The notes under the pieces were generated by a model. It saw nothing but the letters and a program-made list of their open reading frames with translations. It did no database searches and had not been told where the DNA came from. Made by a program: the position numbers and the translations under genes. Below are positions 1-64,000 of a DNA stretch of 64,000 bases, one piece after another; position 1 is the stretch's first letter, and every line of letters starts with the position of its first letter. This DNA comes from Streptomyces diastaticus subsp. diastaticus (lineage in GTDB: Bacteria > Actinomycetota > Actinomycetes > Streptomycetales > Streptomycetaceae), in the NCBI RefSeq assembly GCF_011170125.1, contig NZ_BLLN01000005.1, forward strand, positions 1,364,001 through 1,428,000. The letters are read 5' to 3'.

Positions 1-3000
1 TCCCGTTCCCGGACCAGTGCGAGGACGAGGGCGGTGAGCAGGACGTCGTCCGCGCCGCTGCGGTAGGCCGCGGGGACGGAGGTCAGGATCGCGTTCGTGA
101 GGTCGGCCGGGAGCTCCACCCGGACGGTGTCGGTGGTGGAGGTGAGGTCCCGGCCCGGGTCGAGCGGCCGGGAGCCCACGGGGGCGACGGGGGCCGCGAG
201 CAGATCGCGCCACAACGCCACCTCCGCCACCCGTTCAGGGCGGGCCGCCTCGTCGGCCAGGGCGTGCAGCCATCGGCGCAGGGAGGTGCCCACCCGCGGC
301 AGGGCGGGGATCCGGCCTTCCTGGACCTGGCGCCAAGCCGCGGCCAGGTCGGGCAGCAGCACCCGCCAGGACATGCCGTCGACGACCAGGTGGTGGGCCG
401 CGACCAGTAGCCGCCCGGGCCCGCCTGCGGCCCCCCGGAACAGGACCAGCCGGAGCATCCGCCCAGTCCGGACGTCGATGTGCCGCACGGCCTCGGCGGC
501 CTCGGCGCGCAGCAGGGTCTGCCACGCCTCGCCGTCCCAGTCCCCCGGGCAGGCGACCCGGCCGACGAGCGCGCCGGCGTCCACCGTGCCGGGCGGCTGC
601 ACGAGCAGGCCGTCGTCCGTCAGCCGTGAGCGCAGGACGTCGTGCCGGTCCAGGACGCAGCGCAGGGCCGCGGTGAGGCCGGGGAGGTCGACAGCTGCGG
701 GCAGCTCCAGCACCAGCCACTGGGCGAGGCGGTCCAGGCCGGGACCCCGCTCGGCGTACAGCCGGGCCATGGGGGGCAGCGGCAGCAGGCCGACGCCCCC
801 GCCCTCGAGTTCGGCGAGGGTGGCCGGGGCGGTGTCGCAGGTCGCGGCCTGTGCGAGCGCGGCGACGGTGCGGCACTCGAACACGGTGCGCGGGCTGAAC
901 GCGAGACCGCCGGCGCGGGCGCGGGCCACCACCTGGATCGCCCGGATGCTGTCGCCGCCCAGAGCGAAGAAGTCGTCGTCCACCCCGATGTCGCTCAGGC
1001 CGAGCACCTCGGCGAACGCCGCGGCCAGAAGGCTCTCCTCACCGGTCCGGGGCGGCCGGTGGGCACGGCCGGTGATCTCCGGCTCGGGCAGCGCGGCCCG
1101 GTCCAGCTTGCCGTTCGCGGTCACCGGCATGCGGTCCAGCGCGACGAACACGGCGGGCACCAGGTGGGCGGGCAGCCGGGCCGCGACGAAGCCTCGCAAC
1201 TCGGTGAGGTCCAGACCGGCGTGCAGATCCCAGTCGGTGCCGGTCGGGCCGCTGCCACCGGAGGTGGCCGGGACGACGTACGCGACGAGCTGGGCGGCTC
1301 CATCCGCGCCTCGGCCGGGCCGGGCGACCACGGCCGCCCTGAGCACTCCGGGGTGGTCGGTCAGCGTGTCCTCGATCTCCTGGGGCTCGACCCGGAAGCC
1401 GCGGATCTTCACTTGGTGGTCGGCGCGGCCGGCGAACTCCAGCTCACCGTCGGCGTTCCAGCGCGCGAGGTCGCCGGTCCCGTACATGCGCCGCCCCGGT
1501 TCCCCGAAGGGACAGGCCACGAAGCGCTCCGCGGTCAGGCCCCGGCGGTCGTGGTAGCCCCGGGCGAGTCCGGCGCCCGTGATGTAGAGGTCGCCGAAGA
1601 CACCGGGCGGCAGCGGTCGCAGCCGGCTGTCGAGGACGTAGAGCGCGGTGTTCCAGATCGGGGTGCCGATCGGTATCGTGCGCGCCCCGGGCCGGTACTG
1701 CCACGCGGTGACGTCCACGGCCGCCTCGGTCGGCCCGTACAGGTTGTGCAGCGGCGTGCCGAAGGTCCGGTGGAACCACGCGGCCAGCTCGGCCGGCAAG
1801 GCCTCTCCGCTGCACACGACGCGGCGGAGACCGGTGCACGCGGCAGCCGTCTCCTCGGTGACGAACTCGGCCAGCATCGACGGGACGAAGTGCGCCGTCG
1901 TGACGCCGGCCCGCCGGATCACGTCGGCGAGGTAGTCCGGGTCGCGGTGCCCGTCCGGCCGGGCGACCACCAGGGTGGCGCCGGTGATCAGCGGCCAGAA
2001 GAACTCCCAAACGGACACGTCGAACGAGGCGGACGTCTTCTGCAGGACCCGGTCGGTGCCATCGAGCCGGAAACGATCCTGCATCCAGAGCAGCCGGTTG
2101 ACGATCGCGGCGTGCGTGACGACGACGCCCTTGGGCCGTCCGGTCGATCCCGACGTGTAGATCATGTACGCGGGGTGGTCGACACCGTGCGGGGCAGAGG
2201 TGACGGGCCCTTCGGTGAGCGGGGCGTCGTCGACCATGACCACGGGGACGTCCGTGCGGGGCAGCCGGTCCGCGGTGTCCTTGACCGTGAGCAGCAGCGC
2301 AGGCCCGGCGTCGGCGAGCATGAACTCCACCCGCGCGGCCGGATAGTCCGGATCGACGGGGACGTAGGCGGCGCCCGCCCTGAGGACCGCGACCAGCGCG
2401 ACGACCAGTTCCGGGGAACGGGGCACCGAGACCGCGACGAACCGCTCGGGCCCGGCGCCGCGCTCGGTCAGCAGGCGGGCGAGCCGGCCGGACCTCTCGG
2501 CCAGTTCCCGGTAGGTCGTCCGGGAATCCTCGAAGGTCAGCGCGACGGCGTCCGGGGTGGCGCGGGCCTGCCGGTCCAGCAGTTCGGTCAGGGTCGCCGG
2601 CGGCGGGGTCACCGTGGGTCCGGCGTACTCGGTGAGCAGCGCGCGGCGTTCGGAGGGGTACAGCGCGGTGACGGTCCCGACCGGGGCGTGCGGGTCGGCC
2701 AGGGCCATCCGCAGAAACGTCACGAACCGCTCGGCCAGCCCGGCGATGTCCTGGTCGTCGTACTCGGCCCGCGGCGCGTCGAACCGGACGTACAGGTCGC
2801 TTTCGGCCGTTCCGTCGGTGTAGACGCAGACCATCACCTCGTCGATCACGCCGAAGGTGCCACCGGCGAAGCGGGCCGAGGCTCCCGCCAGGTCGAGCGC
2901 CTCGACGGAGGGGAGCACGTTGACGACGGCGCCGAACGGACTGCGTGCCTCTCCGGCGTGGCCGGTGGCCCGTTTGATCAGAGATATGTCGTGCCGTGCG

Positions 3001-4001
3001 TGCCGCAGGACACGGCGCCGCTCCCGGCCAAGGGCCTCGGCCAGTTCCACGAAGTCGGCCGCCGGGTCCACCCGCGAGCGCAGCGGCACCCGGTTGGAGA
3101 GCAGACCGAGTGAGCGGCGCAGTGCGCCGACGCGGTGATTGACGGTGATGGTCAGCAGCGGCTCGGACAGACCGCACATGTGCCCCAGAAAGGCGGTGGC
3201 GGCCGAGGCGATCAGGTCGGGCACCGAGGTCCCGGCCGCAATGGAGGCGTGTTCCCAGGCGGCGAGTTCGGCGGCCGGGACCGTCGCGGTGCGGGTGGAC
3301 ATCCCCTGCGGGGCGGTGAGGCCGTCCCAGTACCCGGGCTCACCGACGGGGGCGCCGGCGCCGGGCCGGACACCGACGGGCAGACGGGCGGCGGGCAGGT
3401 CACCGGCGAGGTAGTCGGGCCAGAACCGCTCGGCGTCGGCGAACCGCTTCGACGCCCGGTAGGCGGCGTCCTTCGCCGCCGCGTCCTCCGGCGGGTTGGG
3501 GGCGCCCTCCGGCAACGCGGAGCCGGCGCGCAGTGCGCGGTAGATCTCGGCGATCCGCCGGGACAGCAGGGTGAGAACGCCGAACGCGTCGGTGAGGATG
3601 TGGTGGAAGACGAGCACGAGCAGGTGACGGCCGGGGCCCAGCCGGATGGAGCCGATCCGCAGCAGCGCGTCCTCGGTCAGGTCGAAGGGCCGGCGCACGA
3701 GATCGGCGACGACGGCGCGGGCCGCGTCGGCGGGGTCTGAGGTGTCTCCGACATCGAGGCGGAACGGCTCCCACGCCCCGAGGTCCCGGGCGACCGGCCT
3801 CAGTCCGTCGTCGTCGCGGCGGAAGTTCACCCTCAGCGCGTCGGCCTCCGCCACCGCCGCCCGCAGGGCCTCGGCGAGCAGGGCAGTGTCCAGGTCACCG
3901 TCGATGTCCCAGAGAGTCGCCACGTTGTTCGGTACGTCAGGGGTAAACTCCTGCGCGAGCCACATGGCTTCCTGCGCGGATGTGACGCCGTTGCAACCCA
4001 T
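1..4001 (-). CDS. Nonribosomal peptide synthetase, C-A(Ser)-PCP-E, 3' part outside window
   Basis: Partial NRPS that runs off the left edge. The ATG at 4001 has a G-rich RBS (TGGGGG) just upstream. Domains in order: condensation (HHILTDAFG at about 3581-3607), adenylation (TSGSTGRPKG at about 2124-2170), carrier protein (FFALGGDSI near 950-985) and epimerization (HHLVVDGMSWR at 366-400). The carrier has the GGDS form usual before an E domain. Pocket residues read D-V-W-H-V-S-L-V-D(-K), the serine code, so the module should incorporate D-Ser. An N-terminal C domain with no preceding module fits acylation by an aromatic starter. It closes an operon with TE, dehydrogenase, FAD monooxygenase and ABM genes; with the nearby AMP ligase this resembles the D-Ser module of echinomycin/triostin synthetases. 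The family comparison is from memory; the domain reading is direct. Confidence 0.93.
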   Translation of the reverse strand, partial: MGCNGVTSAQEAMWLAQEFTPDVPNNVATLWDIDGDLDTALLAEALRAAVAEADALRVNFRRDDDGLRPVARDLGAWEPFRLDVGDTSDPADAARAVVADLVRRPFDLTEDALLRIGSIRLGPGRHLLVLVFHHILTDAFGVLTLLSRRIAEIYRALRAGSALPEGAPNPPEDAAAKDAAYRASKRFADAERFWPDYLAGDLPAARLPVGVRPGAGAPVGEPGYWDGLTAPQGMSTRTATVPAAELAAWEHASIAAGTSVPDLIASAATAFLGHMCGLSEPLLTITVNHRVGALRRSLGLLSNRVPLRSRVDPAADFVELAEALGRERRRVLRHARHDISLIKRATGHAGEARSPFGAVVNVLPSVEALDLAGASARFAGGTFGVIDEVMVCVYTDGTAESDLYVRFDAPRAEYDDQDIAGLAERFVTFLRMALADPHAPVGTVTALYPSERRALLTEYAGPTVTPPPATLTELLDRQARATPDAVALTFEDSRTTYRELAERSGRLARLLTERGAGPERFVAVSVPRSPELVVALVAVLRAGAAYVPVDPDYPAARVEFMLADAGPALLLTVKDTADRLPRTDVPVVMVDDAPLTEGPVTSAPHGVDHPAYMIYTSGSTGRPKGVVVTHAAIVNRLLWMQDRFRLDGTDRVLQKTSASFDVSVWEFFWPLITGATLVVARPDGHRDPDYLADVIRRAGVTTAHFVPSMLAEFVTEETAAACTGLRRVVCSGEALPAELAAWFHRTFGTPLHNLYGPTEAAVDVTAWQYRPGARTIPIGTPIWNTALYVLDSRLRPLPPGVFGDLYITGAGLARGYHDRRGLTAERFVACPFGEPGRRMYGTGDLARWNADGELEFAGRADHQVKIRGFRVEPQEIEDTLTDHPGVLRAAVVARPGRGADGAAQLVAYVVPATSGGSGPTGTDWDLHAGLDLTELRGFVAARLPAHLVPAVFVALDRMPVTANGKLDRAALPEPEITGRAHRPPRTGEESLLAAAFAEVLGLSDIGVDDDFFALGGDSIRAIQVVARARAGGLAFSPRTVFECRTVAALAQAATCDTAPATLAELEGGGVGLLPLPPMARLYAERGPGLDRLAQWLVLELPAAVDLPGLTAALRCVLDRHDVLRSRLTDDGLLVQPPGTVDAGALVGRVACPGDWDGEAWQTLLRAEAAEAVRHIDVRTGRMLRLVLFRGAAGGPGRLLVAAHHLVVDGMSWRVLLPDLAAAWRQVQEGRIPALPRVGTSLRRWLHALADEAARPERVAEVALWRDLLAAPVAPVGSRPLDPGRDLTSTTDTVRVELPADLTNAILTSVPAAYRSGADDVLLTALVLALVRER

Positions 4002-4248
4002 CCAAATGCCCCCAGCAAAGTGGTGTCCCGGTCAACGGCCCCTCGCCGTGCCGATGCTTGTCGTGGCCCATGTGGTGGAACAACCGAGATGAAAGATGTT
4101 GGCCAGAGACCGAAAAGGAATTGGCCATCACCCGAAACAACTCAGCCACACAGCGCGGGCCGGCGTCCGTCCGGAGCTCGCCGCAACCGCCCTGGAAGGC
4201 CGTCCTTCGCTCCCGGACCCGATCGTTCCCACGGCCGTCCTCCGCCTG

Positions 4249-4587
4249 CTAGCGCGGCTCTTCGGCCGTTGCGTCCGGGCTCCGGTTGTCGTGTGCGCTG
4301 GTCCGGACCACCTGGGCGACGGTCAGCTCGTAGGCGGAGTACCAGTGCTTCCTGCCCATGTGCTGCGCCACCTGGTGCTCGGGGTCGTGACGCCACTTGT
4401 CCAACGTCTCCTCGTCGCGCCACGTCATGACGGCGAGACGTTCACCGTCCTCCCCGGTGTAGTGCTTGACCTCCACCGGGTCGGACCCGGCGACGGCGCG
4501 GACCCGCTCCTGCATCCGCTCCTCGGTGGCGTAGTACTCCTCGCCGGCCTGCTCGGACAGGTGCGACTTGAACAGGATCACGAACAT
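4249..4587 (-). CDS. Antibiotic biosynthesis monooxygenase (ABM) domain small protein
   Basis: 112-aa protein with the dimeric ferredoxin-like ABM layout: an N-terminal strand (MFVILFKSHL), a helix rich in E/R, a central strand (RLAVMTWRDEE) and a C-terminal helix with paired histidines (HDPEHQVAQH). Such proteins act as cofactor-free oxygenases or as small accessory proteins. The ATG at 4587 overlaps the stop of the FAD monooxygenase by about 10 bp, with GGAGG just upstream, so translation is coupled. A gap of about 247 bp with no gene separates it from the NRPS start. An oxygenation or ring-rearrangement step in making the aromatic starter is an inference from position only. Confidence 0.75.
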   Translation of the reverse strand: MFVILFKSHLSEQAGEEYYATEERMQERVRAVAGSDPVEVKHYTGEDGERLAVMTWRDEETLDKWRHDPEHQVAQHMGRKHWYSAYELTVAQVVRTSAHDNRSPDATAEEPR

Positions 4588-5954
4588 CCGGAGTCCTCCA
4601 GGGTGGCTGTGGTCGGGGTGGGGGGAGGGGTGCAGGCGCGCAGCCGGTCGTCCGGAGCCGAGACCAGTCCGGTGCCGTACCGGGCCAGCAGATCCGCCAC
4701 GAGCCGGTCCAAACGCCGGTCGTCGCGCAGTACGGAGGCGTAGCTCTCCTCGCTGAAGGCGCACCGCTCGTACAGCGGCACGAACCGGTCGGGGAAGAGG
4801 ACCGTCAGCCGCCCGCGCAGCACGTCCGCCGAGGTCTCCTCGCGAGGTGGGTTGGCCATGGTGAAGTAGTGCCGGTAGGAGAGCCGGGAGATCGCGTCGG
4901 CGTCCTCGGTCCGCGACTTCTCGTAGGCGGCCAGGCCCGCCGCCCAGTCGGCGGAGGCGTCGAGGCAGGCGACAAGGACCCGGGCGTCCTCGAAGCCGCA
5001 GTTCATGCCCTGCCCCATGAAGGGCGCCATCGCGTGACAGGAGTCACCGAGCAGCGCGAAGGTGTCTCGCCAGACCCATCGGTCGCAGCGGACGGTCGTG
5101 AGGGTCGAGACGGCCTTGGTGGCCAGCTGTTCCGCGATGTCGGGGATGATCGCGGTCGGCTCGGGAAAGTGAGCGGCGAACATCTCGGACAGGTCCTGGC
5201 CACCGCGGGCCGCCGCGTAGGACGGGGCGGGGCCGCCGAGACGCATGAACAAGGAGCCGGAGAGCTTCCCCGACGGCAGGGGGTGCGCGGCGAACATCGC
5301 CTTCCCGGCGGGCCAGAAGTGCGTGACGCCCGGGTCCAGCCGCCCGGCCGGCACGTCGATCTCCTGGTACGCCAGGTCCAGTTTGCGCACCTCGACCCGT
5401 GCGCCGCGCGCCTCCAGGGCGGCCCGGACGGCGGAGTGCGCGCCGTCGCAGCCGAGGACCCGGCGGCACGTCAGCCGGCGCGAGCCGTGCCGGTCCTCCA
5501 CCAGCACCGCGGGTTCGTCCAGGTCCACCGAGCGCACCCGCTGCCCGAAGCGGATGCGCACACCGGGGGTCGCCTCGGCGGCGTCCAGCAGGATCTGGTG
5601 CAGCCGCCGGCGCTCCACCGCCCAGATGGGCTGTCCGTCCCGGCTATAGGGAGTCAACCGCGTCCGGCCGTCGGACAGGTGTCCGCAGCGTCCGTGCAGG
5701 GGGACGCAGATGCGGCGCACGGCGTCCGCGACGCCAAGGTCCGACAGGGCGCGCCAGCCGCGCGCCGACAGCATCACGACGAGTGACCGGCGTTCCGGAG
5801 GGGGCTCCAGTCTGGGGTCCGCCCGTTTCTCCAGCAGGGTGACCGTTCCGAAGCGGGGGGCGAGGTAGCAGGCCGTGACCGCGCCCACCAGACCGGCCCC
5901 CACGATGACGGTCTCCGGGTTCCCGTCCGTGTGGTTCGTGCCGTTGCCGTTCAT
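4578..5954 (-). CDS. FAD-dependent monooxygenase, kynurenine 3-monooxygenase-like
   Basis: 458-aa flavoprotein of the aromatic hydroxylase group. The Rossmann FAD motif VGAGLVGAV lies near residue 20, the DG motif CDGAHSAVR near 175, and the second FAD motif GDSCHAMAPFMGQGMN near 300. The overall pattern, including the GQGMN(C/A)GFEDA stretch, resembles kynurenine 3-monooxygenase. A kynurenine-like substrate fits a quinoxaline- or quinoline-carboxylate starter made from tryptophan. In echinomycin-type clusters an FAD monooxygenase sits in the same place, next to a dehydrogenase. It follows that dehydrogenase after 66 bp and overlaps the ABM gene. The exact substrate cannot be read from sequence. 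Confidence 0.85.
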   Translation of the reverse strand: MNGNGTNHTDGNPETVIVGAGLVGAVTACYLAPRFGTVTLLEKRADPRLEPPPERRSLVVMLSARGWRALSDLGVADAVRRICVPLHGRCGHLSDGRTRLTPYSRDGQPIWAVERRRLHQILLDAAEATPGVRIRFGQRVRSVDLDEPAVLVEDRHGSRRLTCRRVLGCDGAHSAVRAALEARGARVEVRKLDLAYQEIDVPAGRLDPGVTHFWPAGKAMFAAHPLPSGKLSGSLFMRLGGPAPSYAAARGGQDLSEMFAAHFPEPTAIIPDIAEQLATKAVSTLTTVRCDRWVWRDTFALLGDSCHAMAPFMGQGMNCGFEDARVLVACLDASADWAAGLAAYEKSRTEDADAISRLSYRHYFTMANPPREETSADVLRGRLTVLFPDRFVPLYERCAFSEESYASVLRDDRRLDRLVADLLARYGTGLVSAPDDRLRACTPPPTPTTATLEDSGCS

Positions 5955-6020
5955 GCTGTCCCCGCCCCTCGTCCGTCGTTCCGCCCGCGGTTCCGCGGTC
6001 GTGTCCGCGTCCGCACCTGG

Positions 6021-7055
6021 CTACGGCCGCCGCAGTTTCGCCAGGACCGCGGTGCCCACCTCCTTCGTGCCGAGGGATCCGCCGAGGTCGGGGGTGACAC
6101 AGCCGGTCGCCACTGCCGCGGCGACCGCCCGGCGCACCGCGTCCGCCTCCTCGGTCCGGCCCAGGTGCTCGACGAGCAGGGCCACGGAGAGGATCGCGCC
6201 GAACGGGTTGGCGGTGCCGGTGCCCGCGATGTCCGGGGCGCTGCCGTGCACGGGCTCGAAGAGCGCCCGTCCGGTCGCGGGGTTGAGGTTGGCCGACGCC
6301 GCGACGCCCAGGCCGCCGGCGAGCGCGGCCGTGAGGTCGCTCAGGATGTCGCCGTAGGAGTTGTTGGTGACGATGACGTCGAAGGCGGTCGGATCGGTGG
6401 CCAGCCGCAGGGCGGCGGTGTCCACGTAGAGGTGGGACGCCTCAACGTGCGGGTGCCGTGCCACCGCCTCGCTCCAGCACCGCTGCCACAGCTGCCCGCC
6501 GTTGCGGACGGCGTTGGCCTTGTCGACGAGGCACACCGACCTGCGTGCCACGGAGAAGGCGAAGTCCAGTACGCGCGACACGCCGTGACGGGTGCTGAGG
6601 TCCACGTCGACGGCGACCTCCTGGGGGCTCCCGGTGCGGGTGACGCCTCCGATGCCGCTGTAGAGCCCCTCGGTGTTCTCCCTGACGATCACGCAGTCGA
6701 TCGCCCGGCGGGATGGGTCGCGCAGCGGACTGAGCCTGTCGTGCCAAAGCCTGGCGGGGCGGTAGTTGACGTAGAGGTCGAGTTCGAGGCGCAGGGTGGT
6801 GAGGACCTCGCGCACGTACGGGGTGTCACCGAGCCGGGGATCGCCGACGGCGCCGAGGAGCGCCGCCTCGCCGGACCTGATCCGGTCGAGGTCGGCTCCG
6901 GTCAGGGCTGTTCCGGTGCGCAGGTACGCCTCAGCGTTGACGTGGTCCAGGACGTCCGTGCGCACTCCGAGGCCGAGGGCCTCGAGGACGTCCAGCGCCG
7001 GCCCGATCACCTCGGGGCCGATGCCGTCACCGGGGATCACGGCGATGGTGGTCAA
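6021..7055 (-). CDS. Isocitrate/isopropylmalate dehydrogenase-family beta-decarboxylating enzyme
   Basis: 344-aa NAD(P)-dependent beta-decarboxylating dehydrogenase. It begins with IAVIPGDGIGPEV, carries the substrate-loop region VRENTEGLYSG, the catalytic-lysine region CLVDKANAVRN and the Mg-binding stretch VTNNSYGDILSDL, and ends with the adenine-binding FEPVHGSAPDIAG. The start is a TTG at 7055, 7 bp after the thioesterase stop, with GAGGCGG upstream. Its location in a biosynthetic operon argues against a leucine-pathway role. In quinoxaline clusters a homologue is proposed to oxidize a beta-hydroxy intermediate and trigger decarboxylation; that assignment is by analogy. Confidence 0.85.
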   Translation of the reverse strand: MTTIAVIPGDGIGPEVIGPALDVLEALGLGVRTDVLDHVNAEAYLRTGTALTGADLDRIRSGEAALLGAVGDPRLGDTPYVREVLTTLRLELDLYVNYRPARLWHDRLSPLRDPSRRAIDCVIVRENTEGLYSGIGGVTRTGSPQEVAVDVDLSTRHGVSRVLDFAFSVARRSVCLVDKANAVRNGGQLWQRCWSEAVARHPHVEASHLYVDTAALRLATDPTAFDVIVTNNSYGDILSDLTAALAGGLGVAASANLNPATGRALFEPVHGSAPDIAGTGTANPFGAILSVALLVEHLGRTEEADAVRRAVAAAVATGCVTPDLGGSLGTKEVGTAVLAKLRRP

Positions 7056-7062
7056 CGCCGCC

Positions 7063-7809
7063 TCACTTCCGGCCCTGGCTCAGCACGTCCACGACGAGTT
7101 CCGCGACGTCGGACGTCACATGGAAGTGCCCGCCCGGCCGCGCGGTTTCCGTGAAGCCGCCGGAGGTGACGCCCGCCCACCCCGCCAGCTGGGCCTGCTC
7201 CACCAACGGGTCGCCCTCGCCGTGGTAGCAGCGCACGGGGCAGGACAGCGAACGGGCGCCCGGGCGGGGCCGATAGGTCGCGTGGGCCCGCAGGTCCGAG
7301 CGGATGACGGGCAGGAGGAGGTCGCGCAGCTCGGCGTTCTCGGCGATCGCGGGTTCGATGCCGCCCAGCGCGCACAGCGTCGTCCAGAACTCGTCGTCGG
7401 GTGCCAGGTGGATGCTTCTGTTGTTCATCCGTCCGGGCGGCAGAGCGGCGGACACGCAGAGCGCCAGGGGTTCCTCGCCGGCGTCCCGCAGCAGCAGGGC
7501 GGTCTCGTAGGCGACCAGCGCGCCCAGGCTGTGCCCGAACAGAATGTGGTCGCCCGGCGGCAACCGCAGCAGCTCCGCCGCCACGCAGCCGGCCATCGCG
7601 GCCACGTCGTCCACGGGCGGCTCGCCGAAGCGGTCGCCGCGGCCCGGGTACTGAACGGCCATCAGCGACACGCCGGGCGGCACCGCGGCGGACCACTCGC
7701 CGAAGGTGATCCCCGAGCCCCCCGAGTGCGGGAAGCACACCACGCGCACGCCGAGCGGGTCACCGGTGATCATCGACCGCACCCATCCGCGTTCCCGTAT
7801 GCGGCTCAT
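7063..7809 (-). CDS. Type II thioesterase of the NRPS cluster
   Basis: 248-aa alpha/beta-hydrolase of normal type II thioesterase length. It has the early VVCFPHSGG motif, the nucleophile elbow LFGHSLGA and a late catalytic histidine in PGGHFHV. The longer open frame reaches 8286, but the ATG at 7809 is preceded by a near-perfect AGGAGG 9 bp upstream, so this start is preferred. It is the first gene of the leftward operon. Discrete thioesterases of this group either hydrolyse misprimed carriers or release a carrier-bound amino acid; in echinomycin-type pathways one releases beta-hydroxytryptophan. The sequence does not distinguish these roles. Confidence 0.9.
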   Translation of the reverse strand: MSRIRERGWVRSMITGDPLGVRVVCFPHSGGSGITFGEWSAAVPPGVSLMAVQYPGRGDRFGEPPVDDVAAMAGCVAAELLRLPPGDHILFGHSLGALVAYETALLLRDAGEEPLALCVSAALPPGRMNNRSIHLAPDDEFWTTLCALGGIEPAIAENAELRDLLLPVIRSDLRAHATYRPRPGARSLSCPVRCYHGEGDPLVEQAQLAGWAGVTSGGFTETARPGGHFHVTSDVAELVVDVLSQGRK

Positions 7810-8173
7810 CCTCTTCGCCCTCCTGGCCGGCCGTCGTTCCGTCCGCACCATGTTTTCCATTCGCCGCGGATTCGCACGGGCCCACGACAGATGTCGGCAA
7901 GAGATCGGGGGGCGGCTGACCGGGGAGCCGACGATGCCAAGGGACAGGACGACAAGGACCGCAGGTACGCCGCCGCACGGGGCCGGGCTCACGTCGCGTG
8001 CGGACGTCGCGCACCACCGCACGGACACCGCCCGCCACCGAGTGGGGGCACCCGCCCTCCGGCCGCGTCCCCGCCGGACCGCGGCCAGGACGGACCGAGC
8101 GCACCCGCGGCGGCTCCCGGACGGCCGTGCCCCCGATCCATCCCACGACCGACCGCTGGAAGGGAACGCGATC
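7810..8173. promoter_or_regulatory. Divergent control region between thioesterase operon and AMP ligase
   Basis: This 364-bp interval without a convincing gene lies between two divergent transcripts and must hold both promoters. It contains the AGGAGG of the thioesterase and the GGAAGGGAA RBS of the ligase. No clear -35/-10 pair or known operator could be recognised. Confidence 0.55.
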
Positions 8174-9760
8174 ATGCTTGACGGTTTTGTGCACTGGCCC
8201 GAAGAACTCGCGGCGGAGCTGCGCCGGACGGGGGTCTGGCGCGGCCGGCCGATCGGTGACTTGCTGCACGAGTCGTGCCGACGCAACGCCGGGCGGGTGG
8301 CCGTGGTGTGCGGCGAGCGCCGGATGACCTACGCGGAGCTGTCCCGGCGGGCGGACGGACTGGCGGGCGGCCTGATCCAGCTGGGCATCAAGCCCTTGGA
8401 CCGGGTGGTGGTGCACCTCCCCAACGTCCCGGAGTTCGTCGTCCTGGTCTTCGCGCTGCTGCGGGCCGGTGCCGTCCCGGTGCTGGCGCTGCCCGGTCAC
8501 CGCAGAACGGAGATCTCGCATCTGTGCGCCCACTCCGGCGCTGTCGCCTATGTGGTGAAGGACGAGTTCGGCGGGTTCGACTACCGCACGATCGCCCGGG
8601 AGATCCCGTCGGTCCCGCACGTGATTGTCAGCGGTGACGCCCAGGAGTTCACCCAGCTGGAGTCGCTGGACTCCCGTGACGTCGCGCTGCCGCGGGTGGA
8701 CGCGTCCGACCCCGCCCTGTTCCTGCTCTCCGGTGGCACCACCGGACTGCCGAAGTTGATCCCCCGCACCCACGACGACTACGAGTACGTCATGCGGGCC
8801 TGCGCGGAGGCGATGCAGGTGGGCGAGGAGGTGGTGTACCTGGCCGTCAACCCGGTCGCGCACCAGGCGGCCCTCGCCTGTCCGGGCGTGTTCGGCAGTC
8901 TCCTGCTGGGCGGGAAGGCGGTCCTCACGTCGAGCGTGCGGCCCGATGACGTCTTCTCACTGATCCGCCGCGAGGGGGTTACCGTGACCACTGTCGTGCC
9001 CTCGGTGCTGCGGCTGTGGGCCGATTCCGAACGGCCGCCCGGTGAACTGTCCCACCTGCTGATTCAGGTGGGCAGCGCGCCGCTCGACCCGGCCTTGGCG
9101 CGCCGTGCGGCCCAGGTGTTGGGCTGCCGGATCCAGCGGTGGTACGGCATCAGCGAGGGGCTGCTGACCCACACCCGGCTCGACGACCCTGAGGAGGTGG
9201 CCGTCAACACGGACGGCCGCCCGATGTCACCGGGTGACGAGGTCTGGATCGTCGACGAGTCGGGGAACCCCGTGCCCGAGGGCGAGGCGGGCGAGATGCA
9301 GGTACGGGGGCCGTACACCATCCGCGGGTACTACCGGGCCCCCGAGGAGAACGCCCGCTCGTTCACGCCGGACGGCTTCTTCCGCACCGGTGACCTCGTG
9401 CGGCGCGACCCGGACGGCAATATCGTGATCGTCGGCAGGATCAAGGACGTCATCAACCGAGCCGGCGAGAAGGTCTCCGCGGAGGAGCTGGAGCGGCATC
9501 TGCGCACCCACCCCGCCGTGCAGGACGCGGCCGTGATCGGCGTGGCGGACAGCGTGCTCGGCGAACGGACCTACGCGTTCGTCGTCCTCGACGAGGCGGA
9601 CGTCCGTCCGTCGGCCATGAAGGAGTTCCTCAGGGGCCGCGGCCTGGCCGCCTACAAGATCCCCGACCGACTGATACCGATGCCGCAGCTTCCGCGCACA
9701 CCGATGGGCAAGGTCGACAAGAAGGCGCTGCGCGCGGGGATCGCCGCCTCAAAACGCTGA
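8174..9760 (+). CDS. Aryl-acid AMP ligase (EntE/DhbE-like), probable quinoxaline/quinoline-carboxylate activation
   Basis: 528-aa stand-alone adenylation enzyme. The ATG at 8174 follows a strong GGAAGGGAA RBS; the frame is open further upstream but without a start signal. Motifs include LLSGGTTGLPKLIPRTH (ATP loop), WYGISEG, FFRTGDLVRRDPDG and the C-terminal PRTPMGKVDKKAL lysine. In DhbE the residue after the histidine in the A4 segment (AHNY) is an asparagine that contacts 2,3-dihydroxybenzoate; here it reads AHQA, so a different aryl acid is expected. In quinoxaline biosynthesis the activated acid is passed to the fatty-acid carrier protein, which would explain the missing aryl-carrier gene. 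The substrate is inferred from context. Confidence 0.88.
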   Translation: MLDGFVHWPEELAAELRRTGVWRGRPIGDLLHESCRRNAGRVAVVCGERRMTYAELSRRADGLAGGLIQLGIKPLDRVVVHLPNVPEFVVLVFALLRAGAVPVLALPGHRRTEISHLCAHSGAVAYVVKDEFGGFDYRTIAREIPSVPHVIVSGDAQEFTQLESLDSRDVALPRVDASDPALFLLSGGTTGLPKLIPRTHDDYEYVMRACAEAMQVGEEVVYLAVNPVAHQAALACPGVFGSLLLGGKAVLTSSVRPDDVFSLIRREGVTVTTVVPSVLRLWADSERPPGELSHLLIQVGSAPLDPALARRAAQVLGCRIQRWYGISEGLLTHTRLDDPEEVAVNTDGRPMSPGDEVWIVDESGNPVPEGEAGEMQVRGPYTIRGYYRAPEENARSFTPDGFFRTGDLVRRDPDGNIVIVGRIKDVINRAGEKVSAEELERHLRTHPAVQDAAVIGVADSVLGERTYAFVVLDEADVRPSAMKEFLRGRGLAAYKIPDRLIPMPQLPRTPMGKVDKKALRAGIAASKR

Positions 9761-10049
9761 CGGTGCCCAAGCCGGGGGACGGATTCTGCGTCCGTTCCGC
9801 GCCCACCTCGGCCGGTTGGCCACCTCATCCGGCCGGGATCCCACCGGGCACCGGGACCTGCCCGACCCGGCCGCTGACCATGCCGCACACCGGTCCGTGA
9901 CCGGCGGATGAGCAGCTCACTCGGCGCCGCCGGGCCACCTCCAAGTGCGGCAATTGACGCCTGCATCAAGAGGTGACCGGCGGCCCGGGCACGCACCGCT
10001 TCACCAGCCCTGACATACACAACCTGACGCTCCATCGAGGCGAGCGTCA
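9761..10049. other. Gene-free spacer after the AMP ligase
   Basis: 289 bp with no supported gene. A short imperfect hairpin just after the ligase stop (about 9777-9795) could help terminate transcription. Nothing else was recognised before the IS110 element. Confidence 0.4.
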
Positions 10050-10327
10050 GAACAGCCCGGCCCCCCCGTTATGTTCTTCGCGGTCCTGCAAGAGGGCCGC
10101 TGGCCTCTGGGCCCGGCATGACTGTGTCCCCCTGTCGAAGGAATGACCTGGGGGGTGGTGTCACCGGGTCCGGGGGTGTTCGTCGGAGACGCTGATCAGA
10201 GGTCCGGCCACCGTCCGGTCCGGTGCAATGCCGGGCAGTTCGCGGGCGGCAGGTCTGCATAACGTGGATGCGCGAGCACGACACCCGAGCCGAGGCCGGC
10301 ACCGTCAACCCCCCTGGAAGGGGCACG
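10050..10327 (+). ncRNA. Candidate bridge-RNA region of the IS110 element
   Basis: This is the non-coding 5' end of the IS110 element, directly upstream of the transposase. In IS110-group elements this position encodes the bridge RNA that pairs with target and donor. The stretch is rich in short complementary G/C runs (around 10120-10240), compatible with a folded RNA. The assignment rests on position and family knowledge; the fold was not computed. Confidence 0.35.
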
Positions 10328-11545
10328 ATGTTCGAGATCGAAGACGTGGGCGTGTTCCTCGGCCTGGACGTCGGCAAGAGCAACCATCACGGCCACGGGC
10401 TCACCCCGGCGGGCAAAAAGGTCTTCGACAAGCCGCTGCCCAACAGCGAGCCGAAACTGCGGGCCGTCTTCGACAAGCTGACCGCGAAGTTCGGCACCGT
10501 GTTGGTGATCGTGGACCAGCCCGCCTCCATCGGCGCCCTGCCGTTGACCGTCGCCCGCGACGCGGGCTGCCGCGTCGCCTACCTGCCCGGCCTGGCCATG
10601 CGCCGCATCGCCGACCTCTACCCCGGAGAGGCCAAGACCGACGCCAAGGACGCGGCCGTCATCGCGGACGCCGCACGGACGATGCCGCACACCCTGCGCT
10701 CCCTGGAACTGACCGACGAGATCACCGCCGAGCTGACCGTCCTGGTCGGCTTCGACCAGGACCTCGCCGCCGAGGCCACCCGCACCAGCAACCGGATACG
10801 CGGCCTGCTCACCCAGTTCCACCCCAGCCTGGAACGCGTCCTCGGACCACGTCTGGACCACCAGGCAATCACCTGGCTCCTGGAGCGCTATGGCTCCCCG
10901 GCCGCCCTGCGCAAGGCCGGCCGCCGCCGGCTCGTGGAACTGATCCGCCCGAAGGCCCCACGCATGGCCGCCCGACTGATCGATGACGTCTTCGACGCGC
11001 TCGACGAGCAGACCGTCGTCGTCCCGGGCACCGGCACCCTGGACATCGTCGTCCCCTCCCTGGCCGCTTCCCTGACCGCCGTGCACACCCAGCGCAGGGC
11101 GATGGAAGCCCAGATCAACACGCTGCTGGAGGCCCACCCTCTTTCCCCGGTCCTGACCTCGATGCCCGGCGTCGGCGTCAGGACCGCCGCCGTCCTGCTG
11201 GTCACCGTCGGCGACGGCACCAGCTACCCCACCGCTGCCCACCTGGCCTCCTACGCTGGCCTCGCCCCCACCACGAAGCAGTCGGGAACCTCCATCCACG
11301 GCGAACACGCACCCCGAGGCGGCAACCGGCAACTCAAACGGGCGATGTTCCTGTCCGCCTTCGCCTGCATGAACGCCGATCCCGCCTCCCGTGCCTACTA
11401 CGACAAGCAACGAGCCCGCGGCAAGACCCATACCCAGGCCCTCCTCCGCCTCGCCCGCCAACGCGTCAGCGTCCTGTTCGCCATGCTCCGCGACGGCACC
11501 TTCTACCAATCCAGGACACCGAACGACGTCGAGCTCGCCGCATAA
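10328..11545 (+). CDS. IS110-family transposase (DEDD)
   Basis: 405-aa recombinase. The N-terminal RuvC-like part has the first acidic residue in LGLDVGKSNHH, a second in VIVDQPAS and the DxxD pair in KTDAKDAAVIAD. The C-terminal transposase_20 domain holds TSMPGVGVRTAAVLL and the catalytic-serine region around TKQSGTSIHG. The ATG at 10328 has the GGAAGGGG RBS; the upstream extension to 10223 has none. It is full length with no visible damage. Confidence 0.93.
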   Translation: MFEIEDVGVFLGLDVGKSNHHGHGLTPAGKKVFDKPLPNSEPKLRAVFDKLTAKFGTVLVIVDQPASIGALPLTVARDAGCRVAYLPGLAMRRIADLYPGEAKTDAKDAAVIADAARTMPHTLRSLELTDEITAELTVLVGFDQDLAAEATRTSNRIRGLLTQFHPSLERVLGPRLDHQAITWLLERYGSPAALRKAGRRRLVELIRPKAPRMAARLIDDVFDALDEQTVVVPGTGTLDIVVPSLAASLTAVHTQRRAMEAQINTLLEAHPLSPVLTSMPGVGVRTAAVLLVTVGDGTSYPTAAHLASYAGLAPTTKQSGTSIHGEHAPRGGNRQLKRAMFLSAFACMNADPASRAYYDKQRARGKTHTQALLRLARQRVSVLFAMLRDGTFYQSRTPNDVELAA

Positions 11546-11769
11546 CCGCAGCAACCCTGAACCACCCCAAACCTGACAGGGACGCCTTGACGAAGGACAT
11601 AGAGGCACCCCCCCCCGAAGGCCCGGGGCACCACCCGTCCGCTTCCCGTCACCGACCCAAACCGCAGGTCAGCCGACATCCGTCCGGCATGCGGCCTGCC
11701 CCACGGCGTGTGCCCATGGAAACATGTCAACGCTTCCCGCCCGGAACCTGGGAAATCAGAGATAGCAGG

Positions 11770-11850
11770 TCAAAGGCCCTTCTTGGCAGGCTCCAGAATT
11801 GCCACGCACTCCACGTGCGAGGTCATCGGAAGGATGTCGACCTGGACGGC
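11770..11850 (-). pseudogene. Displaced 3' end of a 23S rRNA (uracil-C5) methyltransferase gene (attL side)
   Basis: Read leftward this encodes VDILPMTSHVECVAIL then EPAKKGL and a stop at 11770-11772. It parallels FDLFPMTHHVECVAIL then EPVAKGA at the end of the intact methyltransferase (stop at 52737). The orientation is the same as the intact gene. An in-frame stop lies a few codons upstream, so only the tail exists. It is what remains when an element integrates in the 3' end of a gene and displaces the original tail. The two copies are similar but diverged outside a 14-bp core. Confidence 0.75.
11801..11814. other. Candidate attachment core, left copy (attL)
   Basis: GCCACGCACTCCAC is identical to 52768-52781 and in direct orientation. 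It lies inside the methyltransferase tail homology on both sides. Crossover within this core is inferred. Confidence 0.65.
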
Positions 11851-11913
11851 TGCGCACGAAACACCAGGTCAGGCATAGTTTCTCGGCTCGCCCAAGGAGA
11901 CGTACGGGGCTTG

Positions 11914-11935
11914 GAGCGTCAAATGAGCGTCACGA
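11914..11935 (+). repeat. Arm-type repeat, left copy
   Basis: A 22-bp sequence made of two GAGCGTCA units separated by three bases (AAT) is repeated exactly at 52644-52665. It lies about 100 bp inside the left core, where tyrosine integrases bind arm sites. Confidence 0.65.
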
Positions 11936-12062
11936 CCGTGTACTGGCGAAGCGGGGGGACCCGCCGACCTCCTACATCGCCGTTGTAGCGGCCGTGGTTG
12001 TTGACAGCCCGATTCACCCGTACGAAGCACCTCTGCACACGAGACGTCTATAGCGGCCCTAA

Positions 12063-12927
12063 GACCGTGTCCTATGTGGTGAGTCGAGCGAGGCGTTTGT
12101 AGCAGCAGAGGGCGGCGGCGAGGCCGAGGAAGGCCAGGTAGTTGCGGGGATGGCGTTCGTAGCGGTGGTTCAGTCTGCGGTAGCCGGTCAGCCAGGACAT
12201 GGTCCGCTCGATGACCCATCTGCGGCGTCCCAAGCGTTCGCTGGACTCGACTCCCTTGCGGGCGATGCGTACGCCGATGTGCTTGCCCCATAACCATTTC
12301 CGCAGGTGGGGGACGTCGTAGGCTTTGTCCGCATGCAGGCGCTGAGGCTTGAAGTACCGGCTGCGGTGGGGGTCGTGTCTCGTTTGGTGACCCTCGACCA
12401 TCGGCTTCAGCGCGAGGCTGTCGTGGGTGTTGGCCGCGGAGAGGCCGACGAGGAGGGGCAGTCCGTTCGCGTCCGACAGGACGTGCATCTTGGAGCCCGG
12501 CTTGCCCCGGTCCACGGGGCTCGGACCTGTGAGTTCGCCCCCTTTTTAGCCCTCAGGTGGGCGGAGTCGAGCACGGCCCGGGACAGGTCGAGCAGGCCGG
12601 CGTCGTTCAGCCGGTGCAGGATCTCCTCGTGCAGTCGGCCCCACACGCCGGCTCTTGACCAGATCAGGAACCTTCGGTGGGCCGTCGACTTCGATATCCC
12701 GAAGCACGGCGGCAAGGCCCGCCAGGCGCACCCGCTGACCAGGACGTAGATGATCGCGGCGAACAGCGTCTCATCGGGCGTGTCCTGAGTCCCGCCGCCC
12801 TGCGGCCGCACCTTTGACGGTGGGATCAGCGGCTCCGCGATCTCCCACAGCCCGTCCGGAACAATCCAACTCCACGTACCCCGCCCCATGACGAGTCCAA
12901 CGAGCCGACCCCACATAGGACACGGTC
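12063..12927 (-). mobile_element. IS5-family element A, left copy
   Basis: 865 bp with terminal repeats GACCGTGTCCTATGTGG and its complement, flanked by TAA on both sides. The transposase reads leftward. Confidence 0.92.
12072..12916 (-). CDS. IS5-family transposase (element A), frameshifted fusion, left copy
   Basis: Two overlapping frames form one DDE transposase. The N-terminal part holds DETLFAAIIYVLVSGCAWR and VLDSAHLRAKKG. The C-terminal part holds PGSKMHVLSDANG, HADKAYD and RRWVIERTMSW. The frames join at a run of five A and five G, a slippery site for frameshifting. The protein is identical to the right copy. Confidence 0.9.
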
Positions 12928-12930
12928 TAA

Positions 12931-13787
12931 GAGTTCATCTCATTTGGTTGGCTCGGTATTCTGTGCGTCATGGTGGGGATCGTTGAGCGGTTGGTGCCGG
13001 ACGAGTTGTGGGAGTTGTTCCAGCGGGTGGTGCCGGAGGTGCCGTCGAGGCCGCAGGGCGGTGGTCGGCGTCGGCACGGTGACCGGGAAGTGCTGGCCGC
13101 GATCGTCTTCGTGGCCACGTCGGGTTGCACCTGGCAGCAGCTGCCTTCGGCGTCGTTCGGCCCGTCCGGAGCAACGGCCCACCGGCGGTTCTCGGAGTGG
13201 TCGAAGGCCAGGGTGTGGGCCAAGCTCCACCGCCTGGTCCTCGACGAACTCGGCGCCCGCGGCGAGCTGGACTGGTCGCGGTGCGCGATCGACTCGGTGA
13301 ACATGCGGGCCCTGAAAAGGGGGACCTGACAGGTCCGAATCCTGTCGACCGGGGCAAGTACGGTTCGAAGATCCACCTGATCACGGAACGGTCGGGTCTG
13401 CCCATATCCGTCGGCATCTCCGGGGCCAACCTGCACGACAGCCAGGCCCTGATCCCGCTCGTGAAGGGCATCCCGCCGATCCGCTCCCGCCGCGGCCGGC
13501 GACGGCGCAAGCCCGGCAAACTCCACGCCGACAAGGGCTACGACTACTCCCACCTGCGGCGATGGTTACGCGAACGCGGCATCACCCACCGCATCGCCCG
13601 CAAGGGAGTCGAATCCTCGCAACGGCTGGGCCGCCACCGCTGGACCGTGGAGCGCACCATGGCCTGGCTCGCCGGCTGCCGCCGCCTTCACCGACGCTAC
13701 GAACGCAAGGCCGATCACTTCCTCGCCTTCACCAGCATCGCCTGTACCCTCATCTGCTACCGCAGACTCACCAAATGAGATGACTTC
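12931..13787 (+). mobile_element. IS5-family element B, left copy
   Basis: 857 bp. The left end is GAGTTCATCTCATTTGGT; the right end is its near-perfect complement (GAAGTCATCTCATTTGGT read inward). It is flanked by TAA, sharing one TAA with element A. Confidence 0.92.
12970..13778 (+). CDS. IS5-family transposase (element B), frameshifted fusion, left copy
   Basis: The first frame (12970-13329) holds REVLAAIVFVATSGCTWQQL and IDSVNMRALKRG. The second frame, ending at 13778, holds YGSKIHLITERSGLP, HADKGYDYSHL and HRWTVERTMAWL. The switch occurs at AAAAGGGGG (13315-13323). The DDE residues are present once both frames are joined. Confidence 0.9.
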
Positions 13788-13830
13788 TAAGTTGGCCCTC
13801 CCGTCCACGGACCGTCGAGGAGCCGCCGCG

Positions 13831-15279
13831 GTGAAGTACACGTTGACGGAGCCCCAAGTCGACTTGCTCCGTGAGATCGCAGCAGCCTCCAGTGCGATGC
13901 CCATCCCACCTGCCCGGACTCAAACATCCTGGGCCTTGGAACAACGGGACCTGGTCAAGCGGACCTGGCGCGGGAGCGGACACGTCGCCGTAGTCACTGC
14001 GGACGGCCGTTACTACCTCAAACACGGCAAGCATCCGCGAGAGGTACAGGCCGAGAAGGAGAGGCTGAAGGGCGATGCTGCCCAGGCAGCGCTGGCTCCG
14101 ACCACTGGAACCGAGCTGATCTTCCGCCTGCAGTCGGCCTCCGGGAAGATCACGGTTCCCGATCCTGCCGCGCAGACCCGGGGTCGATGGCGGGCGGCGT
14201 ACTACGACGCACTCCACCATGGGCACGTACCCACAGGGCACAAGCTGCGGTGGAACGGCCGAGAGCGCGGAGACTGTGTCTTCACGCTGATTGACGAGGA
14301 AGCCGAGAAGGCCGCTCAGCCTCTTCCCGTGCCGGCCGTCGACGTGCCGGAAATCCTTGATCGACCTCATCGTCTCGTTCGTGTGACGCGCAAGGCTCTC
14401 GGCCGATCACAGAGGGTGACCGACACCAGGGGCAAGCCGGCAGTCATCCCGCTGTACCTGTCGCGTCCCCTCGCCGACCGAGCCCTTCGGATCATGCACG
14501 CACTGTTCACTGAAGCAGAAAGACGCGGCTACACGGTCGAGGCCCAGAGCGATCTGCAACGCGGTGAAGCTGTACACACGGTCGCGATCATGATCCAGTG
14601 CCGGGCCTTTCCCCTCGCTCTCACGGAGCGGACGACCAAGGTCCCGCACGAGCCGACCCCGCAGGAGCGCCGTCAACAGGAGCGCAATCCCTGGACGCGC
14701 CTGCCCAAGTACGACGAAGAGTTCAACGGTCGCCTCGCTCTCGGCGCGCCCTCCGGGAGCTGGTACCAGCACTCGTACTGCTACAGCGACAGCGCCCGGT
14801 GGACATTGGAGTCACGGCTGGGGCACCTACTGCAGAATCTCGAACGCCTTGCGGCGGAAGCCGACCGCCGGGAGCGGGAGAAGGAGCTGCGTGAGGCCGA
14901 ACAGCGGCGCCGCTGGTACGCGGCCGTCGCGCGGGCTCGCGAGCAGCAGATCGAGCAGCACAGGGCGATGATTCTTACCGGGCAGATTCGGGACTGGCGG
15001 CAGGCCGAAGAGATCCGCGCCTTCTGCCAGGCAGCCCGCGCCCGAGCAGGCGAGGCGCCGGTCGCGACGGAGGAGGCGGACTGGCTGGAATGGGCTGAGG
15101 CGTACGCGGTGCAACTCGACCCCTTGAGGGAACCCTTGCGCACTCCTGTGGATCCTCCTGCCGGGCGGGAGGCGCTGCGTGAGCTGGCGAAGATCGATGC
15201 CTACGCCTACGCGTGGCCCTTCGACGCAGACGGCCGCTGGACGCTTCCCGGAGACTGTCCAACCGACCCGCGAACGTAA
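13831..15279 (+). CDS. Unrecognised 482-aa island protein next to the integrase
   Basis: The GTG at 13831 has GAGGAG eight bases upstream, which sets the start; the frame is open slightly earlier into the IS flank. I do not recognise a family. The N-terminus looks like a winged helix (KYTLTEPQVDLLREIAAASS, then DGRYYLKHG). The middle is mixed. Residues of roughly 345-400 are strongly charged with E/R repeats that could form a coiled coil. It converges on the integrase with a terminator between. A replication or excision accessory role is possible from position only. Confidence 0.7.
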   Translation: MKYTLTEPQVDLLREIAAASSAMPIPPARTQTSWALEQRDLVKRTWRGSGHVAVVTADGRYYLKHGKHPREVQAEKERLKGDAAQAALAPTTGTELIFRLQSASGKITVPDPAAQTRGRWRAAYYDALHHGHVPTGHKLRWNGRERGDCVFTLIDEEAEKAAQPLPVPAVDVPEILDRPHRLVRVTRKALGRSQRVTDTRGKPAVIPLYLSRPLADRALRIMHALFTEAERRGYTVEAQSDLQRGEAVHTVAIMIQCRAFPLALTERTTKVPHEPTPQERRQQERNPWTRLPKYDEEFNGRLALGAPSGSWYQHSYCYSDSARWTLESRLGHLLQNLERLAAEADRREREKELREAEQRRRWYAAVARAREQQIEQHRAMILTGQIRDWRQAEEIRAFCQAARARAGEAPVATEEADWLEWAEAYAVQLDPLREPLRTPVDPPAGREALRELAKIDAYAYAWPFDADGRWTLPGDCPTDPRT

Positions 15280-15306
15280 CCCGGCCCGGCTCAACCGGTA
15301 AACGCC

Positions 15307-15339
15307 TTTGCCCTGTCCGTGGAGGACAGGGCAAAGGAA
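15307..15339. terminator. Bidirectional terminator between convergent genes
   Basis: A perfect stem CCTTTGCCCTGTCC with loop GTGGA lies 28 bp after the upstream stop and 4 bp before the integrase stop. Confidence 0.85.
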
Positions 15340-15342
15340 CGT

Positions 15343-16500
15343 TCATGCGACGATGGTGAGCGGGGTTTCCATGCGTTCCCAGGCTCCCAGCACAGCCTTA
15401 TGGGCGTCCGGCTGGAGGTGGGCGTAGCGCTGGGTGGTCTGGAAGCTCTCGTGGCCGAGAAGGTGCTGAACCTCGTAGAGCGAGACTCCCCTCTGGACGA
15501 GCCACGAGGCGCAAGTGTGGCGCATGGAGTGCGGCGGGTAGTGCGGGACGAGCTGCAACTCGCCGTCGTCGCCGAAATGGTAGGCAGCCTCGACAGCAGG
15601 CCACCAGGTCTGCCGACGCCAGTTGCTGTCGGCGAGGAGGCGCCCGGAGCGGCCCTTGGTGATGGTCGTGAAGACCACTGCGTCGCGGTCGAGCCGGTGG
15701 ATGTGGCGTTCGAGGGCTGCGAGGACATGGGGCGGGAGCGGGACCTCCCGGCGGCTCTTGGAGCTCTTGGGGTACTCCTTGATGCCGCTCTTGGTGTTGA
15801 CCTCCACGACGAACAGGCGGGAGCGGCGTGTGTCGATGCGGTGGCGGTGTAGGCCGGAGAGCTCTCCCCAGCGCAGTCCGGTGTAGAAGCCGAGCAGGCA
15901 CATCGTCCGCCAGGCGGGGGCGAGTCCGTCGAGGATGCTCTGCGCCTGGTCGGGCGTGAACCACTGCGGCGGTTTGATCGCGATGGGCGGCAGATCGATG
16001 CTGCGGCACGGGCTCACCGCGATCACATCGTCGTCGACAGCAGCGCGCATGATGGACGACGTCAGGTTGTAGGCCCGCTTGATCGCGGCAGGGCCTGCGC
16101 CCTTCTCGACCAGGGAGCGTATCCAGCTCTGGACGTCCATGCGGGTGATGGCCCGCATCTCCCAGTCAGCCCAGTACGGCATGACGTGGTTCTTGATGCT
16201 GGACGCGTCGCCCCGCAGCGTGTGGGGTTCGACGATGCGGGCGTTCCACCACCGGTCGTGCCACTCCCGGAACGCGATCTCGCCGGCCCGCGGGTCGCGC
16301 ATGCCTCCGCGGGCGAACTGGGTCTCCAGCGCGATGCCCCAGGCCCGCGCCTGGGCCTTGAGGGGGAAGGACTCGCTGAACCGGTCTCCGGCCCGGTTGC
16401 GTACGGTCGCCTGCCATTTGCCGGACTTCAGTTTGCGCAGGTACGCGGTACTACTCCTTTGTTCGGAAGCGGTGAGGTCTGGGCTGGGGCGGGAATTCAC
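15343..16500 (-). CDS. int: Tyrosine site-specific integrase
   Basis: 385-aa phage-type integrase. It has an N-terminal SAM-like core-binding domain (about 75-170) and a catalytic domain with all expected residues: Arg in TGLRWGEL, Lys in SSKSRREVPLP, His/Arg in HSMRHTCASW, His in LLGHES and the Tyr nucleophile in TTQRYAHL. The start overlaps the Xis-like gene by 4 bp (ATGA). It is the only complete integrase in the window, lies about 3.5 kb inside the left att-like core, and is the best candidate for having moved the island. Confidence 0.93.
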   Translation of the reverse strand: MNSRPSPDLTASEQRSSTAYLRKLKSGKWQATVRNRAGDRFSESFPLKAQARAWGIALETQFARGGMRDPRAGEIAFREWHDRWWNARIVEPHTLRGDASSIKNHVMPYWADWEMRAITRMDVQSWIRSLVEKGAGPAAIKRAYNLTSSIMRAAVDDDVIAVSPCRSIDLPPIAIKPPQWFTPDQAQSILDGLAPAWRTMCLLGFYTGLRWGELSGLHRHRIDTRRSRLFVVEVNTKSGIKEYPKSSKSRREVPLPPHVLAALERHIHRLDRDAVVFTTITKGRSGRLLADSNWRRQTWWPAVEAAYHFGDDGELQLVPHYPPHSMRHTCASWLVQRGVSLYEVQHLLGHESFQTTQRYAHLQPDAHKAVLGAWERMETPLTIVA

Positions 16501-16703
16501 CGACGGAGGCGCGGGGAGCCAACCAATCTCCTGGCGATGAACTCCTCAAGCCCGGCAGCAGGGACACGGACGCGAGATCGTTCCGTCCCGGTGCGCAGGT
16601 CGACGACCGGGAGGTCGCCGGCGGCGATGAAGCGGTAGACGGTGCGCCGGTCGACGTCCAGGGCGGCGGCGACAGCGGGAATGGACAGCAAACGGGCAGG
16701 CAT
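16497..16703 (-). CDS. xis: Helix-turn-helix excisionase-like protein
   Basis: 68-aa MerR/excisionase-type winged-helix protein: LLSIPAVAAALDVDRRTVYRFIAAG is the recognition helix, followed by a wing (VVDLRTGTERSRVRV). It overlaps the integrase start by 4 bp, the usual xis-int arrangement, and should set the direction of recombination. Function is inferred from fold and position. Confidence 0.82.
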   Translation of the reverse strand: MPARLLSIPAVAAALDVDRRTVYRFIAAGDLPVVDLRTGTERSRVRVPAAGLEEFIARRLVGSPRLRR

Positions 16704-16934
16704 GCGCGAGTCCTCGGAAACAGAGGGGGGAAAGGCTAAGCAGGTGAATTGATTCAGCCGGGCTGCCGGCAGTCCACGGCGCAGGTCAACCGGCCCTGTA
16801 GGGCAGTGGGAACCAGATCGCTGGGGGTCGAGCCATGTGACACGGCCGCGTGCGGCGTGGACCGCCGACGTTCGAAATGTGCTCGGCGCGTGCTCTTCGC
16901 GCTCGGATCGTGAGTCGGAGCGCGAGAGGGGAAA
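16704..16934. other. Gene-free spacer upstream of xis
   Basis: 231 bp without a supported gene. It must carry the xis-int promoter on the minus strand; no clear -35/-10 pair was recognised. Confidence 0.4.
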
Positions 16935-17609
16935 CTACCGCTCGGGAATGCCCGGAAGGCGCAGGCTCTCTTCCAGGTGCTCCCAGTCGATCTCGATGTC
17001 TTCCAGCCGGAAGCGGTGCGGGTACCGCAGCGCAATCCAGCTCTCACTCACGCCAGCCCACTCGGCGACACCCCACGCAGGAACGCCCGCCTCGAGCCAG
17101 CGGTCCAGACAGGAGTCACGCAGGCTGGAGACCTGCTCCCCCAAGCCCGCCTGCACCTCGTCCGGGCTCAACACCGCTTGGCGAGCGCGCCTCCACGCCC
17201 TCTTGTATTCGGAGGACGCCAACGCCCCACCCCGCTCGGCCGGGAACAGCAGGTCTTCAGCTTCCAAACCCGCCTCGTCGATCCAGCGCCTCAGCACACC
17301 CACGACGTCCGGGGAGACAGGAACCCTCCGGCTCTCGCCGGCACGGACCAACACCTCCCCGAACTCCCCGTCCGGGAGCGTCACGTCCTGCACCCGTACC
17401 GAGACTGCTTCACCCGGCGAAAGGGCGGTGCCCGCCATAGCGGCGAGGAAAGGGAAAACGGCTCCCGAAGATTCCTCCTGGAGCCACTCCAGAAGGGCGC
17501 GAACATGGTCCGCAGAGAGCAAGGACGATTCACCTATTGCCAGCTTCGACAAGCTACATGACTCCTCACACGAGACATCGGGATGCGTCGGCATCCCCTG
17601 GTCACTCAA
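16935..17609 (-). CDS. Tyrosine-recombinase-like protein lacking catalytic residues
   Basis: 224-aa protein whose order of elements follows a tyrosine recombinase catalytic domain, but the key residues are altered. The first Arg position reads TALSPGEAVSV. The HxxR box reads SSLRDSCLDRW, with Asp in place of His. The GH box reads AEWAGVSES, without His. No tyrosine follows in the usual QRY setting. It may act as a DNA-binding accessory factor or be a decaying gene. The frame starts at a TTG with no RBS; the internal ATG at about 17594 (MPTHPD) is an alternative. Confidence 0.6.
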   Translation of the reverse strand: MSDQGMPTHPDVSCEESCSLSKLAIGESSLLSADHVRALLEWLQEESSGAVFPFLAAMAGTALSPGEAVSVRVQDVTLPDGEFGEVLVRAGESRRVPVSPDVVGVLRRWIDEAGLEAEDLLFPAERGGALASSEYKRAWRRARQAVLSPDEVQAGLGEQVSSLRDSCLDRWLEAGVPAWGVAEWAGVSESWIALRYPHRFRLEDIEIDWEHLEESLRLPGIPER

Positions 17610-17623
17610 TGGTCTGCAGAAGC

Positions 17624-17646
17624 GCCGGTTTGGCCAACCGGCGATC
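17624..17646 (-). repeat. 23-bp near-palindrome repeated at 51132-51154
   Basis: A near-palindrome around GGTTGGCCAAACC, followed on one side by a partly conserved GCAACATAG stretch. It recurs in the opposite orientation near the right end of the island. Confidence 0.6.
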
Positions 17647-17866
17647 GTCGGCTATGTTGCGCCCGCGACGCACCTCTCGCGGTCCCGACTGATCCGCAGA
17701 GAGCAGGTTCTGCTTTCTCAAAACCGCTCTAGGTTTGCTTCCTTCGCCGAGTTAATCCAGTCCGTATGGGACTCAATGTGTCTGCTGTCGGCGAATCTGT
17801 CCGAACCCACCCATACCTGCCCCTCGGTGACCAAGGGAACGCGAGGATAGAGCAGGCGCCTTCTAA

Positions 17867-18723
17867 GAAGTCATCTCATTTGGTGAGTCTGCGGTAGCAG
17901 ATGAGGGTACAGGCGATGCTGGTGAAGGCGAGGAAGTGATCGGCCTTGCGTTCGTAGCGTCGGTGAAGGCGGCGGCAGCCGGCGAGCCAGGCCATGGTGC
18001 GCTCCACGGTCCAGCGGTGGCGGCCCAGCCGTTGCGAGGATTCGACTCCCTTGCGGGCGATGCGGTGGGTGATGCCGCGTTCGCGTAACCATCGCCGCAG
18101 GTGGGAGTAGTCGTAGCCCTTGTCGGCGTGGAGTTTGCCGGGCTTGCGCCGTCGCCGGCCGCGGCGGGAGCGGATCGGCGGGATGCCCTTCACGAGCGGG
18201 ATCAGGGCCTGGCTGTCGTGCAGGTTGGCCCCGGAGATGCCGACGGATATGGGCAGACCCGACCGTTCCGTGATCAGGTGGATCTTCGAACCGTACTTGC
18301 CCCGGTCGACAGGATTCGGACCTGTCAGGTCCCCCTTTTCAGGGCCCGCATGTTCACCGAGTCGATCGCGCACCGCGACCAGTCCAGCTCGCCGCGGGCG
18401 CCGAGTTCGTCGAGGACCAGGCGGTGGAGCTTGGCCCACACCCTGGCCTTCGACCACTCCGAGAACCGCCGGTGGGCCGTTGCTCCGGACGGGCCGAACG
18501 ACGCCGAAGGCAGCTGCTGCCAGGTGCAACCCGACGTGGCCACGAAGACGATCGCGGCCAGCACTTCCCGGTCACCGTGCCGACGCCGACCACCGCCCTG
18601 CGGCCTCGACGGCACCTCCGGCACCACCCGCTGGAACAACTCCCACAACTCGTCCGGCACCAACCGCTCAACGATCCCCACCATGACGCACAGAATACCG
18701 AGCCAACCAAATGAGATGAACTC
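17867..18723 (-). mobile_element. IS5-family element B, right copy
   Basis: 857 bp, same ends as the left copy, flanked by TAA at 17864-17866 and 18724-18726. Confidence 0.92.
17876..18684 (-). CDS. IS5-family transposase (element B), frameshifted fusion, right copy
   Basis: Same protein as the left copy. Two frames join at the complement of AAAAGGGGG. Intact DDE residues. Confidence 0.9.
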
Positions 18724-18726
18724 TAA

Positions 18727-19591
18727 GACCGTGTCCTATGTGGGGTCGGCTCGTTGGACTCGTCATGGGGCGGGGTACGTGGAGTTGGATTGTTCCGGAC
18801 GGGCTGTGGGAGATCGCGGAGCCGCTGATCCCACCGTCAAAGGTGCGGCCGCAGGGCGGCGGGACTCAGGACACGCCCGATGAGACGCTGTTCGCCGCGA
18901 TCATCTACGTCCTGGTCAGCGGGTGCGCCTGGCGGGCCTTGCCGCCGTGCTTCGGGATATCGAAGTCGACGGCCCACCGAAGGTTCCTGATCTGGTCAAG
19001 AGCCGGCGTGTGGGGCCGACTGCACGAGGAGATCCTGCACCGGCTGAACGACGCCGGCCTGCTCGACCTGTCCCGGGCCGTGCTCGACTCCGCCCACCTG
19101 AGGGCTAAAAAGGGGGCGAACTCACAGGTCCGAGCCCCGTGGACCGGGGCAAGCCGGGCTCCAAGATGCACGTCCTGTCGGACGCGAACGGACTGCCCCT
19201 CCTCGTCGGCCTCTCCGCGGCCAACACCCACGACAGCCTCGCGCTGAAGCCGATGGTCGAGGGTCACCAAACGAGACACGACCCCCACCGCAGCCGGTAC
19301 TTCAAGCCTCAGCGCCTGCATGCGGACAAAGCCTACGACGTCCCCCACCTGCGGAAATGGTTATGGGGCAAGCACATCGGCGTACGCATCGCCCGCAAGG
19401 GAGTCGAGTCCAGCGAACGCTTGGGACGCCGCAGATGGGTCATCGAGCGGACCATGTCCTGGCTGACCGGCTACCGCAGACTGAACCACCGCTACGAACG
19501 CCATCCCCGCAACTACCTGGCCTTCCTCGGCCTCGCCGCCGCCCTCTGCTGCTACAAACGCCTCGCTCGACTCACCACATAGGACACGGTC
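18727..19591 (+). mobile_element. IS5-family element A, right copy
   Basis: 865 bp with GACCGTGTCC ends, flanked by TAA at 18724-18726 and 19592-19594. Confidence 0.92.
18738..19582 (+). CDS. IS5-family transposase (element A), frameshifted fusion, right copy
   Basis: Same protein as the left copy. The frame switch is at AAAAAGGGGG (19107-19116). The first ATG lies inside the terminal repeat, so the start may be the ATG at about 18765 (MGRGTW). Confidence 0.88.
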
Positions 19592-19799
19592 TAAGCGCTT
19601 GGCCGCAGGTCTGGGTCCAGCCGGGGCACCCAGTCTCCGCCCTCCACCGCCTCGCCTGCGCCGGCGGCCGACTCCGAAGACCCGGCCGCCGCAGAGAAGA
19701 CGACACTCAAACGCGGGTTTCCTATCGCCGCCTACGTCGCCGGAAGACTAGCCACGACACGTACCATCGGCCGCATGATCCGTTGCGATCGCAGCAGGC

Positions 19800-20315
19800 G
19801 TGATCGTGGTCGATCTGCCAGAAGGATCGGCCCTCCAGATCGAGGCCCGTGCCCATGCCCGAGAAAGGGACGCCAGAACCGCCTCCCGGGCCTTGAAGGC
19901 TTCCGAGGACCTCCTGAGCCAGGCGGAAGCTTCCAGCGGCTCAGAGCCCGCCTGGATCGACTTCTATCACCACGCCCGCCTCTCCGCGGACGCCGCCGAG
20001 GTCTTCCGCCACCTGAAGAACCCCAAGGCGGCCCTGGCCTGGAACCAGCAGGCCGCCGCCATGCCGTCCGGCGTGTTCACCCGCTCGGTCGGGATGCGGC
20101 TGGCGATCGTGGGCACCGCCCACCTCCAGGCTCGCAACCTTGACCACGGCCTGGAACTCGGCAACCGGTCCGTGGACATCCTCGCGCGCGTCCAGTCCTC
20201 CCGGGCCAAGGACTACGTCCGCGAGTTCAACACCGCCCTCGCCCCATGGCGGCGCGAGCCGGCCGTCCGCGAGTTCATCCACCGCACCCGCACCGAACTC
20301 GGCGTCGCCGCCTGA
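19800..20315 (+). pseudogene. C-terminal fragment of a TPR-type Streptomyces regulator
   Basis: 171-aa open frame made of helical TPR-like repeats (AEVFRHLKNPKAALAWNQQA, MRLAIVGTAHLQARNLDHGL) and the tail YVREFNTALAPWRREPAVREF that typifies large Streptomyces HTH-TPR regulators of about 400 aa. The N-terminal HTH half is absent and the frame begins at a GTG with no clear RBS, about 205 bp after the right IS array. Most likely a remnant. Confidence 0.6.
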
Positions 20316-20322
20316 GCCAGTG

Positions 20323-21210
20323 AGCCTTTTCCATCCTCACTCCGAGCTGGTCAGATGCAGGGTGAGGATGGCTTGGACGAGGCTGGTGATCCGGGTGGTC
20401 GAGCACCGTAGCCTGCGGAGGAGTCGCCAGGACTTGAGGGTGGCGACGGCCTGTTCGACGAGGGCCCGGATCTTTGCGTGGGACCGGTTGACCGCCTGCT
20501 GGCCTGTGGAGAGGGTTTCCCACCGTCCCCAGCATGGGATGCGGACCGTGCCGCCGGTGCCTCGGTATGCCTTGTCGGCCCAGCATGGGACGTCTGCCTC
20601 GGCGAGGGCGTCGATGATCCCGTGTTCGCGGGCTGCGCGGATGTCGTGGACGGCGCCGGGCAGGGCGGGTGAGGCCCACAGCAGCCGGCCGAAGGGGTCG
20701 GCGAGGATCTGCACGTTCATCCCGTGCTTCTTGTGCTTGCCGGAGTAGAACGGCCGGTCCGCGGCGATGCGGTCGATGGGCAGGAGGGTGCCGTCCAGGA
20801 TCAGGTACGCCTTCGCCGATGCGGTCCGCACCGCGTCGGTCAGGCCGGGGGCGAGAGCGGCCAGGAGCTCGACCGCCTCGGTGACGTAGCGGTAGGCCGT
20901 CGTGGTGCCGATGCCGAACCCGGCCGCAAGCTGGGCGTAGGTGTGGCCCATCCGCAGATGGGCGAGGGTGAGCAGGGCCTGGCGGCCGGCGGTCAGGCAC
21001 CGCCACCGGGAGCCGATCGCGCGGCGGTGGCGCCGCAGCTGCTGCGTGAGGAAGCGGAGGGCGGAACTGGACACGTCGACACCCGACGGGTAAACAAGCA
21101 TGCGAAGCCTCTGGTGGAGACGGTTCTCTTGGTCGAAAACCCATCTACCAGGGGCTTCACCACCTTGTCAGCCCAACTGTGGTACTCCAGCAGCAGGTTG
21201 GAAAAGGCTC
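20323..21210 (-). mobile_element. IS5-family element (third type)
   Basis: Terminal repeats GAGCCTTTTCC and its complement, flanked by AGT on both sides as a 3-bp target duplication. It inserted just after the TPR fragment. Confidence 0.82.
20337..21101 (-). CDS. IS5-family transposase, intact single frame
   Basis: 254-aa DDE transposase (DDE_Tnp_4 type). It has an N-terminal HTH (MGHTYAQLAAGFGIGTTTAYRY), the first Asp in LILDGTLLPIDR, the second in CWADKAYRG and a C-terminal region with LVEQAVATLKSWRLLRRL, which supplies the Glu. No frameshift or stop. Confidence 0.92.
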   Translation of the reverse strand: MLVYPSGVDVSSSALRFLTQQLRRHRRAIGSRWRCLTAGRQALLTLAHLRMGHTYAQLAAGFGIGTTTAYRYVTEAVELLAALAPGLTDAVRTASAKAYLILDGTLLPIDRIAADRPFYSGKHKKHGMNVQILADPFGRLLWASPALPGAVHDIRAAREHGIIDALAEADVPCWADKAYRGTGGTVRIPCWGRWETLSTGQQAVNRSHAKIRALVEQAVATLKSWRLLRRLRCSTTRITSLVQAILTLHLTSSE

Positions 21211-21270
21211 AGTGCCTCCACGGCACGACGGCATCAGCCTCAACCCGACTGGATTGGAAACACCCGAGCT

Positions 21271-21564
21271 ATGCCTCAACTGCACCGCTTCGACAATGGC
21301 AGCAAGATCGGAAACGTCTCCCACGAACAGCTCAAGTTCCTCAACGACCACCTCATGGATGACACAGCCACGGAATTCTGCGTCAACAGCAACACCCTCA
21401 AGTGCCTCGCCGAGTTCGGGGCTGACCCGATGCTCATCGGCATGCTGGAGGATGCCCTCGGCCACGACTCCTGGATGGAGTTCACTTGGACGACCGACGG
21501 CCCGCCCACCCCGTGGATTCAGGTAGTGCCTGCCAAGCCCGGCCGCAGAACCCGCCGAGCTTGA
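21271..21564 (+). CDS. Small unknown protein, 97 aa
   Basis: The frame from ATG 21271 encodes an acidic protein (MPQLHRFDNGSKIGNVSHEQ start; helical middle with CLAEFGADPMLIGMLEDAL; basic tail PAKPGRRTRRA). A weak GGAAA lies upstream. Family not recognised. Coding-like codon use supports a real gene, but the neighbourhood is full of remnants. Confidence 0.5.
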   Translation: MPQLHRFDNGSKIGNVSHEQLKFLNDHLMDDTATEFCVNSNTLKCLAEFGADPMLIGMLEDALGHDSWMEFTWTTDGPPTPWIQVVPAKPGRRTRRA

Positions 21565-21572
21565 CGCGGGGC

Positions 21573-21619
21573 CGCGAATTCATCCACCGCACCCATACCG
21601 GACTTGGCATCGTCGCCTG
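21573..21619 (+). pseudogene. Second remnant of a TPR-regulator C-terminus
   Basis: Encodes EFIHRTHTGLGIVA and a stop, nearly the same as the EFIHRTRTELGVAA end at 20272-20315. Only the tail is present, so this is debris of a second copy or of a duplication. Confidence 0.45.
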
Positions 21620-21675
21620 ACGCACCCACTTGGACGACCCGCACCGGTGTCACACGGGCCCGATAGAGTGTCGAC

Positions 21676-22572
21676 GTGGACTCATTGGGCGGTGCGATTT
21701 CGACGAGAGCCGGCCTGGCGTCGTCGTTCTCGGTGGCCGAAGCTCAGCGATTGATGGCCGCAGTGCCAGCGCCCGTAGCCAACGACGTCTGGCGGGCACG
21801 ATGCACTGCCATGCACGGGCACTTCACCCGCCTCGACCACATCGGCAAGCAGCCGGTAGTTCATAGGGCTCCCGAGGAGCAGGTGTGTCTGCTCCGGTCG
21901 ATGGCAAGGTGCGTGCAGGACCCTAACTTCGCGGAGATGTGCCTGGAGCTCGCGATTCAAGTGGAGGCGGCCGAGGACAGGTTGGCCGGACTTGGTAGGG
22001 CCGATGAAGCTGTTGCCATCCGATCCTTGATGATCGGCCAGGCGATGGAGTGGGTGGTCCACGTCTGGCGTCTGGCCGACCAGATAGACGATCTGCGAGC
22101 CCGACAGAAGGCGTGGAGCAAGGGCCACCACCGTGTGGCCCGTGTGCTGAAGTCCGCCCGCATACCGCTGTGGGTCGTGGGTGTGCTGGAAGACATCTCC
22201 CACGATGAACTCCGGACGATGACTCCCGGTGACTTGGTCCGCCGCGCGGGCCTTGGGAACGTCTGGATTGCGGAGGCGGCGCAGGTACTCGACCGCCTGC
22301 GAGCCCTCGCCTTGCTCGGTGTCGACCTCGCGGACTGGAACGAGCTACTGGACCAGCTCGCCACGTGTCTCGACGCTGATAAGAATCTTCCGGCATCACG
22401 GGTCGGGAATGTGGATGTGCCGCCTCGACCGTGCGGTCCACCAGGCGGGCTTGTGCTGACGGAACCCCGCGTGCCGCGAGCACCGGGCTGTGCGGTCCCT
22501 CGTCGGATCACCACGCATGGCCGCCGTCTGCTGCACCAGGACGGAAGGTGCGGAGGGCACCTGACCGCGTAG
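21676..22572 (+). CDS. Unknown protein, 298 aa
   Basis: GTG start at 21676 without a Shine-Dalgarno but with TAGAGT eight bases upstream, as in leaderless Streptomyces transcripts. Residues 1-170 are helical and rich in W/H. Residues about 170-215 (HDELRTMTPGDLVRRAGLGN) resemble a helix-hairpin-helix DNA-binding motif like that of the RNA polymerase alpha C-terminal domain. The last about 60 residues are P/R/G-rich and look like out-of-frame translation, so a frameshift near 22390 is possible. Function unknown. Confidence 0.5.
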   Translation: MDSLGGAISTRAGLASSFSVAEAQRLMAAVPAPVANDVWRARCTAMHGHFTRLDHIGKQPVVHRAPEEQVCLLRSMARCVQDPNFAEMCLELAIQVEAAEDRLAGLGRADEAVAIRSLMIGQAMEWVVHVWRLADQIDDLRARQKAWSKGHHRVARVLKSARIPLWVVGVLEDISHDELRTMTPGDLVRRAGLGNVWIAEAAQVLDRLRALALLGVDLADWNELLDQLATCLDADKNLPASRVGNVDVPPRPCGPPGGLVLTEPRVPRAPGCAVPRRITTHGRRLLHQDGRCGGHLTA

Positions 22573-22609
22573 CGGCGGATCGGTCCTGCTCGACCCATGG
22601 GGACCGAAG

Positions 22610-22801
22610 ATGAATCTCAGCGACGCTCTGGGTGCGATGTCTGCCATCGCTGGCGTTGGCTCGTTCGTGCTTCAGATCCGCGGCGACCGTCGCAAAAGGC
22701 GCGAGGCTGACGCCGATCGACCGGACATTCACCAGGGCTCTGGGGCCTCGACCGACACGCCTCCGGACGAGGCGGTTGAGTCGTCGGACAACGATGAGTG
22801 A
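22610..22801 (+). CDS. Small membrane-anchored-like protein, 63 aa
   Basis: The ATG at 22610 follows GGGGACC. A short hydrophobic N-terminus (LGAMSAIAGVGSFVLQI), then a basic stop-transfer (RGDRRKRR) and an acidic tail (ESSDNDE). A strong terminator starts 10 bp after the stop. No family recognised. Confidence 0.5.
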   Translation: MNLSDALGAMSAIAGVGSFVLQIRGDRRKRREADADRPDIHQGSGASTDTPPDEAVESSDNDE

Positions 22802-22810
22802 GTAAACGAC

Positions 22811-22840
22811 CGGGGCGCCTGCCTTGCGGCAGGCGCCCCG
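22811..22840. terminator. Strong hairpin terminator
   Basis: Perfect 13-bp stem CGGGGCGCCTGCC with TTGC loop, between the small protein and the convergent AlbA-type gene. Confidence 0.85.
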
Positions 22841-22914
22841 ATTCCGCGTGTCCACGGCGGATGCGTTGAGCTCGCCCTGCCCCCGTGGGCCCGCGCGAGT
22901 GGGCCGAAGGGTTC

Positions 22915-24213
22915 TCAGGTCGGCAGCATCTCCAGACCGAACTGGTGCAGCAGCCCTTCGGCAAGGTCGGTGGCACCCGCTGTGAGCGCTTGATCGCCGG
23001 CGAACGGCGCCAGGTCGCTGTAAGCCGGCTGCACACTGCGTGGCTGCCGTGCCAATTCGGCCACCTCGGGGCGCCCGTGATCGAGGACTACGGGGGCGAA
23101 GCGGAGTCCGCTGCCAGGCTGGGTCTGCAGAACGGCCCGCAGCTCGACGGGACTGTCCGCGCGCAGCGCCAGGCGGTGCTCGTCTGCCAGAGCGATGGTC
23201 TCGAAGACCGCGCTGATCAGCGTCGCCAAGGACACCGGCAGCGGAACTTCTGGGTGACTAGGCGGCAGGGCGTGGTGGGAGACGTCGACGGCGGTGACGA
23301 CTGTGCCGTCGTGATGCAGCTCCACCAATATGCCGCGCTGGCGGGTGACACGGGCCGGGACCAGCATGTTGGTATCCACCCAGCGGCGCAGACCCTTACG
23401 CGGACTGTTGGCCAGGAGATGAGAGAAGAGCTGCGGGCCCAGCAGCCGCGGCATCGGGATAGCGCTGGCGAGCAGGCGCTCCGCCCGCTTCGCGCTTCGC
23501 GACATGACTCCCTGCACCTCAGACCGTGACAGGGCAGGGACCATCCGCGGGATGGGCCGTGAGGGATGTGCCACAACGATCAGCCACGCGGCCTGGACCT
23601 CCGACTCCCCGAGGACGAGGTCAGTGGTGTTCCGGAGGTGCTGTTCCACGGCTGCTTCGGCGGTCTGCTGGCGGGTGAAGCGGCCGCGGTAAGCGAGCGC
23701 GATCTGGTGTTCGGCCATGTAGTCGGTGTCGTCGCGGTGACGGTAGGGCGCATTGAAGGTGGTCTTGTCCTTGTCCTTCTGCTGCCATCCGTAGAGGAAG
23801 TGCGGTGCCATCTCGCTGGCCGGGACGTCAACGACCAGGGTGTCCTTGCCGCTGCCGTCGGTCGCCGGGAGCTTGAGATAGCTCACGCCGCTCACGGTGG
23901 GTTGCAGATGGACGCGCAGCCACTGGCCGAGCTGCTTGTCGTTAACCTGATTCAGGTCAACGCCGACCATGTCCACTGTGTCACTCACACCGTAGACGAG
24001 GAGACCGCCGCGGGTGTTCGCCATGGCGGCGACGTCCTTGGCGAACTCGTTCCATTGGCCTGGAACTGGTGAGACGGGCGGGAGGGCCTCCTTCCAGTCC
24101 AGGTCGTCACTCTCGCCGAGCTTGCGCTGTACGGCCTCGGCGACCATTTCGTACGTCACCGGCCCCGGCGGCTGGCCGAGGTACTCGTGTAGCCGGGTCC
24201 ATGAACGTGCCAT
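22915..24213 (-). CDS. AlbA_2/Schlafen-type ATP-binding protein
   Basis: 432 aa. Residues about 30-185 form an AlbA_2 (divergent AAA-4, Schlafen-like) domain: an acidic start ESDDLDWKEAL, FAKDVAAMANTRGGLLVYGV, and VVDVPASEMAPHFLYG with a substrate-type loop. The C-terminal half (after about 200) is unrecognised and predicted mixed helix/strand. Proteins with this domain occur as stand-alone genes in defense and mobile islands and may bind or cut nucleic acid. It lies between IS debris and a terminator, apparently monocistronic. A defense role is inferred from neighbourhood. Confidence 0.75.
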   Translation of the reverse strand: MARSWTRLHEYLGQPPGPVTYEMVAEAVQRKLGESDDLDWKEALPPVSPVPGQWNEFAKDVAAMANTRGGLLVYGVSDTVDMVGVDLNQVNDKQLGQWLRVHLQPTVSGVSYLKLPATDGSGKDTLVVDVPASEMAPHFLYGWQQKDKDKTTFNAPYRHRDDTDYMAEHQIALAYRGRFTRQQTAEAAVEQHLRNTTDLVLGESEVQAAWLIVVAHPSRPIPRMVPALSRSEVQGVMSRSAKRAERLLASAIPMPRLLGPQLFSHLLANSPRKGLRRWVDTNMLVPARVTRQRGILVELHHDGTVVTAVDVSHHALPPSHPEVPLPVSLATLISAVFETIALADEHRLALRADSPVELRAVLQTQPGSGLRFAPVVLDHGRPEVAELARQPRSVQPAYSDLAPFAGDQALTAGATDLAEGLLHQFGLEMLPT

Positions 24214-24284
24214 CCAGACAGCCTAGTTGCCCAGGCGGCAGGCAGCTCCGGGTTCCGACAGGAGCGCACGGCCGATGGCACGGG

Positions 24285-24460
24285 CGTTTCTCGCGCGCGA
24301 CACCCGGTGGACCCACGACCTCACCGCGACCCGCGCCCACGGCATCATCCAAGCGTGCCTGACCCGGCAGATCCTCGTCCTTGCCGACCGGGTCTACCAG
24401 GGTGCCGGCGCCACCGTCCGCACCCCCTACTACCATCATCACGAACAGCCCGAGCACTAG
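24285..24460 (+). pseudogene. IS5-family transposase remnant, 5' part, interrupted by ISL3 element
   Basis: Encodes WTHDLTATRAHGIIQACLTR and DRVYQGAGATVRTPYYHHHE, matching the second-Asp region of the transposase at 20337-21101 type elements. It continues at 26252 after the ISL3 insertion. The N-terminal two thirds are missing. Confidence 0.7.
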
Positions 24461-26246
24461 TGTCGGCGTACGAGCTGAAGTGGCCCTGGCAAGATTTTCG
24501 TAATGCTGGGATGTGCGACTGTGCGCCGGTGACGCTCCGTCATGGGTAGCGGCAGTGTCGACCAGTGTGATGACCTCATATGGATCATGTCTCCGCACCT
24601 CGATGCGGTGCGGGTGGAACGGGTATGGGTGGCGGGAGGCGTAGTCCGCATCGAGGCCCGCACTCGCGAGTTGTCGGTGGCGTGTCCGGACTGCGGTCGC
24701 GGCTCCGCGCGGGTGCACAGCCGCTACCGCCGCGCGCTGGCCGATGTTGCTGTGGGTGGCCGGCCGGTGGTCATCGAGCTGTCGGTGCGACGGTTGTTCT
24801 GTGACGGCCCGAGCTGCGGTCGGCGGACGTTCGCCGAGCAGGTCGAAGGGCTGACGGCGCGCTACCAGCGCCGCAGCCCGCTGCTGCAGCACCTGGTGGA
24901 GATGGCCGGAGTGCTCCTCGCCGGCCGTGGCGGCGCCCGGCTCCTGCGAATCCTGCAGGTACCGCTGTCGCGGACCAGCGTGCTGTTCCACTTGATGCGC
25001 CTGCCCCTTCCGCCGGCAGCGACCCCGCGGGTGTTGGGCGTGGACGACTTCGCGCTGTACGCGGACGTCTACGGAACCCTGCTGGTGGATGCCGACACCC
25101 GGCTGCCGATCGAGCTGTGGGCCGGCCGCGACGCCGAGCAATTGGCCACCTGGCTGCGGACGCACCCCGGTGTTGACGTCGCCTGCCGGGACGGCTCGCT
25201 GGTCTACCGACAGGGCATCGCCGACGGCGCCCCCAACGCGGTGCAGGTCAGCGACCGCTTCCACCTGTGGCAGGGCCTGTCGAAGCGGGTCGGCGATGTT
25301 GCCGCGGCCCACCGAGGATGCTTGTCCGCTGCGGTCCCGGAGCCCGAAGCTACATCACCGCCAACGAGCCCGGCGGCACCGTCCGACGAAGCCGACACCC
25401 CCGCCCGCCGCCACGCGAAGCGGCTGTTCGAGGCGGTGCACGCGGTGACCGACACTGGCCGCTCACTCAACTCGGCAGCCCGTGAGCTGGGCCTGAACCG
25501 CCGCACCGTGGGCAAGTACGCCCGGGCCGCCACCTGGCAGGAATGCGTACGCCGGATCCCGCCTCGTCGGCCCACGAGTCTTGATCCATACCTGGACTAT
25601 CTGAGGCAGCGCTGGGAGGAGGGCGAGCACACCGCGACGGTGCTGCACCAGGAGATCTCCGCCAAGGGCTACGGCGGCCACTACCAACGGGTCAAGATGG
25701 CCATCGCACCATTACGCCGCGGCCTGCCGATCGACACCCCACGCGAGCGACCACCCTCACCCCGCCAGGTCACCCGCTGGATCACCACCGCACCATCCCG
25801 ACGCGACCTCCACACCACCGAGGCCCTCCGACGGCGCCTCACCCACTGCCCGGAACTGGCACGAACCCACGACCTGGTCCGTCAGTTCGCCGCCATGCTC
25901 GACGCCCATAACGCCCGCCCGCTGGCGCACTGGCTCGAGCAACTGTCCGACGCCGGCCTCCCGGCCCTGGCCGGCCTGGCCAACGCCATCCGCGAGGACC
26001 AGCCCGCGGTCGTGCAGGGCATCACCACACCGTTCAACTCCGGTGTCAACGAAGGCCGCATCACCGACCTGAAACTCCAGAAACGGATCATGGCCGGCCG
26101 CGCAGGTGTCCCTCTGCTCCGCCACCGTGTCATCCTTATGGCCCTGCTCCGACGCCGCTACGGGTGACGGAGCGTCACCGGCGCACGGTCGCACACCCCA
26201 GCATCACGAAAATCTTGCCAGGGCCACGTTCACGTGTACGCCGACA
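24461..26246 (+). mobile_element. ISL3-family element
   Basis: Terminal inverted repeats begin TGTCGGCGTAC and include the strongly conserved TGGCCCTGGCAAGATTTTC; the complementary right end is at about 26165-26246. ACTAG flanks both sides (24456-24460 and 26247-26251), shorter than the 8 bp common in this family. It inserted into the IS5 transposase remnant. Confidence 0.85.
24542..26167 (+). CDS. ISL3-family transposase
   Basis: 541 aa. N-terminal zinc finger CPDCG and CDGPSCGRRTF, an HTH near residue 310-330 (SAARELGLNRRTVGKYAR), and the DDE core with LGVDDFALYADVYG, VSDRFHLWQ and SGVNEGRITDLK. An internal ATG at 24587 (MSPHLDAVRVERV) is an alternative start. Intact. Confidence 0.92.
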   Translation: MGSGSVDQCDDLIWIMSPHLDAVRVERVWVAGGVVRIEARTRELSVACPDCGRGSARVHSRYRRALADVAVGGRPVVIELSVRRLFCDGPSCGRRTFAEQVEGLTARYQRRSPLLQHLVEMAGVLLAGRGGARLLRILQVPLSRTSVLFHLMRLPLPPAATPRVLGVDDFALYADVYGTLLVDADTRLPIELWAGRDAEQLATWLRTHPGVDVACRDGSLVYRQGIADGAPNAVQVSDRFHLWQGLSKRVGDVAAAHRGCLSAAVPEPEATSPPTSPAAPSDEADTPARRHAKRLFEAVHAVTDTGRSLNSAARELGLNRRTVGKYARAATWQECVRRIPPRRPTSLDPYLDYLRQRWEEGEHTATVLHQEISAKGYGGHYQRVKMAIAPLRRGLPIDTPRERPPSPRQVTRWITTAPSRRDLHTTEALRRRLTHCPELARTHDLVRQFAAMLDAHNARPLAHWLEQLSDAGLPALAGLANAIREDQPAVVQGITTPFNSGVNEGRITDLKLQKRIMAGRAGVPLLRHRVILMALLRRRYG

Positions 26247-26251
26247 ACTAG

Positions 26252-26425
26252 CAGCAGTTCAACCGGGACCAAGCTCGGCTGCGGGCTCCCGGCGAGCGTG
26301 CCATCACACAGCTGAAGTCCTGGCGACTGTTACGGCGAGCCCGATGCTCAACCCGGCGTATCGGCACCGCCATCCAAGCCATCCACACCCTTTTGACCTG
26401 CGACTATTCAGGATGAAAGAGATTC
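26252..26425 (+). pseudogene. IS5-family transposase remnant, 3' part
   Basis: Encodes QQFNRDQARLRAPGERAITQ and LKSWRLLRRARCSTRRIG, then a stop. It continues the remnant ending at 24460. With one ACTAG copy removed, the joint reads EH-stop-QQFN, so an amber codon was probably already present before the ISL3 insertion. Confidence 0.7.
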
Positions 26426-26452
26426 AGTGAGCCAACAGGCGTTCTGACCGGT

Positions 26453-26482
26453 CTTGTGTCACGGCCGTCGCCGTGACACAAG
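26453..26482. promoter_or_regulatory. 12-bp inverted repeat upstream of the Mod-Shedu gene
   Basis: CTTGTGTCACGG and its exact complement are separated by 6 bp, 50 bp before the start at 26533. There is no T-run after it, so an operator is at least as likely as a terminator. Confidence 0.5.
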
Positions 26483-26532
26483 GTGATCGATTTACGATGC
26501 CCTACACAGGACCATAACCCTAAGCTGATCAG

Positions 26533-28317
26533 ATGGCGGACAACCTGCTCATCCATGGCGGCAACGAGAACGCCCTTCGTACCCTGAAGGACACCGGTCA
26601 GTATCGAGGCAGGGTCAAGTCGGCATATCTGCTACCGCCGTGGGACACGCAATGGGGGTTCGAGCACTACGACGCTCCTGGCCGCGCGTCCTGGCTCGGC
26701 ATGATGCAGGTACATCTGCGTCAGGTGCGCGACCTGCTCGCCCCTGACGGTTCAGTGTGGCTGCACGTCGACGACCGGCAGTTCGCTGACTGCCGTGTGC
26801 TCATGAACAAGGTCTACGGCCGGTCGAACTTCCTATCTACAGTCGTCGTTCAGAAGCCTGCACGGAACGGCTCCCGTCACTTCACGGTCAGCCACGACTA
26901 CCTACTTGTCTTCGCGAAAGACGCCTCGACCTGGCGGCCGAACCCTCTCCCTCGTGCAGCCGAGTCAGAGCCGACCTTCCGCAACCCTGACAACGATCCC
27001 CGCGGGCCGTGGCGAGCAGCCGACCTGTCCTCCCCCGTTCTTCGTGAGGACCTGCGCTACGAAGTGGTAGGTCCGTTCGGCACGGCCATACAGCCACCTG
27101 CCCGCCGTTCTTGGCGATTCACCCAGCAGCGTTTCGATGAACTCGATCGCGACGGACGTATCGCATGGTCGCCCGACGGCCGTCCGAAGCTGAAGCTCTA
27201 TCTATCGGAGGCCCCTGACAAACTGCCCTCCACGGTGTGGAGTCCGGACGACGTGGGGACAAGTTTCCAAGCGGGTCAGCACCTGCGCGGACTGCTCAAG
27301 GACATGTACCAGCCGGCTCCACCGCCGGAGCAACTGCTGCGACACATTCTCACGATCGCTACCAACCCCGGTGACCTTGTGTTCGACTACTTCGGCGACT
27401 CGGGCACGGCTGCTGCGGTCGCGCACAAAATTGGCCGCCACTGGCTCGCTGTCGACAGCGAGTCTCGCGTCGTCCGAGACCGTCTGGACAAAGTGATCAA
27501 CGGTAACGACTCGGGCGGCATCACACATGAAGTGAACTGGATAGGCGGCGGTCACTATGACGTGATTGCCGCGGCGAGACCAGACGAAGCATCCGGGCCC
27601 TCTGATTCGGGCGCCGACGAACATGTGCGAATTCAGGTCGTCACTTATCGGAAAGACGGGAGCGTCGTTCCCGCATTGGACTCGACCGAGAGGGACCACC
27701 GATCGGCCGAGCTAAAGGTCATCAGGCAACGCCGCGAACTGCTGCAGGAGCTTCGGGAGGTCGTCAGCGACAGGAGTGCACCGGAAGCCACAGTTCAACG
27801 GATAATCGGACGCAATCACTGGATCTTCGGAGGTGAGTACACAGAAGCCTCGGAACGACGTGACCTGTTGCCCCTCGACCAGCATGACATTCTTCTCGTG
27901 CGCGCTGACCGCAGCGTTCACGTCGTCGAACTCAAGAAGCCCGGCGCTGCACTTGTCAGGTGGCACCGCAACAGCCTGATCGTGTCAAACGAGGTGCACG
28001 AGGCGGTGAGTCAATGCAGGAACTACGTTCAGAAAATGGATGACGTGGGAGCGACACTGGAAACAATCCACCGCAACACACTTGACCTTGAGTACGATTA
28101 CCTGCGCACACGGGGAACTGTTGTGGTTGGGAATCCTGATCACGTGGAGCTACCTGGAGTCACTCAGCAGATGGTCGCCCGTACCATCCGTTCCTTCAAC
28201 ATGGACCAGAGTCGCGTGCAAGTACTCACCTACTTGGATCTGATCGAACGCGCGGAAGAAGCACTCCGCTTTATCGAGGACGACCTCGAAGCTCCTGGTA
28301 TCGAGAGCGCGCCCTGA
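26533..28317 (+). CDS. Fusion of type III Mod-like methyltransferase domain with Shedu (DUF4263) nuclease
   Basis: 594 aa. Residues 1-330 follow type III Mod / N6-adenine methyltransferases closely: NLLIHGGNENALRTL, HVDDRQFADCRVLMN, FRNPDNDPRGPWRAADL, LFDYFGDSGTAAAVAHKIGR. The catalytic (D/N/S)PP(Y/F/W) tetrad reads LPPW (SAYLLPPWDTQWGFEHYD), and the FxGxG motif reads YFGDSG. Residues about 430-594 match the Shedu SduA domain: NHWIFGGEYTE, then DILLVRADRSVHVVELKKP, the PD-(D/E)xK core with D..ExK intact, and NEVHEAVSQCRNYV. The start ATG has no RBS and may be leaderless. It stands alone between IS debris. Likely anti-phage; sensing by the altered methylase domain is inferred. Confidence 0.85.
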   Translation: MADNLLIHGGNENALRTLKDTGQYRGRVKSAYLLPPWDTQWGFEHYDAPGRASWLGMMQVHLRQVRDLLAPDGSVWLHVDDRQFADCRVLMNKVYGRSNFLSTVVVQKPARNGSRHFTVSHDYLLVFAKDASTWRPNPLPRAAESEPTFRNPDNDPRGPWRAADLSSPVLREDLRYEVVGPFGTAIQPPARRSWRFTQQRFDELDRDGRIAWSPDGRPKLKLYLSEAPDKLPSTVWSPDDVGTSFQAGQHLRGLLKDMYQPAPPPEQLLRHILTIATNPGDLVFDYFGDSGTAAAVAHKIGRHWLAVDSESRVVRDRLDKVINGNDSGGITHEVNWIGGGHYDVIAAARPDEASGPSDSGADEHVRIQVVTYRKDGSVVPALDSTERDHRSAELKVIRQRRELLQELREVVSDRSAPEATVQRIIGRNHWIFGGEYTEASERRDLLPLDQHDILLVRADRSVHVVELKKPGAALVRWHRNSLIVSNEVHEAVSQCRNYVQKMDDVGATLETIHRNTLDLEYDYLRTRGTVVVGNPDHVELPGVTQQMVARTIRSFNMDQSRVQVLTYLDLIERAEEALRFIEDDLEAPGIESAP

Positions 28318-28374
28318 TGGGGTAAACGCTGGTCTCTCTGGCAGACGAGTCGATGCACTCTCAGGCCGCCTGAG

Positions 28375-28523
28375 GGCTGTTCCGTAACTCAGGGCGAAGG
28401 CCGGCGCGTCACCACAGGAAGATCCGTTTGTCCGGTGCGCCTTGACTCGCGGCCTCATCTGGAGCCGGGCCATGCAGGTCGAACCGGGCACTGGCAGGCG
28501 GTATCTGGAGTTACGGGACAGCC
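28375..28523. mobile_element. 149-bp MITE-like element
   Basis: 16-bp terminal inverted repeats (GGCTGTTCCGTAACTC and GAGTTACGGGACAGCC, one mismatch) bound a non-coding 117-bp centre. The size and ends fit a non-autonomous element mobilised by an IS with the same ends, none of which is in this window. Confidence 0.6.
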
Positions 28524-28527
28524 TTTG

Positions 28528-29398
28528 AAGGGTGTTGCAGAAGGCCGTGAACTGGGCATCTCCATTGTATGGCTGGGGTGTTGAGGGCCGAGCGGGTGTG
28601 GGTGGAGACGTTCACGGGGCTGCGGGTCGATCGATTCGGTCGGCTGCTGAAAGCAGTCCGGGAGCGTGGTGGCGAGGGATGTGGCTGGGGTCGTCCGTGG
28701 CGGCTTCCGCTGGCCGAGCGGGTGCTGCTGGTGGCGGTGTACTACCGCACGAACCTCACCATGCGACAGCTCGCCCCGCTCTTCGGTATCTCGCCCGCGA
28801 CCGTGTGCCGAGTGATCCAAAGGCTCGGCCCGATGCTCGCACTCGAGCCGGCCCGGGCCTGCGCCGATGCCACCGACCGGCTGTGGATTGTCGACGGCAC
28901 CCTCGTCCCGGTCCGCGACCGCAAGGTCGGAGCATCCTCCCGAAACTACCGGTTCTCGGCGAACGTGCAGGTCATCGTGGACGCCGAGACACGTCTGGTG
29001 GTGGCGACCGCCCGTCCGGTGCCCGGCAACACGGCGGACGCGAAAGCCTGGCGGGACTCCGGCCTGGCCGCACACTGCGAGGGCGTGACGGTCCTCGGCG
29101 ACGGCGCCTACATCAACACCGGACTGATCGTCCCGCACCGCAAACGCCCCGGACGATCCCTGCTCAAGGGCGAGGAAGAAGAACAACGCGCAGCATCGCA
29201 AGGTCCGCGCCCGTGTCGAGCACACCTTCTCCCGCATGAAGAACTACAAGATCCTCCGCGACTGCCGGCAACGCGGCGACGGCCTCCACCACGCCGTCCA
29301 GGCCGTCGCTCGCATGCACAACCTCGCCCTCGCCGCATGATCACACACGCCCGAGCACCGCTCCGACCTGCGTGATCACGGCCTTCTGCAACACCCTT
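28528..29398 (+). mobile_element. IS5-family element (fourth type)
   Basis: Terminal repeats AAGGGTGTTGCAGAAGGCC and its complement. No certain target duplication. It abuts the MITE by 4 bp. Confidence 0.82.
28569..29340 (+). CDS. IS5-family (DDE_Tnp_4) transposase, frameshifted
   Basis: The N-terminal frame holds NLTMRQLAPLFGISPATVCR (HTH), LWIVDGTLVPVRDRK (first Asp) and VLGDGAYINTGL (second Asp). At about 29171-29180 (GAGGAAGAAGAAC) reading must shift to recover KVRARVEHTFSRMKNYKIL (Glu region) and the stop at 29340. Either programmed frameshifting or an inactivating indel. Confidence 0.82.
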
Positions 29399-29450
29399 TA
29401 GACACCTCTCTCAACGGCACTGGTGAACCGCCCCGGGTTCGGTAGAGACC

Positions 29451-30323
29451 TCAGATTGTGGTGGTGACCTGGGGTTTCGTGAGTTCCGTGTAGTAGTTGG
29501 TCTCGTACTCGACGGGTGGGACGTGGCCTATCTCACCGTGCAGTCGGCGGTGGCAGTACCAGTCGACCCACTCGGCGGTGGCCAGCTCGACCTGGGAGAG
29601 GGTCTTCCAGGGCCGCTGCGGCTTGATCAATTCGGTTTTGAACAGGCCGATCGTGCTCTCCATCAGGGCGTTGTCGTACGCATCGCCGACAGATCCGATC
29701 GAGGCCGCGATGCCGGCCGCGTCCAGGTGTTCGGCCAGCCGGAAACTGGTGTACTGGCTCCCCGCGTCGCTGTGATGTATCAACTCGCCGCGAACATGGG
29801 GGTGTTCATCGCGGTCGCGCTGCCACAGTGCCATCTCCAGAGCGTCCAGGACGAGCTGGGTCTCCTTCGACGTCGCGGCGGACCAGCCGACGATCCGGCG
29901 GGAGAAGGTGTCCACGACGAAGGCCACGTAGACCACCCCGGCCCAGGTCGCCACGTGCGTGAAATCCGCGACCCAGCAGCGATTCGGCGCGCCGGCGACG
30001 AAGTCGCGGTCCACCCGGTCCGGGGCCCGCTCGGCCTGGTGGTCCGGAATCGTGGTGAGGACCCTCTTGCCGCGGACCGCGCCGGCGATGCCCAGCTCGC
30101 GCATCAGCCGTTCGACGGTGCAGCGGGCCACCGCGTGACCCTGCCGGTTCAGCTCCCGCCAGATCTTCCGGGCCCCGTAGACACGGTAGTTGTCGGTGTG
30201 GACCTGGCGGATCCGCTCCTTGAGTTCCGCGTCCCGCACGGAACGGGCAGACGGGACGGCCAGGCGTTTCTTGTGCGCGTAATAGGTGGAAGGGGCGATC
30301 TTGCAGTCGTGCTCGGTGAGCAT
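29451..30323 (-). CDS. IS3 transposase OrfB (integrase core)
   Basis: 290 aa from the internal ATG, but the frame stays open upstream (HTLVAFIDEHRDRFGG), so the active product is an OrfAB fusion made by frameshifting near the end of OrfA. rve-type DDE: WVADFTHVATWAG, HHSDAGSQYTS, DNALMESTIGLFKTELI. Confidence 0.9.
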   Translation of the reverse strand: MLTEHDCKIAPSTYYAHKKRLAVPSARSVRDAELKERIRQVHTDNYRVYGARKIWRELNRQGHAVARCTVERLMRELGIAGAVRGKRVLTTIPDHQAERAPDRVDRDFVAGAPNRCWVADFTHVATWAGVVYVAFVVDTFSRRIVGWSAATSKETQLVLDALEMALWQRDRDEHPHVRGELIHHSDAGSQYTSFRLAEHLDAAGIAASIGSVGDAYDNALMESTIGLFKTELIKPQRPWKTLSQVELATAEWVDWYCHRRLHGEIGHVPPVEYETNYYTELTKPQVTTTI

Positions 30324-30376
30324 CCTGCAGATCGGCTCGACGCCGCCGAAGCGGTCCCGGTGCTCGTCGATGAACG

Positions 30377-30703
30377 CTACGAGCGTGTGTGTGGCCGGTC
30401 GAGCTCGGCCGCGAAGAAACTCGCTGCCGCCTTCAGGATCTCGTTCGCCCTCTTCAGCTCGGCGTTCTCCTTCTTCAATGCCTTGAGCTGGGCGGACTCC
30501 TCCGTCGTCGTTCCCGGCCGCGTCCCCGCGTCGATCTCGTGCTGCTTCACCCAGTTCCGCAGCGTCTCGCGGGACCCGATGCCGAGCTTGTCGGTGACCG
30601 CCTGCAGAGCGGCCGTCTCGTTCGGGTGGTCGTCGCGCACCTCGGCGACCATGCGCACCGCGCGACGGCGCAGCTCAAGCGGGTAACGGGAAGGTCGTGC
30701 CAT
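30377..30703 (-). CDS. IS3 transposase OrfA (HTH)
   Basis: 108 aa. HTH_Tnp_1 domain (RYPLELRRRAVRMVAE, GIGSRETLRNWVKQHE) and a leucine-zipper-like segment (LKALKKENAELKRANEILK). It precedes and overlaps the OrfB frame. Confidence 0.9.
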   Translation of the reverse strand: MARPSRYPLELRRRAVRMVAEVRDDHPNETAALQAVTDKLGIGSRETLRNWVKQHEIDAGTRPGTTTEESAQLKALKKENAELKRANEILKAAASFFAAELDRPHTRS

Positions 30704-30838
30704 GACTCGATCCTTTCATGAAATCGAGTCTCCATTCGAACCGGGGCGGTTCACTGGAGCCCTGTCCGTTGCCTACGGTCCCGCCGTCACCCGTCCGGGG
30801 GCCGCCCTGAAAACCCTCATTGACCACGAAAAGTCTCA

Positions 30839-30867
30839 AGGCAGGGCGGTCCTCAACCGCCCTGCCT
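30839..30867 (-). terminator. Terminator after the DndB-like gene
   Basis: Stem GGCAGGGCGG / CCGCCCTGCC, loop TCCTCAA. On the minus strand it is followed by a T-rich tract (TTGAGACTTTT), 12 bp after the stop at 30880. Confidence 0.8.
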
Positions 30868-30879
30868 CCAGTGCATGGC

Positions 30880-32187
30880 CTAGCTCTGCTCGGTTGCGAT
30901 GGGCAGCCGTCGCGCCAGTTCCTCGGCCGTGACCGGGTAGCGCTCGTTCTTCACCTGGCGGTACGTCCGAATGGCGCGGTCGATCTGCGCACGCGATGCC
31001 GGCGCAAGATGCACAAGCAGCAACTCGTACAGCGCTTGGTTGTTCTCCTTGGCCGGGATCATCTTGCCCTTACGGGAACCGTCCGGGGTCTCTTGCCAGA
31101 CTGCAGAGAACGGCGCGGAAGTCATCTTCCAGTCCAGCTCACCGAGGCGCCGAAGGAGTTCCGGCCAATCCAGCAGACCCTGCTCGATGATGTGCCGGGC
31201 AGCCCGGACAACTTGCACCTGGACCGCGGGGCGCATGAATGGGTGCCCGTCTCCATCCCGCCCCTTGGGCGCACGGAGATCCTTGGGCGCCGCGTGCGCC
31301 TCATAGCGCTCCCGCATGCCGCCGCAGGCGGCAAGCAACTCGTCAATGCGCTTGGCGAGCGCCTCGTAGCTCTCGTCCAGGATGTCGTCCGTGGCCCGCT
31401 GGGACGTCTTGTTCATGCTCTCGTGCAGGCCGAAGCCGAGGTCCGTGAGCAGGTCGTACAGGACGCCGATCGTCGTCCAGGCGGTGCCCGTAACGCCCAC
31501 CTGACGGGTAGCGAGCTTGAGTTCACCGTCATTGCCGACCTTGCTGAAGACCTGAACCACGCCGTCCTGCCGCAGGAATTCGTGGTCATCCAGCAGCCGA
31601 CGGGTAAGAATCGCAAAGCCGTCGTCCTCATCGAGGGCGATGTTCTCCTGCGCGGTCGTCTTGACGGCGTTGCGGTTGATGTTGGTGAAGAGCCTGCGGG
31701 TCCGCCTACGGCCTGCTTCGTCATCGAAGTGGGGAACGACGATGACAGTGATGTCTTCACGCCCGAGTTCCGGGTTGCGCTTGACTGCGTCCTTGATCGC
31801 CTTGAGGCGGTGCTGGCCGTCCAACGCGAAGAACTGGTGGGTGCCGTCGAAGGTGAGTACGCCGAAGTTGCGGTCCATACCCGCGAGTACGTCCCCGTTC
31901 TCGGAGTTCTTCTCCATTTCCAGCGGGAGGTACTCCGGCGCCCCTCCCCACGCTGCCACGATGATGGCTCCGAGGAAGCGGTTCTCGTTGGTCAGGAGGT
32001 AGTTGGTGATTTCAGTGGTGCGTGTGCCGACGCCCCTTTGAATCATGGTGCCCAGGTCCTGATTGCCACCCAGCTCATGCGCGAAGTTGATCTCACGGGC
32101 TACTGCCGCGTAGCTCATGAGACATGAGTAGTAGGTCCAGTTACCCACCTTCGCTTCGAACGCGGGAACGAACGTCTTGGACGGCAT
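30880..32187 (-). CDS. dndB: DndB-like DGQHR-domain protein
   Basis: 435 aa. The signature FALDGQHRLKAIKDAVK lies near residue 120. LFTNINRNAVKTTAQEN near 170 is typical of the DGQHR/DndB family. ATG 32187 has AAGAGG upstream and follows the GIY-YIG gene after 27 bp. In dnd systems DndB represses or tunes phosphorothioation and binds modified DNA. Here it accompanies Ssp-type rather than Dnd-type modification genes, which is unusual; DndB symbol is by family resemblance. Confidence 0.8.
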   Translation of the reverse strand: MPSKTFVPAFEAKVGNWTYYSCLMSYAAVAREINFAHELGGNQDLGTMIQRGVGTRTTEITNYLLTNENRFLGAIIVAAWGGAPEYLPLEMEKNSENGDVLAGMDRNFGVLTFDGTHQFFALDGQHRLKAIKDAVKRNPELGREDITVIVVPHFDDEAGRRRTRRLFTNINRNAVKTTAQENIALDEDDGFAILTRRLLDDHEFLRQDGVVQVFSKVGNDGELKLATRQVGVTGTAWTTIGVLYDLLTDLGFGLHESMNKTSQRATDDILDESYEALAKRIDELLAACGGMRERYEAHAAPKDLRAPKGRDGDGHPFMRPAVQVQVVRAARHIIEQGLLDWPELLRRLGELDWKMTSAPFSAVWQETPDGSRKGKMIPAKENNQALYELLLVHLAPASRAQIDRAIRTYRQVKNERYPVTAEELARRLPIATEQS

Positions 32188-32214
32188 GGATACCTCTTCT
32201 TCGTGCGGTAGTGA

Positions 32215-32835
32215 TCAGGATGTCCAGGCTGCTCGCGGAGCACCGAGCCGACCGCGCAGCTTGGGACGATCCGATTCGTTAAGTGGGGGGTTCCACAGAC
32301 GGATGAGCCGCTTCTCCAGCCCCCTGATCCTGTGACGATCCGCCACTGTGGTGCACCAGAACTCCATCGGGCGCAGCGGCAGGTAGCGGCTGAGCCGTTG
32401 CTCACGGGTCCTCGGTTCGCTCTCGGTCCACAGACTCTCGGGATTGGCCCGCAGGTACCGCCGGTACTCTTTGTAACGCTGGCGAATGGTGTTCCCGTCG
32501 TCCGACTTCGAGGCGCCAGCCTGCCCAACGTAGAGGAGTTGGGGGAAGCTGCCGTGAGAGGGACGGCTGTCGACCTGAAACTGGAACTGAGGCCGCCAGA
32601 CGAACATGTACAGGCCGGGCTCATCCGGGAGAGCAGGGGCAAGGTTCTCCGTAGCCTGATGGACCTCCCAGGGTGAGGCGAATTCTCGTAAGTCCTGGTC
32701 AAGTTGCTGACAGCTGTCCGCGTCCAGCATCCGAAGCAGGCCGACCTCGATGGGAAGCGCGGGGCTGTCTTCCTCGCGGTGCCTTTGCACCATACGGGTG
32801 AAGGCGTCTCGGCCGGTCGTGCTGGAAACTGACAT
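32215..32835 (-). CDS. GIY-YIG nuclease-like protein
   Basis: 206 aa. The GIY motif reads EPGLYMF and the YIG motif LLYVGQAG. The conserved Arg lies in IRQRYKEYRR, and the catalytic Glu and Asn in LEKRLIRLWNPPLN. ATG 32835 follows a G-run (GGGGGG); the frame is open a little further upstream. It forms a two-gene unit with the DndB-like gene, after the terminator that once closed the ssp operon. A restriction nuclease acting on (un)modified DNA is a reasonable inference; the target is unknown. Confidence 0.8.
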   Translation of the reverse strand: MSVSSTTGRDAFTRMVQRHREEDSPALPIEVGLLRMLDADSCQQLDQDLREFASPWEVHQATENLAPALPDEPGLYMFVWRPQFQFQVDSRPSHGSFPQLLYVGQAGASKSDDGNTIRQRYKEYRRYLRANPESLWTESEPRTREQRLSRYLPLRPMEFWCTTVADRHRIRGLEKRLIRLWNPPLNESDRPKLRGRLGAPRAAWTS

Positions 32836-32871
32836 GCGGATAGACCCCCCGTACACGGCTCAGCGGCTCTG

Positions 32872-32915
32872 GCATACCCAGTGTGACAGGCGGGACTGAC
32901 AATCCTTCAGGGAAC
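32872..32915 (-). promoter_or_regulatory. Putative promoter/operator of the GIY-YIG-dndB unit
   Basis: On the minus strand, TTGTCAGT followed by a TGTCAC half with 8 bp between the TGTCA units, then GGGTAT 17 bp after TTGTCA. The same element precedes the gene at 48462-49313 (20 of 24 positions identical). Confidence 0.55.
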
Positions 32916-32922
32916 CCCGAAG

Positions 32923-32967
32923 GCAGAGGCCCGCCTCGCGGAAAACCTCCGCGAGGCGGGCCTCTGC
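32923..32967. terminator. Terminator originally following sspD
   Basis: 19-bp perfect stem GCAGAGGCCCGCCTCGCGG with a 7-nt loop. It lies between the IS5/IS481 pair and the GIY-YIG gene, so the IS elements landed between the sspD stop and its terminator. Confidence 0.85.
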
Positions 32968-32980
32968 ACGGCTGGGCTAG

Positions 32981-33877
32981 GCAGTTTCGTTTGGATCATC
33001 GGGTGGACCAGAGGAAGATGCCCGCGACGTGGAGTCCGGCCAGGTAGATGGTGGCGGTTTTCTCGTAGCGGGTGGCGATGCCTCGCCACTGTTTGAGGCG
33101 GTTGATGCACCGCTCGACGGTGTTGCGCTGTTTGTAGGTCTCGCGGTCGAAGGCTGGTGGTCTGCCGCCTCGGCTGCCTCGGCGGAGCCGGTGGCGGCGT
33201 TGGTCTGCGGGGACGGGGATCACGGCCCGGATGCCGCGCTTGCGCAGGTGTTCGCGGATGGCGCGGGAGGAGTATGCCTTGTCGGCGAGGACCACGTCCG
33301 GCCTGGTGCGGGGTCGTCCTCGCCGACGGGGGACCCGCAGGCGGGCCATGACCTCGGGAAAGGCAGGTGCGTCACCGGCCTGTCCGGCGGTGAGGACGAA
33401 CGCGAGGGGCCGGCAGCGGGCATCGGCGGCGAGGTGGATCTTCGTGGTCAGTCCGCCGCGGGAACGGCCGATGGCGTGGTCGCCGGGTTCGCCGGCCGGG
33501 GCCCCTTTTTACGGGCCCCGGCCGCGTGCTGGTGGGCCCGCACGATCGTGGAGTCGACCGAGACGGCCCAGCTGACGTCCTCGTCGGCGTCGGCCTGGGC
33601 CACCAAGGCGGTGAAAACCCGCTCCCAGGTGCCGTCGACGGCCCACATCCGCAGCCGGTTGTAGACACCCCGCCAGTTGCCGTACTTCTCCGGCAGGTGC
33701 ACCCACTGCGTACCGGTCTGGAACTTGTAGGCGATCGCGTCGATCACCTCACGATGGTCACGCCAGCGGCCACCCCGCTTCGGCGTCCGGTCCGGGAGCA
33801 ACGGCTCGATCCGCGCCCACTGCGCGTCAGTCAACGGCACACCCGGACCAACGACCAACTGATCCAAACGAAACGGC
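32981..33877 (-). mobile_element. IS5-family element (fifth type)
   Basis: Ends GCAGTTTCGTTTGGATCA / GCCGTTTCGTTTGGATCA (read inward), flanked by CTAG at 32977-32980 and 33878-33881. The right CTAG is shared with the IS481 element. Confidence 0.88.
32996..33867 (-). CDS. IS5-family transposase, frameshifted fusion
   Basis: The N-terminal frame (33867 to about 33510) holds LTDAQWARIEPLLPD, REVIDAIAYKFQTGTQWVHL and SVDSTIVRAHQHAAG. The frame changes at AAAAAGGGGC (33502-33511, minus strand) to one with PDVVLADKAYSSRAIREHL and RNTVERCINRLKQWR, ending at 32996. Confidence 0.9.
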
Positions 33878-34915
33878 CTAGGTGTATTGCCCTGTGAGGT
33901 TGGGGACGCGGCTGGCGGGTGGTTGCCCTTTCAGCGCGGTGTGTCCGCGGTGGTGATTGTAGGTGTGCAGCCATTGCGGGAACGCTTGGCGGCGCTCGGC
34001 TTCTGACCGGTAGGGGCGTGCGTAGGCCCACTCGTCCAGCAGGGTGCGGTTGAAGCGTTCGACCTTGCCGTTCGTCTGGGGCCGGTAGGGCCGGGTCCGC
34101 TTGTGGGCGATCCCGGTCGCTGCCAGGGCATCGCGCCAGTCGCGTGAGCGGTAGCAGGAGCCGTTGTCGGTCAGTACCCGTTCGACGGAGATCCCGGCCT
34201 GGGTGAAGAAGGTGTGGGCCCGCTGCCAGAAGGCGGTGGCGGTCTCCTTCTTCTCGTCCGCGTGGATCTCGCTGTAGGCGAGGCGGGAGTGGTCGTCGAC
34301 GGCGGTGTGCAGGTAGCTGTAGCCGAGGTTGGGACGGCCGTGGACGGCGCGGGGCCGGGCGGGGTCGCGGTGCGCGGAGCTGTTGCGGCCGCCCTGAGCC
34401 CTGCCATGGACCTTGTGTCCGCCGCCGTCGGGGATGTTGCCCAGTTTCTTGATGTCGACGTGGACGAGTTCGCCGGGCCTGGCGCGTTCGTAGCGGCGCA
34501 CCACGCGGCCGGTGGTCCGGTCGAGATGCGACAGGCGGGCCAGGCGGTAGCGGGTGAGCACGCGGTGCACGGTCGAGGGCACCAGGTGCAGGAAGTGCGC
34601 GATGCGGGCCGGTCCCCACCGGCGCAGCAGACGGACCTTGATGATCCGCCGCTCGGTACGGGTGGGAGTGCGGCCCGGGCTCGTGCGTGGGCGGCTGGAG
34701 CGGTCGGCCATGCCGGCTTCCCCCAGGCGGCGGTAGCGGTCGGCCCACCGCTGGGCGGTGGTGGGCGAGACCTGGAAGCGTTCGGCGGCCCGGCGCAGGG
34801 GCCAGCCGTCCTCGACCACGCAACGGGCCAGGCGCAGCCGTCCGGTCTCGGTCAGGGGTGCATTACGGTGGGGCACGAGGGCCTTTCTGGTTGGTGTAGA
34901 CGTCGCAATCCACAC
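33878..34915 (-). CDS. IS481-family transposase
   Basis: 345 aa. N-terminal HTH (GWPLRRAAERFQVSPTTAQRW), second HTH (GPARIAHFLHLVPSTVHRVL) and rve DDE core: LVHVDIKKLGNI, LTDNGSCYRSRDW, KVERFNRTLLDEW. The TAG stop is formed from the CTAG target duplication at the element edge (33878-33880), so the gene relies on its insertion site for termination. Confidence 0.93.
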   Translation of the reverse strand: MWIATSTPTRKALVPHRNAPLTETGRLRLARCVVEDGWPLRRAAERFQVSPTTAQRWADRYRRLGEAGMADRSSRPRTSPGRTPTRTERRIIKVRLLRRWGPARIAHFLHLVPSTVHRVLTRYRLARLSHLDRTTGRVVRRYERARPGELVHVDIKKLGNIPDGGGHKVHGRAQGGRNSSAHRDPARPRAVHGRPNLGYSYLHTAVDDHSRLAYSEIHADEKKETATAFWQRAHTFFTQAGISVERVLTDNGSCYRSRDWRDALAATGIAHKRTRPYRPQTNGKVERFNRTLLDEWAYARPYRSEAERRQAFPQWLHTYNHHRGHTALKGQPPASRVPNLTGQYT

Positions 34916-34995
34916 CGAACCGGAAGGCCCTCACCCGTTCAAGATCCCTCGGCCGAGACCTGTCTCACCGTTCACAACCTCCCCGGACAGAACAG
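33882..34995 (-). mobile_element. IS481-family element
   Basis: Flanked by CTAG at 33878-33881 and 34996-34999. Ends share TGT..TG and GAGGTTG stretches. Inserted 15 bp beyond the sspD stop and directly abutting an IS5 element. Confidence 0.88.
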
Positions 34996-35014
34996 CTAGG
35001 TGGCTGGGTGCTCG

Positions 35015-35848
35015 CTACAGGTGACAGACAGAGCAGCCGGCCTCGTCGTCGTCAGAGTCGAGGGCGTCGGAAAGGACTTCCAGCAACGGCCTGTTGGGCT
35101 TGACGCGCTTCGCCGCACGCTCCAGCGCCGCCTGATGCTTGGCCTCGATCTCGTCCTTGCGCTCTATGAGTTCCGGCAGCGACTCGCCCTGCGACCAGGT
35201 GTAGTTGCGGCCCTTCATGGCGGTGTGTCGGTAGCGGACCTTCTCCTCGTACTCGACGGCGCGGTCGAAGAGGTCGGGGTGGCGTTCCTTGAGACCGACC
35301 CATTCGTGCTTGCGCTGGAAGAAGCAGAAGTAGCAGCCAGAGCGTGTGCGCCACTCGTAGTAGTCGGGCAGGCCGATGCCAGCCTCGTCGAGGATGCGCA
35401 TGACGCCGTCCTTGTCGATGCCGTCTTCACGGAAGGGAAAGACAGCATCGATATTCGGCTTGGTGCTGACGTAGCCGATGCGGTTCTCGTCGGCCCGGAT
35501 GGCGACGTAGGAGATGACCTTGTCGTCGCCGACCCAGTCCTCCAGGGGCTTGATCTTGAGATTCTTGGTGCACCAGCGCATCTGCGGACTGGGCAGGGTG
35601 CCCTGGTAGACCTCCATCCAGTGGTCGAAGTCCCGGTCGGCGTTGAGCCGCACGATGGACTTGCCGAGGGCAGCCTCCAGGCGGTTGAGGTACTCGTAGG
35701 TCTCGGGCAGTTCGGCGCCCGTGTCGCAGAAGAAGTACTCCATCTCCGGGACTCGGTTGCGCATGTAGACGGCGAGCGCCGAGGAGTCCTTTCCGCCGGA
35801 GATACCGAGCACGTGCCGGACCTTCTGGGTGTCGGCTCCGTCGGTCAT
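35015..35848 (-). CDS. sspD: SspD: PP-loop (PAPS-reductase-like) phosphorothioation enzyme
   Basis: 277 aa. The PP-loop SGGKDSSALA lies near residue 18, followed by FFCDTGAELPETYEYL. MRWCTKNLKIKPL and SGCYFCFFQRKHEW carry the cysteines, with a C-terminal CSVCHL. This matches the ATP-pyrophosphatase that activates DNA for sulfur insertion in the SspABCD pathway and is much shorter than DndC. The ATG overlaps the sspC stop by 4 bp (ATGA). Last gene of the leftward ssp operon; original terminator at 32923, now separated by two IS elements. Confidence 0.85.
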   Translation of the reverse strand: MTDGADTQKVRHVLGISGGKDSSALAVYMRNRVPEMEYFFCDTGAELPETYEYLNRLEAALGKSIVRLNADRDFDHWMEVYQGTLPSPQMRWCTKNLKIKPLEDWVGDDKVISYVAIRADENRIGYVSTKPNIDAVFPFREDGIDKDGVMRILDEAGIGLPDYYEWRTRSGCYFCFFQRKHEWVGLKERHPDLFDRAVEYEEKVRYRHTAMKGRNYTWSQGESLPELIERKDEIEAKHQAALERAAKRVKPNRPLLEVLSDALDSDDDEAGCSVCHL

Positions 35849-38800
35849 CCGTGTGCCTTCCTTTCACTCGCTGCTGCCGCGGCATCGGTCACACACTGGG
35901 CGAGGGCCGCGAGCAGGATCCTGGCTCCGTCCGGCCCGAGTGCCTTTTCGGCCTGCTTCAGGACGTCGGCGGCGAGGCTGTTGGCCTCACCGCGGGCCTG
36001 TTCCGGCACGTAGATCAGGGTGCGTTGCTCCACGCCGGCGCTGTCTGTCAAGGTCAACAACTGGGCGTCGAGTTTCTCTTCCCGGCCACGGACCTCGTTC
36101 CCTGCGTGATGCAGGTGCCCGACGCGGTCGAGAGCGGAAGCCATCGACCGGGCCTTCTGCGGGAAGACCTTGGCCTCGTGGTCGTCCCAGTCGCCGAGAG
36201 CGGAGTTGGTCAGCCGTACGACGATGGGTTCCAGCCAGTCGTCGTCCTCAAGGTCGTCGCTGAGGACGAAGTCGACGAAGCCGCGCAGTTCCGGGGTCAG
36301 TACCGCGTCGGCGAAGCCCCTCAGCCGGGCCGCGAGCTGTGCGCGCAGCTTCGGCAGTTCGGCCGGCAGGCGGAACTCCTCGGCGAGAACGCGCACGACC
36401 TGGGCACGCAGTTTGCTGTCGATGGCAACGAGTTCGTCCGCCGCCGCGGTAAGCCGTTCGACGTAGGTGTTCGCCGCTTCCGCATTGGCGCGTGTGCGGG
36501 CCGGGATCTCCGGCAGCCCGAGGGCCTTCGGCAGCGCGTGGAAGATCAGGTCGTCGGGATCCAGGGACCGGGCGATCGTGGTCCGCACGGTGCGGGCGTC
36601 GGCGGAGATGTTCTTGGTAGTGCGAGCGTACTTGTGCAGGTCTGCCACGCGCATGATCAAGGCGCTGGCCACGGACAGGAGGTCGGGGTTACGCAGGGCC
36701 TTGGAGCGCGGTGCCTCCACGCCGAGCGAGACCATCAGCTTCTTGATGATGCTGCCACGCTGGCCGTCTCCGGCCGGCGTGTACTTCGCTGAGAAGCGTC
36801 CCGGACCCTTGACGAGGCGCTCAACGACGTCGATGGTCAGCCGGGGAAGGTAGGTGCCTTCCTCGAACAGGGCGACATCGTGGCGACGGATGAGCAGGGC
36901 CGGGATCAGGAAGACCGGCACCACGCCGGCCTTGAGCCCGAACGGCGGGCTCATTAGGACCCGGATGACCTCTTCCATGCTGACCCGCTCGGTGGCCCCG
37001 GTCAGTACCTCGTTGAGGGCGTTCCAGGCCGGCTGGGCGTGCTCGTGGTCCTCGCCAGGCGGGGAGAAACCGTATGGGAGCAGGCTCTCCTGCTGGCTCT
37101 CGGCCTGGACCACCCCGTTCTCGCGGTGTAGGCCGAGGTAGGCCAGGACACCGTGGTAGATGGCCCGTTCGGCCTTGTACCCGGTGAGGCCGAGGTTCTC
37201 CTCGCCTGAGGCGGAGAGCATGGCCGTCAGCAGTATGCCGCGGGCCTGGGCGGCCTGGCTGGTCAAGACGTGCCGACCGAGCATCTCGTTGCGGATGTGC
37301 GGGGTGTGCGGGTACACCGATTCACAGGCAAGGGAGACCAGGCCGCTCAGGCTGCGGGCCGTCAAGCCGGAAGCGGCGGGTTCCTCGCCCGGGGCGATGC
37401 CGGTGTGCCACAGGCTCCAGGACGCGTCAGAGGATGGCGGATAGAAGGCGTCCTGCAGCAGCTCCAGCAGCTCGGCCTCAGCCTGCACGAGCCGCTCCAT
37501 GACTTCCCGCCGGGCGACGTGGTCGATGTCCTGCTGGACGCTGAGTTCTTTCAGCGCGACGAGGTAGGTGGCCGTGGCCAGCACCATGTCGGGGTCGGGG
37601 GTGGTGCCCACGAGTACAGGCAGAGGCGAGTGGACGTTGGGCCGGTCTGCGTCAGTGCCGAAGTGGAAGACGACGAGGCCGTCGGCAGGCTCCCTCAACT
37701 CATCCGGGGCGGCGATGGTCTTGGTCTCCGGGCCGCTGACCACGGTATAGAACACGCGCATCATGCCGGTGACCTGGCTGTGGCGGCTGGCCACGAATGC
37801 CTGCGGAACGAGACTGCCGAGCCGATTGATGACCGCAGCGTCATTCAAGTGGCTGATGGTTTCCTTGAGCCTACCGTCGATGTCGACGTCCGTGCCCTGC
37901 CAGACCCGGTACTCCCCGCTGAACTCACGGTGGACCACGAAGCCTCGGCGCACGAGGTCGGCGAGCCGCTCTTCGAGTGCTGTGAAGGCGTCGGAGTCGG
38001 CGACGTCTGTGGGGTCGTGGAGGGCGAAGTGGATCATCGGGGCGGTGGCGCTGAGGGCCCCGTCGGAGTCGATCAGATTGAGAACGCCGATGGTCTTCAG
38101 TACGTCCTGGTCGACATCGGGGAGGCCATTGGCGTCCCGGATGCGTGAGTCGACCTCGATCCACTTGCTCGCGTTGGCGGAGGCGAGCAGGGTGGTGCGC
38201 CCGGAGTTGAGGAAGTAGTCGTACAGCTGCGGCAGCCGCACCGAGCTGGCATGCTCCGCCTTCGCCGTGCTGTGCTGGGCCAGCGAGTGGCGGACGGTGT
38301 TGGGCTCCCCGCTGTTGAGGAAGCCCGACAGGCTGCGGTCGTGCTGGCCGATCTGGGCGGCAAGGATCGGTGCGGCCAGGGCCGTGATGGGATGCAGCGG
38401 GTAGAGGTCGGCGAAGTGGTCGGGGCCGAGTTCAGCGAGAACGCCGAGACCGTGTTGAATCCAGATCTCCGCGGATGCCTCGGCGCAGGCGTTGATCAGG
38501 GCCTGCCCCGCAGAGTTGACGGCCGAGCGGTCGAGGCGGCGGCGCAGCAGGTGCAGGGAGTCGCCGTGGTGGGGAACGAAGGTGATGTCTTCGAAGCGCC
38601 CCTGGATCTTGGCCCATTCGCGGGTCTTGAGTTCGCTGGACCGTGAGGCGTAGTCCATGAACGACAGATGCTGCAAGGTCATCAGGTAGACGGGCAGCCC
38701 GTTTGGGCCAGCCGCCTTCTCGGCGAGTTCCTGCAGCAGGAACAGATCATGCTGGGCGTCGGCGAACTCGTTGTGTCCGGCCAAATGTTCCAGCGTCTTG

Positions 38801-39423
38801 CCGAACTCGTCGATGACGAGGAGCAGAGGCTGCCGTCCGTCCGCCGTCAGAGCCGTGACGGCGCCGAGAATCTCCTTGGCCCCGGCCCGGTCCGGGTCGG
38901 CGCACGCCTCTAGGGCGGCGGCGATGGCCTTCGGGACGCGTTTGCCCCAGCGCCGTTCCGCCGCCGTGTGCAGAGCGCGGGAGAGGGTGGCAACTACGGA
39001 TTCGCGGCGCGCGGTGGCCACGCCGCCGAGGAACCCGTCGGGGGCGATGGCATCACGGGCTGCGGCCAGGCGCTGAGCGAGGGCGGGGCTGGCCTCTTCG
39101 AGGATGCGCTCGGCCTCGCCGCGCCGCTTGGCATCCCGCCCCAGCAGAGCGTCGATGATGTTGGACAGGGTGGACTTGCCGGAGCCGTAGGGGCCGGTGA
39201 ACGACCAGGCGCGGGTCCGCCGTTGGTCGGCCAGAGCACTCGCGATGCGTTCCAGGACGTCGACGGCCCGGGCGCCGACGTAGGGGTCGTGCAGCGCGTC
39301 CTCGACGTCTCGTTCGAGGTTGGTCGAGCGCATCTGGGAGCCGACGAGTTCGATGCCGGCGGGGAACTGCGGGGCGGAGGTCGTCGGGCTACCCGGGGTC
39401 CGCGTGGGAGTTGCGGTGGTCAC
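35845..39423 (-). CDS. sspC: SspC: large P-loop ATPase of the phosphorothioation system
   Basis: 1192 aa. Walker A GPYGSGKSTLSNIIDALL is near residue 80, and Walker B PLLLVIDEFGKTLEHLAG near 215. The remainder is helical without recognised motifs. Position between an SspB (DUF4007) and an SspD homologue, with 4-bp overlaps on both sides (GTGA and ATGA), identifies it as the ATPase SspC. The start is a GTG at 39423. Reported partners form the DNA-modification complex; this is family knowledge. Confidence 0.85.
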   Translation of the reverse strand: MTTATPTRTPGSPTTSAPQFPAGIELVGSQMRSTNLERDVEDALHDPYVGARAVDVLERIASALADQRRTRAWSFTGPYGSGKSTLSNIIDALLGRDAKRRGEAERILEEASPALAQRLAAARDAIAPDGFLGGVATARRESVVATLSRALHTAAERRWGKRVPKAIAAALEACADPDRAGAKEILGAVTALTADGRQPLLLVIDEFGKTLEHLAGHNEFADAQHDLFLLQELAEKAAGPNGLPVYLMTLQHLSFMDYASRSSELKTREWAKIQGRFEDITFVPHHGDSLHLLRRRLDRSAVNSAGQALINACAEASAEIWIQHGLGVLAELGPDHFADLYPLHPITALAAPILAAQIGQHDRSLSGFLNSGEPNTVRHSLAQHSTAKAEHASSVRLPQLYDYFLNSGRTTLLASANASKWIEVDSRIRDANGLPDVDQDVLKTIGVLNLIDSDGALSATAPMIHFALHDPTDVADSDAFTALEERLADLVRRGFVVHREFSGEYRVWQGTDVDIDGRLKETISHLNDAAVINRLGSLVPQAFVASRHSQVTGMMRVFYTVVSGPETKTIAAPDELREPADGLVVFHFGTDADRPNVHSPLPVLVGTTPDPDMVLATATYLVALKELSVQQDIDHVARREVMERLVQAEAELLELLQDAFYPPSSDASWSLWHTGIAPGEEPAASGLTARSLSGLVSLACESVYPHTPHIRNEMLGRHVLTSQAAQARGILLTAMLSASGEENLGLTGYKAERAIYHGVLAYLGLHRENGVVQAESQQESLLPYGFSPPGEDHEHAQPAWNALNEVLTGATERVSMEEVIRVLMSPPFGLKAGVVPVFLIPALLIRRHDVALFEEGTYLPRLTIDVVERLVKGPGRFSAKYTPAGDGQRGSIIKKLMVSLGVEAPRSKALRNPDLLSVASALIMRVADLHKYARTTKNISADARTVRTTIARSLDPDDLIFHALPKALGLPEIPARTRANAEAANTYVERLTAAADELVAIDSKLRAQVVRVLAEEFRLPAELPKLRAQLAARLRGFADAVLTPELRGFVDFVLSDDLEDDDWLEPIVVRLTNSALGDWDDHEAKVFPQKARSMASALDRVGHLHHAGNEVRGREEKLDAQLLTLTDSAGVEQRTLIYVPEQARGEANSLAADVLKQAEKALGPDGARILLAALAQCVTDAAAAASERKAHG

Positions 39424-40532
39424 GCGGTCTCCTCAGCAAAGAGTGTCTCGGTGGTGTCGGCCGTGTCTGTGGCGTCCGTGGCCTTCGTGGTGAGTTCCTT
39501 CTGCTCGGCCTCGGCGAGCTTGGGGAACTCGGCGGCCCACTCCTCACGAGTGGGGAAGCCAGGGCGGCGGGTGACGAAGTCGTACTGCTCGTCGAGCACT
39601 TCCCAGGCCAGATCGAAGGGATCGGCCGTGAAGGCGAGGCTGCGCTGTCCCACGGCCTCGGTCAGGTCGAGCTGCGGGTGGTCCGCGGCGACCTTCTGCA
39701 GCGCCATGACGATCTCGTTCTCCCGGACGCGGAAGGCGCGCCCCGGGGAGCCCGGCTCGTTGGCGAGACGGGCCACGGAGATTGAGTTGGCCTGGCGGGA
39801 GAACTTGGCGGCGTAGTCGAGGCAGGCATAGGCCAGGACCCGGGCGGGCAGCGAGGTACGGTGCCCGCTGGTGAACTGCCACTCGGCATTTCCGCGCGTC
39901 CCGACAAAGGTGAGCAGGTCAAGGTCACGGAAGGGGCATGCGAGCAGGTCCTCGTAACTGCCCGGCGAGCCCGCCTTCTCCGGGGCGCTGCGCGCGTACA
40001 TCTTGGTGAGGCACTCGATGTCCTTGACGATCGACGCCTCCTCCGGACTCTTGTCGTAGGAGAAGTTCACATGACGGGTGACCACCTGCGTCATGTCCGC
40101 GACCGTGAATCGGGAGAACGGCGCGAGATGGAAGGCCGTGTACCAGGCCGGCGCCCAGCTCTTGGCCCCGGGACGGGACGAGACCAACCACCAGTGCAGC
40201 AGCCACAGGCTGCCGTTCTCCTCCAGATACGGATCCGCGCCGTCCTCATCGAGGAGCCAGCGGGCCTCCCAAGTGGGATAGGAGAACTTGGCTTGTGTGC
40301 CCTTCGTGGGCGAGTGCTCACGGGTGAGCTTGAACGCCCGCGACCAATAGCGCATGGAGTAGACCATGTTCTTGCCCACACCGAACCGCACCGGCGCGTC
40401 GACCGCGAGGAACGCACCCTGATCGCGTTTGACCTGCATGTACGCCTTGTGCAGCCAGCCGAAGCGGGGCGCGAACGTTTCGTGTCGCGCGAAGGAATAA
40501 AGGGCGGCTTCCCCAAGCCGGCTGTCTGACAT
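39420..40532 (-). CDS. sspB: SspB: DUF4007 protein of the phosphorothioation system
   Basis: 370 aa. The N-terminal FARHETFAPRFGWLHKAYM is the DUF4007 signature. SspB homologues nick DNA to allow sulfur entry on one strand (family knowledge). ATG 40532 has AGAGAGG upstream; the open frame extends far further but overlaps the intergenic region and sspA, so this start is chosen. The C-terminal 40 residues are rich in T/A/E/K. It overlaps sspC by 4 bp and lies 59 bp after sspA. Confidence 0.87.
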   Translation of the reverse strand: MSDSRLGEAALYSFARHETFAPRFGWLHKAYMQVKRDQGAFLAVDAPVRFGVGKNMVYSMRYWSRAFKLTREHSPTKGTQAKFSYPTWEARWLLDEDGADPYLEENGSLWLLHWWLVSSRPGAKSWAPAWYTAFHLAPFSRFTVADMTQVVTRHVNFSYDKSPEEASIVKDIECLTKMYARSAPEKAGSPGSYEDLLACPFRDLDLLTFVGTRGNAEWQFTSGHRTSLPARVLAYACLDYAAKFSRQANSISVARLANEPGSPGRAFRVRENEIVMALQKVAADHPQLDLTEAVGQRSLAFTADPFDLAWEVLDEQYDFVTRRPGFPTREEWAAEFPKLAEAEQKELTTKATDATDTADTTETLFAEETA

Positions 40533-40591
40533 CCGGGACCTCTCTGTGTCCAATGCGATTGCTCTAACGACGTTGATAAACGGGGTAACGG

Positions 40592-41767
40592 TCAGCGGGC
40601 TCCGTCGGCTTCGGCCAGCGCGGCCCGAACCTGCGTCACGGCGCGTTTGACGGCCTGCGCGGCGTACTCGATTTCGGCATCCGTGGTGGCGTAACCCAGC
40701 GAGAAGCGGATCGTGCTGTCGGCGTCCGCCCGGGACAGCCCCATCGCCAGGAGCACGTGGCTCGGCGTCGGAGCGCCGGACGCGCACGCGCTGCCCTCCG
40801 AGGCAGCGACATCGGGCATGGCCGCCAGGACCGCGTCCGCGGGCACCCCAGGAAAAGTAATGCTCGTCACACCGGGCAGGCGCTGATCGCGCCGGCCGTT
40901 GATACGGCAGCCGGGCAGGGCGCCGGCGACCAGGCATTCGAGGCGGTCACGCAGGGCTGCGACCCGCTCGGCCTCCTCGCCGAGGCCGCGCGCCGCAGCC
41001 TCGGCCGCTGCTCCCGTGCCGATGATCCCTGCCACGTTCAGCGTGCCCGCGCGCCAGCCCCGCTCCTGTCCGCCGCCCACGAGGAGCGGCCGGTGCGGAA
41101 GTGGGGACCCACGCCGCACATACAAGGCACCGACTCCCTGCGGCCCGCCGAACTTGTGGGCAGACAGCGACAAAAGGTCGACGTCGAGTTCAGCGACGTC
41201 CACGGGGAGGCGGCCGATGAGCTGCGTGGCGTCCGTGTGGACGAGTGCACCGGCTTCACGGGCCGCCTTGGCCACGACGCGGAGATCGGTCAGGACACCG
41301 GTCTCGTTGTTCGCCGCCATCAGGGAGACCATTCCCCCTCGACGCACCGCGAAGACCTGATCGAGGGCGTCTAGCTCCACCAGGCCGTCACCACCGACCG
41401 GCAGGAGCACAAGATCCTCGGGGCTCCTGACAGTAACCGCGCGGGCTGTCTCCAGCACAGCCGGATGCTCGACAGGGCTTGTGATTAGGGGACTTCCGGC
41501 AGTGAACGCGGCCCGCAGGGCCAGATTGTTCGCTTCTGTCGCCCCAGAGGTAAAGATGATCTCGCCGGGCGAGCAGCCGAGGAGGTTGGCTAGCTGCCGG
41601 CGTGCGGCGTCGACCCGATGAGCCGCCTGCCGTCCGGGGTGGTGCATGCTTGAGGCGTTGCCGACCGATTGCATGGCCTCGACGACAGCCGCGAGGGCCT
41701 CGGGCCGGATCGGAGCGGTGGCATTGTAGTCAAAATAGGGCATATCAGGACCATTCAGCTCGCTCAT
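40592..41767 (-). CDS. sspA: SspA: cysteine desulfurase
   Basis: 391-aa IscS/NifS-class PLP enzyme. YFDYNATAPIRPEAL start, ATEANNLAL, ANNETGVLTDL, HTDATQLIGRLP, the PLP lysine in LLSLSAHKFGGPQGVG, and the persulfide cysteine in EGSACASGAPTPSHV. ATG 41767 has GAGGTGG at a good distance; the frame continues upstream to 41845 over an inverted repeat and is not used. First gene of the ssp operon, supplying sulfur. Confidence 0.92.
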   Translation of the reverse strand: MSELNGPDMPYFDYNATAPIRPEALAAVVEAMQSVGNASSMHHPGRQAAHRVDAARRQLANLLGCSPGEIIFTSGATEANNLALRAAFTAGSPLITSPVEHPAVLETARAVTVRSPEDLVLLPVGGDGLVELDALDQVFAVRRGGMVSLMAANNETGVLTDLRVVAKAAREAGALVHTDATQLIGRLPVDVAELDVDLLSLSAHKFGGPQGVGALYVRRGSPLPHRPLLVGGGQERGWRAGTLNVAGIIGTGAAAEAAARGLGEEAERVAALRDRLECLVAGALPGCRINGRRDQRLPGVTSITFPGVPADAVLAAMPDVAASEGSACASGAPTPSHVLLAMGLSRADADSTIRFSLGYATTDAEIEYAAQAVKRAVTQVRAALAEADGAR

Positions 41768-41807
41768 CGTCTGCCACCTCACCTCGCTCGTGTCGCACAC
41801 CAATGTA

Positions 41808-41851
41808 CTGCTGGTGGAAAGCTCGCCCCGCATCCGGGGTTCCACCAGCAG
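41808..41851. promoter_or_regulatory. 12-bp inverted repeat at the sspA promoter
   Basis: CTGCTGGTGGAA and its complement enclose CCCCG/CGGGG, with a TACATT -10-like hexamer just downstream on the minus strand. It can be an operator for the ssp operon or a leader hairpin. Confidence 0.6.
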
Positions 41852-42224
41852 CTCGCCGTGATCCTATCCGCGAGCCTAGATCCACTCTTTGAATCACTCG
41901 AACGCGTGGTGTCGTAAGCCGCTATCGAATGCATGTTCTATGTTGCACGCCTCGCGCGCGGGCGCACGCTGCAAGCTCCGTTTCGGTGGCCGGGAAGTCG
42001 GGCAGCTGCGTGGCCAATTGCCGCCCCTGGCTGGGCTTTTAGTCTGATGGTGCTCCTGTTGTCAGTGGTCCCGTTTAGGGTGGTCCGCACGCTGCAACGC
42101 CGCAGATCTGCACGTTGAAGCGCTGCTTGGTGTGCGTCGAGCTGGGGGAGGAACTTCACGATGTTGGTCGGTCCTGTGCGAGCGGCTCACGGCTTGCCGT
42201 CAGCCGCATCGGTCAGGTGAGGCT
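41852..42224. promoter_or_regulatory. Divergent control region between ssp operon and helicase operon
   Basis: About 370 bp without a supported gene. On the plus strand TTGTCAGTGGTCCCG near 42060 resembles the start of the shared TTGTCAGT element seen upstream of two other genes in the locus. Confidence 0.5.
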
Positions 42225-43850
42225 GTGACGACGTGGTCACCGGGAATGCCCTTCGAGGCAGTCCTGGCAAACGCCCCCATGGACTACATCCGCCGGCACC
42301 TCGGCAAGGAGCTGTGCGGCCTCCTCGACCTCGTCGACGGAGGCACGGCGGGTAATGAGCGGTTGCGAGCCGTCGCTGCGATCGCGATCGACGCCGAGCT
42401 CCTGGTCGCGGAGGAGGACGAGCGCGCCGTACTGCTCGGCCTCATTCCCGGACCCAAGCAGGCGGAACTGGCGCAACGGCTCGGGTCGCTGGGTGACGAG
42501 CAACCGCTGGAGTACCTGCAGACGCTTAAGTGGACTCCTGACGAGCGCAGGGAGCTTCTGGAATTCTTCGGCTTCACCGTCGAGCGCGCACAGCCTCAAC
42601 TACCGCCCTTCAAGCGGGAGACAGCACCCGACTACGCTCTGTTCCCCCATCAGCTCCGCGCGGCGCGCCGGGTCAAGGAGCTGCTGTACGACGGCCCCCG
42701 CCGGGCCGTGCTCCATCTGCCCACGGGTGTGGGCAAGACGCGGACCGGCATGAGCATGATCTGCGACCACCTGCGGCAGCACGGGCCCGCCCTGGTGGTG
42801 TGGCTGGCCCACGGGCAGGAACTGCTGGAGCAGGCCGCGGCCGAGTTCGAGCGCGCCTGGAGCAAGGTCGGCGACCGCCCTCTGCCGGTCCTCCGCGTAT
42901 GGGGCAGCGCTTCCCCGGACCTCGCGGACGTGACCGACGGACTGGTCGTCCTCGGGCTGGAGAAGGCCGTCTCAACCGCCAAATCCGACCCACAGTTCCT
43001 GCGTACCCTGGCCGCCCGCAGCACTCTGACCGTGTTCGACGAGGCACATCAGATCATCGCCCCCACGTTTCAGGGCGTGGTGGACGACCTGACAGTACGT
43101 CACGACTCCAGCCTGCTGGGCCTCACCGCGACCCCGGGTCGCACGTGGGCGGACATCGCCAAGGACGAGGAACTCGCCGACTTCTTCTCCCGCCAGAAGG
43201 TCATGCTGGAGATCGAGGGCTACACGAATCCCGTGACAGCCCTCATCGACCAGGGCTACCTGGCCAAACCGATCATGCGCACGGTGGCCGCGGAAGCCGG
43301 TATGCATCTGTCGGCCCGGGATCAGCAGAACCTGGCGCGAGCGTTCGAGATCCCGGACAGCATCATCGCCGAGCTCGCGAAGGACGAGCAGTGGAACCTC
43401 AAGGTTGTCCAGACGATCATGGAGCTGCTTGAGAAGCAGCACCGGCGCATCCTCGTGTTCGCGGCATCGGTGCAGCACTGCCGACTCATCGCGTCTGTGC
43501 TGTCCGCGGCCGGCCTCGACGCGGTATTCGTGACCGGCGAGTCCTCGCCGCGGCACCGAAGCGACGCTATCCGTCGTTTCAAGAGCGCGGCGCGGCGCCC
43601 GATGATCCTGTGCAACTTCGGAGTCCTGACTACAGGCTTCGACGCGCCGGCGGCCAGCGCCGCCGTCATCGCCCGGCCGACCAAGTCCCTGGTGTTGTAC
43701 AGCCAGATGGTCGGCCGGGTCATCCGCGGCCCCAAGGCTGGCGGAACCGAAACCTGCGAGATCGTCACCGTCGTCGACCCGGAGCTCCCCGGGTTCGGCG
43801 ACGTCGCCGAAGCATTCACCAACTGGGAAGACGTATGGGAGACAGCGTGA
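42225..43850 (+). CDS. SF2 DEAD/DEAH-box helicase
   Basis: 541 aa. GTG 42225 with AGGTGAGG upstream. The N-terminal about 140 aa are helical and unrecognised. Then motif I HLPTGVGKTRTGMSMI, DEAH box VFDEAHQII, motif III GLTATPGRTW, and the C-terminal RecA domain with FVTGESSPRHRSDAIRRF and motif VI QMVGRVIRGP. First gene of a tightly overlapping operon divergent from sspABCD. With the GHKL and PLD genes it is the likely restriction/effector half of the phosphorothioate system, comparable in role to SspFGH; the one-to-one mapping is uncertain. Confidence 0.85.
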   Translation: MTTWSPGMPFEAVLANAPMDYIRRHLGKELCGLLDLVDGGTAGNERLRAVAAIAIDAELLVAEEDERAVLLGLIPGPKQAELAQRLGSLGDEQPLEYLQTLKWTPDERRELLEFFGFTVERAQPQLPPFKRETAPDYALFPHQLRAARRVKELLYDGPRRAVLHLPTGVGKTRTGMSMICDHLRQHGPALVVWLAHGQELLEQAAAEFERAWSKVGDRPLPVLRVWGSASPDLADVTDGLVVLGLEKAVSTAKSDPQFLRTLAARSTLTVFDEAHQIIAPTFQGVVDDLTVRHDSSLLGLTATPGRTWADIAKDEELADFFSRQKVMLEIEGYTNPVTALIDQGYLAKPIMRTVAAEAGMHLSARDQQNLARAFEIPDSIIAELAKDEQWNLKVVQTIMELLEKQHRRILVFAASVQHCRLIASVLSAAGLDAVFVTGESSPRHRSDAIRRFKSAARRPMILCNFGVLTTGFDAPAASAAVIARPTKSLVLYSQMVGRVIRGPKAGGTETCEIVTVVDPELPGFGDVAEAFTNWEDVWETA

Positions 43851-45727
43851 GCGGCGAAGGAAACAACTACCGGATCGTCAGTCCTTCGCTGACCGTCAAG
43901 GCCATGCGCGACAGCGGCTACAAGAACACTGCCTACGCGCTCGCCGAGCTGATCGACAACAGCATCGACGCCAAAGCCACGCTGGTGCAGGTCTTCGCCT
44001 GCGAGAGTCCTATCGAGGGTGCCGCCCGGACCAGGTACCGGGTGGACAAGATCGCTGTCCTCGACAACGGCAAGGGCATGGACAGCGAACTCCTGCGGCG
44101 CGCTCTGAAGTACGGCGACGGTCTCGGCGACGACCGCAGCCGAATCGGCCGCTTCGGCATGGGCCTGCCCAACTCCAGCATGTCCCAGTGCACCAAGATC
44201 GAAGTCTGGTCGTGGAAGAACGGCGCTGCGAACGCTCTGTACACCCACCTTGACCTAGACGAGATCACCAAGGGCCAGGACGAGGTTCCCGACCCCGTAC
44301 CTCGCCGTGTGCCGGAGTATTGGGACGACCTGAGCGAGGTGCCCCTGGGCACCAGCGGCACCCTCGTCGTCTGGACGAACCTGGACCGCGTCAAATGGCA
44401 CAGTGCCGGCGCCACCCTGCGCAACACCGCCGAATTGATCGGCCGCGTGTACCGGCATTACCTGAACGACGGCTCCGTGGACATCAAGATGGCGCCCGTT
44501 CGCGACGGGAAGGTCCTCGAAGGGGACAACGGCGCCTACTACGCCGAACCCAACGACCCTCTGTACCTCATGGCGAAGACGGGAACGCCGGCGCCGTTCA
44601 ACAGCACTCCCATGTTCGAGCCCTTCCACATGGGCAACGAGGCGGAGCCCGGGGTCTACCGCTATCCCGTCACGGTCGATGGCACACAGCACACCGTAAC
44701 GGTGCGCGCATCCATCGCCCGCCCTGAAGCCCGCCGTTCCGATGTCTCCGGCCATCCGTGGCCCGACACGGCCAACCCGAACCGGGACGCTGGTTCCCAG
44801 ACGTGGGGACAGCACGCCCGTCGGAACATCGGCGTCTCCCTGGTCCGCAAAGGCCGCGAACTCGACCTTGATACCTCATGGGCCATCGGCTACAACCCCG
44901 TGGAGCGGTGGTGGGGCATCGAGGTGGACTTCCCGCCCGAGCTCGACGAGGTGTTCGGCGTCACCAACAACAAGCAGACCGCCGTCGTGTTCTCGTCACT
45001 GGCCGACTTCGACTGGTCGGCTGAGCAGGACCCCGACGAAACCCCCAAGGAGTTCAAGGATCGTCTACGGGAACTCGGCGACGCCCGACTGCCGCTGATC
45101 GATCTCGCCCAGTACCTCAAGGGCCTCCTGAGCAAGATGCGCCTGAAGTTGAGGCAGCAGACGTTGGGCGGCCGGAAGGGCAAGAAGCGGTACGACGAGA
45201 ACGTCACCTCCAAGGCCACGGACGCCGTCAAGCGCCGGCAGGAGGACGGGCACACAGGTACGACCGACCTCCTCGCCGAGGAGGCGACGGAAGCCGACAA
45301 GCGCCAGGAGCAGCTGACCGCGCTGACCGAGCGACACCACGTCGACGAGGACACCGCCCAGACCCTGGTGGACGAGGCCATGGAGAACGACTGGCGCGTC
45401 CGCTGGATCTCCAGTCCCCAGGACTCATCCGCCTTCTTCAATATCGACCTGCTCGCCGGCATGCTCCAGGTGTCCTTCAATACGGAACACCCCCTGCACA
45501 GCAAGCTGATGGCCGTTCTTGAGGACGTGCCCGAGGACGCGAACGAAGCAGAGCTCCGCCAGCGGCTTGCCCGTGCGACCGAGACCTTCAAGCTGCTCAT
45601 CTTCTCCTGGGCGCGGATGGAGGACGAGATCCCCAGCAAGAAGGCGCGCCGGATCATCGCGGATGCCCGAAGCGACTGGGGCCGGTACGCCCGTGACTTC
45701 ATCGAGGACGGGAGCGAAGAGGAGTGA
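43847..45727 (+). CDS. GHKL (Hsp90/MORC-like) ATPase
   Basis: 626 aa. N box ELIDNSIDAKAT near 40, G1 box DNGKGM, and G2 box GRFGMGLPNS near 100 show a Bergerat-fold ATPase. The middle has a transducer-like beta region. The C-terminal half is charged and helical (KATDAVKRRQEDG to KRQEQLTALTERH). The GTG overlaps the helicase stop by 4 bp and has GGGAGA upstream; the ATG at 43835 is an alternative. Likely an ATP-driven clamp or switch working with the helicase and PLD nuclease. Confidence 0.83.
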   Translation: MSGEGNNYRIVSPSLTVKAMRDSGYKNTAYALAELIDNSIDAKATLVQVFACESPIEGAARTRYRVDKIAVLDNGKGMDSELLRRALKYGDGLGDDRSRIGRFGMGLPNSSMSQCTKIEVWSWKNGAANALYTHLDLDEITKGQDEVPDPVPRRVPEYWDDLSEVPLGTSGTLVVWTNLDRVKWHSAGATLRNTAELIGRVYRHYLNDGSVDIKMAPVRDGKVLEGDNGAYYAEPNDPLYLMAKTGTPAPFNSTPMFEPFHMGNEAEPGVYRYPVTVDGTQHTVTVRASIARPEARRSDVSGHPWPDTANPNRDAGSQTWGQHARRNIGVSLVRKGRELDLDTSWAIGYNPVERWWGIEVDFPPELDEVFGVTNNKQTAVVFSSLADFDWSAEQDPDETPKEFKDRLRELGDARLPLIDLAQYLKGLLSKMRLKLRQQTLGGRKGKKRYDENVTSKATDAVKRRQEDGHTGTTDLLAEEATEADKRQEQLTALTERHHVDEDTAQTLVDEAMENDWRVRWISSPQDSSAFFNIDLLAGMLQVSFNTEHPLHSKLMAVLEDVPEDANEAELRQRLARATETFKLLIFSWARMEDEIPSKKARRIIADARSDWGRYARDFIEDGSEEE

Positions 45728-46620
45728 CCCAGCCGGACCATGTCTGGCAGCAGATCGCGGACGTGATGGAGGACGCCGCCGAGGAGGTGGTCATCATCGC
45801 CCCCTTCATCAAGAAGGCGATCTTCGAGGAGACCATCGCCGCGGTGCCCTCCTCCGTCCAGAAGATCACGTGTGTCACGCGCTGGACCCCGGCGGAGGTA
45901 GCCGCCGGGGTTTCCGACCCGGAGATCATCGAAGCTGCCCAGAGTGACGAACGCATTTCCATTGCCCTGTGTCCGTCCCTCCACGCCAAGCTCTACCGTG
46001 CCGACGGCCGCTGTCTGGTCGGCTCGGCCAACCTGACCGGCAAAGCCACTGGACGCGTACCGAACGCCAACGTGGAACTCTTGTTGGAGGTGCCGATCGA
46101 CCACCCCGAAGTACAGCGGGTCCTCGGCCAGATCAACGCCCGCTCGACCATAGCCACACCCCACACGGCAGCCCTCGTACGGGAGCAGGCTGAACTCCTG
46201 AGAAGCGAGCGCGTCACTCCGCCGTCCGAGGACGAAGCAGCGCCGTACTGGTTTCCGGAGACAAGGAGACCGGAGAACGTCTATGCCCTCTACATCGGGC
46301 GTCAGCGGTTCACCTCGCTGGTCGAGGCGGGCATCGTGCGGGACCTGGCCATGCTCGATGTTCCCGCTGGCCTCTCGGAAAACGCCTTCAATGCTGAGGT
46401 CGAGGCCCGCCTGCATGCAATCCCGGAACTCGGTCAGCTGACCGCAGAACAGCGCCTCAGCAACGTCGAGCTGCAGCGGGCCATCGCCGAGCGGACAGGA
46501 GACACAGAGGAGCAGGCGCGCAGAACAACCGAGACGCTCGCGGCCTGGCTCCAGCACTTCGGCCGGTACTACACCGAAGTGGGCTCGTGGGAGCTGCGAC
46601 CGGGAGTAGAGCACGCCTAA
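45724..46620 (+). CDS. Phospholipase-D-family nuclease (single HKD)
   Basis: 298 aa. The HKD motif reads LHAKLYRADGRCLVGSANLT near residue 95. A single copy implies a dimeric active site as in Nuc-like nucleases. The C-terminal half is helical and unrecognised. GTG start overlapping the GHKL stop by 4 bp, so the three genes are translationally coupled. Probable DNA nickase/nuclease of the module. Confidence 0.85.
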   Translation: MTQPDHVWQQIADVMEDAAEEVVIIAPFIKKAIFEETIAAVPSSVQKITCVTRWTPAEVAAGVSDPEIIEAAQSDERISIALCPSLHAKLYRADGRCLVGSANLTGKATGRVPNANVELLLEVPIDHPEVQRVLGQINARSTIATPHTAALVREQAELLRSERVTPPSEDEAAPYWFPETRRPENVYALYIGRQRFTSLVEAGIVRDLAMLDVPAGLSENAFNAEVEARLHAIPELGQLTAEQRLSNVELQRAIAERTGDTEEQARRTTETLAAWLQHFGRYYTEVGSWELRPGVEHA

Positions 46621-46694
46621 GATCACAGCCACGGCGTCGCCTGCCAGCGCACTGCCGACGAACACGAGCACAGGGTGATGGGGAAGGCCGTCTC

Positions 46695-47342
46695 ATGGCA
46701 GAGGTACGCGTTCCGTTCCTCCTCGGACACACCGAGATTGCCTTTCTCTTCCACGTGAAGCAGCAGACCTCTCAAAGATGGCGGACAGCGGGCACGCTCG
46801 ACGAACCGGATCTGATCGCGTCGGGCAATCCGTACTGGCTGCTGAACACGGTGATGCGACTCGACGGCGAAGGGGACCGCAAAGCCGACCGAGAACGGCT
46901 AGCGATGTACAAGGCTGGTATCCCTCAGGGCTACGACCCAGAAGACAAGGAGCACCTCCCGGTCGTCGTCGGTATCCAAGAGGCAGCGCGCGTACTCGGC
47001 CAGGACGCACAGGCCATCTCTCGGTGGCGGAACCGGCAGCGGATCGCCGAGGCCGACCTGTTCGTCTCCGGTTCTCCGCTCTGGCTCCTTGAGACGATCC
47101 TGGACGACGCGCGACAGCGTCAGCGAACCATCGTGACCTCCGCAGTCGCCGCGCTCCGTGCAGGACAGCGCCCTCCCCAGAAGCCCCGCGGTCGAAGGCC
47201 GAGCACCCCCCAGGCAAGCCCGCCTCGCCAGCCACTGCCTGCCGCACAGACGTTCAGCAGCGCTGACCACGGCGCCGCAGCGGAGTTTCTGGCGTCCGTT
47301 CTGGCCAAGGGATATTCCGTCACCATCAAGCCCCGGCCGTAG
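46695..47342 (+). CDS. Protein with two tandem HTH-like repeats
   Basis: 215 aa, ATG 46695. Two similar segments (TEIAFLFHVKQQTSQRWRTA with SGNPYWLLNTVMRL; QEAARVLGQDAQAISRWRNR with SGSPLWLLETILD) look like paired excisionase-type helix-turn-helix units. A Pro/Arg/Gln-rich linker and a short C-terminal domain follow. It lies 74 bp after the PLD gene. It may bind target DNA or regulate the operon. No family name recognised. Confidence 0.65.
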   Translation: MAEVRVPFLLGHTEIAFLFHVKQQTSQRWRTAGTLDEPDLIASGNPYWLLNTVMRLDGEGDRKADRERLAMYKAGIPQGYDPEDKEHLPVVVGIQEAARVLGQDAQAISRWRNRQRIAEADLFVSGSPLWLLETILDDARQRQRTIVTSAVAALRAGQRPPQKPRGRRPSTPQASPPRQPLPAAQTFSSADHGAAAEFLASVLAKGYSVTIKPRP

Positions 47343-47455
47343 CTCCTCACCACATCCGGCCCGTGCCGACCCACGCCCCCGTTGACCTCTATGTTCGCCA
47401 ACAGCAGTGAGAGAGACACTTGCTTCTGTCGTGCGACATACATACTGTCTCTCAT

Positions 47456-48349
47456 ATGGCGATCTTGCAGCACACCCTCGGAGACCATCACGTCGATCCC
47501 ACAGACCCCCTCCTCAAAGCCGCATGCAGCGAGCCCAACCGTCGGCTTATGAAAGTCATTTCCTACGGCGGCGGAGTTCAGAGCACGGCCCTGCTCGTGC
47601 TGGCCGCTCGCAGAGAGATCGACTTCCGCACCTTCCTGTTCGCCAACGTCGGGGACGATAGCGAGCATCCAGCAACCCTCGCGTACGTCCGTGAGATCGC
47701 CATCCCGTACGCCATGCGTGCGGGACTGGACATCCACGAGCTCAAGCGCCGGCGACGCGACGGGGCCAGCGAAACGCTCATGCAGCGGCTGAACCGGCCG
47801 GACACCCGGTCGATCCCCATTCCGGTCCGCATGGCCAACGGTGCTCCTGGCCGCCGCAACTGCACTGCCGACTTCAAGATCAAGGTGGTCGGGCGGTGGC
47901 TTCGGGAGCATGGCGCCACCGCAGAGGAGCCGGCGGCGGTCGGCATCGGCATTTCGGTTGACGAAATCCATCGCGCCAACCGCCGGCGGCGGGAAGCCCA
48001 CGAGGATATCGAATACCCTCTCCTCGATCTCGGGCTGCGCCGGGATGACTGTGAGCGCATCATCGCCGAGGCCGGCCTGCCGGTACCGCCCAAGAGCTCC
48101 TGCTTCTTCTGCCCCTTCCGCACCGTCGGCGCCTGGCGCCACCAGCGCCGGCACGAGCCGGAGTTGTTCGCTCAGTCGGTCCGGCTGGAGGAGACAATCA
48201 ACCGACGGCGGGCCGCGCTCGGGCGGGATGCCGTGTATCTCACGAGGTACGGGATCCCGCTGACACAAGCCATCCCCGACGAGAGCCCAGCGGAAGGCGA
48301 CGCCGATGAGAATGAAGGTGCATGCGACTCCGGTTGGTGCATGACCTGA
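47456..48349 (+). CDS. Second PP-loop (PAPS-reductase-like) protein
   Basis: 297 aa from ATG 47456 (alternative ATG 47549). PP-loop SYGGGVQSTALL, NVGDDSEHPATLAYV, RRNCTADFKIKVVGRWL, SSCFFCPFRTVGAWR, and a Cys-rich tail GACDSGWC. It resembles the phosphoadenosine-phosphosulfate-type proteins seen in actinobacterial islands and phages, and is distinct from SspD. Likely its own transcription unit: inverted GAGAGAC/GTCTCTC arms at 47410-47452 flank a possible promoter (TTGCTT, CATACT). Could thiolate or modify nucleic acid; substrate unknown. Confidence 0.72.
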   Translation: MAILQHTLGDHHVDPTDPLLKAACSEPNRRLMKVISYGGGVQSTALLVLAARREIDFRTFLFANVGDDSEHPATLAYVREIAIPYAMRAGLDIHELKRRRRDGASETLMQRLNRPDTRSIPIPVRMANGAPGRRNCTADFKIKVVGRWLREHGATAEEPAAVGIGISVDEIHRANRRRREAHEDIEYPLLDLGLRRDDCERIIAEAGLPVPPKSSCFFCPFRTVGAWRHQRRHEPELFAQSVRLEETINRRRAALGRDAVYLTRYGIPLTQAIPDESPAEGDADENEGACDSGWCMT

Positions 48350-48366
48350 TACGTGTCGAGCAGGTC

Positions 48367-48410
48367 ACGACGGGTGGGCCCGGAGCTATGGCTCCGGGCC
48401 CACCCGTCGT
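48367..48410. terminator. Strong bidirectional terminator
   Basis: 20-bp perfect stem ACGACGGGTGGGCCCGGAGC with a TATG loop, between convergent genes. Confidence 0.9.
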
Positions 48411-48461
48411 TTACCCCTGGGCTGCCGACGTGATCGGCGCGGGGCACTGCATATGGCGGAA

Positions 48462-49313
48462 TCAGAGCTCGGGCGGCTCGCCGGGCTGAAGGTGGAGAAC
48501 GGCGAGGTACTCGCCGTAGGGCATCTCTTCATCCACCCACCGGCTGCCGCCAGAGGCGCCGGGAATCCACATGCCGTCGAGAAGGTACTTGTCGTCGAAG
48601 ACGGCGACGCGGTCCTCCTGTACCGCCGCCGCCATAAGCAGCTGGATTCCCAGCAGCAGCACCGTGGAGGCTTCCTTGACCGCGCAGACCTCGCCGTGCC
48701 CGGTGGGAAAGACCTTCCCGTCCGCGTCGCTTTCCGGCTCGGGGATGGCGGCACGGCCCCGGACGGCCATCTCGTGCAGGGCAATCGCCTGGGTCACCGC
48801 TGCCGCCACCGGCGTGCCGGCACCCGGCACTCCGTCCGGGGCATGCGCCCGCAGATGGTCGGCGACCGCGCGTGCGTGCACCAGCCATGCGTCGCCATGG
48901 TGGTGCAGGCGCTGTTCTGCTGCCTCGACGGCCAGTCCAGACTCCGTGGTGCCCGGGTGCAGCAGCCGGACGAATCCTTCAAGTGCTGCGCGCAGGTAGC
49001 CAAGACGGACTTGGTGCTGCTGCCACTCCTCCATCATCTCGGTCCAGACGGCGTCGAAGTCGAGGCCGGCCGAGCACATGCCGCCGTCGTCGTACGACAT
49101 GTCGAACGTCACCGTGCGCAGGCCCTGCGCGAGGCGCAGCCACTTGTAGGCCGTGTCCCAGCTGTTCTGCGCCCCGGGAACACTGGAGACGGCGGAGGCA
49201 TGCTCCACCCAGTCGGTGAGTTCGCGGACGTGCTCCTCGGGCTCGGACAGCGCAAGGGTTGACAGCGTGCGGTACGAGGGCAGGCAGGGGCCCTCCATCC
49301 GGGTAGTGGTCAT
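48462..49313 (-). CDS. Unknown protein paired with the phosphorothioation-associated methyltransferase
   Basis: 283 aa from ATG 49313, chosen because a TTGTCAGT promoter/operator element ends just before it. The frame stays open to 49427, where it would overlap the neighbouring gene. Mostly helical (DTAYKWLRLAQGLRTV, VWTEMMEEWQQHQVRLGYL) with a conserved-looking acidic end (YGEYLAVLHLQPGEPPEL). No family recognised. It follows the methyltransferase by 59 bp on the same strand. Role unknown. Confidence 0.65.
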   Translation of the reverse strand: MTTTRMEGPCLPSYRTLSTLALSEPEEHVRELTDWVEHASAVSSVPGAQNSWDTAYKWLRLAQGLRTVTFDMSYDDGGMCSAGLDFDAVWTEMMEEWQQHQVRLGYLRAALEGFVRLLHPGTTESGLAVEAAEQRLHHHGDAWLVHARAVADHLRAHAPDGVPGAGTPVAAAVTQAIALHEMAVRGRAAIPEPESDADGKVFPTGHGEVCAVKEASTVLLLGIQLLMAAAVQEDRVAVFDDKYLLDGMWIPGASGGSRWVDEEMPYGEYLAVLHLQPGEPPEL

Positions 49314-49320
49314 GGGTGGA

Positions 49321-49345
49321 GCGTGACACACGGCACTGACAATCG
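49321..49345 (-). promoter_or_regulatory. Shared TTGTCAGT/TGTCAC element
   Basis: On the minus strand TTGTCAGT, then TGTCAC with 8 bp between the TGTCA units, ending about 10 bp before the ATG at 49313. Matches the element at 32872-32915. Confidence 0.55.
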
Positions 49346-49372
49346 CTCCGGTGCCGATCGTCGGCGCGACCC

Positions 49373-50815
49373 TCAGGTGCTTGTGGTGCGCCGTACAAGC
49401 CGGTGACCTCGCAACGCCCGACCGCAACGTACGAGTTCGCGTTCCCAGCCCTCTTCCGTGCCGATCAGGTGCGGGCTCTCGTAGAGGCCGGCGCGTACCT
49501 CGGCGTCCGTGAGCCGCCGGTATTTGGGTGCGTCGGGATCATCCTCGGCGAGGAACTCGTGTTTCCGGTGAAGCAGAGGACGGTTGGTGGAGTCCGCGTA
49601 GGAGGTGAAGGAGGACTTGAGGGTCTTCAGGTCGACGGCGTATGACGCTGCGATGCGCGGGTGAGGGTCCATGTCGAACTCGGGGTAGTCCAGCCAGCTG
49701 ACACCGCGGCCCTGGTGGCGGAGCTTGACCACGGACCATTCGCCAGGGCGGCCGGCAGCGATGCTCGCGCACTGCTCGTACAGGCGCAGCACGGCTGGGA
49801 TCCGGTGGAGTGCCCGGCGGTGCACGTACAGGGCGGTCGCGGTGAATTTGCCGGCAATTGATCCGTTCATCGCGCGACGGACGTAGGCGTCGTCGCGCAG
49901 CTTGAACAGCAGCCGATCCGCTCGCTGGCACGCCTCGGCGTATGAAGGGAAGAAGGCACGGATGTCCAGTTGCACCGGCAGGGGCAGACTGCTGACCGGG
50001 CCTCGGCCGTGAAACAGCTCCAGCGCGAGGAACAACAGCGTGTCGAGGGCTCCACGCTCGGCACTTCGTTCGACCTTCACAGGGTCTGCTTCCTGCTCGG
50101 CAAGGCGCTTGAGTTCAGCGGGGCGCACGTGGCCGAGGAGGCTGATGATGGGCTGCGGCATTTCCTCCAGCTGGGGCATCCTGCCGCGCTCTTCGAGATG
50201 AGCGACGACCGAGGTGATCGCCGAGGCGGTGTCTTCGGACGCCAGCCACCCCCCGTCGGGGGTGACCTGGCGGGCCAGGTAGCTCAGGCGGGCCGCATCA
50301 TCTTTGAAGGCATAAACAATTCCTGGCGCCGCCGACACGCAGCGGACGCCAGTGGCTTCCTCAACGTAGTCGCGCAGCTCGCCGGCGGCGTATAGGTGCT
50401 GGAACGTGCGGCGGCGCGTGAGGATGCCGTCGCCGTACTCCATACCTTTGATCTGGTTGCGCTCCCACCTCAATCGCGCGGACACCACGAGCGCCGACTT
50501 GGCGAGGTCCCATGCCCGTAGGAGCGTCTCCCGTCGTTCGGCGGGATTCTCAATGACGTTCAGAACATAGGTGAGAAGGACCACGTCGGCCGGCTCGCGC
50601 CGCCCGTCCGGAAAGTGCACCGGGTCCCACCCCGCGGCATCGAGACCGAGGTCCTGCAGCGCCCGTACATCGCCGCCACGCCCACAGCCGTAATCCAGCA
50701 CTCCCGTTTCGGGTTCCAGCTGGAGGTCACCGACCGCGCGGCGGGCCGGCAGCGAGAGACCGACTCGGCCGATTGCGGTCTGATGCCTCTGGCTGCTCCA
50801 CAGCTGCTGTGTCAT
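49373..50815 (-). CDS. DNA phosphorothioation-associated putative methyltransferase
   Basis: 480 aa. ATG 50815 (MTQQLW) has AGGGGA upstream; the frame is open further without a start signal. SAM motif I VLDYGCGRGGDVRAL near residue 40, DPVHFPDGRREPADVVLLTYVLNVIE, then a long helical C-terminal part (LELFHGRGP, YAVDLKTLKSSFTSY). The pattern fits the dnd-associated putative methyltransferase family known from dnd loci (from memory). It may act on phosphorothioate DNA or on the modification enzymes. Last complete cargo gene of the island. Confidence 0.78.
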   Translation of the reverse strand: MTQQLWSSQRHQTAIGRVGLSLPARRAVGDLQLEPETGVLDYGCGRGGDVRALQDLGLDAAGWDPVHFPDGRREPADVVLLTYVLNVIENPAERRETLLRAWDLAKSALVVSARLRWERNQIKGMEYGDGILTRRRTFQHLYAAGELRDYVEEATGVRCVSAAPGIVYAFKDDAARLSYLARQVTPDGGWLASEDTASAITSVVAHLEERGRMPQLEEMPQPIISLLGHVRPAELKRLAEQEADPVKVERSAERGALDTLLFLALELFHGRGPVSSLPLPVQLDIRAFFPSYAEACQRADRLLFKLRDDAYVRRAMNGSIAGKFTATALYVHRRALHRIPAVLRLYEQCASIAAGRPGEWSVVKLRHQGRGVSWLDYPEFDMDPHPRIAASYAVDLKTLKSSFTSYADSTNRPLLHRKHEFLAEDDPDAPKYRRLTDAEVRAGLYESPHLIGTEEGWERELVRCGRALRGHRLVRRTTST

Positions 50816-51131
50816 CGGCGTCCCCTGATTAGACGGACAGGCCAACATGCGACAGCACCGAACCATACGGGACACTCGACCGGGAACAGGTAGAAGCCAT
50901 CACCCTTCGAACCATGGGTGCGGTGTGCTTTGAGGTCGGTGGGGCAAGTAGCCCCATCGCCTCCGTGCATGAAAAACCTGCACCTCTGGCGCCAATCGAA
51001 GTTGCTGGGTAACCAATCACCACGCGCCTTGTTGTCACCCTGAAAGTGATGGCTCCCGCGGTCACGGCCGGCCGACCCGCTAGCCGTTCACGCTGATCAT
51101 CGACCCGCACGAGCGGGGCAACATAGCGCGG

Positions 51132-51154
51132 GATCGCCGGTTGGCCAAACCGGC
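51132..51154 (+). repeat. 23-bp near-palindrome, second copy
   Basis: Same 23 bp as 17624-17646 in opposite orientation, preceded by a partly conserved GCAACATAG. Confidence 0.6.
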
Positions 51155-51278
51155 CATCCCGCGCACCATAGATGCACCACCGCCACGCCCTGCCCGCACG
51201 TCGAGAGGCTCCTCCCACGACCGCAGACACGACACGTAGCGCAGCCCGCCGCGAAGCCGGCAGCGGCAGGCGATCACG

Positions 51279-51587
51279 CGCCGCGTAGCTTGCCCGAAAC
51301 AACTCCTGCGCCCGCTCGACGTCCCTCGGCGTACGGAGCTGCACCTCCAGATCGCCCGTCCCGTGGTGACCGAGACCGGACACGTCCCGGGTGAAGCCCG
51401 GAAGGAGGTCGACGTCCTTCGGGTCGACCTTCAGGTAGACCAGCAGCTTGCTGCGCTGTGGCGGGCACAAACAGGCGAAGTTCCGCAGCCGCTGATACGC
51501 CCGGTAGGTCTTGCGCTCCACCCGGTTCACGCTTCCCCCGAGCCCGAGCAGGACCTCGTCGACCCCACCCGCCAACTCGCGCATCGC
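51279..51587 (-). pseudogene. DUF5655-like domain fragment
   Basis: The segment KTYRAYQRLRNFACLCPPQR, KLLVYLKVDPKDVDLLPGF, GHHGTGDLEVQLRTPRDVER resembles the C-terminal DUF5655 domain found in restriction-related and hypothetical proteins. The frame continues on both sides into non-coding-looking sequence, and no start or natural end fits, so it is taken as a remnant. Confidence 0.5.
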
Positions 51588-51689
51588 CGCGCCCCGGACG
51601 TCGGCCGCCGCTGCCGGGGCAACAGACTGGCGCCGTGCCCGGCGGGCCACCGGCATGCCGCCGCTCACGGAGGCCACGGTCTCAAGCCC

Positions 51690-52000
51690 TCGTCGACCTG
51701 CGGCCCGTCTACCACCGACTCGAGGAACGCATAAGGGCCCACGTCGTCCTCTGCTGGCTCGCCCTGCTGCTGATCCGCATCGTCGAGACCACCACCGGTC
51801 AGACCTGGCCCACCGTCCGCCGAGAACTCGACCGCATCCACCTCGGCACCTTCACCGGCCCCGCCGGCCTGTTCCGGCAGGTCACCGCCCTCACCAAGCC
51901 CCAGACCGACCTCCTGGCCAAGCTCTCCGTCCCGACCCCGAAGCAGATCATCACGCTCGAACCCGAAACCCCGCTGACCAGCACAAACACCAGCGCCTAG
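51690..52000 (+). pseudogene. C-terminal fragment of an IS1634/IS4-type transposase
   Basis: Encodes VDLRPVYHRLEERIRAHVVL, CWLALLLIRIVE, RRELDRIHLGTF and the stop at 52000, the typical C-terminal end of IS1634-family (IS4 superfamily) transposases. The rest of the gene is missing. Confidence 0.7.
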
Positions 52001-52736
52001 AGAAACGCCTCTCAGGCGCCCTCACCCATGTCCACGCAGGTCAATCCCCAGGTTCGGGACTCTAGCCCGCTGAATTACCGGCACGCAGGTTCGGAAGCGT
52101 GAAAGTAGCGTGAGACCTTACGTACGGGCCAATCGGGTCTCCCACGCACTCGCGATCCTGTCCGACTCAGCCACCACGCAGCGAAGACTGTGCGGAAAGC
52201 GGATGTGGAACGGTGAAGCTGAACCGACACGCCCAGGTAGGCCAGCAGACGTGCTCTCCGCGCGAGCGGAGGTGAGCCGCCCATTGCCGCGGAGGAACAA
52301 GGCCAGCCTCCAGCGCACAGCCCCCGGCCCGCCGCGCTGCCCTACGTCGAGTAAAACCGAAAGAGTCTCCGTCAGCCGTGGGAGCGCTCTGGGACTTTTC
52401 TGGGACTTTCGGCTTCATCAACCGGCACGAGCGTGAAACAGCTGAAAGACCATTCTCCCAGGTCAGCGACTGAATCCCTCACATCGTCGCAGGTCACCGC
52501 GCCGGCTGGTCTCTTCCGGGACATCCGATCTGCAGGACCCGGCGACTCCGCTTTGAGCGTCATCAGCCCTCGGCGTTGCCTCGTCACCCGCAGCCTTGAC
52601 GCCCCCTGACCTGCCCAACGTGCGCCTGACGCCCCATCAGAACGAGCGTCAAATGAGCGTCACGAGCGTCATTTCAGCGTCAAGATATCGCCCGTAACGC
52701 CCACACCGCACATAATGGCACGCACAAAACCGCAGG
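52001..52736. other. Gene-free right end of the island
   Basis: About 735 bp without a supported gene. Near 52385-52415 a TCTGGGACTTT unit occurs twice in tandem. Toward the edge GAGCGTCA units recur (52555-52562, 52644-52671) and continue as AGCGTCA at about 52675, forming the putative integrase arm region. Confidence 0.55.
52644..52665 (+). repeat. Arm-type repeat, right copy
   Basis: 22 bp identical to 11914-11935, in the same orientation, with further GAGCGTCA units on its right. Confidence 0.65.
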
Positions 52737-54074
52737 TCAGGCACCCTTTGCGACCGGCTCAAGGATCGCCACGCACTCCACATGATGCGTCATCGGAAAC
52801 AGATCGAACGCCCGCATCACCCGCACCCGGTACCCGCCCTCCCGGAAGTACCCCAGGTCCCGCGCCAGCGCCGCCGGATCGCAGGCCACGTACGCGATAC
52901 GCCTCGCGCCCAGCGTGCACAGCCGGGCCACCGTCTGCTTGCCGGCGCCCGCCCTCGGGGGGTCGAGGACGATGAGGTCGGTCTCGGTGATGCCGGTGCG
53001 GGGGAGGACCTGTTCGACCTTGCCCTGTTCGATGCGGACGCGGTCGAAGTCCTTGAGGTTGTGGCGGGCGTCCTCGACGGCGCGTTTGGTGACCTCGATG
53101 CCGAGGACGGCGCCCTTGTCGCCGACGCGGTCGGCGAGGGCGCCGGCGAAGAGGCCGACGCCGCAGTAGAGGTCGAGGGCGGTGTCGCCCTTGCGCGGGA
53201 GGAGGCCCTGCATGACGGCCTCGACGAGGGTGTCGGCGGCCTTGGGGTGGACCTGCCAGAAGCCGCCGTTGCCGACGCGCCAGGTGTGGTCGTCGGCGCG
53301 TTCGCGGACGAAGGCGCGGCCGTGGACGCGGTGGACGCCGCCGTCGCGCTCGTCGACGCGCAGGACCGAGACCGGGCGGTCCAGCTCGACCAGGGGGAGG
53401 CGGGCGCCGGGGCGGGGGGTGAGGACGACCTGGCGGTCGCCGGAGCCGGAGGCGGCGATGGCCTCGACGGACTCCATGCCGCTCCAGTCGCGCCGCTCGA
53501 TGCCGAGTTCGCTGACGCCCTCGGCGGCGATCATGCAGTGCTCGACGGGCTCGACCTCGTGCGAGCGGTGGCGACGCAGTCCGGCGTGGCCGTCGGCGTC
53601 GACCGCGTACTGGACGCGGGTGCGCCAGGCCGGGACCTCGCCGGCGGGGAGCTTGTCGCCGGGGGCGGGGGCGACGGTGCCGTCCCAGCCGGCCTGTTCG
53701 GGGGTGAGGCCGGCCAGGTGCTGGAGCTGCTCGGCGATGACCTCGCCCTTGAGGCGGCGCTGGGCGCCGGGCTTGGCGTGCTGCCAGTCGCAGCCGCCGC
53801 AGCGGCCGGGGCCGGCGTACGGGCAGGGGGCCGGGACGCGGTCCTTGGCGGCGTCGAGGATCTCGACGGCGTCGGCGCGCAGGAAGCGGGAGGTCTCGTC
53901 GCCGTGGGTGACCCGGGCGACGACCCGCTCGCCGGGCAGGGTGTGGCGCACGAAGAGGACGCGCCCGGCCTCGGTGCGGGCGACGCAGTGGCCGCCGTGG
54001 GCGACCGGGCCGACCTCGACCTCGTACTCCTCCCCTACCAGCGACCCCGGTGACGTCTGTGGTTCTTGCGGCAT
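52737..54074 (-). CDS. 23S rRNA (uracil-C5)-methyltransferase, RumA/RlmD family
   Basis: 445 aa from ATG 54074; the much longer open frame in this strand is an overlap artefact. N-terminal TRAM domain (VGPVAHGGHCVARTEAGRV), iron-sulfur cysteines in CPYAGPGRCGGCDWQH, SAM motif LDLYCGVGLFAG, LDPPRAGAGKQ, the catalytic Cys in YVACDPAALARD and the terminal base in HHVECVAIL. Its last about 15 codons overlap the att core, so integration rebuilt the gene's 3' end from island DNA and displaced the old end to 11770. Confidence 0.9.
   Translation of the reverse strand: MPQEPQTSPGSLVGEEYEVEVGPVAHGGHCVARTEAGRVLFVRHTLPGERVVARVTHGDETSRFLRADAVEILDAAKDRVPAPCPYAGPGRCGGCDWQHAKPGAQRRLKGEVIAEQLQHLAGLTPEQAGWDGTVAPAPGDKLPAGEVPAWRTRVQYAVDADGHAGLRRHRSHEVEPVEHCMIAAEGVSELGIERRDWSGMESVEAIAASGSGDRQVVLTPRPGARLPLVELDRPVSVLRVDERDGGVHRVHGRAFVRERADDHTWRVGNGGFWQVHPKAADTLVEAVMQGLLPRKGDTALDLYCGVGLFAGALADRVGDKGAVLGIEVTKRAVEDARHNLKDFDRVRIEQGKVEQVLPRTGITETDLIVLDPPRAGAGKQTVARLCTLGARRIAYVACDPAALARDLGYFREGGYRVRVMRAFDLFPMTHHVECVAILEPVAKGA
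52768..52781. other. Candidate attachment core, right copy (attR)
   Basis: GCCACGCACTCCAC inside the last codons of the rRNA methyltransferase gene, identical to 11801-11814. Confidence 0.65.
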
Positions 54075-54111
54075 GAGGGGGTGACTCCAAAGGAAGGGGA
54101 GAGCGGGGTGT

Positions 54112-54150
54112 ACGAGGTTGCGGCGGCGGGCCGCAGCCGCAACCTCCCAG
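54112..54150. terminator. Hairpin after the KimA-like gene
   Basis: GAGGTTGCGGC and GCCGCAACCTC arms lie between the transporter stop and the methyltransferase start. Probably terminates the transporter transcript. Confidence 0.7.
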
Positions 54151-54175
54151 TGTACGGGCGCCGGGCGGCCCGCCG

Positions 54176-56242
54176 TCACGGGCGGCGGTCGCCCTCCCGG
54201 CGGCCGGCGGCCAGGCCCTTCTTCTCCACGGGGCCGCGGCGGACGTCGCCGGGCGCGGACCAGTTGGCGCGGCGGCGGGCCCGGTGCCTGGCGGCTTCGG
54301 AGGATTCGAGCTGGTAGGGGACGGAGGTGACCATCACGCCGGGGGTGAAGTGGAGGCGTCCCTTGAGCCGCAGCGCGGACTGGTTGTGCAGCAGGTGCTC
54401 GAACCAGTGGCCGACCACGTACTCGGGGATGATGACGCTCACCACGTCGCGCGGGTGCTCCTTGCGCAGCCGCTTGACGTACTCGATGACCGGGCGGGTG
54501 ATCTCGCGGTACGGGGAGTCGATGATCTTGAGCGGTACCTCGATGCCCCGGCGTTCCCACTCCTCGCGCAGGGCGCGGGTGTCCTCGGCGTCGACGTTGA
54601 TGGTGAGCGCCTCCAGGCTGTCGGCGCGCATCAGCTTGGCGTAGGCGAGCGCCCGCAGCGTGGGGCGGTGCAGCTTGGAGACGAGGACGATCGAGTGCAT
54701 GCGCGAGGGGCGCAGGGTCTCGTCCCCACGGTCGTCGGCGGGGGCGGCGATCTCCTCGGCGACGTTGTCGTAGTGCGCGCGGATGGAGGTCATGACGGCG
54801 TAGAAGAGGACCATGCCGAGGACGGCGACCCAGGCGCCGTGGCTGAACTTCGTCACCAGGACGACGATCAGGACGACGCAGGTGAGGACGGCGCCGAAGG
54901 CGTTGATCGCGCGGACGCGGTGGATGTGGAGGCGCCGGCGCGGGTCCTCCTCGGTGGGGAGTTCCTTGTTCCAGTGCCGGACCATGCCGATCTGGCTGAG
55001 GGTGAAGGAGACGAAGACGCCGACGATGTAGAGCTGGATGAGCCGGGTCGAGTCGGCGCCGTAGACGACGACCAGCAGGGCGGCGGCGCCGGCCAGCAGG
55101 ATGATGCCGTTGGAGAAGGCGAGCCGGTCGCCGCGGGTGTGGAGCTGGCGCGGCAGGTACGCGTCCCGGGCCAGGATCGATCCCAGCAGGGGGAAGCCGT
55201 TGAACGCCGTGTTGGCCGCCAGGAAGAGGACGAGGGCGGTGGCGACGGCGAGCAGGACGAAGAGGAAGGTCCCGTCGCCGAAGACCGCGGCGGCGACCTG
55301 GCTGATCACCGGCTGCTGGACGTAGTCGGGGCCGACGGGGACGCCGTTGTCGTAGAGGTCCCTGGCCGGGTACTCGGCCATGCGTACGCCGGTCTCGCGG
55401 GCGAGGGCGATGATGCCGCAGAACATGGTGGCGGCGAGGAGCCCCATCATCGCCAGCGTGGTGGCGGCGTTGCGGCTCTTGGGGCGGCGGAAGCCGGGGA
55501 CGCCGTTGCTGATCGCCTCGACGCCGGTGAGCGCGGCGCAGCCGGAGGAGAAGGCGCGCAGCAGCAGGAAGACCAGGGCGAAGCCGGCGAGGCCGGGGTG
55601 CTCCGGCCTGATCTCGAACGCCGCGGTGGGCGCGGACATCGACTCGCCGAGCACGAGGCCACGGACCCCGCCCCAGATCAGCATGAGGAAGACGCCGGCG
55701 ACGAAGACGTAGGTGGGGACGGCGAAGAGGGTGCCCGACTCCCGTACGCCGCGCAGGTTCATCACCGAGAGCAGGGCGATGGCGATGAGGGCGCACAGCG
55801 TCTTGTTCTCGACGACGAAGGGGACGGCCGAGCCGAGGTTCTCGATCCCGGCGGAGACCGACACGGCCACGGTCAGCACGTAGTCGACGAGGAGCGCGCT
55901 GGCGACGGTGCGCCCCGCGCGCGGGCCCAGGTTGGCCTTGGCGACCTCGTAGGTGCCGCCGCCGTTGGGGTAGGCGTGCACCGTCTGCCGGTAGGAGGTG
56001 ACCACGGTGGCCATCAGGACCACCACCGCCAGCGCGATCCAGGGGCTGAAGTGGTACGCGGACGCGCCCGCCAGCGAGAGGATCAGCAGCACCTCGCCGG
56101 GCGCGTAGGCGACCGAGGAGAGCGGGTCGGAGGCGAAGACGGGGAGGGCGATCCGCTTGGGGAGGAGGGTCTCCCCCAGCTTGTCGCTCGGCAGTGCGCG
56201 CCCGATGAGGAGCCGTTTGGGCACGTCGGTCAGTTTGGACAC
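54176..56242 (-). CDS. KimA-like APC-family potassium transporter
   Basis: 688 aa. N-terminal VFASDPLSSVAYAPGEVLL and YPNGGGTYEVAKANLG, about 12 hydrophobic segments to residue 490, then a cytosolic universal-stress-like domain (SIVLVSKLHRPTLRALAYAK, LEALTINVDAED, SVIIPEYVVGHWFEHLLHN). This layout is that of KimA/YdaO potassium importers. Divergent TrkA-type genes and nearby KdpDE support potassium. Other APC substrates cannot be excluded. Confidence 0.82.
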   Translation of the reverse strand: MSKLTDVPKRLLIGRALPSDKLGETLLPKRIALPVFASDPLSSVAYAPGEVLLILSLAGASAYHFSPWIALAVVVLMATVVTSYRQTVHAYPNGGGTYEVAKANLGPRAGRTVASALLVDYVLTVAVSVSAGIENLGSAVPFVVENKTLCALIAIALLSVMNLRGVRESGTLFAVPTYVFVAGVFLMLIWGGVRGLVLGESMSAPTAAFEIRPEHPGLAGFALVFLLLRAFSSGCAALTGVEAISNGVPGFRRPKSRNAATTLAMMGLLAATMFCGIIALARETGVRMAEYPARDLYDNGVPVGPDYVQQPVISQVAAAVFGDGTFLFVLLAVATALVLFLAANTAFNGFPLLGSILARDAYLPRQLHTRGDRLAFSNGIILLAGAAALLVVVYGADSTRLIQLYIVGVFVSFTLSQIGMVRHWNKELPTEEDPRRRLHIHRVRAINAFGAVLTCVVLIVVLVTKFSHGAWVAVLGMVLFYAVMTSIRAHYDNVAEEIAAPADDRGDETLRPSRMHSIVLVSKLHRPTLRALAYAKLMRADSLEALTINVDAEDTRALREEWERRGIEVPLKIIDSPYREITRPVIEYVKRLRKEHPRDVVSVIIPEYVVGHWFEHLLHNQSALRLKGRLHFTPGVMVTSVPYQLESSEAARHRARRRANWSAPGDVRRGPVEKKGLAAGRREGDRRP

Positions 56243-56717
56243 GGTGGGGATCGTAAGCGTTGTCCGACGGCGCCGCCGCGCAGCCGGCGCCTCGCCCGGC
56301 GGGTCGGACCGGCCACGCGGTGACCGACGGAAAGGCCCCGTTACGCCCCATTCCCTCCCGCCCGCCCTGTGACGCTTCGGGCACTATGCCCTGAAAGCGA
56401 GGTGCGGCGGCCGTGAGGCGCGACACGGTGGTCCGGAGAGTGCCACGCCGCTCCTTGACGGCTTCTTGACGAGCCGCTCACACCTTCTTGACGGAGACCC
56501 TGACGGCCCCTTGACGCGGGGCGCGCCGGGGCCTCGCGGGGCGCGGGCCCGCTGGCCCGGCGGGCGGCCCCGGCCCCTTAAGCTCGTGCCGGGCCCGCGC
56601 CGCGGCGCGGTCCGATCCGGGCGCGGCCGTACGGGGCGCCCGGCCCGGCCGAGGAGAAGAGTGAGCAGGATGTTGTCGCAGACCGGCCCGAAGACCAGGA
56701 GTGCGGGGTAAGGATCG
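56243..56717. promoter_or_regulatory. Divergent promoter region with repeated TTGACG
   Basis: 475 bp between the KimA-like and TrkA genes. TTGACG occurs at 56455-56460, 56466-56471, 56488-56493 and 56511-56516, with a CTGACGG between. Either stacked -35 elements or a regulator array. No ydaO riboswitch consensus recognised. Confidence 0.6.
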
Positions 56718-57389
56718 GTGCACATCGTCATCATGGGCTGCGGCCGGGTGGGTTCCACGCTGGCGCAGACCCTGGAGCAGCAGGGGCACACGGTCGCCGT
56801 GGTCGACCAGGACCCCACGGCGTTCCGGCGTCTCGGGGCCGGTTTCGGCGGGCGGCGGGTGACCGGGGTCGGCTTCGACCAGGACACGCTGCGCGAGGCC
56901 GGGATCGAGGAGGCGGGCGCGTTCGCCGCGGTGAGCAGCGGCGACAACTCCAACATCATCGCCGCCCGGGTCGCCCGCGAGACCTTCGGCATCGAGAACG
57001 TCGCCGCCCGCATCTACGACCCGCGCCGCGCCGAGGTCTACCAGCGCCTCGGCATCCCCACCGTGGCCACGGTCCGCTGGACCGCCGACCAGATGCTGCG
57101 CCGGCTGCTGCCCTCGGGGGCGGAGCCGCTGTGGCGGGACCCGACCGGCGGGGTGCAGCTCGCCGAGGTGTACGCCTCCCCGGTGTGGATCGGCCACAAG
57201 ATCAGCCGGCTCCAGGAGGAGACCGGGGTACGGGTGGCCTTTTTGACCCGGCTGGGCGAGGCGATGCTGCCGACCTCCCAGACGGTGCTCCAGGAGGGCG
57301 ACCTCGTACACGTGATGATGCGTCCCGAGGACGTCGCCGAGGTCGAGGCGGCATTCGCGGAGGGACCGGAGGAGGACGGACACCGATGA
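56718..57389 (+). CDS. trkA: TrkA-family potassium uptake regulatory subunit
   Basis: 223 aa. GTG start after AAGGATC. N-terminal RCK/NAD domain (IMGCGRVGSTLAQTLEQQG, VVDQDPTAF, AVSSGDNSNIIAARVARE) and C-terminal TrkA_C domain (VYASPVWIGHKISRLQEETG, VLQEGDLVHVMMRPED). Overlaps the next TrkA gene by 4 bp; the two form a CeoB/CeoC-like pair gating a Trk/Ktr channel. Confidence 0.9.
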   Translation: MHIVIMGCGRVGSTLAQTLEQQGHTVAVVDQDPTAFRRLGAGFGGRRVTGVGFDQDTLREAGIEEAGAFAAVSSGDNSNIIAARVARETFGIENVAARIYDPRRAEVYQRLGIPTVATVRWTADQMLRRLLPSGAEPLWRDPTGGVQLAEVYASPVWIGHKISRLQEETGVRVAFLTRLGEAMLPTSQTVLQEGDLVHVMMRPEDVAEVEAAFAEGPEEDGHR

Positions 57390-58099
57390 GGGTCGCCATT
57401 GCGGGAGCCGGGGCCGTGGGCCGCTCGATCGCCGGTGAGCTGCTGGTGAACGGCCACGAGATCCTGCTGATCGACAAGACGCCGAGCGCGATCTCGGTGG
57501 AGCGGGTGCCGCGCGCCGAGTGGCTGCTCGCCGACGCCTGCGAGATCACCTCGCTGGACGAGGCCGCGCTCCAGCGCTGCCACGTGGTGATCGCGGCCAC
57601 CGGGGACGACAAGGTCAACCTGGTGGTCTCCCTGCTCGCCAAGACGGAGTACGGGGTCCCGCGTGTCGTCTCCCGGGTCAACAACCCGAAGAACGAGTGG
57701 CTCTTCAACGAGTCCTGGGGCGTCGACGTCGCCGTCTCCACACCCCGCCTGATGTCCGCCCTGGTCGAGGAGGCGGTCAGTGTCGGCGACCTGGTCCGGC
57801 TGCTGCGGTTCAGCCAGGGTGACGCCAACCTGGTCGAGCTGACGCTGCCGCCGGAGTCGACGCTGGCCGGCATCCGCGTCGGAGACGTCCGCTGGCCGGA
57901 GGACACCTCCCTGGTCACCATCATCCGGGGCTCCCGGGTCCTGACGCCGTCCCCGCAGGAGGCTCTGGAGCCCGGCGACGAGCTCCTCTTCGTCGCGGCC
58001 CAGGCCCAGGAGGAGCGCCTGGAGGAACTGCTCTCCGCCCGTCACGGCCCCGGCCCGCGCCCGGCCGCCGGGGGGCAGGAGGGTCCCCGGAACACCTGA
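57386..58099 (+). CDS. trkA: TrkA-family potassium uptake regulatory subunit, second
   Basis: 237 aa. RCK/NAD domain (MRVAIAGAGAVGRSIAGELL, EILLIDKTPSAI, VVIAATGDDKVNLVVSLLAK) and TrkA_C (LAGIRVGDVRWPEDTSLVTI, EALEPGDELLFVAA). ATG overlaps the upstream stop. A terminator follows at 58126. Confidence 0.9.
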   Translation: MRVAIAGAGAVGRSIAGELLVNGHEILLIDKTPSAISVERVPRAEWLLADACEITSLDEAALQRCHVVIAATGDDKVNLVVSLLAKTEYGVPRVVSRVNNPKNEWLFNESWGVDVAVSTPRLMSALVEEAVSVGDLVRLLRFSQGDANLVELTLPPESTLAGIRVGDVRWPEDTSLVTIIRGSRVLTPSPQEALEPGDELLFVAAQAQEERLEELLSARHGPGPRPAAGGQEGPRNT

Positions 58100-58125
58100 C
58101 GGGCGGGGACGCGGCCGCCGACAGC

Positions 58126-58159
58126 CGAAGGCCCGGAACCAGACGGTTCCGGGCCTTCG
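58126..58159. terminator. Terminator between convergent trkA and DUF3159 genes
   Basis: 15-bp perfect stem CGAAGGCCCGGAACC with AGAC loop. Confidence 0.88.
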
Positions 58160-58184
58160 TGTTGCCGCGGTACGGCGGGGAGCG

Positions 58185-58982
58185 TCAGCTCTCCCCCGGC
58201 TCCTTCGCGGCCCTGGCGGCCTTCTCGGCCTTCTCCGCCTCCTCGGCCGCCTCCATCTCCGCGAACACGTCGATCGGCGCGGGCGCCTTCGCCAGGAAGA
58301 CCCAGGTCAGCCAGACCGCCAGCAGGAACGGCGGGATCTTCAGCGAGACCAGGACCCAGCCGAGCTGCGTGGTGTCGGCCCACCAGTAGAGCGGGAAGAG
58401 GATCGCGCACTTGGCGAGCAGGATGAGGCCCCAGGCGTAGCTGGCCCGGGTGTACGCCTTCTTGCGGCCGGGGTTGCGGGTGCGCCAGGAGAGGTTCTCC
58501 TTGAAGATCGGGCCGAGGATGAGGCCGATCAGGGGGACGCCCGCGACGGCGGTGAGGATGTACGCGAGGGAGAGGCCCAGCGTGTACAGCATGCCGGGCA
58601 GGTAGAAGTCCTTGGCGTTGCCCGTCATCATCGCGAAGACCACGCCGAAGGCGACGCCGAAGACGCCGCTGAAGGCGTGTTTGACGGTGTCCCGGCGCAC
58701 CAGGCGGGCGACGCCCAGCACCAGGGAGACCGCGAGCGCCGCGATGGCGGAGACGTGCAGGTCGGCGTTGATCGTGTAGATGGTCACGAAGAGCAGGCCC
58801 GGCAGGACCGTCTCAACCATGCCGCGCACTCCGCCGAACGCCTCGAAGAGGGCGGCCTCGGTGACGGCGCGGGCGTCCGCGTCGCCGCTCGGCCGTCCGG
58901 CGGCGGGGTCGGCGGTGCTGTGGGGGGCGTCGGCGTCGGACGCCGTGCTCCGGTGGTCGGTCGGCTTGTCGATGGACGTCAC
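58185..58982 (-). CDS. DUF3159 membrane protein
   Basis: 265 aa. A polar Ala/Asp-rich N-terminus of about 40 aa, then FGGVRGMVETVLPGLLFVTIY and about six hydrophobic segments, the loop WRTRNPGRKKAYTRASYAWG, and a charged Ala/Glu/Lys C-terminal tail. Actinobacterial integral membrane family of unknown function. 3 bp downstream of the OB-fold gene on the same strand. Confidence 0.82.
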   Translation of the reverse strand: MTSIDKPTDHRSTASDADAPHSTADPAAGRPSGDADARAVTEAALFEAFGGVRGMVETVLPGLLFVTIYTINADLHVSAIAALAVSLVLGVARLVRRDTVKHAFSGVFGVAFGVVFAMMTGNAKDFYLPGMLYTLGLSLAYILTAVAGVPLIGLILGPIFKENLSWRTRNPGRKKAYTRASYAWGLILLAKCAILFPLYWWADTTQLGWVLVSLKIPPFLLAVWLTWVFLAKAPAPIDVFAEMEAAEEAEKAEKAARAAKEPGES

Positions 58983-58985
58983 CGG

Positions 58986-59393
58986 TCACTCCCGTCCGAG
59001 CGGTCTCAGTTCGTACTTCGGGTTGAACAGCGTGCGGCGGCCGTGGCTCATGGCGACCCGGCCCGAGGCGATCAGTCGGCGGCCCGGTTCGATGCCGGTG
59101 ATGGAGCGCCGGCCGAGCCAGACCACGTCGAGCGAGCCGGTGCCGTCGAACAGCTCGGCCTCCAGCGCGGGCACCCCCGCCCGAGGACGGAGGGTGACCG
59201 TGCGCAAGGTACCAGTAACGGTGACCATCTCCCGGTCACCGCAGGTGTCGATGCGGGCGCAGCCGCTGGTCGCGGTCTCCTCTCGGAGCTCGTCGGACTC
59301 CAGCCGCTCGGGGGAGGCGGAGATGTCCGACAGCCGGTCCAGGATGCGCCGGAACCGGCCGGCGGGCTTCTCGGGACGCGGGGCTGCACTCAT
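58986..59393 (-). CDS. OB-fold nucleic-acid-binding domain protein
   Basis: 135 aa. The core VTVTGTLRTVTLRPRAGVPA, LEAELFDGTGSLDVVWLGR, LIASGRVAMSHGRRTLFNP follows an OB-fold of the RecG-wedge/aspRS anticodon type. Common beside DUF3159 genes in Streptomyces. Role unknown. Confidence 0.8.
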   Translation of the reverse strand: MSAAPRPEKPAGRFRRILDRLSDISASPERLESDELREETATSGCARIDTCGDREMVTVTGTLRTVTLRPRAGVPALEAELFDGTGSLDVVWLGRRSITGIEPGRRLIASGRVAMSHGRRTLFNPKYELRPLGRE

Positions 59394-59441
59394 GGTTGCA
59401 GCCTACCCAAGCACGGGTGCCCGGCGGCGGTCACGCCGCTG

Positions 59442-60170
59442 TCACCCCTGCGGGCGGCGCTCGAACCGGTATCCCATTCCGGGCTCGGTGATGAAGTGGC
59501 GCGGGTGGGCCGGGTCGGTCTCCAGCTTGCGGCGGAGCTGGGCCATGTAGACCCGCAGGTAGTTGGACTCGGTGCCGTAGGAGGGGCCCCAGACCTCCTG
59601 GAGGAGCTGCTTCTGGCTGACCAGGCGGCCGGTGTTGCGGACCAGGACCTCCAGCAGGTGCCACTCGGTGGGGGTGAGCCGCACGTCGCGGCCCTGGCGA
59701 TGGACGCGCTTGGCGGCGAGGTCGACGGTGAAGTCGGCGGCGTCCACCACCTCCGCCTCCTCGTCGGGAGCGGCCGGTTCGGTACGGCGGACGGCGGCGC
59801 GCAGCCGGGCCAGCAGCTCGTCCATGCCGAACGGCTTGGTGACGTAGTCGTCGGCGCCCGCGTCGAGCGCCTGCACCTTCTCGTCGGAGCTCTGCCGGGC
59901 GGAGAGCACCAGAACCGGGACGCGGGACCAGGAACGCAGCCCGCGCAGGACGTCCACGCCGTCCATGTCGGGCAGTCCGAGGTCCAGGACGATCACGTCG
60001 GGGTGGCGCTCGGCGGCGAGCCGGAGCGCGGTGGTGCCGTCGCCGGCGGAGTCGACCTCGTACTGGCGGGCCCGGAGGTTCAGCTCCAGGGCACGGACGA
60101 TCTGGGGTTCGTCGTCGACCACGAGGACCCGGGTCATCTCGGGGTGCCTTTCTGTCCGGTCGCGGGTCAT
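59442..60170 (-). CDS. kdpE: KdpE response regulator
   Basis: OmpR/PhoB-type. The receiver domain holds VLVVDDEPQIVRAL, the phospho-Asp in VIVLDLGLPDMDG and the Lys in YVTKPFGMDELLARL. The C-terminal winged helix holds HLLEVLVRNTGRLVSQKQLL and YLRVYMAQLRRKLE. The ATG at 60170 overlaps the kdpD stop (ATGA); the ATG at 60137 (MTRVLVV) with AAAGG upstream is the more usual protein start. Controls kdp potassium-ATPase genes, which are not in this window. Confidence 0.92.
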   Translation of the reverse strand: MTRDRTERHPEMTRVLVVDDEPQIVRALELNLRARQYEVDSAGDGTTALRLAAERHPDVIVLDLGLPDMDGVDVLRGLRSWSRVPVLVLSARQSSDEKVQALDAGADDYVTKPFGMDELLARLRAAVRRTEPAAPDEEAEVVDAADFTVDLAAKRVHRQGRDVRLTPTEWHLLEVLVRNTGRLVSQKQLLQEVWGPSYGTESNYLRVYMAQLRRKLETDPAHPRHFITEPGMGYRFERRPQG

Positions 60171-62716
60171 GACGTGACCTGCGCGGGAAGTACGGTACGG
60201 GCTCCGGCGCGGGGGCCGGTGACCGCCCTCAGCGTGAGGACCATGGTGAGGCCGCCGCCGGGGGTGTCCTCGGCGTTGAGGGTGCCGCCCATCGCCTCCG
60301 CGAAACCGCGGGCGACGGCGAGGCCGAGGCCGACCCCGGCGCCGCGCGGAGCGTCACCGTACCGCTGGAACGGGGCGAAGATGCGGTCCTTGGCGTCATC
60401 GGGGACCCCCGGGCCGCGGTCCATGACGCGCAGTTCCACCCGGTCGCCCAGCGCGCTCGCCGCTACCAGCACGGGCGCGCCGTCGGGCGAGTACTTGACG
60501 GCGTTCTCCACGACGTTGGCGACGGAGCGCTCCAGCAGGCCGGGGTCGACGGCGACCATCGGCAGCGTCTCGGGGATGTCCAGGTGGGCGCTGCCCTCGG
60601 GGACGCCGCCGAGCGCCATCGGCACCACCTCGTCGAGGTCGACCTCGCGGATGAGCGGGGTGACGGTGCCGGTCTGGAGGCGGGACATGTCGAGGAGGTT
60701 GCCGACCAGGTGGTCGAGGCGGTCGGCGCCGTGCTCGATGCTGGCCAGCAGCTCGGCCTGGTCCTGCTCGGACCAGGCGACGTCGTCGGAGCGCAGCGAG
60801 GTGACCGAGGCCTTGATCGCGGCGAGCGGGGTGCGCAGGTCATGGCTGACGGCGGCGAGCAGGGCAGTGCGGATGCGGTTGCCCTCGGCCAGACGGCGGG
60901 CCTGGTCGGCCTCGTCCTGGAGACGCTGGCGGTCCACCACGACGGCGGCCTGGGCGGCGAAGGCCGCGAGCACGCGGCGGTCCTCGGCGGGCAGGACCCG
61001 GCCGCAGAGGGCCAGCGCCATGTGGTCGCCGACGGGCATGTCGACGTCGGCGTCCTCGGGGCGCTCCAGCGGGCGGGGGCCGACGCTGCCCGCGCAGGTC
61101 CAGGGGGCGCGGTCGTCCTCGCGTTCCAGCAGGGCGACCGTCTCCATGGCGAAGGTCTCGCGGACCCGCCCCAGCAGCGCGTCCAGCGTGGTGGCGCCGC
61201 GCAGCACACTGCCGGCGAGGAAGGAGAGGATCTCCGACTCGGCGCGCAGCCGGGCCGCCTGGTGGGTGCGGCGGGCGGCGAGGTCGACCACCGAGGCGAC
61301 GGAGACGGCGACCGCGAAGGAGATGACTATGGCGACGATGTTCTCCGGGTCGGAGATCGTCAGGGTGCGGGTGGGCGGGGTGAAGTAGAAGTTCAGCAGG
61401 GCCGAGCAGAGGGCGGCCGAGGCCAGCGCCGGGAGCAGCCCGCCGACCAGGGCGGCGCCGACCGTCAGCGACAGGAAGAGCAGCACGTCGTTGGCGAGAC
61501 CCGGGCCGTGGTCCAGGGTGGCGAGCACGGTGGTGAGCAGGGCGGGGCCGCAGACGGCGATGAACCAGCCCCACAGGATGCGGGAGCGGCCCAGCCGGGC
61601 ACCGCGGGCCACCGGCAGGCCGCGGCCCTGCCCGACCTCCTCGTGGGTGACGATGTGCACGTCGAGGTCGGGGGTCGACTCGCGGGCCACGGTGGCGCCG
61701 ACGCCGGGCCCGAAGACGTACTGCCAGCTCTTGCGGCGCGAGGAGCCGAGCACGATCTGGGTGGCGTTGACGCCGCGGGCGAACTCCATCAGGGCGGAGG
61801 GGATGTCGTCGCCGATGACGTGGTGGAAGCTGCCGCCGAGATCCTCGACCAGGGTCCGCTGGACCGCGAGTTCCTTCGGGGAGGCGGAGGTGAGGCCGCC
61901 GTCGCGGCGGGCGATGTAGACGGCGAGGATCTCGCTGCCGGAGCCCTTGGCGGCTATCCGGGCGGCGCGCCGGATCAGGGTGCGGCCCTCGGGCCCGCCG
62001 GTCAGGCCGACCACGATGCGTTCGCGGGCCTGCCAGGTGGAGCGGATGTTGTGTTCGCCCCGGTACTTCTGGAGGTACTCGTCGGCCCGGTCGGCGGTCC
62101 ACAGCAGGGCCAGTTCACGCAGGGCGGTGAGGTTGCCGGGGCGGAAGTAGTTGGAGAGGGCGGCGTCGACCTTGTCGGACTGGTAGACGTTGCCGTGGGC
62201 GAGGCGGCGGCGGAGCGCCTGGGGCGACATGTCGACCAGCTCGATCTGGTCGGCGCGGCGCACCACCTCGTCGGGGACGGTCTCCTGCTGCCGTACGCCG
62301 GTTATCGCCTCGACCACGTCGCCGAGGGACTCCAGGTGCTGGATGTTGACGGTGGAGATCACCGAGATGCCGGCGGCCAGCAGTTCCTCGATGTCCTGCC
62401 AGCGCTTGGCGTTGCGGGCCCCGGGGGCGTTGGTGTGGGCCAGCTCGTCGACCAGGGCCACCGCGGGTCGCCGGGCGAGGACCGCCTCGACGTCCATCTC
62501 GGGTGTGGCGGGAGCCCCGTCGGGACCGTCCAGCGGCTCGATCAGTTCCAGGCCGTCGAGGAGGGCGAGGGTACGCGGCCGGTCGTGGTGGGCGACGAGG
62601 CCGATGACGCAGTCGGTGCCCCGGCCGACCCGCCGGTGCGCCTCGGAGAGCATGGCGTACGTCTTGCCGACGCCCGGTGCGGCGCCCAGGTATATGCGCA
62701 GTGTGCCTCGTCCCAT
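60167..62716 (-). CDS. kdpD: KdpD sensor histidine kinase
   Basis: 849 aa. KdpD N-terminal domain with Walker A LGAAPGVGKTYAMLSEAHRR and ALVDELAHTNAPG, a universal-stress domain (about 245-370), four membrane segments (about 395-490), a GAF-like region, H box SHDLRTPLAAIKASV and the GHKL ATPase end (VENAVKYSPDG, GAGVGLGLAVARG). Full length, coupled to kdpE. Confidence 0.95.
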   Translation of the reverse strand: MGRGTLRIYLGAAPGVGKTYAMLSEAHRRVGRGTDCVIGLVAHHDRPRTLALLDGLELIEPLDGPDGAPATPEMDVEAVLARRPAVALVDELAHTNAPGARNAKRWQDIEELLAAGISVISTVNIQHLESLGDVVEAITGVRQQETVPDEVVRRADQIELVDMSPQALRRRLAHGNVYQSDKVDAALSNYFRPGNLTALRELALLWTADRADEYLQKYRGEHNIRSTWQARERIVVGLTGGPEGRTLIRRAARIAAKGSGSEILAVYIARRDGGLTSASPKELAVQRTLVEDLGGSFHHVIGDDIPSALMEFARGVNATQIVLGSSRRKSWQYVFGPGVGATVARESTPDLDVHIVTHEEVGQGRGLPVARGARLGRSRILWGWFIAVCGPALLTTVLATLDHGPGLANDVLLFLSLTVGAALVGGLLPALASAALCSALLNFYFTPPTRTLTISDPENIVAIVISFAVAVSVASVVDLAARRTHQAARLRAESEILSFLAGSVLRGATTLDALLGRVRETFAMETVALLEREDDRAPWTCAGSVGPRPLERPEDADVDMPVGDHMALALCGRVLPAEDRRVLAAFAAQAAVVVDRQRLQDEADQARRLAEGNRIRTALLAAVSHDLRTPLAAIKASVTSLRSDDVAWSEQDQAELLASIEHGADRLDHLVGNLLDMSRLQTGTVTPLIREVDLDEVVPMALGGVPEGSAHLDIPETLPMVAVDPGLLERSVANVVENAVKYSPDGAPVLVAASALGDRVELRVMDRGPGVPDDAKDRIFAPFQRYGDAPRGAGVGLGLAVARGFAEAMGGTLNAEDTPGGGLTMVLTLRAVTGPRAGARTVLPAQVTS

Positions 62717-62782
62717 GGCCCCATTGTCCGCGAGCGGCGAAGCGTCCGGGACCGGGCCTTGCCCGGTCGGCGGCCGGCTGCG

Positions 62783-63526
<744 letters not shown>

Positions 63527-63605
63527 GTGCCACTCCCCCGTCGTGCCGTGCCGGGCGCCAGTATCGGTGGCGGCGCCCGGCCGGGCAAGGGGCGGCGGGG
63601 CCGGA

Positions 63606-64000
63606 TCAGGGAGCGGTGCAGCCGCCGTCGACCAGGTGGTGGCTGCCGGGCACGAGGGAGGCTTGGCGGGAGAGGAGGAAGGCGATGACCTCGGCGACCT
63701 CCTCGGAGCGGCCGAGCCGGCCGGCCGGGTGGAGCCGCACGAGGTCGTCGTAGGCCTGCTTCTCCATGCTCTGGAGCAGCGGGGTGTCGATGAAGCCGGG
63801 GCCCACCGCGTTGGTCCGGACGCCCTGGGCGGCGTACTCGGCGGCGGCCGTCTTCGTCGGGCCGGCCACACCGTGCTCGGCGGCGACGTGGGCGGGCGAG
63901 CCGGCGAAACCGGCCGAGCCGAGGATGGAGGCGGTGTTGACGACGGCGCCGCCGCCGGCCGCGAGGGGGGGCGGGGACCTCGTGGCGCGTCGAGTGGAGG
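63606..64000 (-). CDS. Short-chain dehydrogenase/reductase-like protein, partial, catalytic residues altered
   Basis: C-terminal part of an SDR that runs off the right edge. [15 protein letters not shown], then [20 protein letters not shown] where the YxxxK pair should be: His and Glu replace Tyr and Lys. [15 protein letters not shown] and [18 protein letters not shown] follow. Family membership is clear; reductase activity is doubtful. Confidence 0.8.

Follow-up and report, generated by a model that had tools for sequence, protein, structure and literature searches.

The window, a stretch of 64,000 nucleotides from Streptomyces diastaticus subsp. diastaticus, contains a gene in which a methylase of the type III Mod kind is joined to a Shedu nuclease in one reading frame. 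The features of this gene are as follows.

26533-28317, plus strand: pseudo-Mod-Shedu fusion gene, a single ORF of 594 aa
26533-27567, plus strand: pseudo-Mod, residues 1-345, folded as a beta-class methylase of type III
26632-26643, plus strand: broken catalytic tetrad LPPW, residues 34-37 (DPPF or DPPY in 183/183 sampled canonical relatives)
26896-27279, plus strand: target-recognition-like segment, residues 122-249, with 19/19 Mod-conserved positions kept within borders set post hoc
27388-27405, plus strand: degenerate FxGxG motif YFGDSG, residues 286-291, its second Gly replaced by Asp in 12/13 fusions
27568-27687, plus strand: linker, residues 346-385, mostly of low confidence in the predicted model
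27688-28290, plus strand: Shedu (SduA_C/DUF4263) PD-(D/E)xK nuclease, residues 386-586
27886-27888, plus strand: nuclease Asp452, present in 39/39 Shedu domains compared
27928-27936, plus strand: nuclease ExK, E466-L-K468, with E and K in 39/39 Shedu domains compared
28012-28014, plus strand: nuclease Gln494, present in 39/39 Shedu domains compared

HMM searches and the fold agree on the two domains: in the structure model residues 1-349 are type III Mod-like and ~386-583 are Shedu nuclease-like, PF14082 scores 50.5 bits on the C-terminus against a curated cut-off of 27, and PADLOC matches the protein to SduA (E 1e-44). The original prediction of a 594-aa Mod-Shedu fusion, carrying an LPPW tetrad and a YFGDSG motif beside intact nuclease residues (D452, E466, K468 and Q494) and a C-terminus recognizable as DUF4263, is borne out on each of these points. 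The SduA_C score above cut-off, the modeled nuclease fold and the intact PD-(D/E)xK residues place the protein among the Shedu nucleases, and some members of its family already bear the names of Shedu SduA-domain or methyltransferase proteins in public sources. The G+C content of the gene is 0.606 versus 0.686 for the window, which fits lateral transfer.

The gene lies in an IS-rich region. A Pfam search of 19 window ORFs, including 32215-32856 (126 ORFs of at least 150 aa are listed, many overlapping), finds transposases on both sides of the fusion gene, and IS elements crowd the locus. Two 169-aa ORFs, 12407-12916 (minus strand) and 18738-19247 (plus strand), look identical over their first 130 residues; they probably represent a single transposase-like gene present twice, in opposite orientations. 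The same region encodes a Schlafen AlbA_2 domain protein (22915-24213, minus strand, E 7e-11). At 26453-26482, 50 bases upstream of the fusion start, two perfectly complementary 13-nt arms enclose a 4-nt loop; this inverted repeat may be an operator or a hairpin. A search allowing up to 3 mismatches finds its inner 28 bases nowhere else in the source genome, and no copy is seen within 150 bases upstream of the gene's second copy, described below. Rfam at gathering scores returned nothing for 20000-35000, and a promoter and terminator scan of 26150-28600 returned no site. Further downstream are a DGQHR/DndB-family protein (30880-32187, minus strand, E 5.5e-25), an adjoining 213-aa protein (32215-32856) with a weak, below-cut-off GIY-YIG match, and a phosphorothioate SspABCD cluster on the minus strand (35015-41845).

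35015-35848, minus strand: SspD
35845-39423, minus strand: SspC
within 39420-40937, minus strand: SspB (DUF4007), the match starting only at residue 148
40592-41845, minus strand: SspA-like cysteine desulfurase

Given the late start of the SspB match and the overlap with the SspA ORF, the called SspB start is probably too early. Divergent from this cluster, at 42132-47342 (plus strand), lie three genes: one for a ResIII-type helicase, one for a GHKL ATPase protein that also matches MzaB (E 1.7e-14), and one for a protein whose PLD-like match is below cut-off; these are possibly further defence genes.

Twelve further proteins have the same fusion, at 73-87% identity, giving a family of 13 of which 12 are full-length; one member, P0007, is the protein listed for Kitasatospora cineracea. 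The original prediction had called for a survey of homologues for the LPPW change. Where type III Mods have the catalytic tetrad (D/N/S)PP(Y/F/W) and the SAM-binding FxGxG, the window's protein has LPPW and FGDSG, and a canonical DPPY is not universal among its relatives: the 12 fusions covering the tetrad have RPPW (7) or LPPW, RSPW, RPPH, RPMW and RPPG (1 each), with Asp in 0/12. Three pseudo-Mods outside the Shedu fusions have APPW (P0015), HPPY (P0016) and HPPF (P0021), so that a tetrad without D/N/S is found in 15/15 covering pseudo-Mods; the site is uncovered in P0013 and P0019, and P0002, identical to P0001, is excluded from the tetrad and conserved-position counts. The tetrad is DPPF or DPPY in all 183 canonical Mods sampled, which were drawn from two match lists, of 1376 and 2984, by taking the top 120 of each.

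The losses extend beyond the tetrad. Asp10, Asp34 (tetrad), Phe260, Thr262, Lys264 and Gly289 (FxGxG), named by what we take to be the beta-class motif scheme, are each conserved in at least 99.5% of the sampled canonical Mods and are lost in most fusions; P0005 is the one fusion that retains the second FxGxG Gly. Overall, canonical Mods share 93 positions at a conservation of at least 93%, and the fusions have lost 26 of them, versus 0/93 in a control of 13 hand-picked actinobacterial canonical Mods. By stretch, the lost positions number 9/21 in residues 1-61, 7/15 in 62-121, 0/19 in 122-249, 9/27 in 250-310 and 1/11 in 311-345. The fusions are also without the extension that canonical Mods have at the N-terminus (median 55 aa) and without their C-terminal region (median 139 aa). 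At the level of sequence, loss of methylase residues in the fusion lineage is certain, and the pattern supports a methylase part whose loss of catalysis is a trait of the lineage.

The retained scaffold could still serve as a SAM or SAH sensor, its pocket binding SAM until phage-induced SAM depletion frees the nuclease. The change at position 308, Glu to Asp, is conservative, and P0005 keeps its FxGxG Gly; however, the six residues named above are gone from most fusions, and this reading is improbable. SAM sensing, one of the two roles first proposed for the methylase part, is therefore disfavoured, the catalytic and cofactor motif residues being among those lost, whereas the broader proposal of a recognition or sensing module that gates a Shedu nuclease holds as the best reading. 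Loss of catalytic and cofactor residues from a scaffold that is kept points to a DNA-recognition module.

Residues 122-249, presumably the target-recognition domain given the beta-class motif order that we assume, escape these losses. The longest unbroken run of kept positions, 19 from residue 122 to 242, falls inside this segment, and a run of 19 is reached in 455 of 20000 shuffles in a border-free test (p ~0.02). The borders were chosen after the data were viewed, and six alternative borders were run along with the border-free test; the Fisher p is 0.0012 for 122-249, 0.02 for 131-255, 0.05 for 115-255, 0.28 for 110-260 and 0.80 for 105-265, with lost positions 118 and 250 just beyond the 122-249 borders. 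These comparisons lend moderate support to the idea that the recognition segment was preferentially kept, and the kept positions may be structural. Because of this sensitivity to borders, the best reading is held slightly less firmly, and the bait, SAM-sensing and heteromer readings become slightly more likely. Residues 131-255 are also the fastest-evolving part of the protein between the two copies compared (dN/dS 0.43 by NG86, 0.78 by YN00).

The kept positions of this segment are also compatible with a modification reader, in which the pseudo-Mod recognizes modified phage DNA in the manner of a type IV system and licenses the nuclease. Such a reader would need no host methylase of this fold, and replacement of the Asp by Arg could adapt the base pocket to a modified base. 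Arg is not invariant at this site, however, and the window's own protein has Leu, which leaves this a rather doubtful alternative.

Comparison of the window copy with one in a second genus (G185) provides evidence that the gene is maintained. The dN/dS is 0.25 overall (NG86; 0.31 by YN00), with separate values of 0.32 (Mod part) and 0.175 (nuclease); by these ratios the fusion gene is under purifying selection. A decaying pseudogene or a sequencing error is thus contradicted by the open second-genus copy and by the overall dN/dS. The crowding of IS elements and P0015, which from its sequence seems truncated and frame-shifted, would suit decay, but the 13 fusion proteins, nearly all full-length, and the low ratio in the nuclease make it very improbable.

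The fusion is rare in the genomes sampled. It occurs in 2 of 394 genomes of the family sample, one being the source genome, in 1 of 394 of the class sample (query P0016; again the source genome), and as an open copy in 1 of 70 genomes of the second-genus sample, which is G185 again; the samples overlap and yield two distinct fusion genomes in all. A contig scan of genomes gave 11 loci with no match past query residue 352 and no fusion, using two short peptide patterns only, by which fusions can be missed. Viral contigs gave 2 weak Mod relatives, and none of 14 plasmid records (E 1e-60) or 19 phage records (E 1e-20) covers 80% of the query.

Neither host appears to supply a partner methylase of this fold. 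PF01555 (N6_N4_Mtase) matches once in the source genome and once in G185, in each case the fusion gene itself, so that an active Mod of this family is found in neither of the two hosts and a partner methylase of the same fold is rejected. PF02384-type N6 methylases (3 matches in the source genome, 1 in G185) and ResIII-type helicases (20 and 19) are present, and unlinked partners of other kinds are possible. No res gene adjoins the mod part among the window ORFs scanned; a ResIII-domain helicase (42132-43850, PF04851 E 2.4e-18) lies 13.8 kb downstream and is a possible partner. At the second locus (L017), translations read by eye likewise show flanking transposases and no adjoining Mod or Res gene. 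Phosphorothioate was considered as a required self mark and rejected: SspABCD is encoded in the window, yet the second host has no DUF4007/SspB match.

Type III Mods are described as dimers with unequal subunits (PMC4005696). By analogy, the fusion protein could pair, as an inactive subunit, with an active Mod or with a Res helicase encoded elsewhere in the host. The window helicase and the many ResIII-type matches in both genomes would provide candidates. Against this, there is no second PF01555 protein in either host, the best PADLOC match of the window helicase is PbeA with REase_III absent among its 14 PADLOC matches, and the second copy, by the translations read by eye, has no Mod or Res gene beside it; a heteromer is accordingly quite unlikely.

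The pseudo-Mod is found on a second kind of nuclease. P0016, P0019 and P0021 (798-852 aa) have the same pseudo-Mod with a C-terminus that matches REase_III (E 1.3e-14, 9.9e-14 and 4.7e-11, respectively) in place of Shedu; PDF and ExK residues are visible in 3/3, and two of the three cover the tetrad, both with His as its first residue. In a tree of 60 Mod domains, 43 of them hand-picked from the sampled canonical Mods, the 17 pseudo-Mods lie on one side of a branch of length 0.63 (support 100/100), and within this clade the Shedu-fused (99/90) and Res-fused (98/91) groups separate.

The nuclease, in turn, is found with a second kind of module. The nearest Shedu domains outside the family, in P0202-P0212 (43-55% identity), follow an N-terminal XhoI domain; PF04555 is listed in 11/11, and the five that were scanned match it at E 4.4e-26 to 2.3e-17. 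The ExK of what we take to be the catalytic PD-(D/E)xK motif of XhoI is broken in 10 of these 11, the Asp preceding it is kept in all 11, and P0202 alone is intact (EFK). A further XhoI-Shedu (L040, genome G1044), read by eye, also has a broken ExK, for a total of 11/12, whereas ExK is intact in 3/3 standalone XhoI proteins examined (of 5 standalone XhoI-like matches). These proteins thus resemble the fusion in their nuclease and in an N-terminal domain from a restriction-modification enzyme, and differ in the origin of their module, a type II restriction endonuclease rather than a methylase. In a nuclease tree of 38 proteins (13 fusions and P0202-P0226, with P0002 and the partial P0227 left out) plus the G607 protein, drawn with a midpoint root for display only, the pseudo-Mod fusions (100/100) are nested within the XhoI-Shedu group as sister to P0202 (96/92). 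The simplest account of this nesting is that a pseudo-Mod replaced the XhoI module on the nuclease. In a wider pattern, dead type III Mod and dead type II XhoI would stand in for one another as recognition modules within a single actinobacterial Shedu lineage. The intact ExK of P0202, the closest XhoI-Shedu, opposes a strict rule that the module be dead. Other members of the nuclease tree have different N-terminal regions, and the G607 protein (L025, 1498-3348, minus strand), a 617-aa Shedu near the XhoI-Shedu group, has SduA_C as its sole Pfam match, with no Pfam family at E 0.01 over its N-terminal ~400 residues.

Two unrelated restriction-modification enzymes, each catalytically dead on the same nuclease lineage, also recall an integrated decoy. 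Phage anti-restriction proteins include DNA mimics that bind restriction-modification enzymes, and the dead Mod or XhoI could be a bait whose binding by such proteins releases the Shedu nuclease. A bait would account for a DNA-binding scaffold kept without catalysis, and would make a self-protection methylase unnecessary, as the lack of other PF01555 proteins in both hosts would allow. However, the surface bound by such inhibitors would be the DNA surface, so sequence cannot separate bait from DNA recognition; we regard a decoy as possible but unlikely. With dead Mod joined to both Shedu and Res nucleases and dead XhoI joined to Shedu, there is about an even chance that restriction-modification enzymes have repeatedly been made into dead recognition modules of single-gene nucleases, which as reader or bait would allow restriction free of methylation.

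Single-gene Shedu proteins with varied N-terminal regulatory or enzymatic domains are a described class, type I-D, as cited in PMC12137116, and the Mod fold gives the fusion the enzyme-derived N-terminal domain of that class. The suggestion that the architecture was undescribed does not hold to this extent: a single gene, a variable N-terminal domain before the PD-(D/E)xK nuclease and intact nuclease residues are common to Shedu type I and I-D. What stands is the proposed role of a dead Mod or dead XhoI as a Shedu module, of which no description was found in a search conducted mostly without subscription journals and hence weak as evidence of absence. In VcSduA the N-terminal domain is a GHKL ATPase whose residue E27 is needed, and its authors offer control of the nuclease by this domain as a hypothesis (PMC12137116), whereas the N-terminal domain here is a type III Mod predicted to be dead. 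EcSduA (8ps4/8ps5) has an N-terminal clamp that binds DNA ends and relieves autoinhibition (PMC12904381), where the fusion has a Mod instead, and B. cereus Shedu (8ti9) likewise differs from the fusion, whose N-terminal half matches Mod. Relative to the type III Mods EcoP15I (4zcf, 6k0w) and Mbo45V (7dsu), the fusion is without the tetrad, the cofactor motifs, the N-terminal extension and the C-terminal region, and it alone has a fused nuclease.

We therefore favour, with a probability of about 0.5, a solitary single-gene Shedu-type defence nuclease gated by a dead Mod that acts as its DNA-recognition module. The N-terminal half would be a former type III Mod that has shed its catalytic and cofactor-pocket residues and kept its scaffold and recognition-segment positions. 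This half may read DNA, by sequence, modification state or both, and would keep the C-terminal nuclease silent until the right DNA is engaged; DNA binding, gating, anti-phage activity and discrimination of self from non-self are all inferred from sequence. Recognition seems separable from methylation, since type III enzymes cleave without a requirement for SAM, which can modulate cleavage, and a Mod dimer binds only one site (PMC4005696). The retained scaffold, together with the EcSduA clamp and the VcSduA hypothesis, suggests by analogy that the pseudo-Mod forms a DNA-dependent gate on the nuclease, and inactive nuclease or ATPase domains of defence proteins in general have been proposed as sensors (PMC12839542).

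If the nuclease is sequence-specific, the host genome should be cut for want of a protecting methylase, which counts against this gated-nuclease reading. Dependence on DNA ends, as reported for EcSduA, is a candidate means by which host DNA could be spared. Two questions become testable with the fusion: which signals the varied N-terminal domains of Shedu proteins respond to, and how a single-gene, DNA-reading nuclease leaves its own genome uncut when no methylase protects it. If the favoured reading is true, defence nucleases would gain specificity by taking over entire restriction-modification enzymes and abolishing their catalytic activity.
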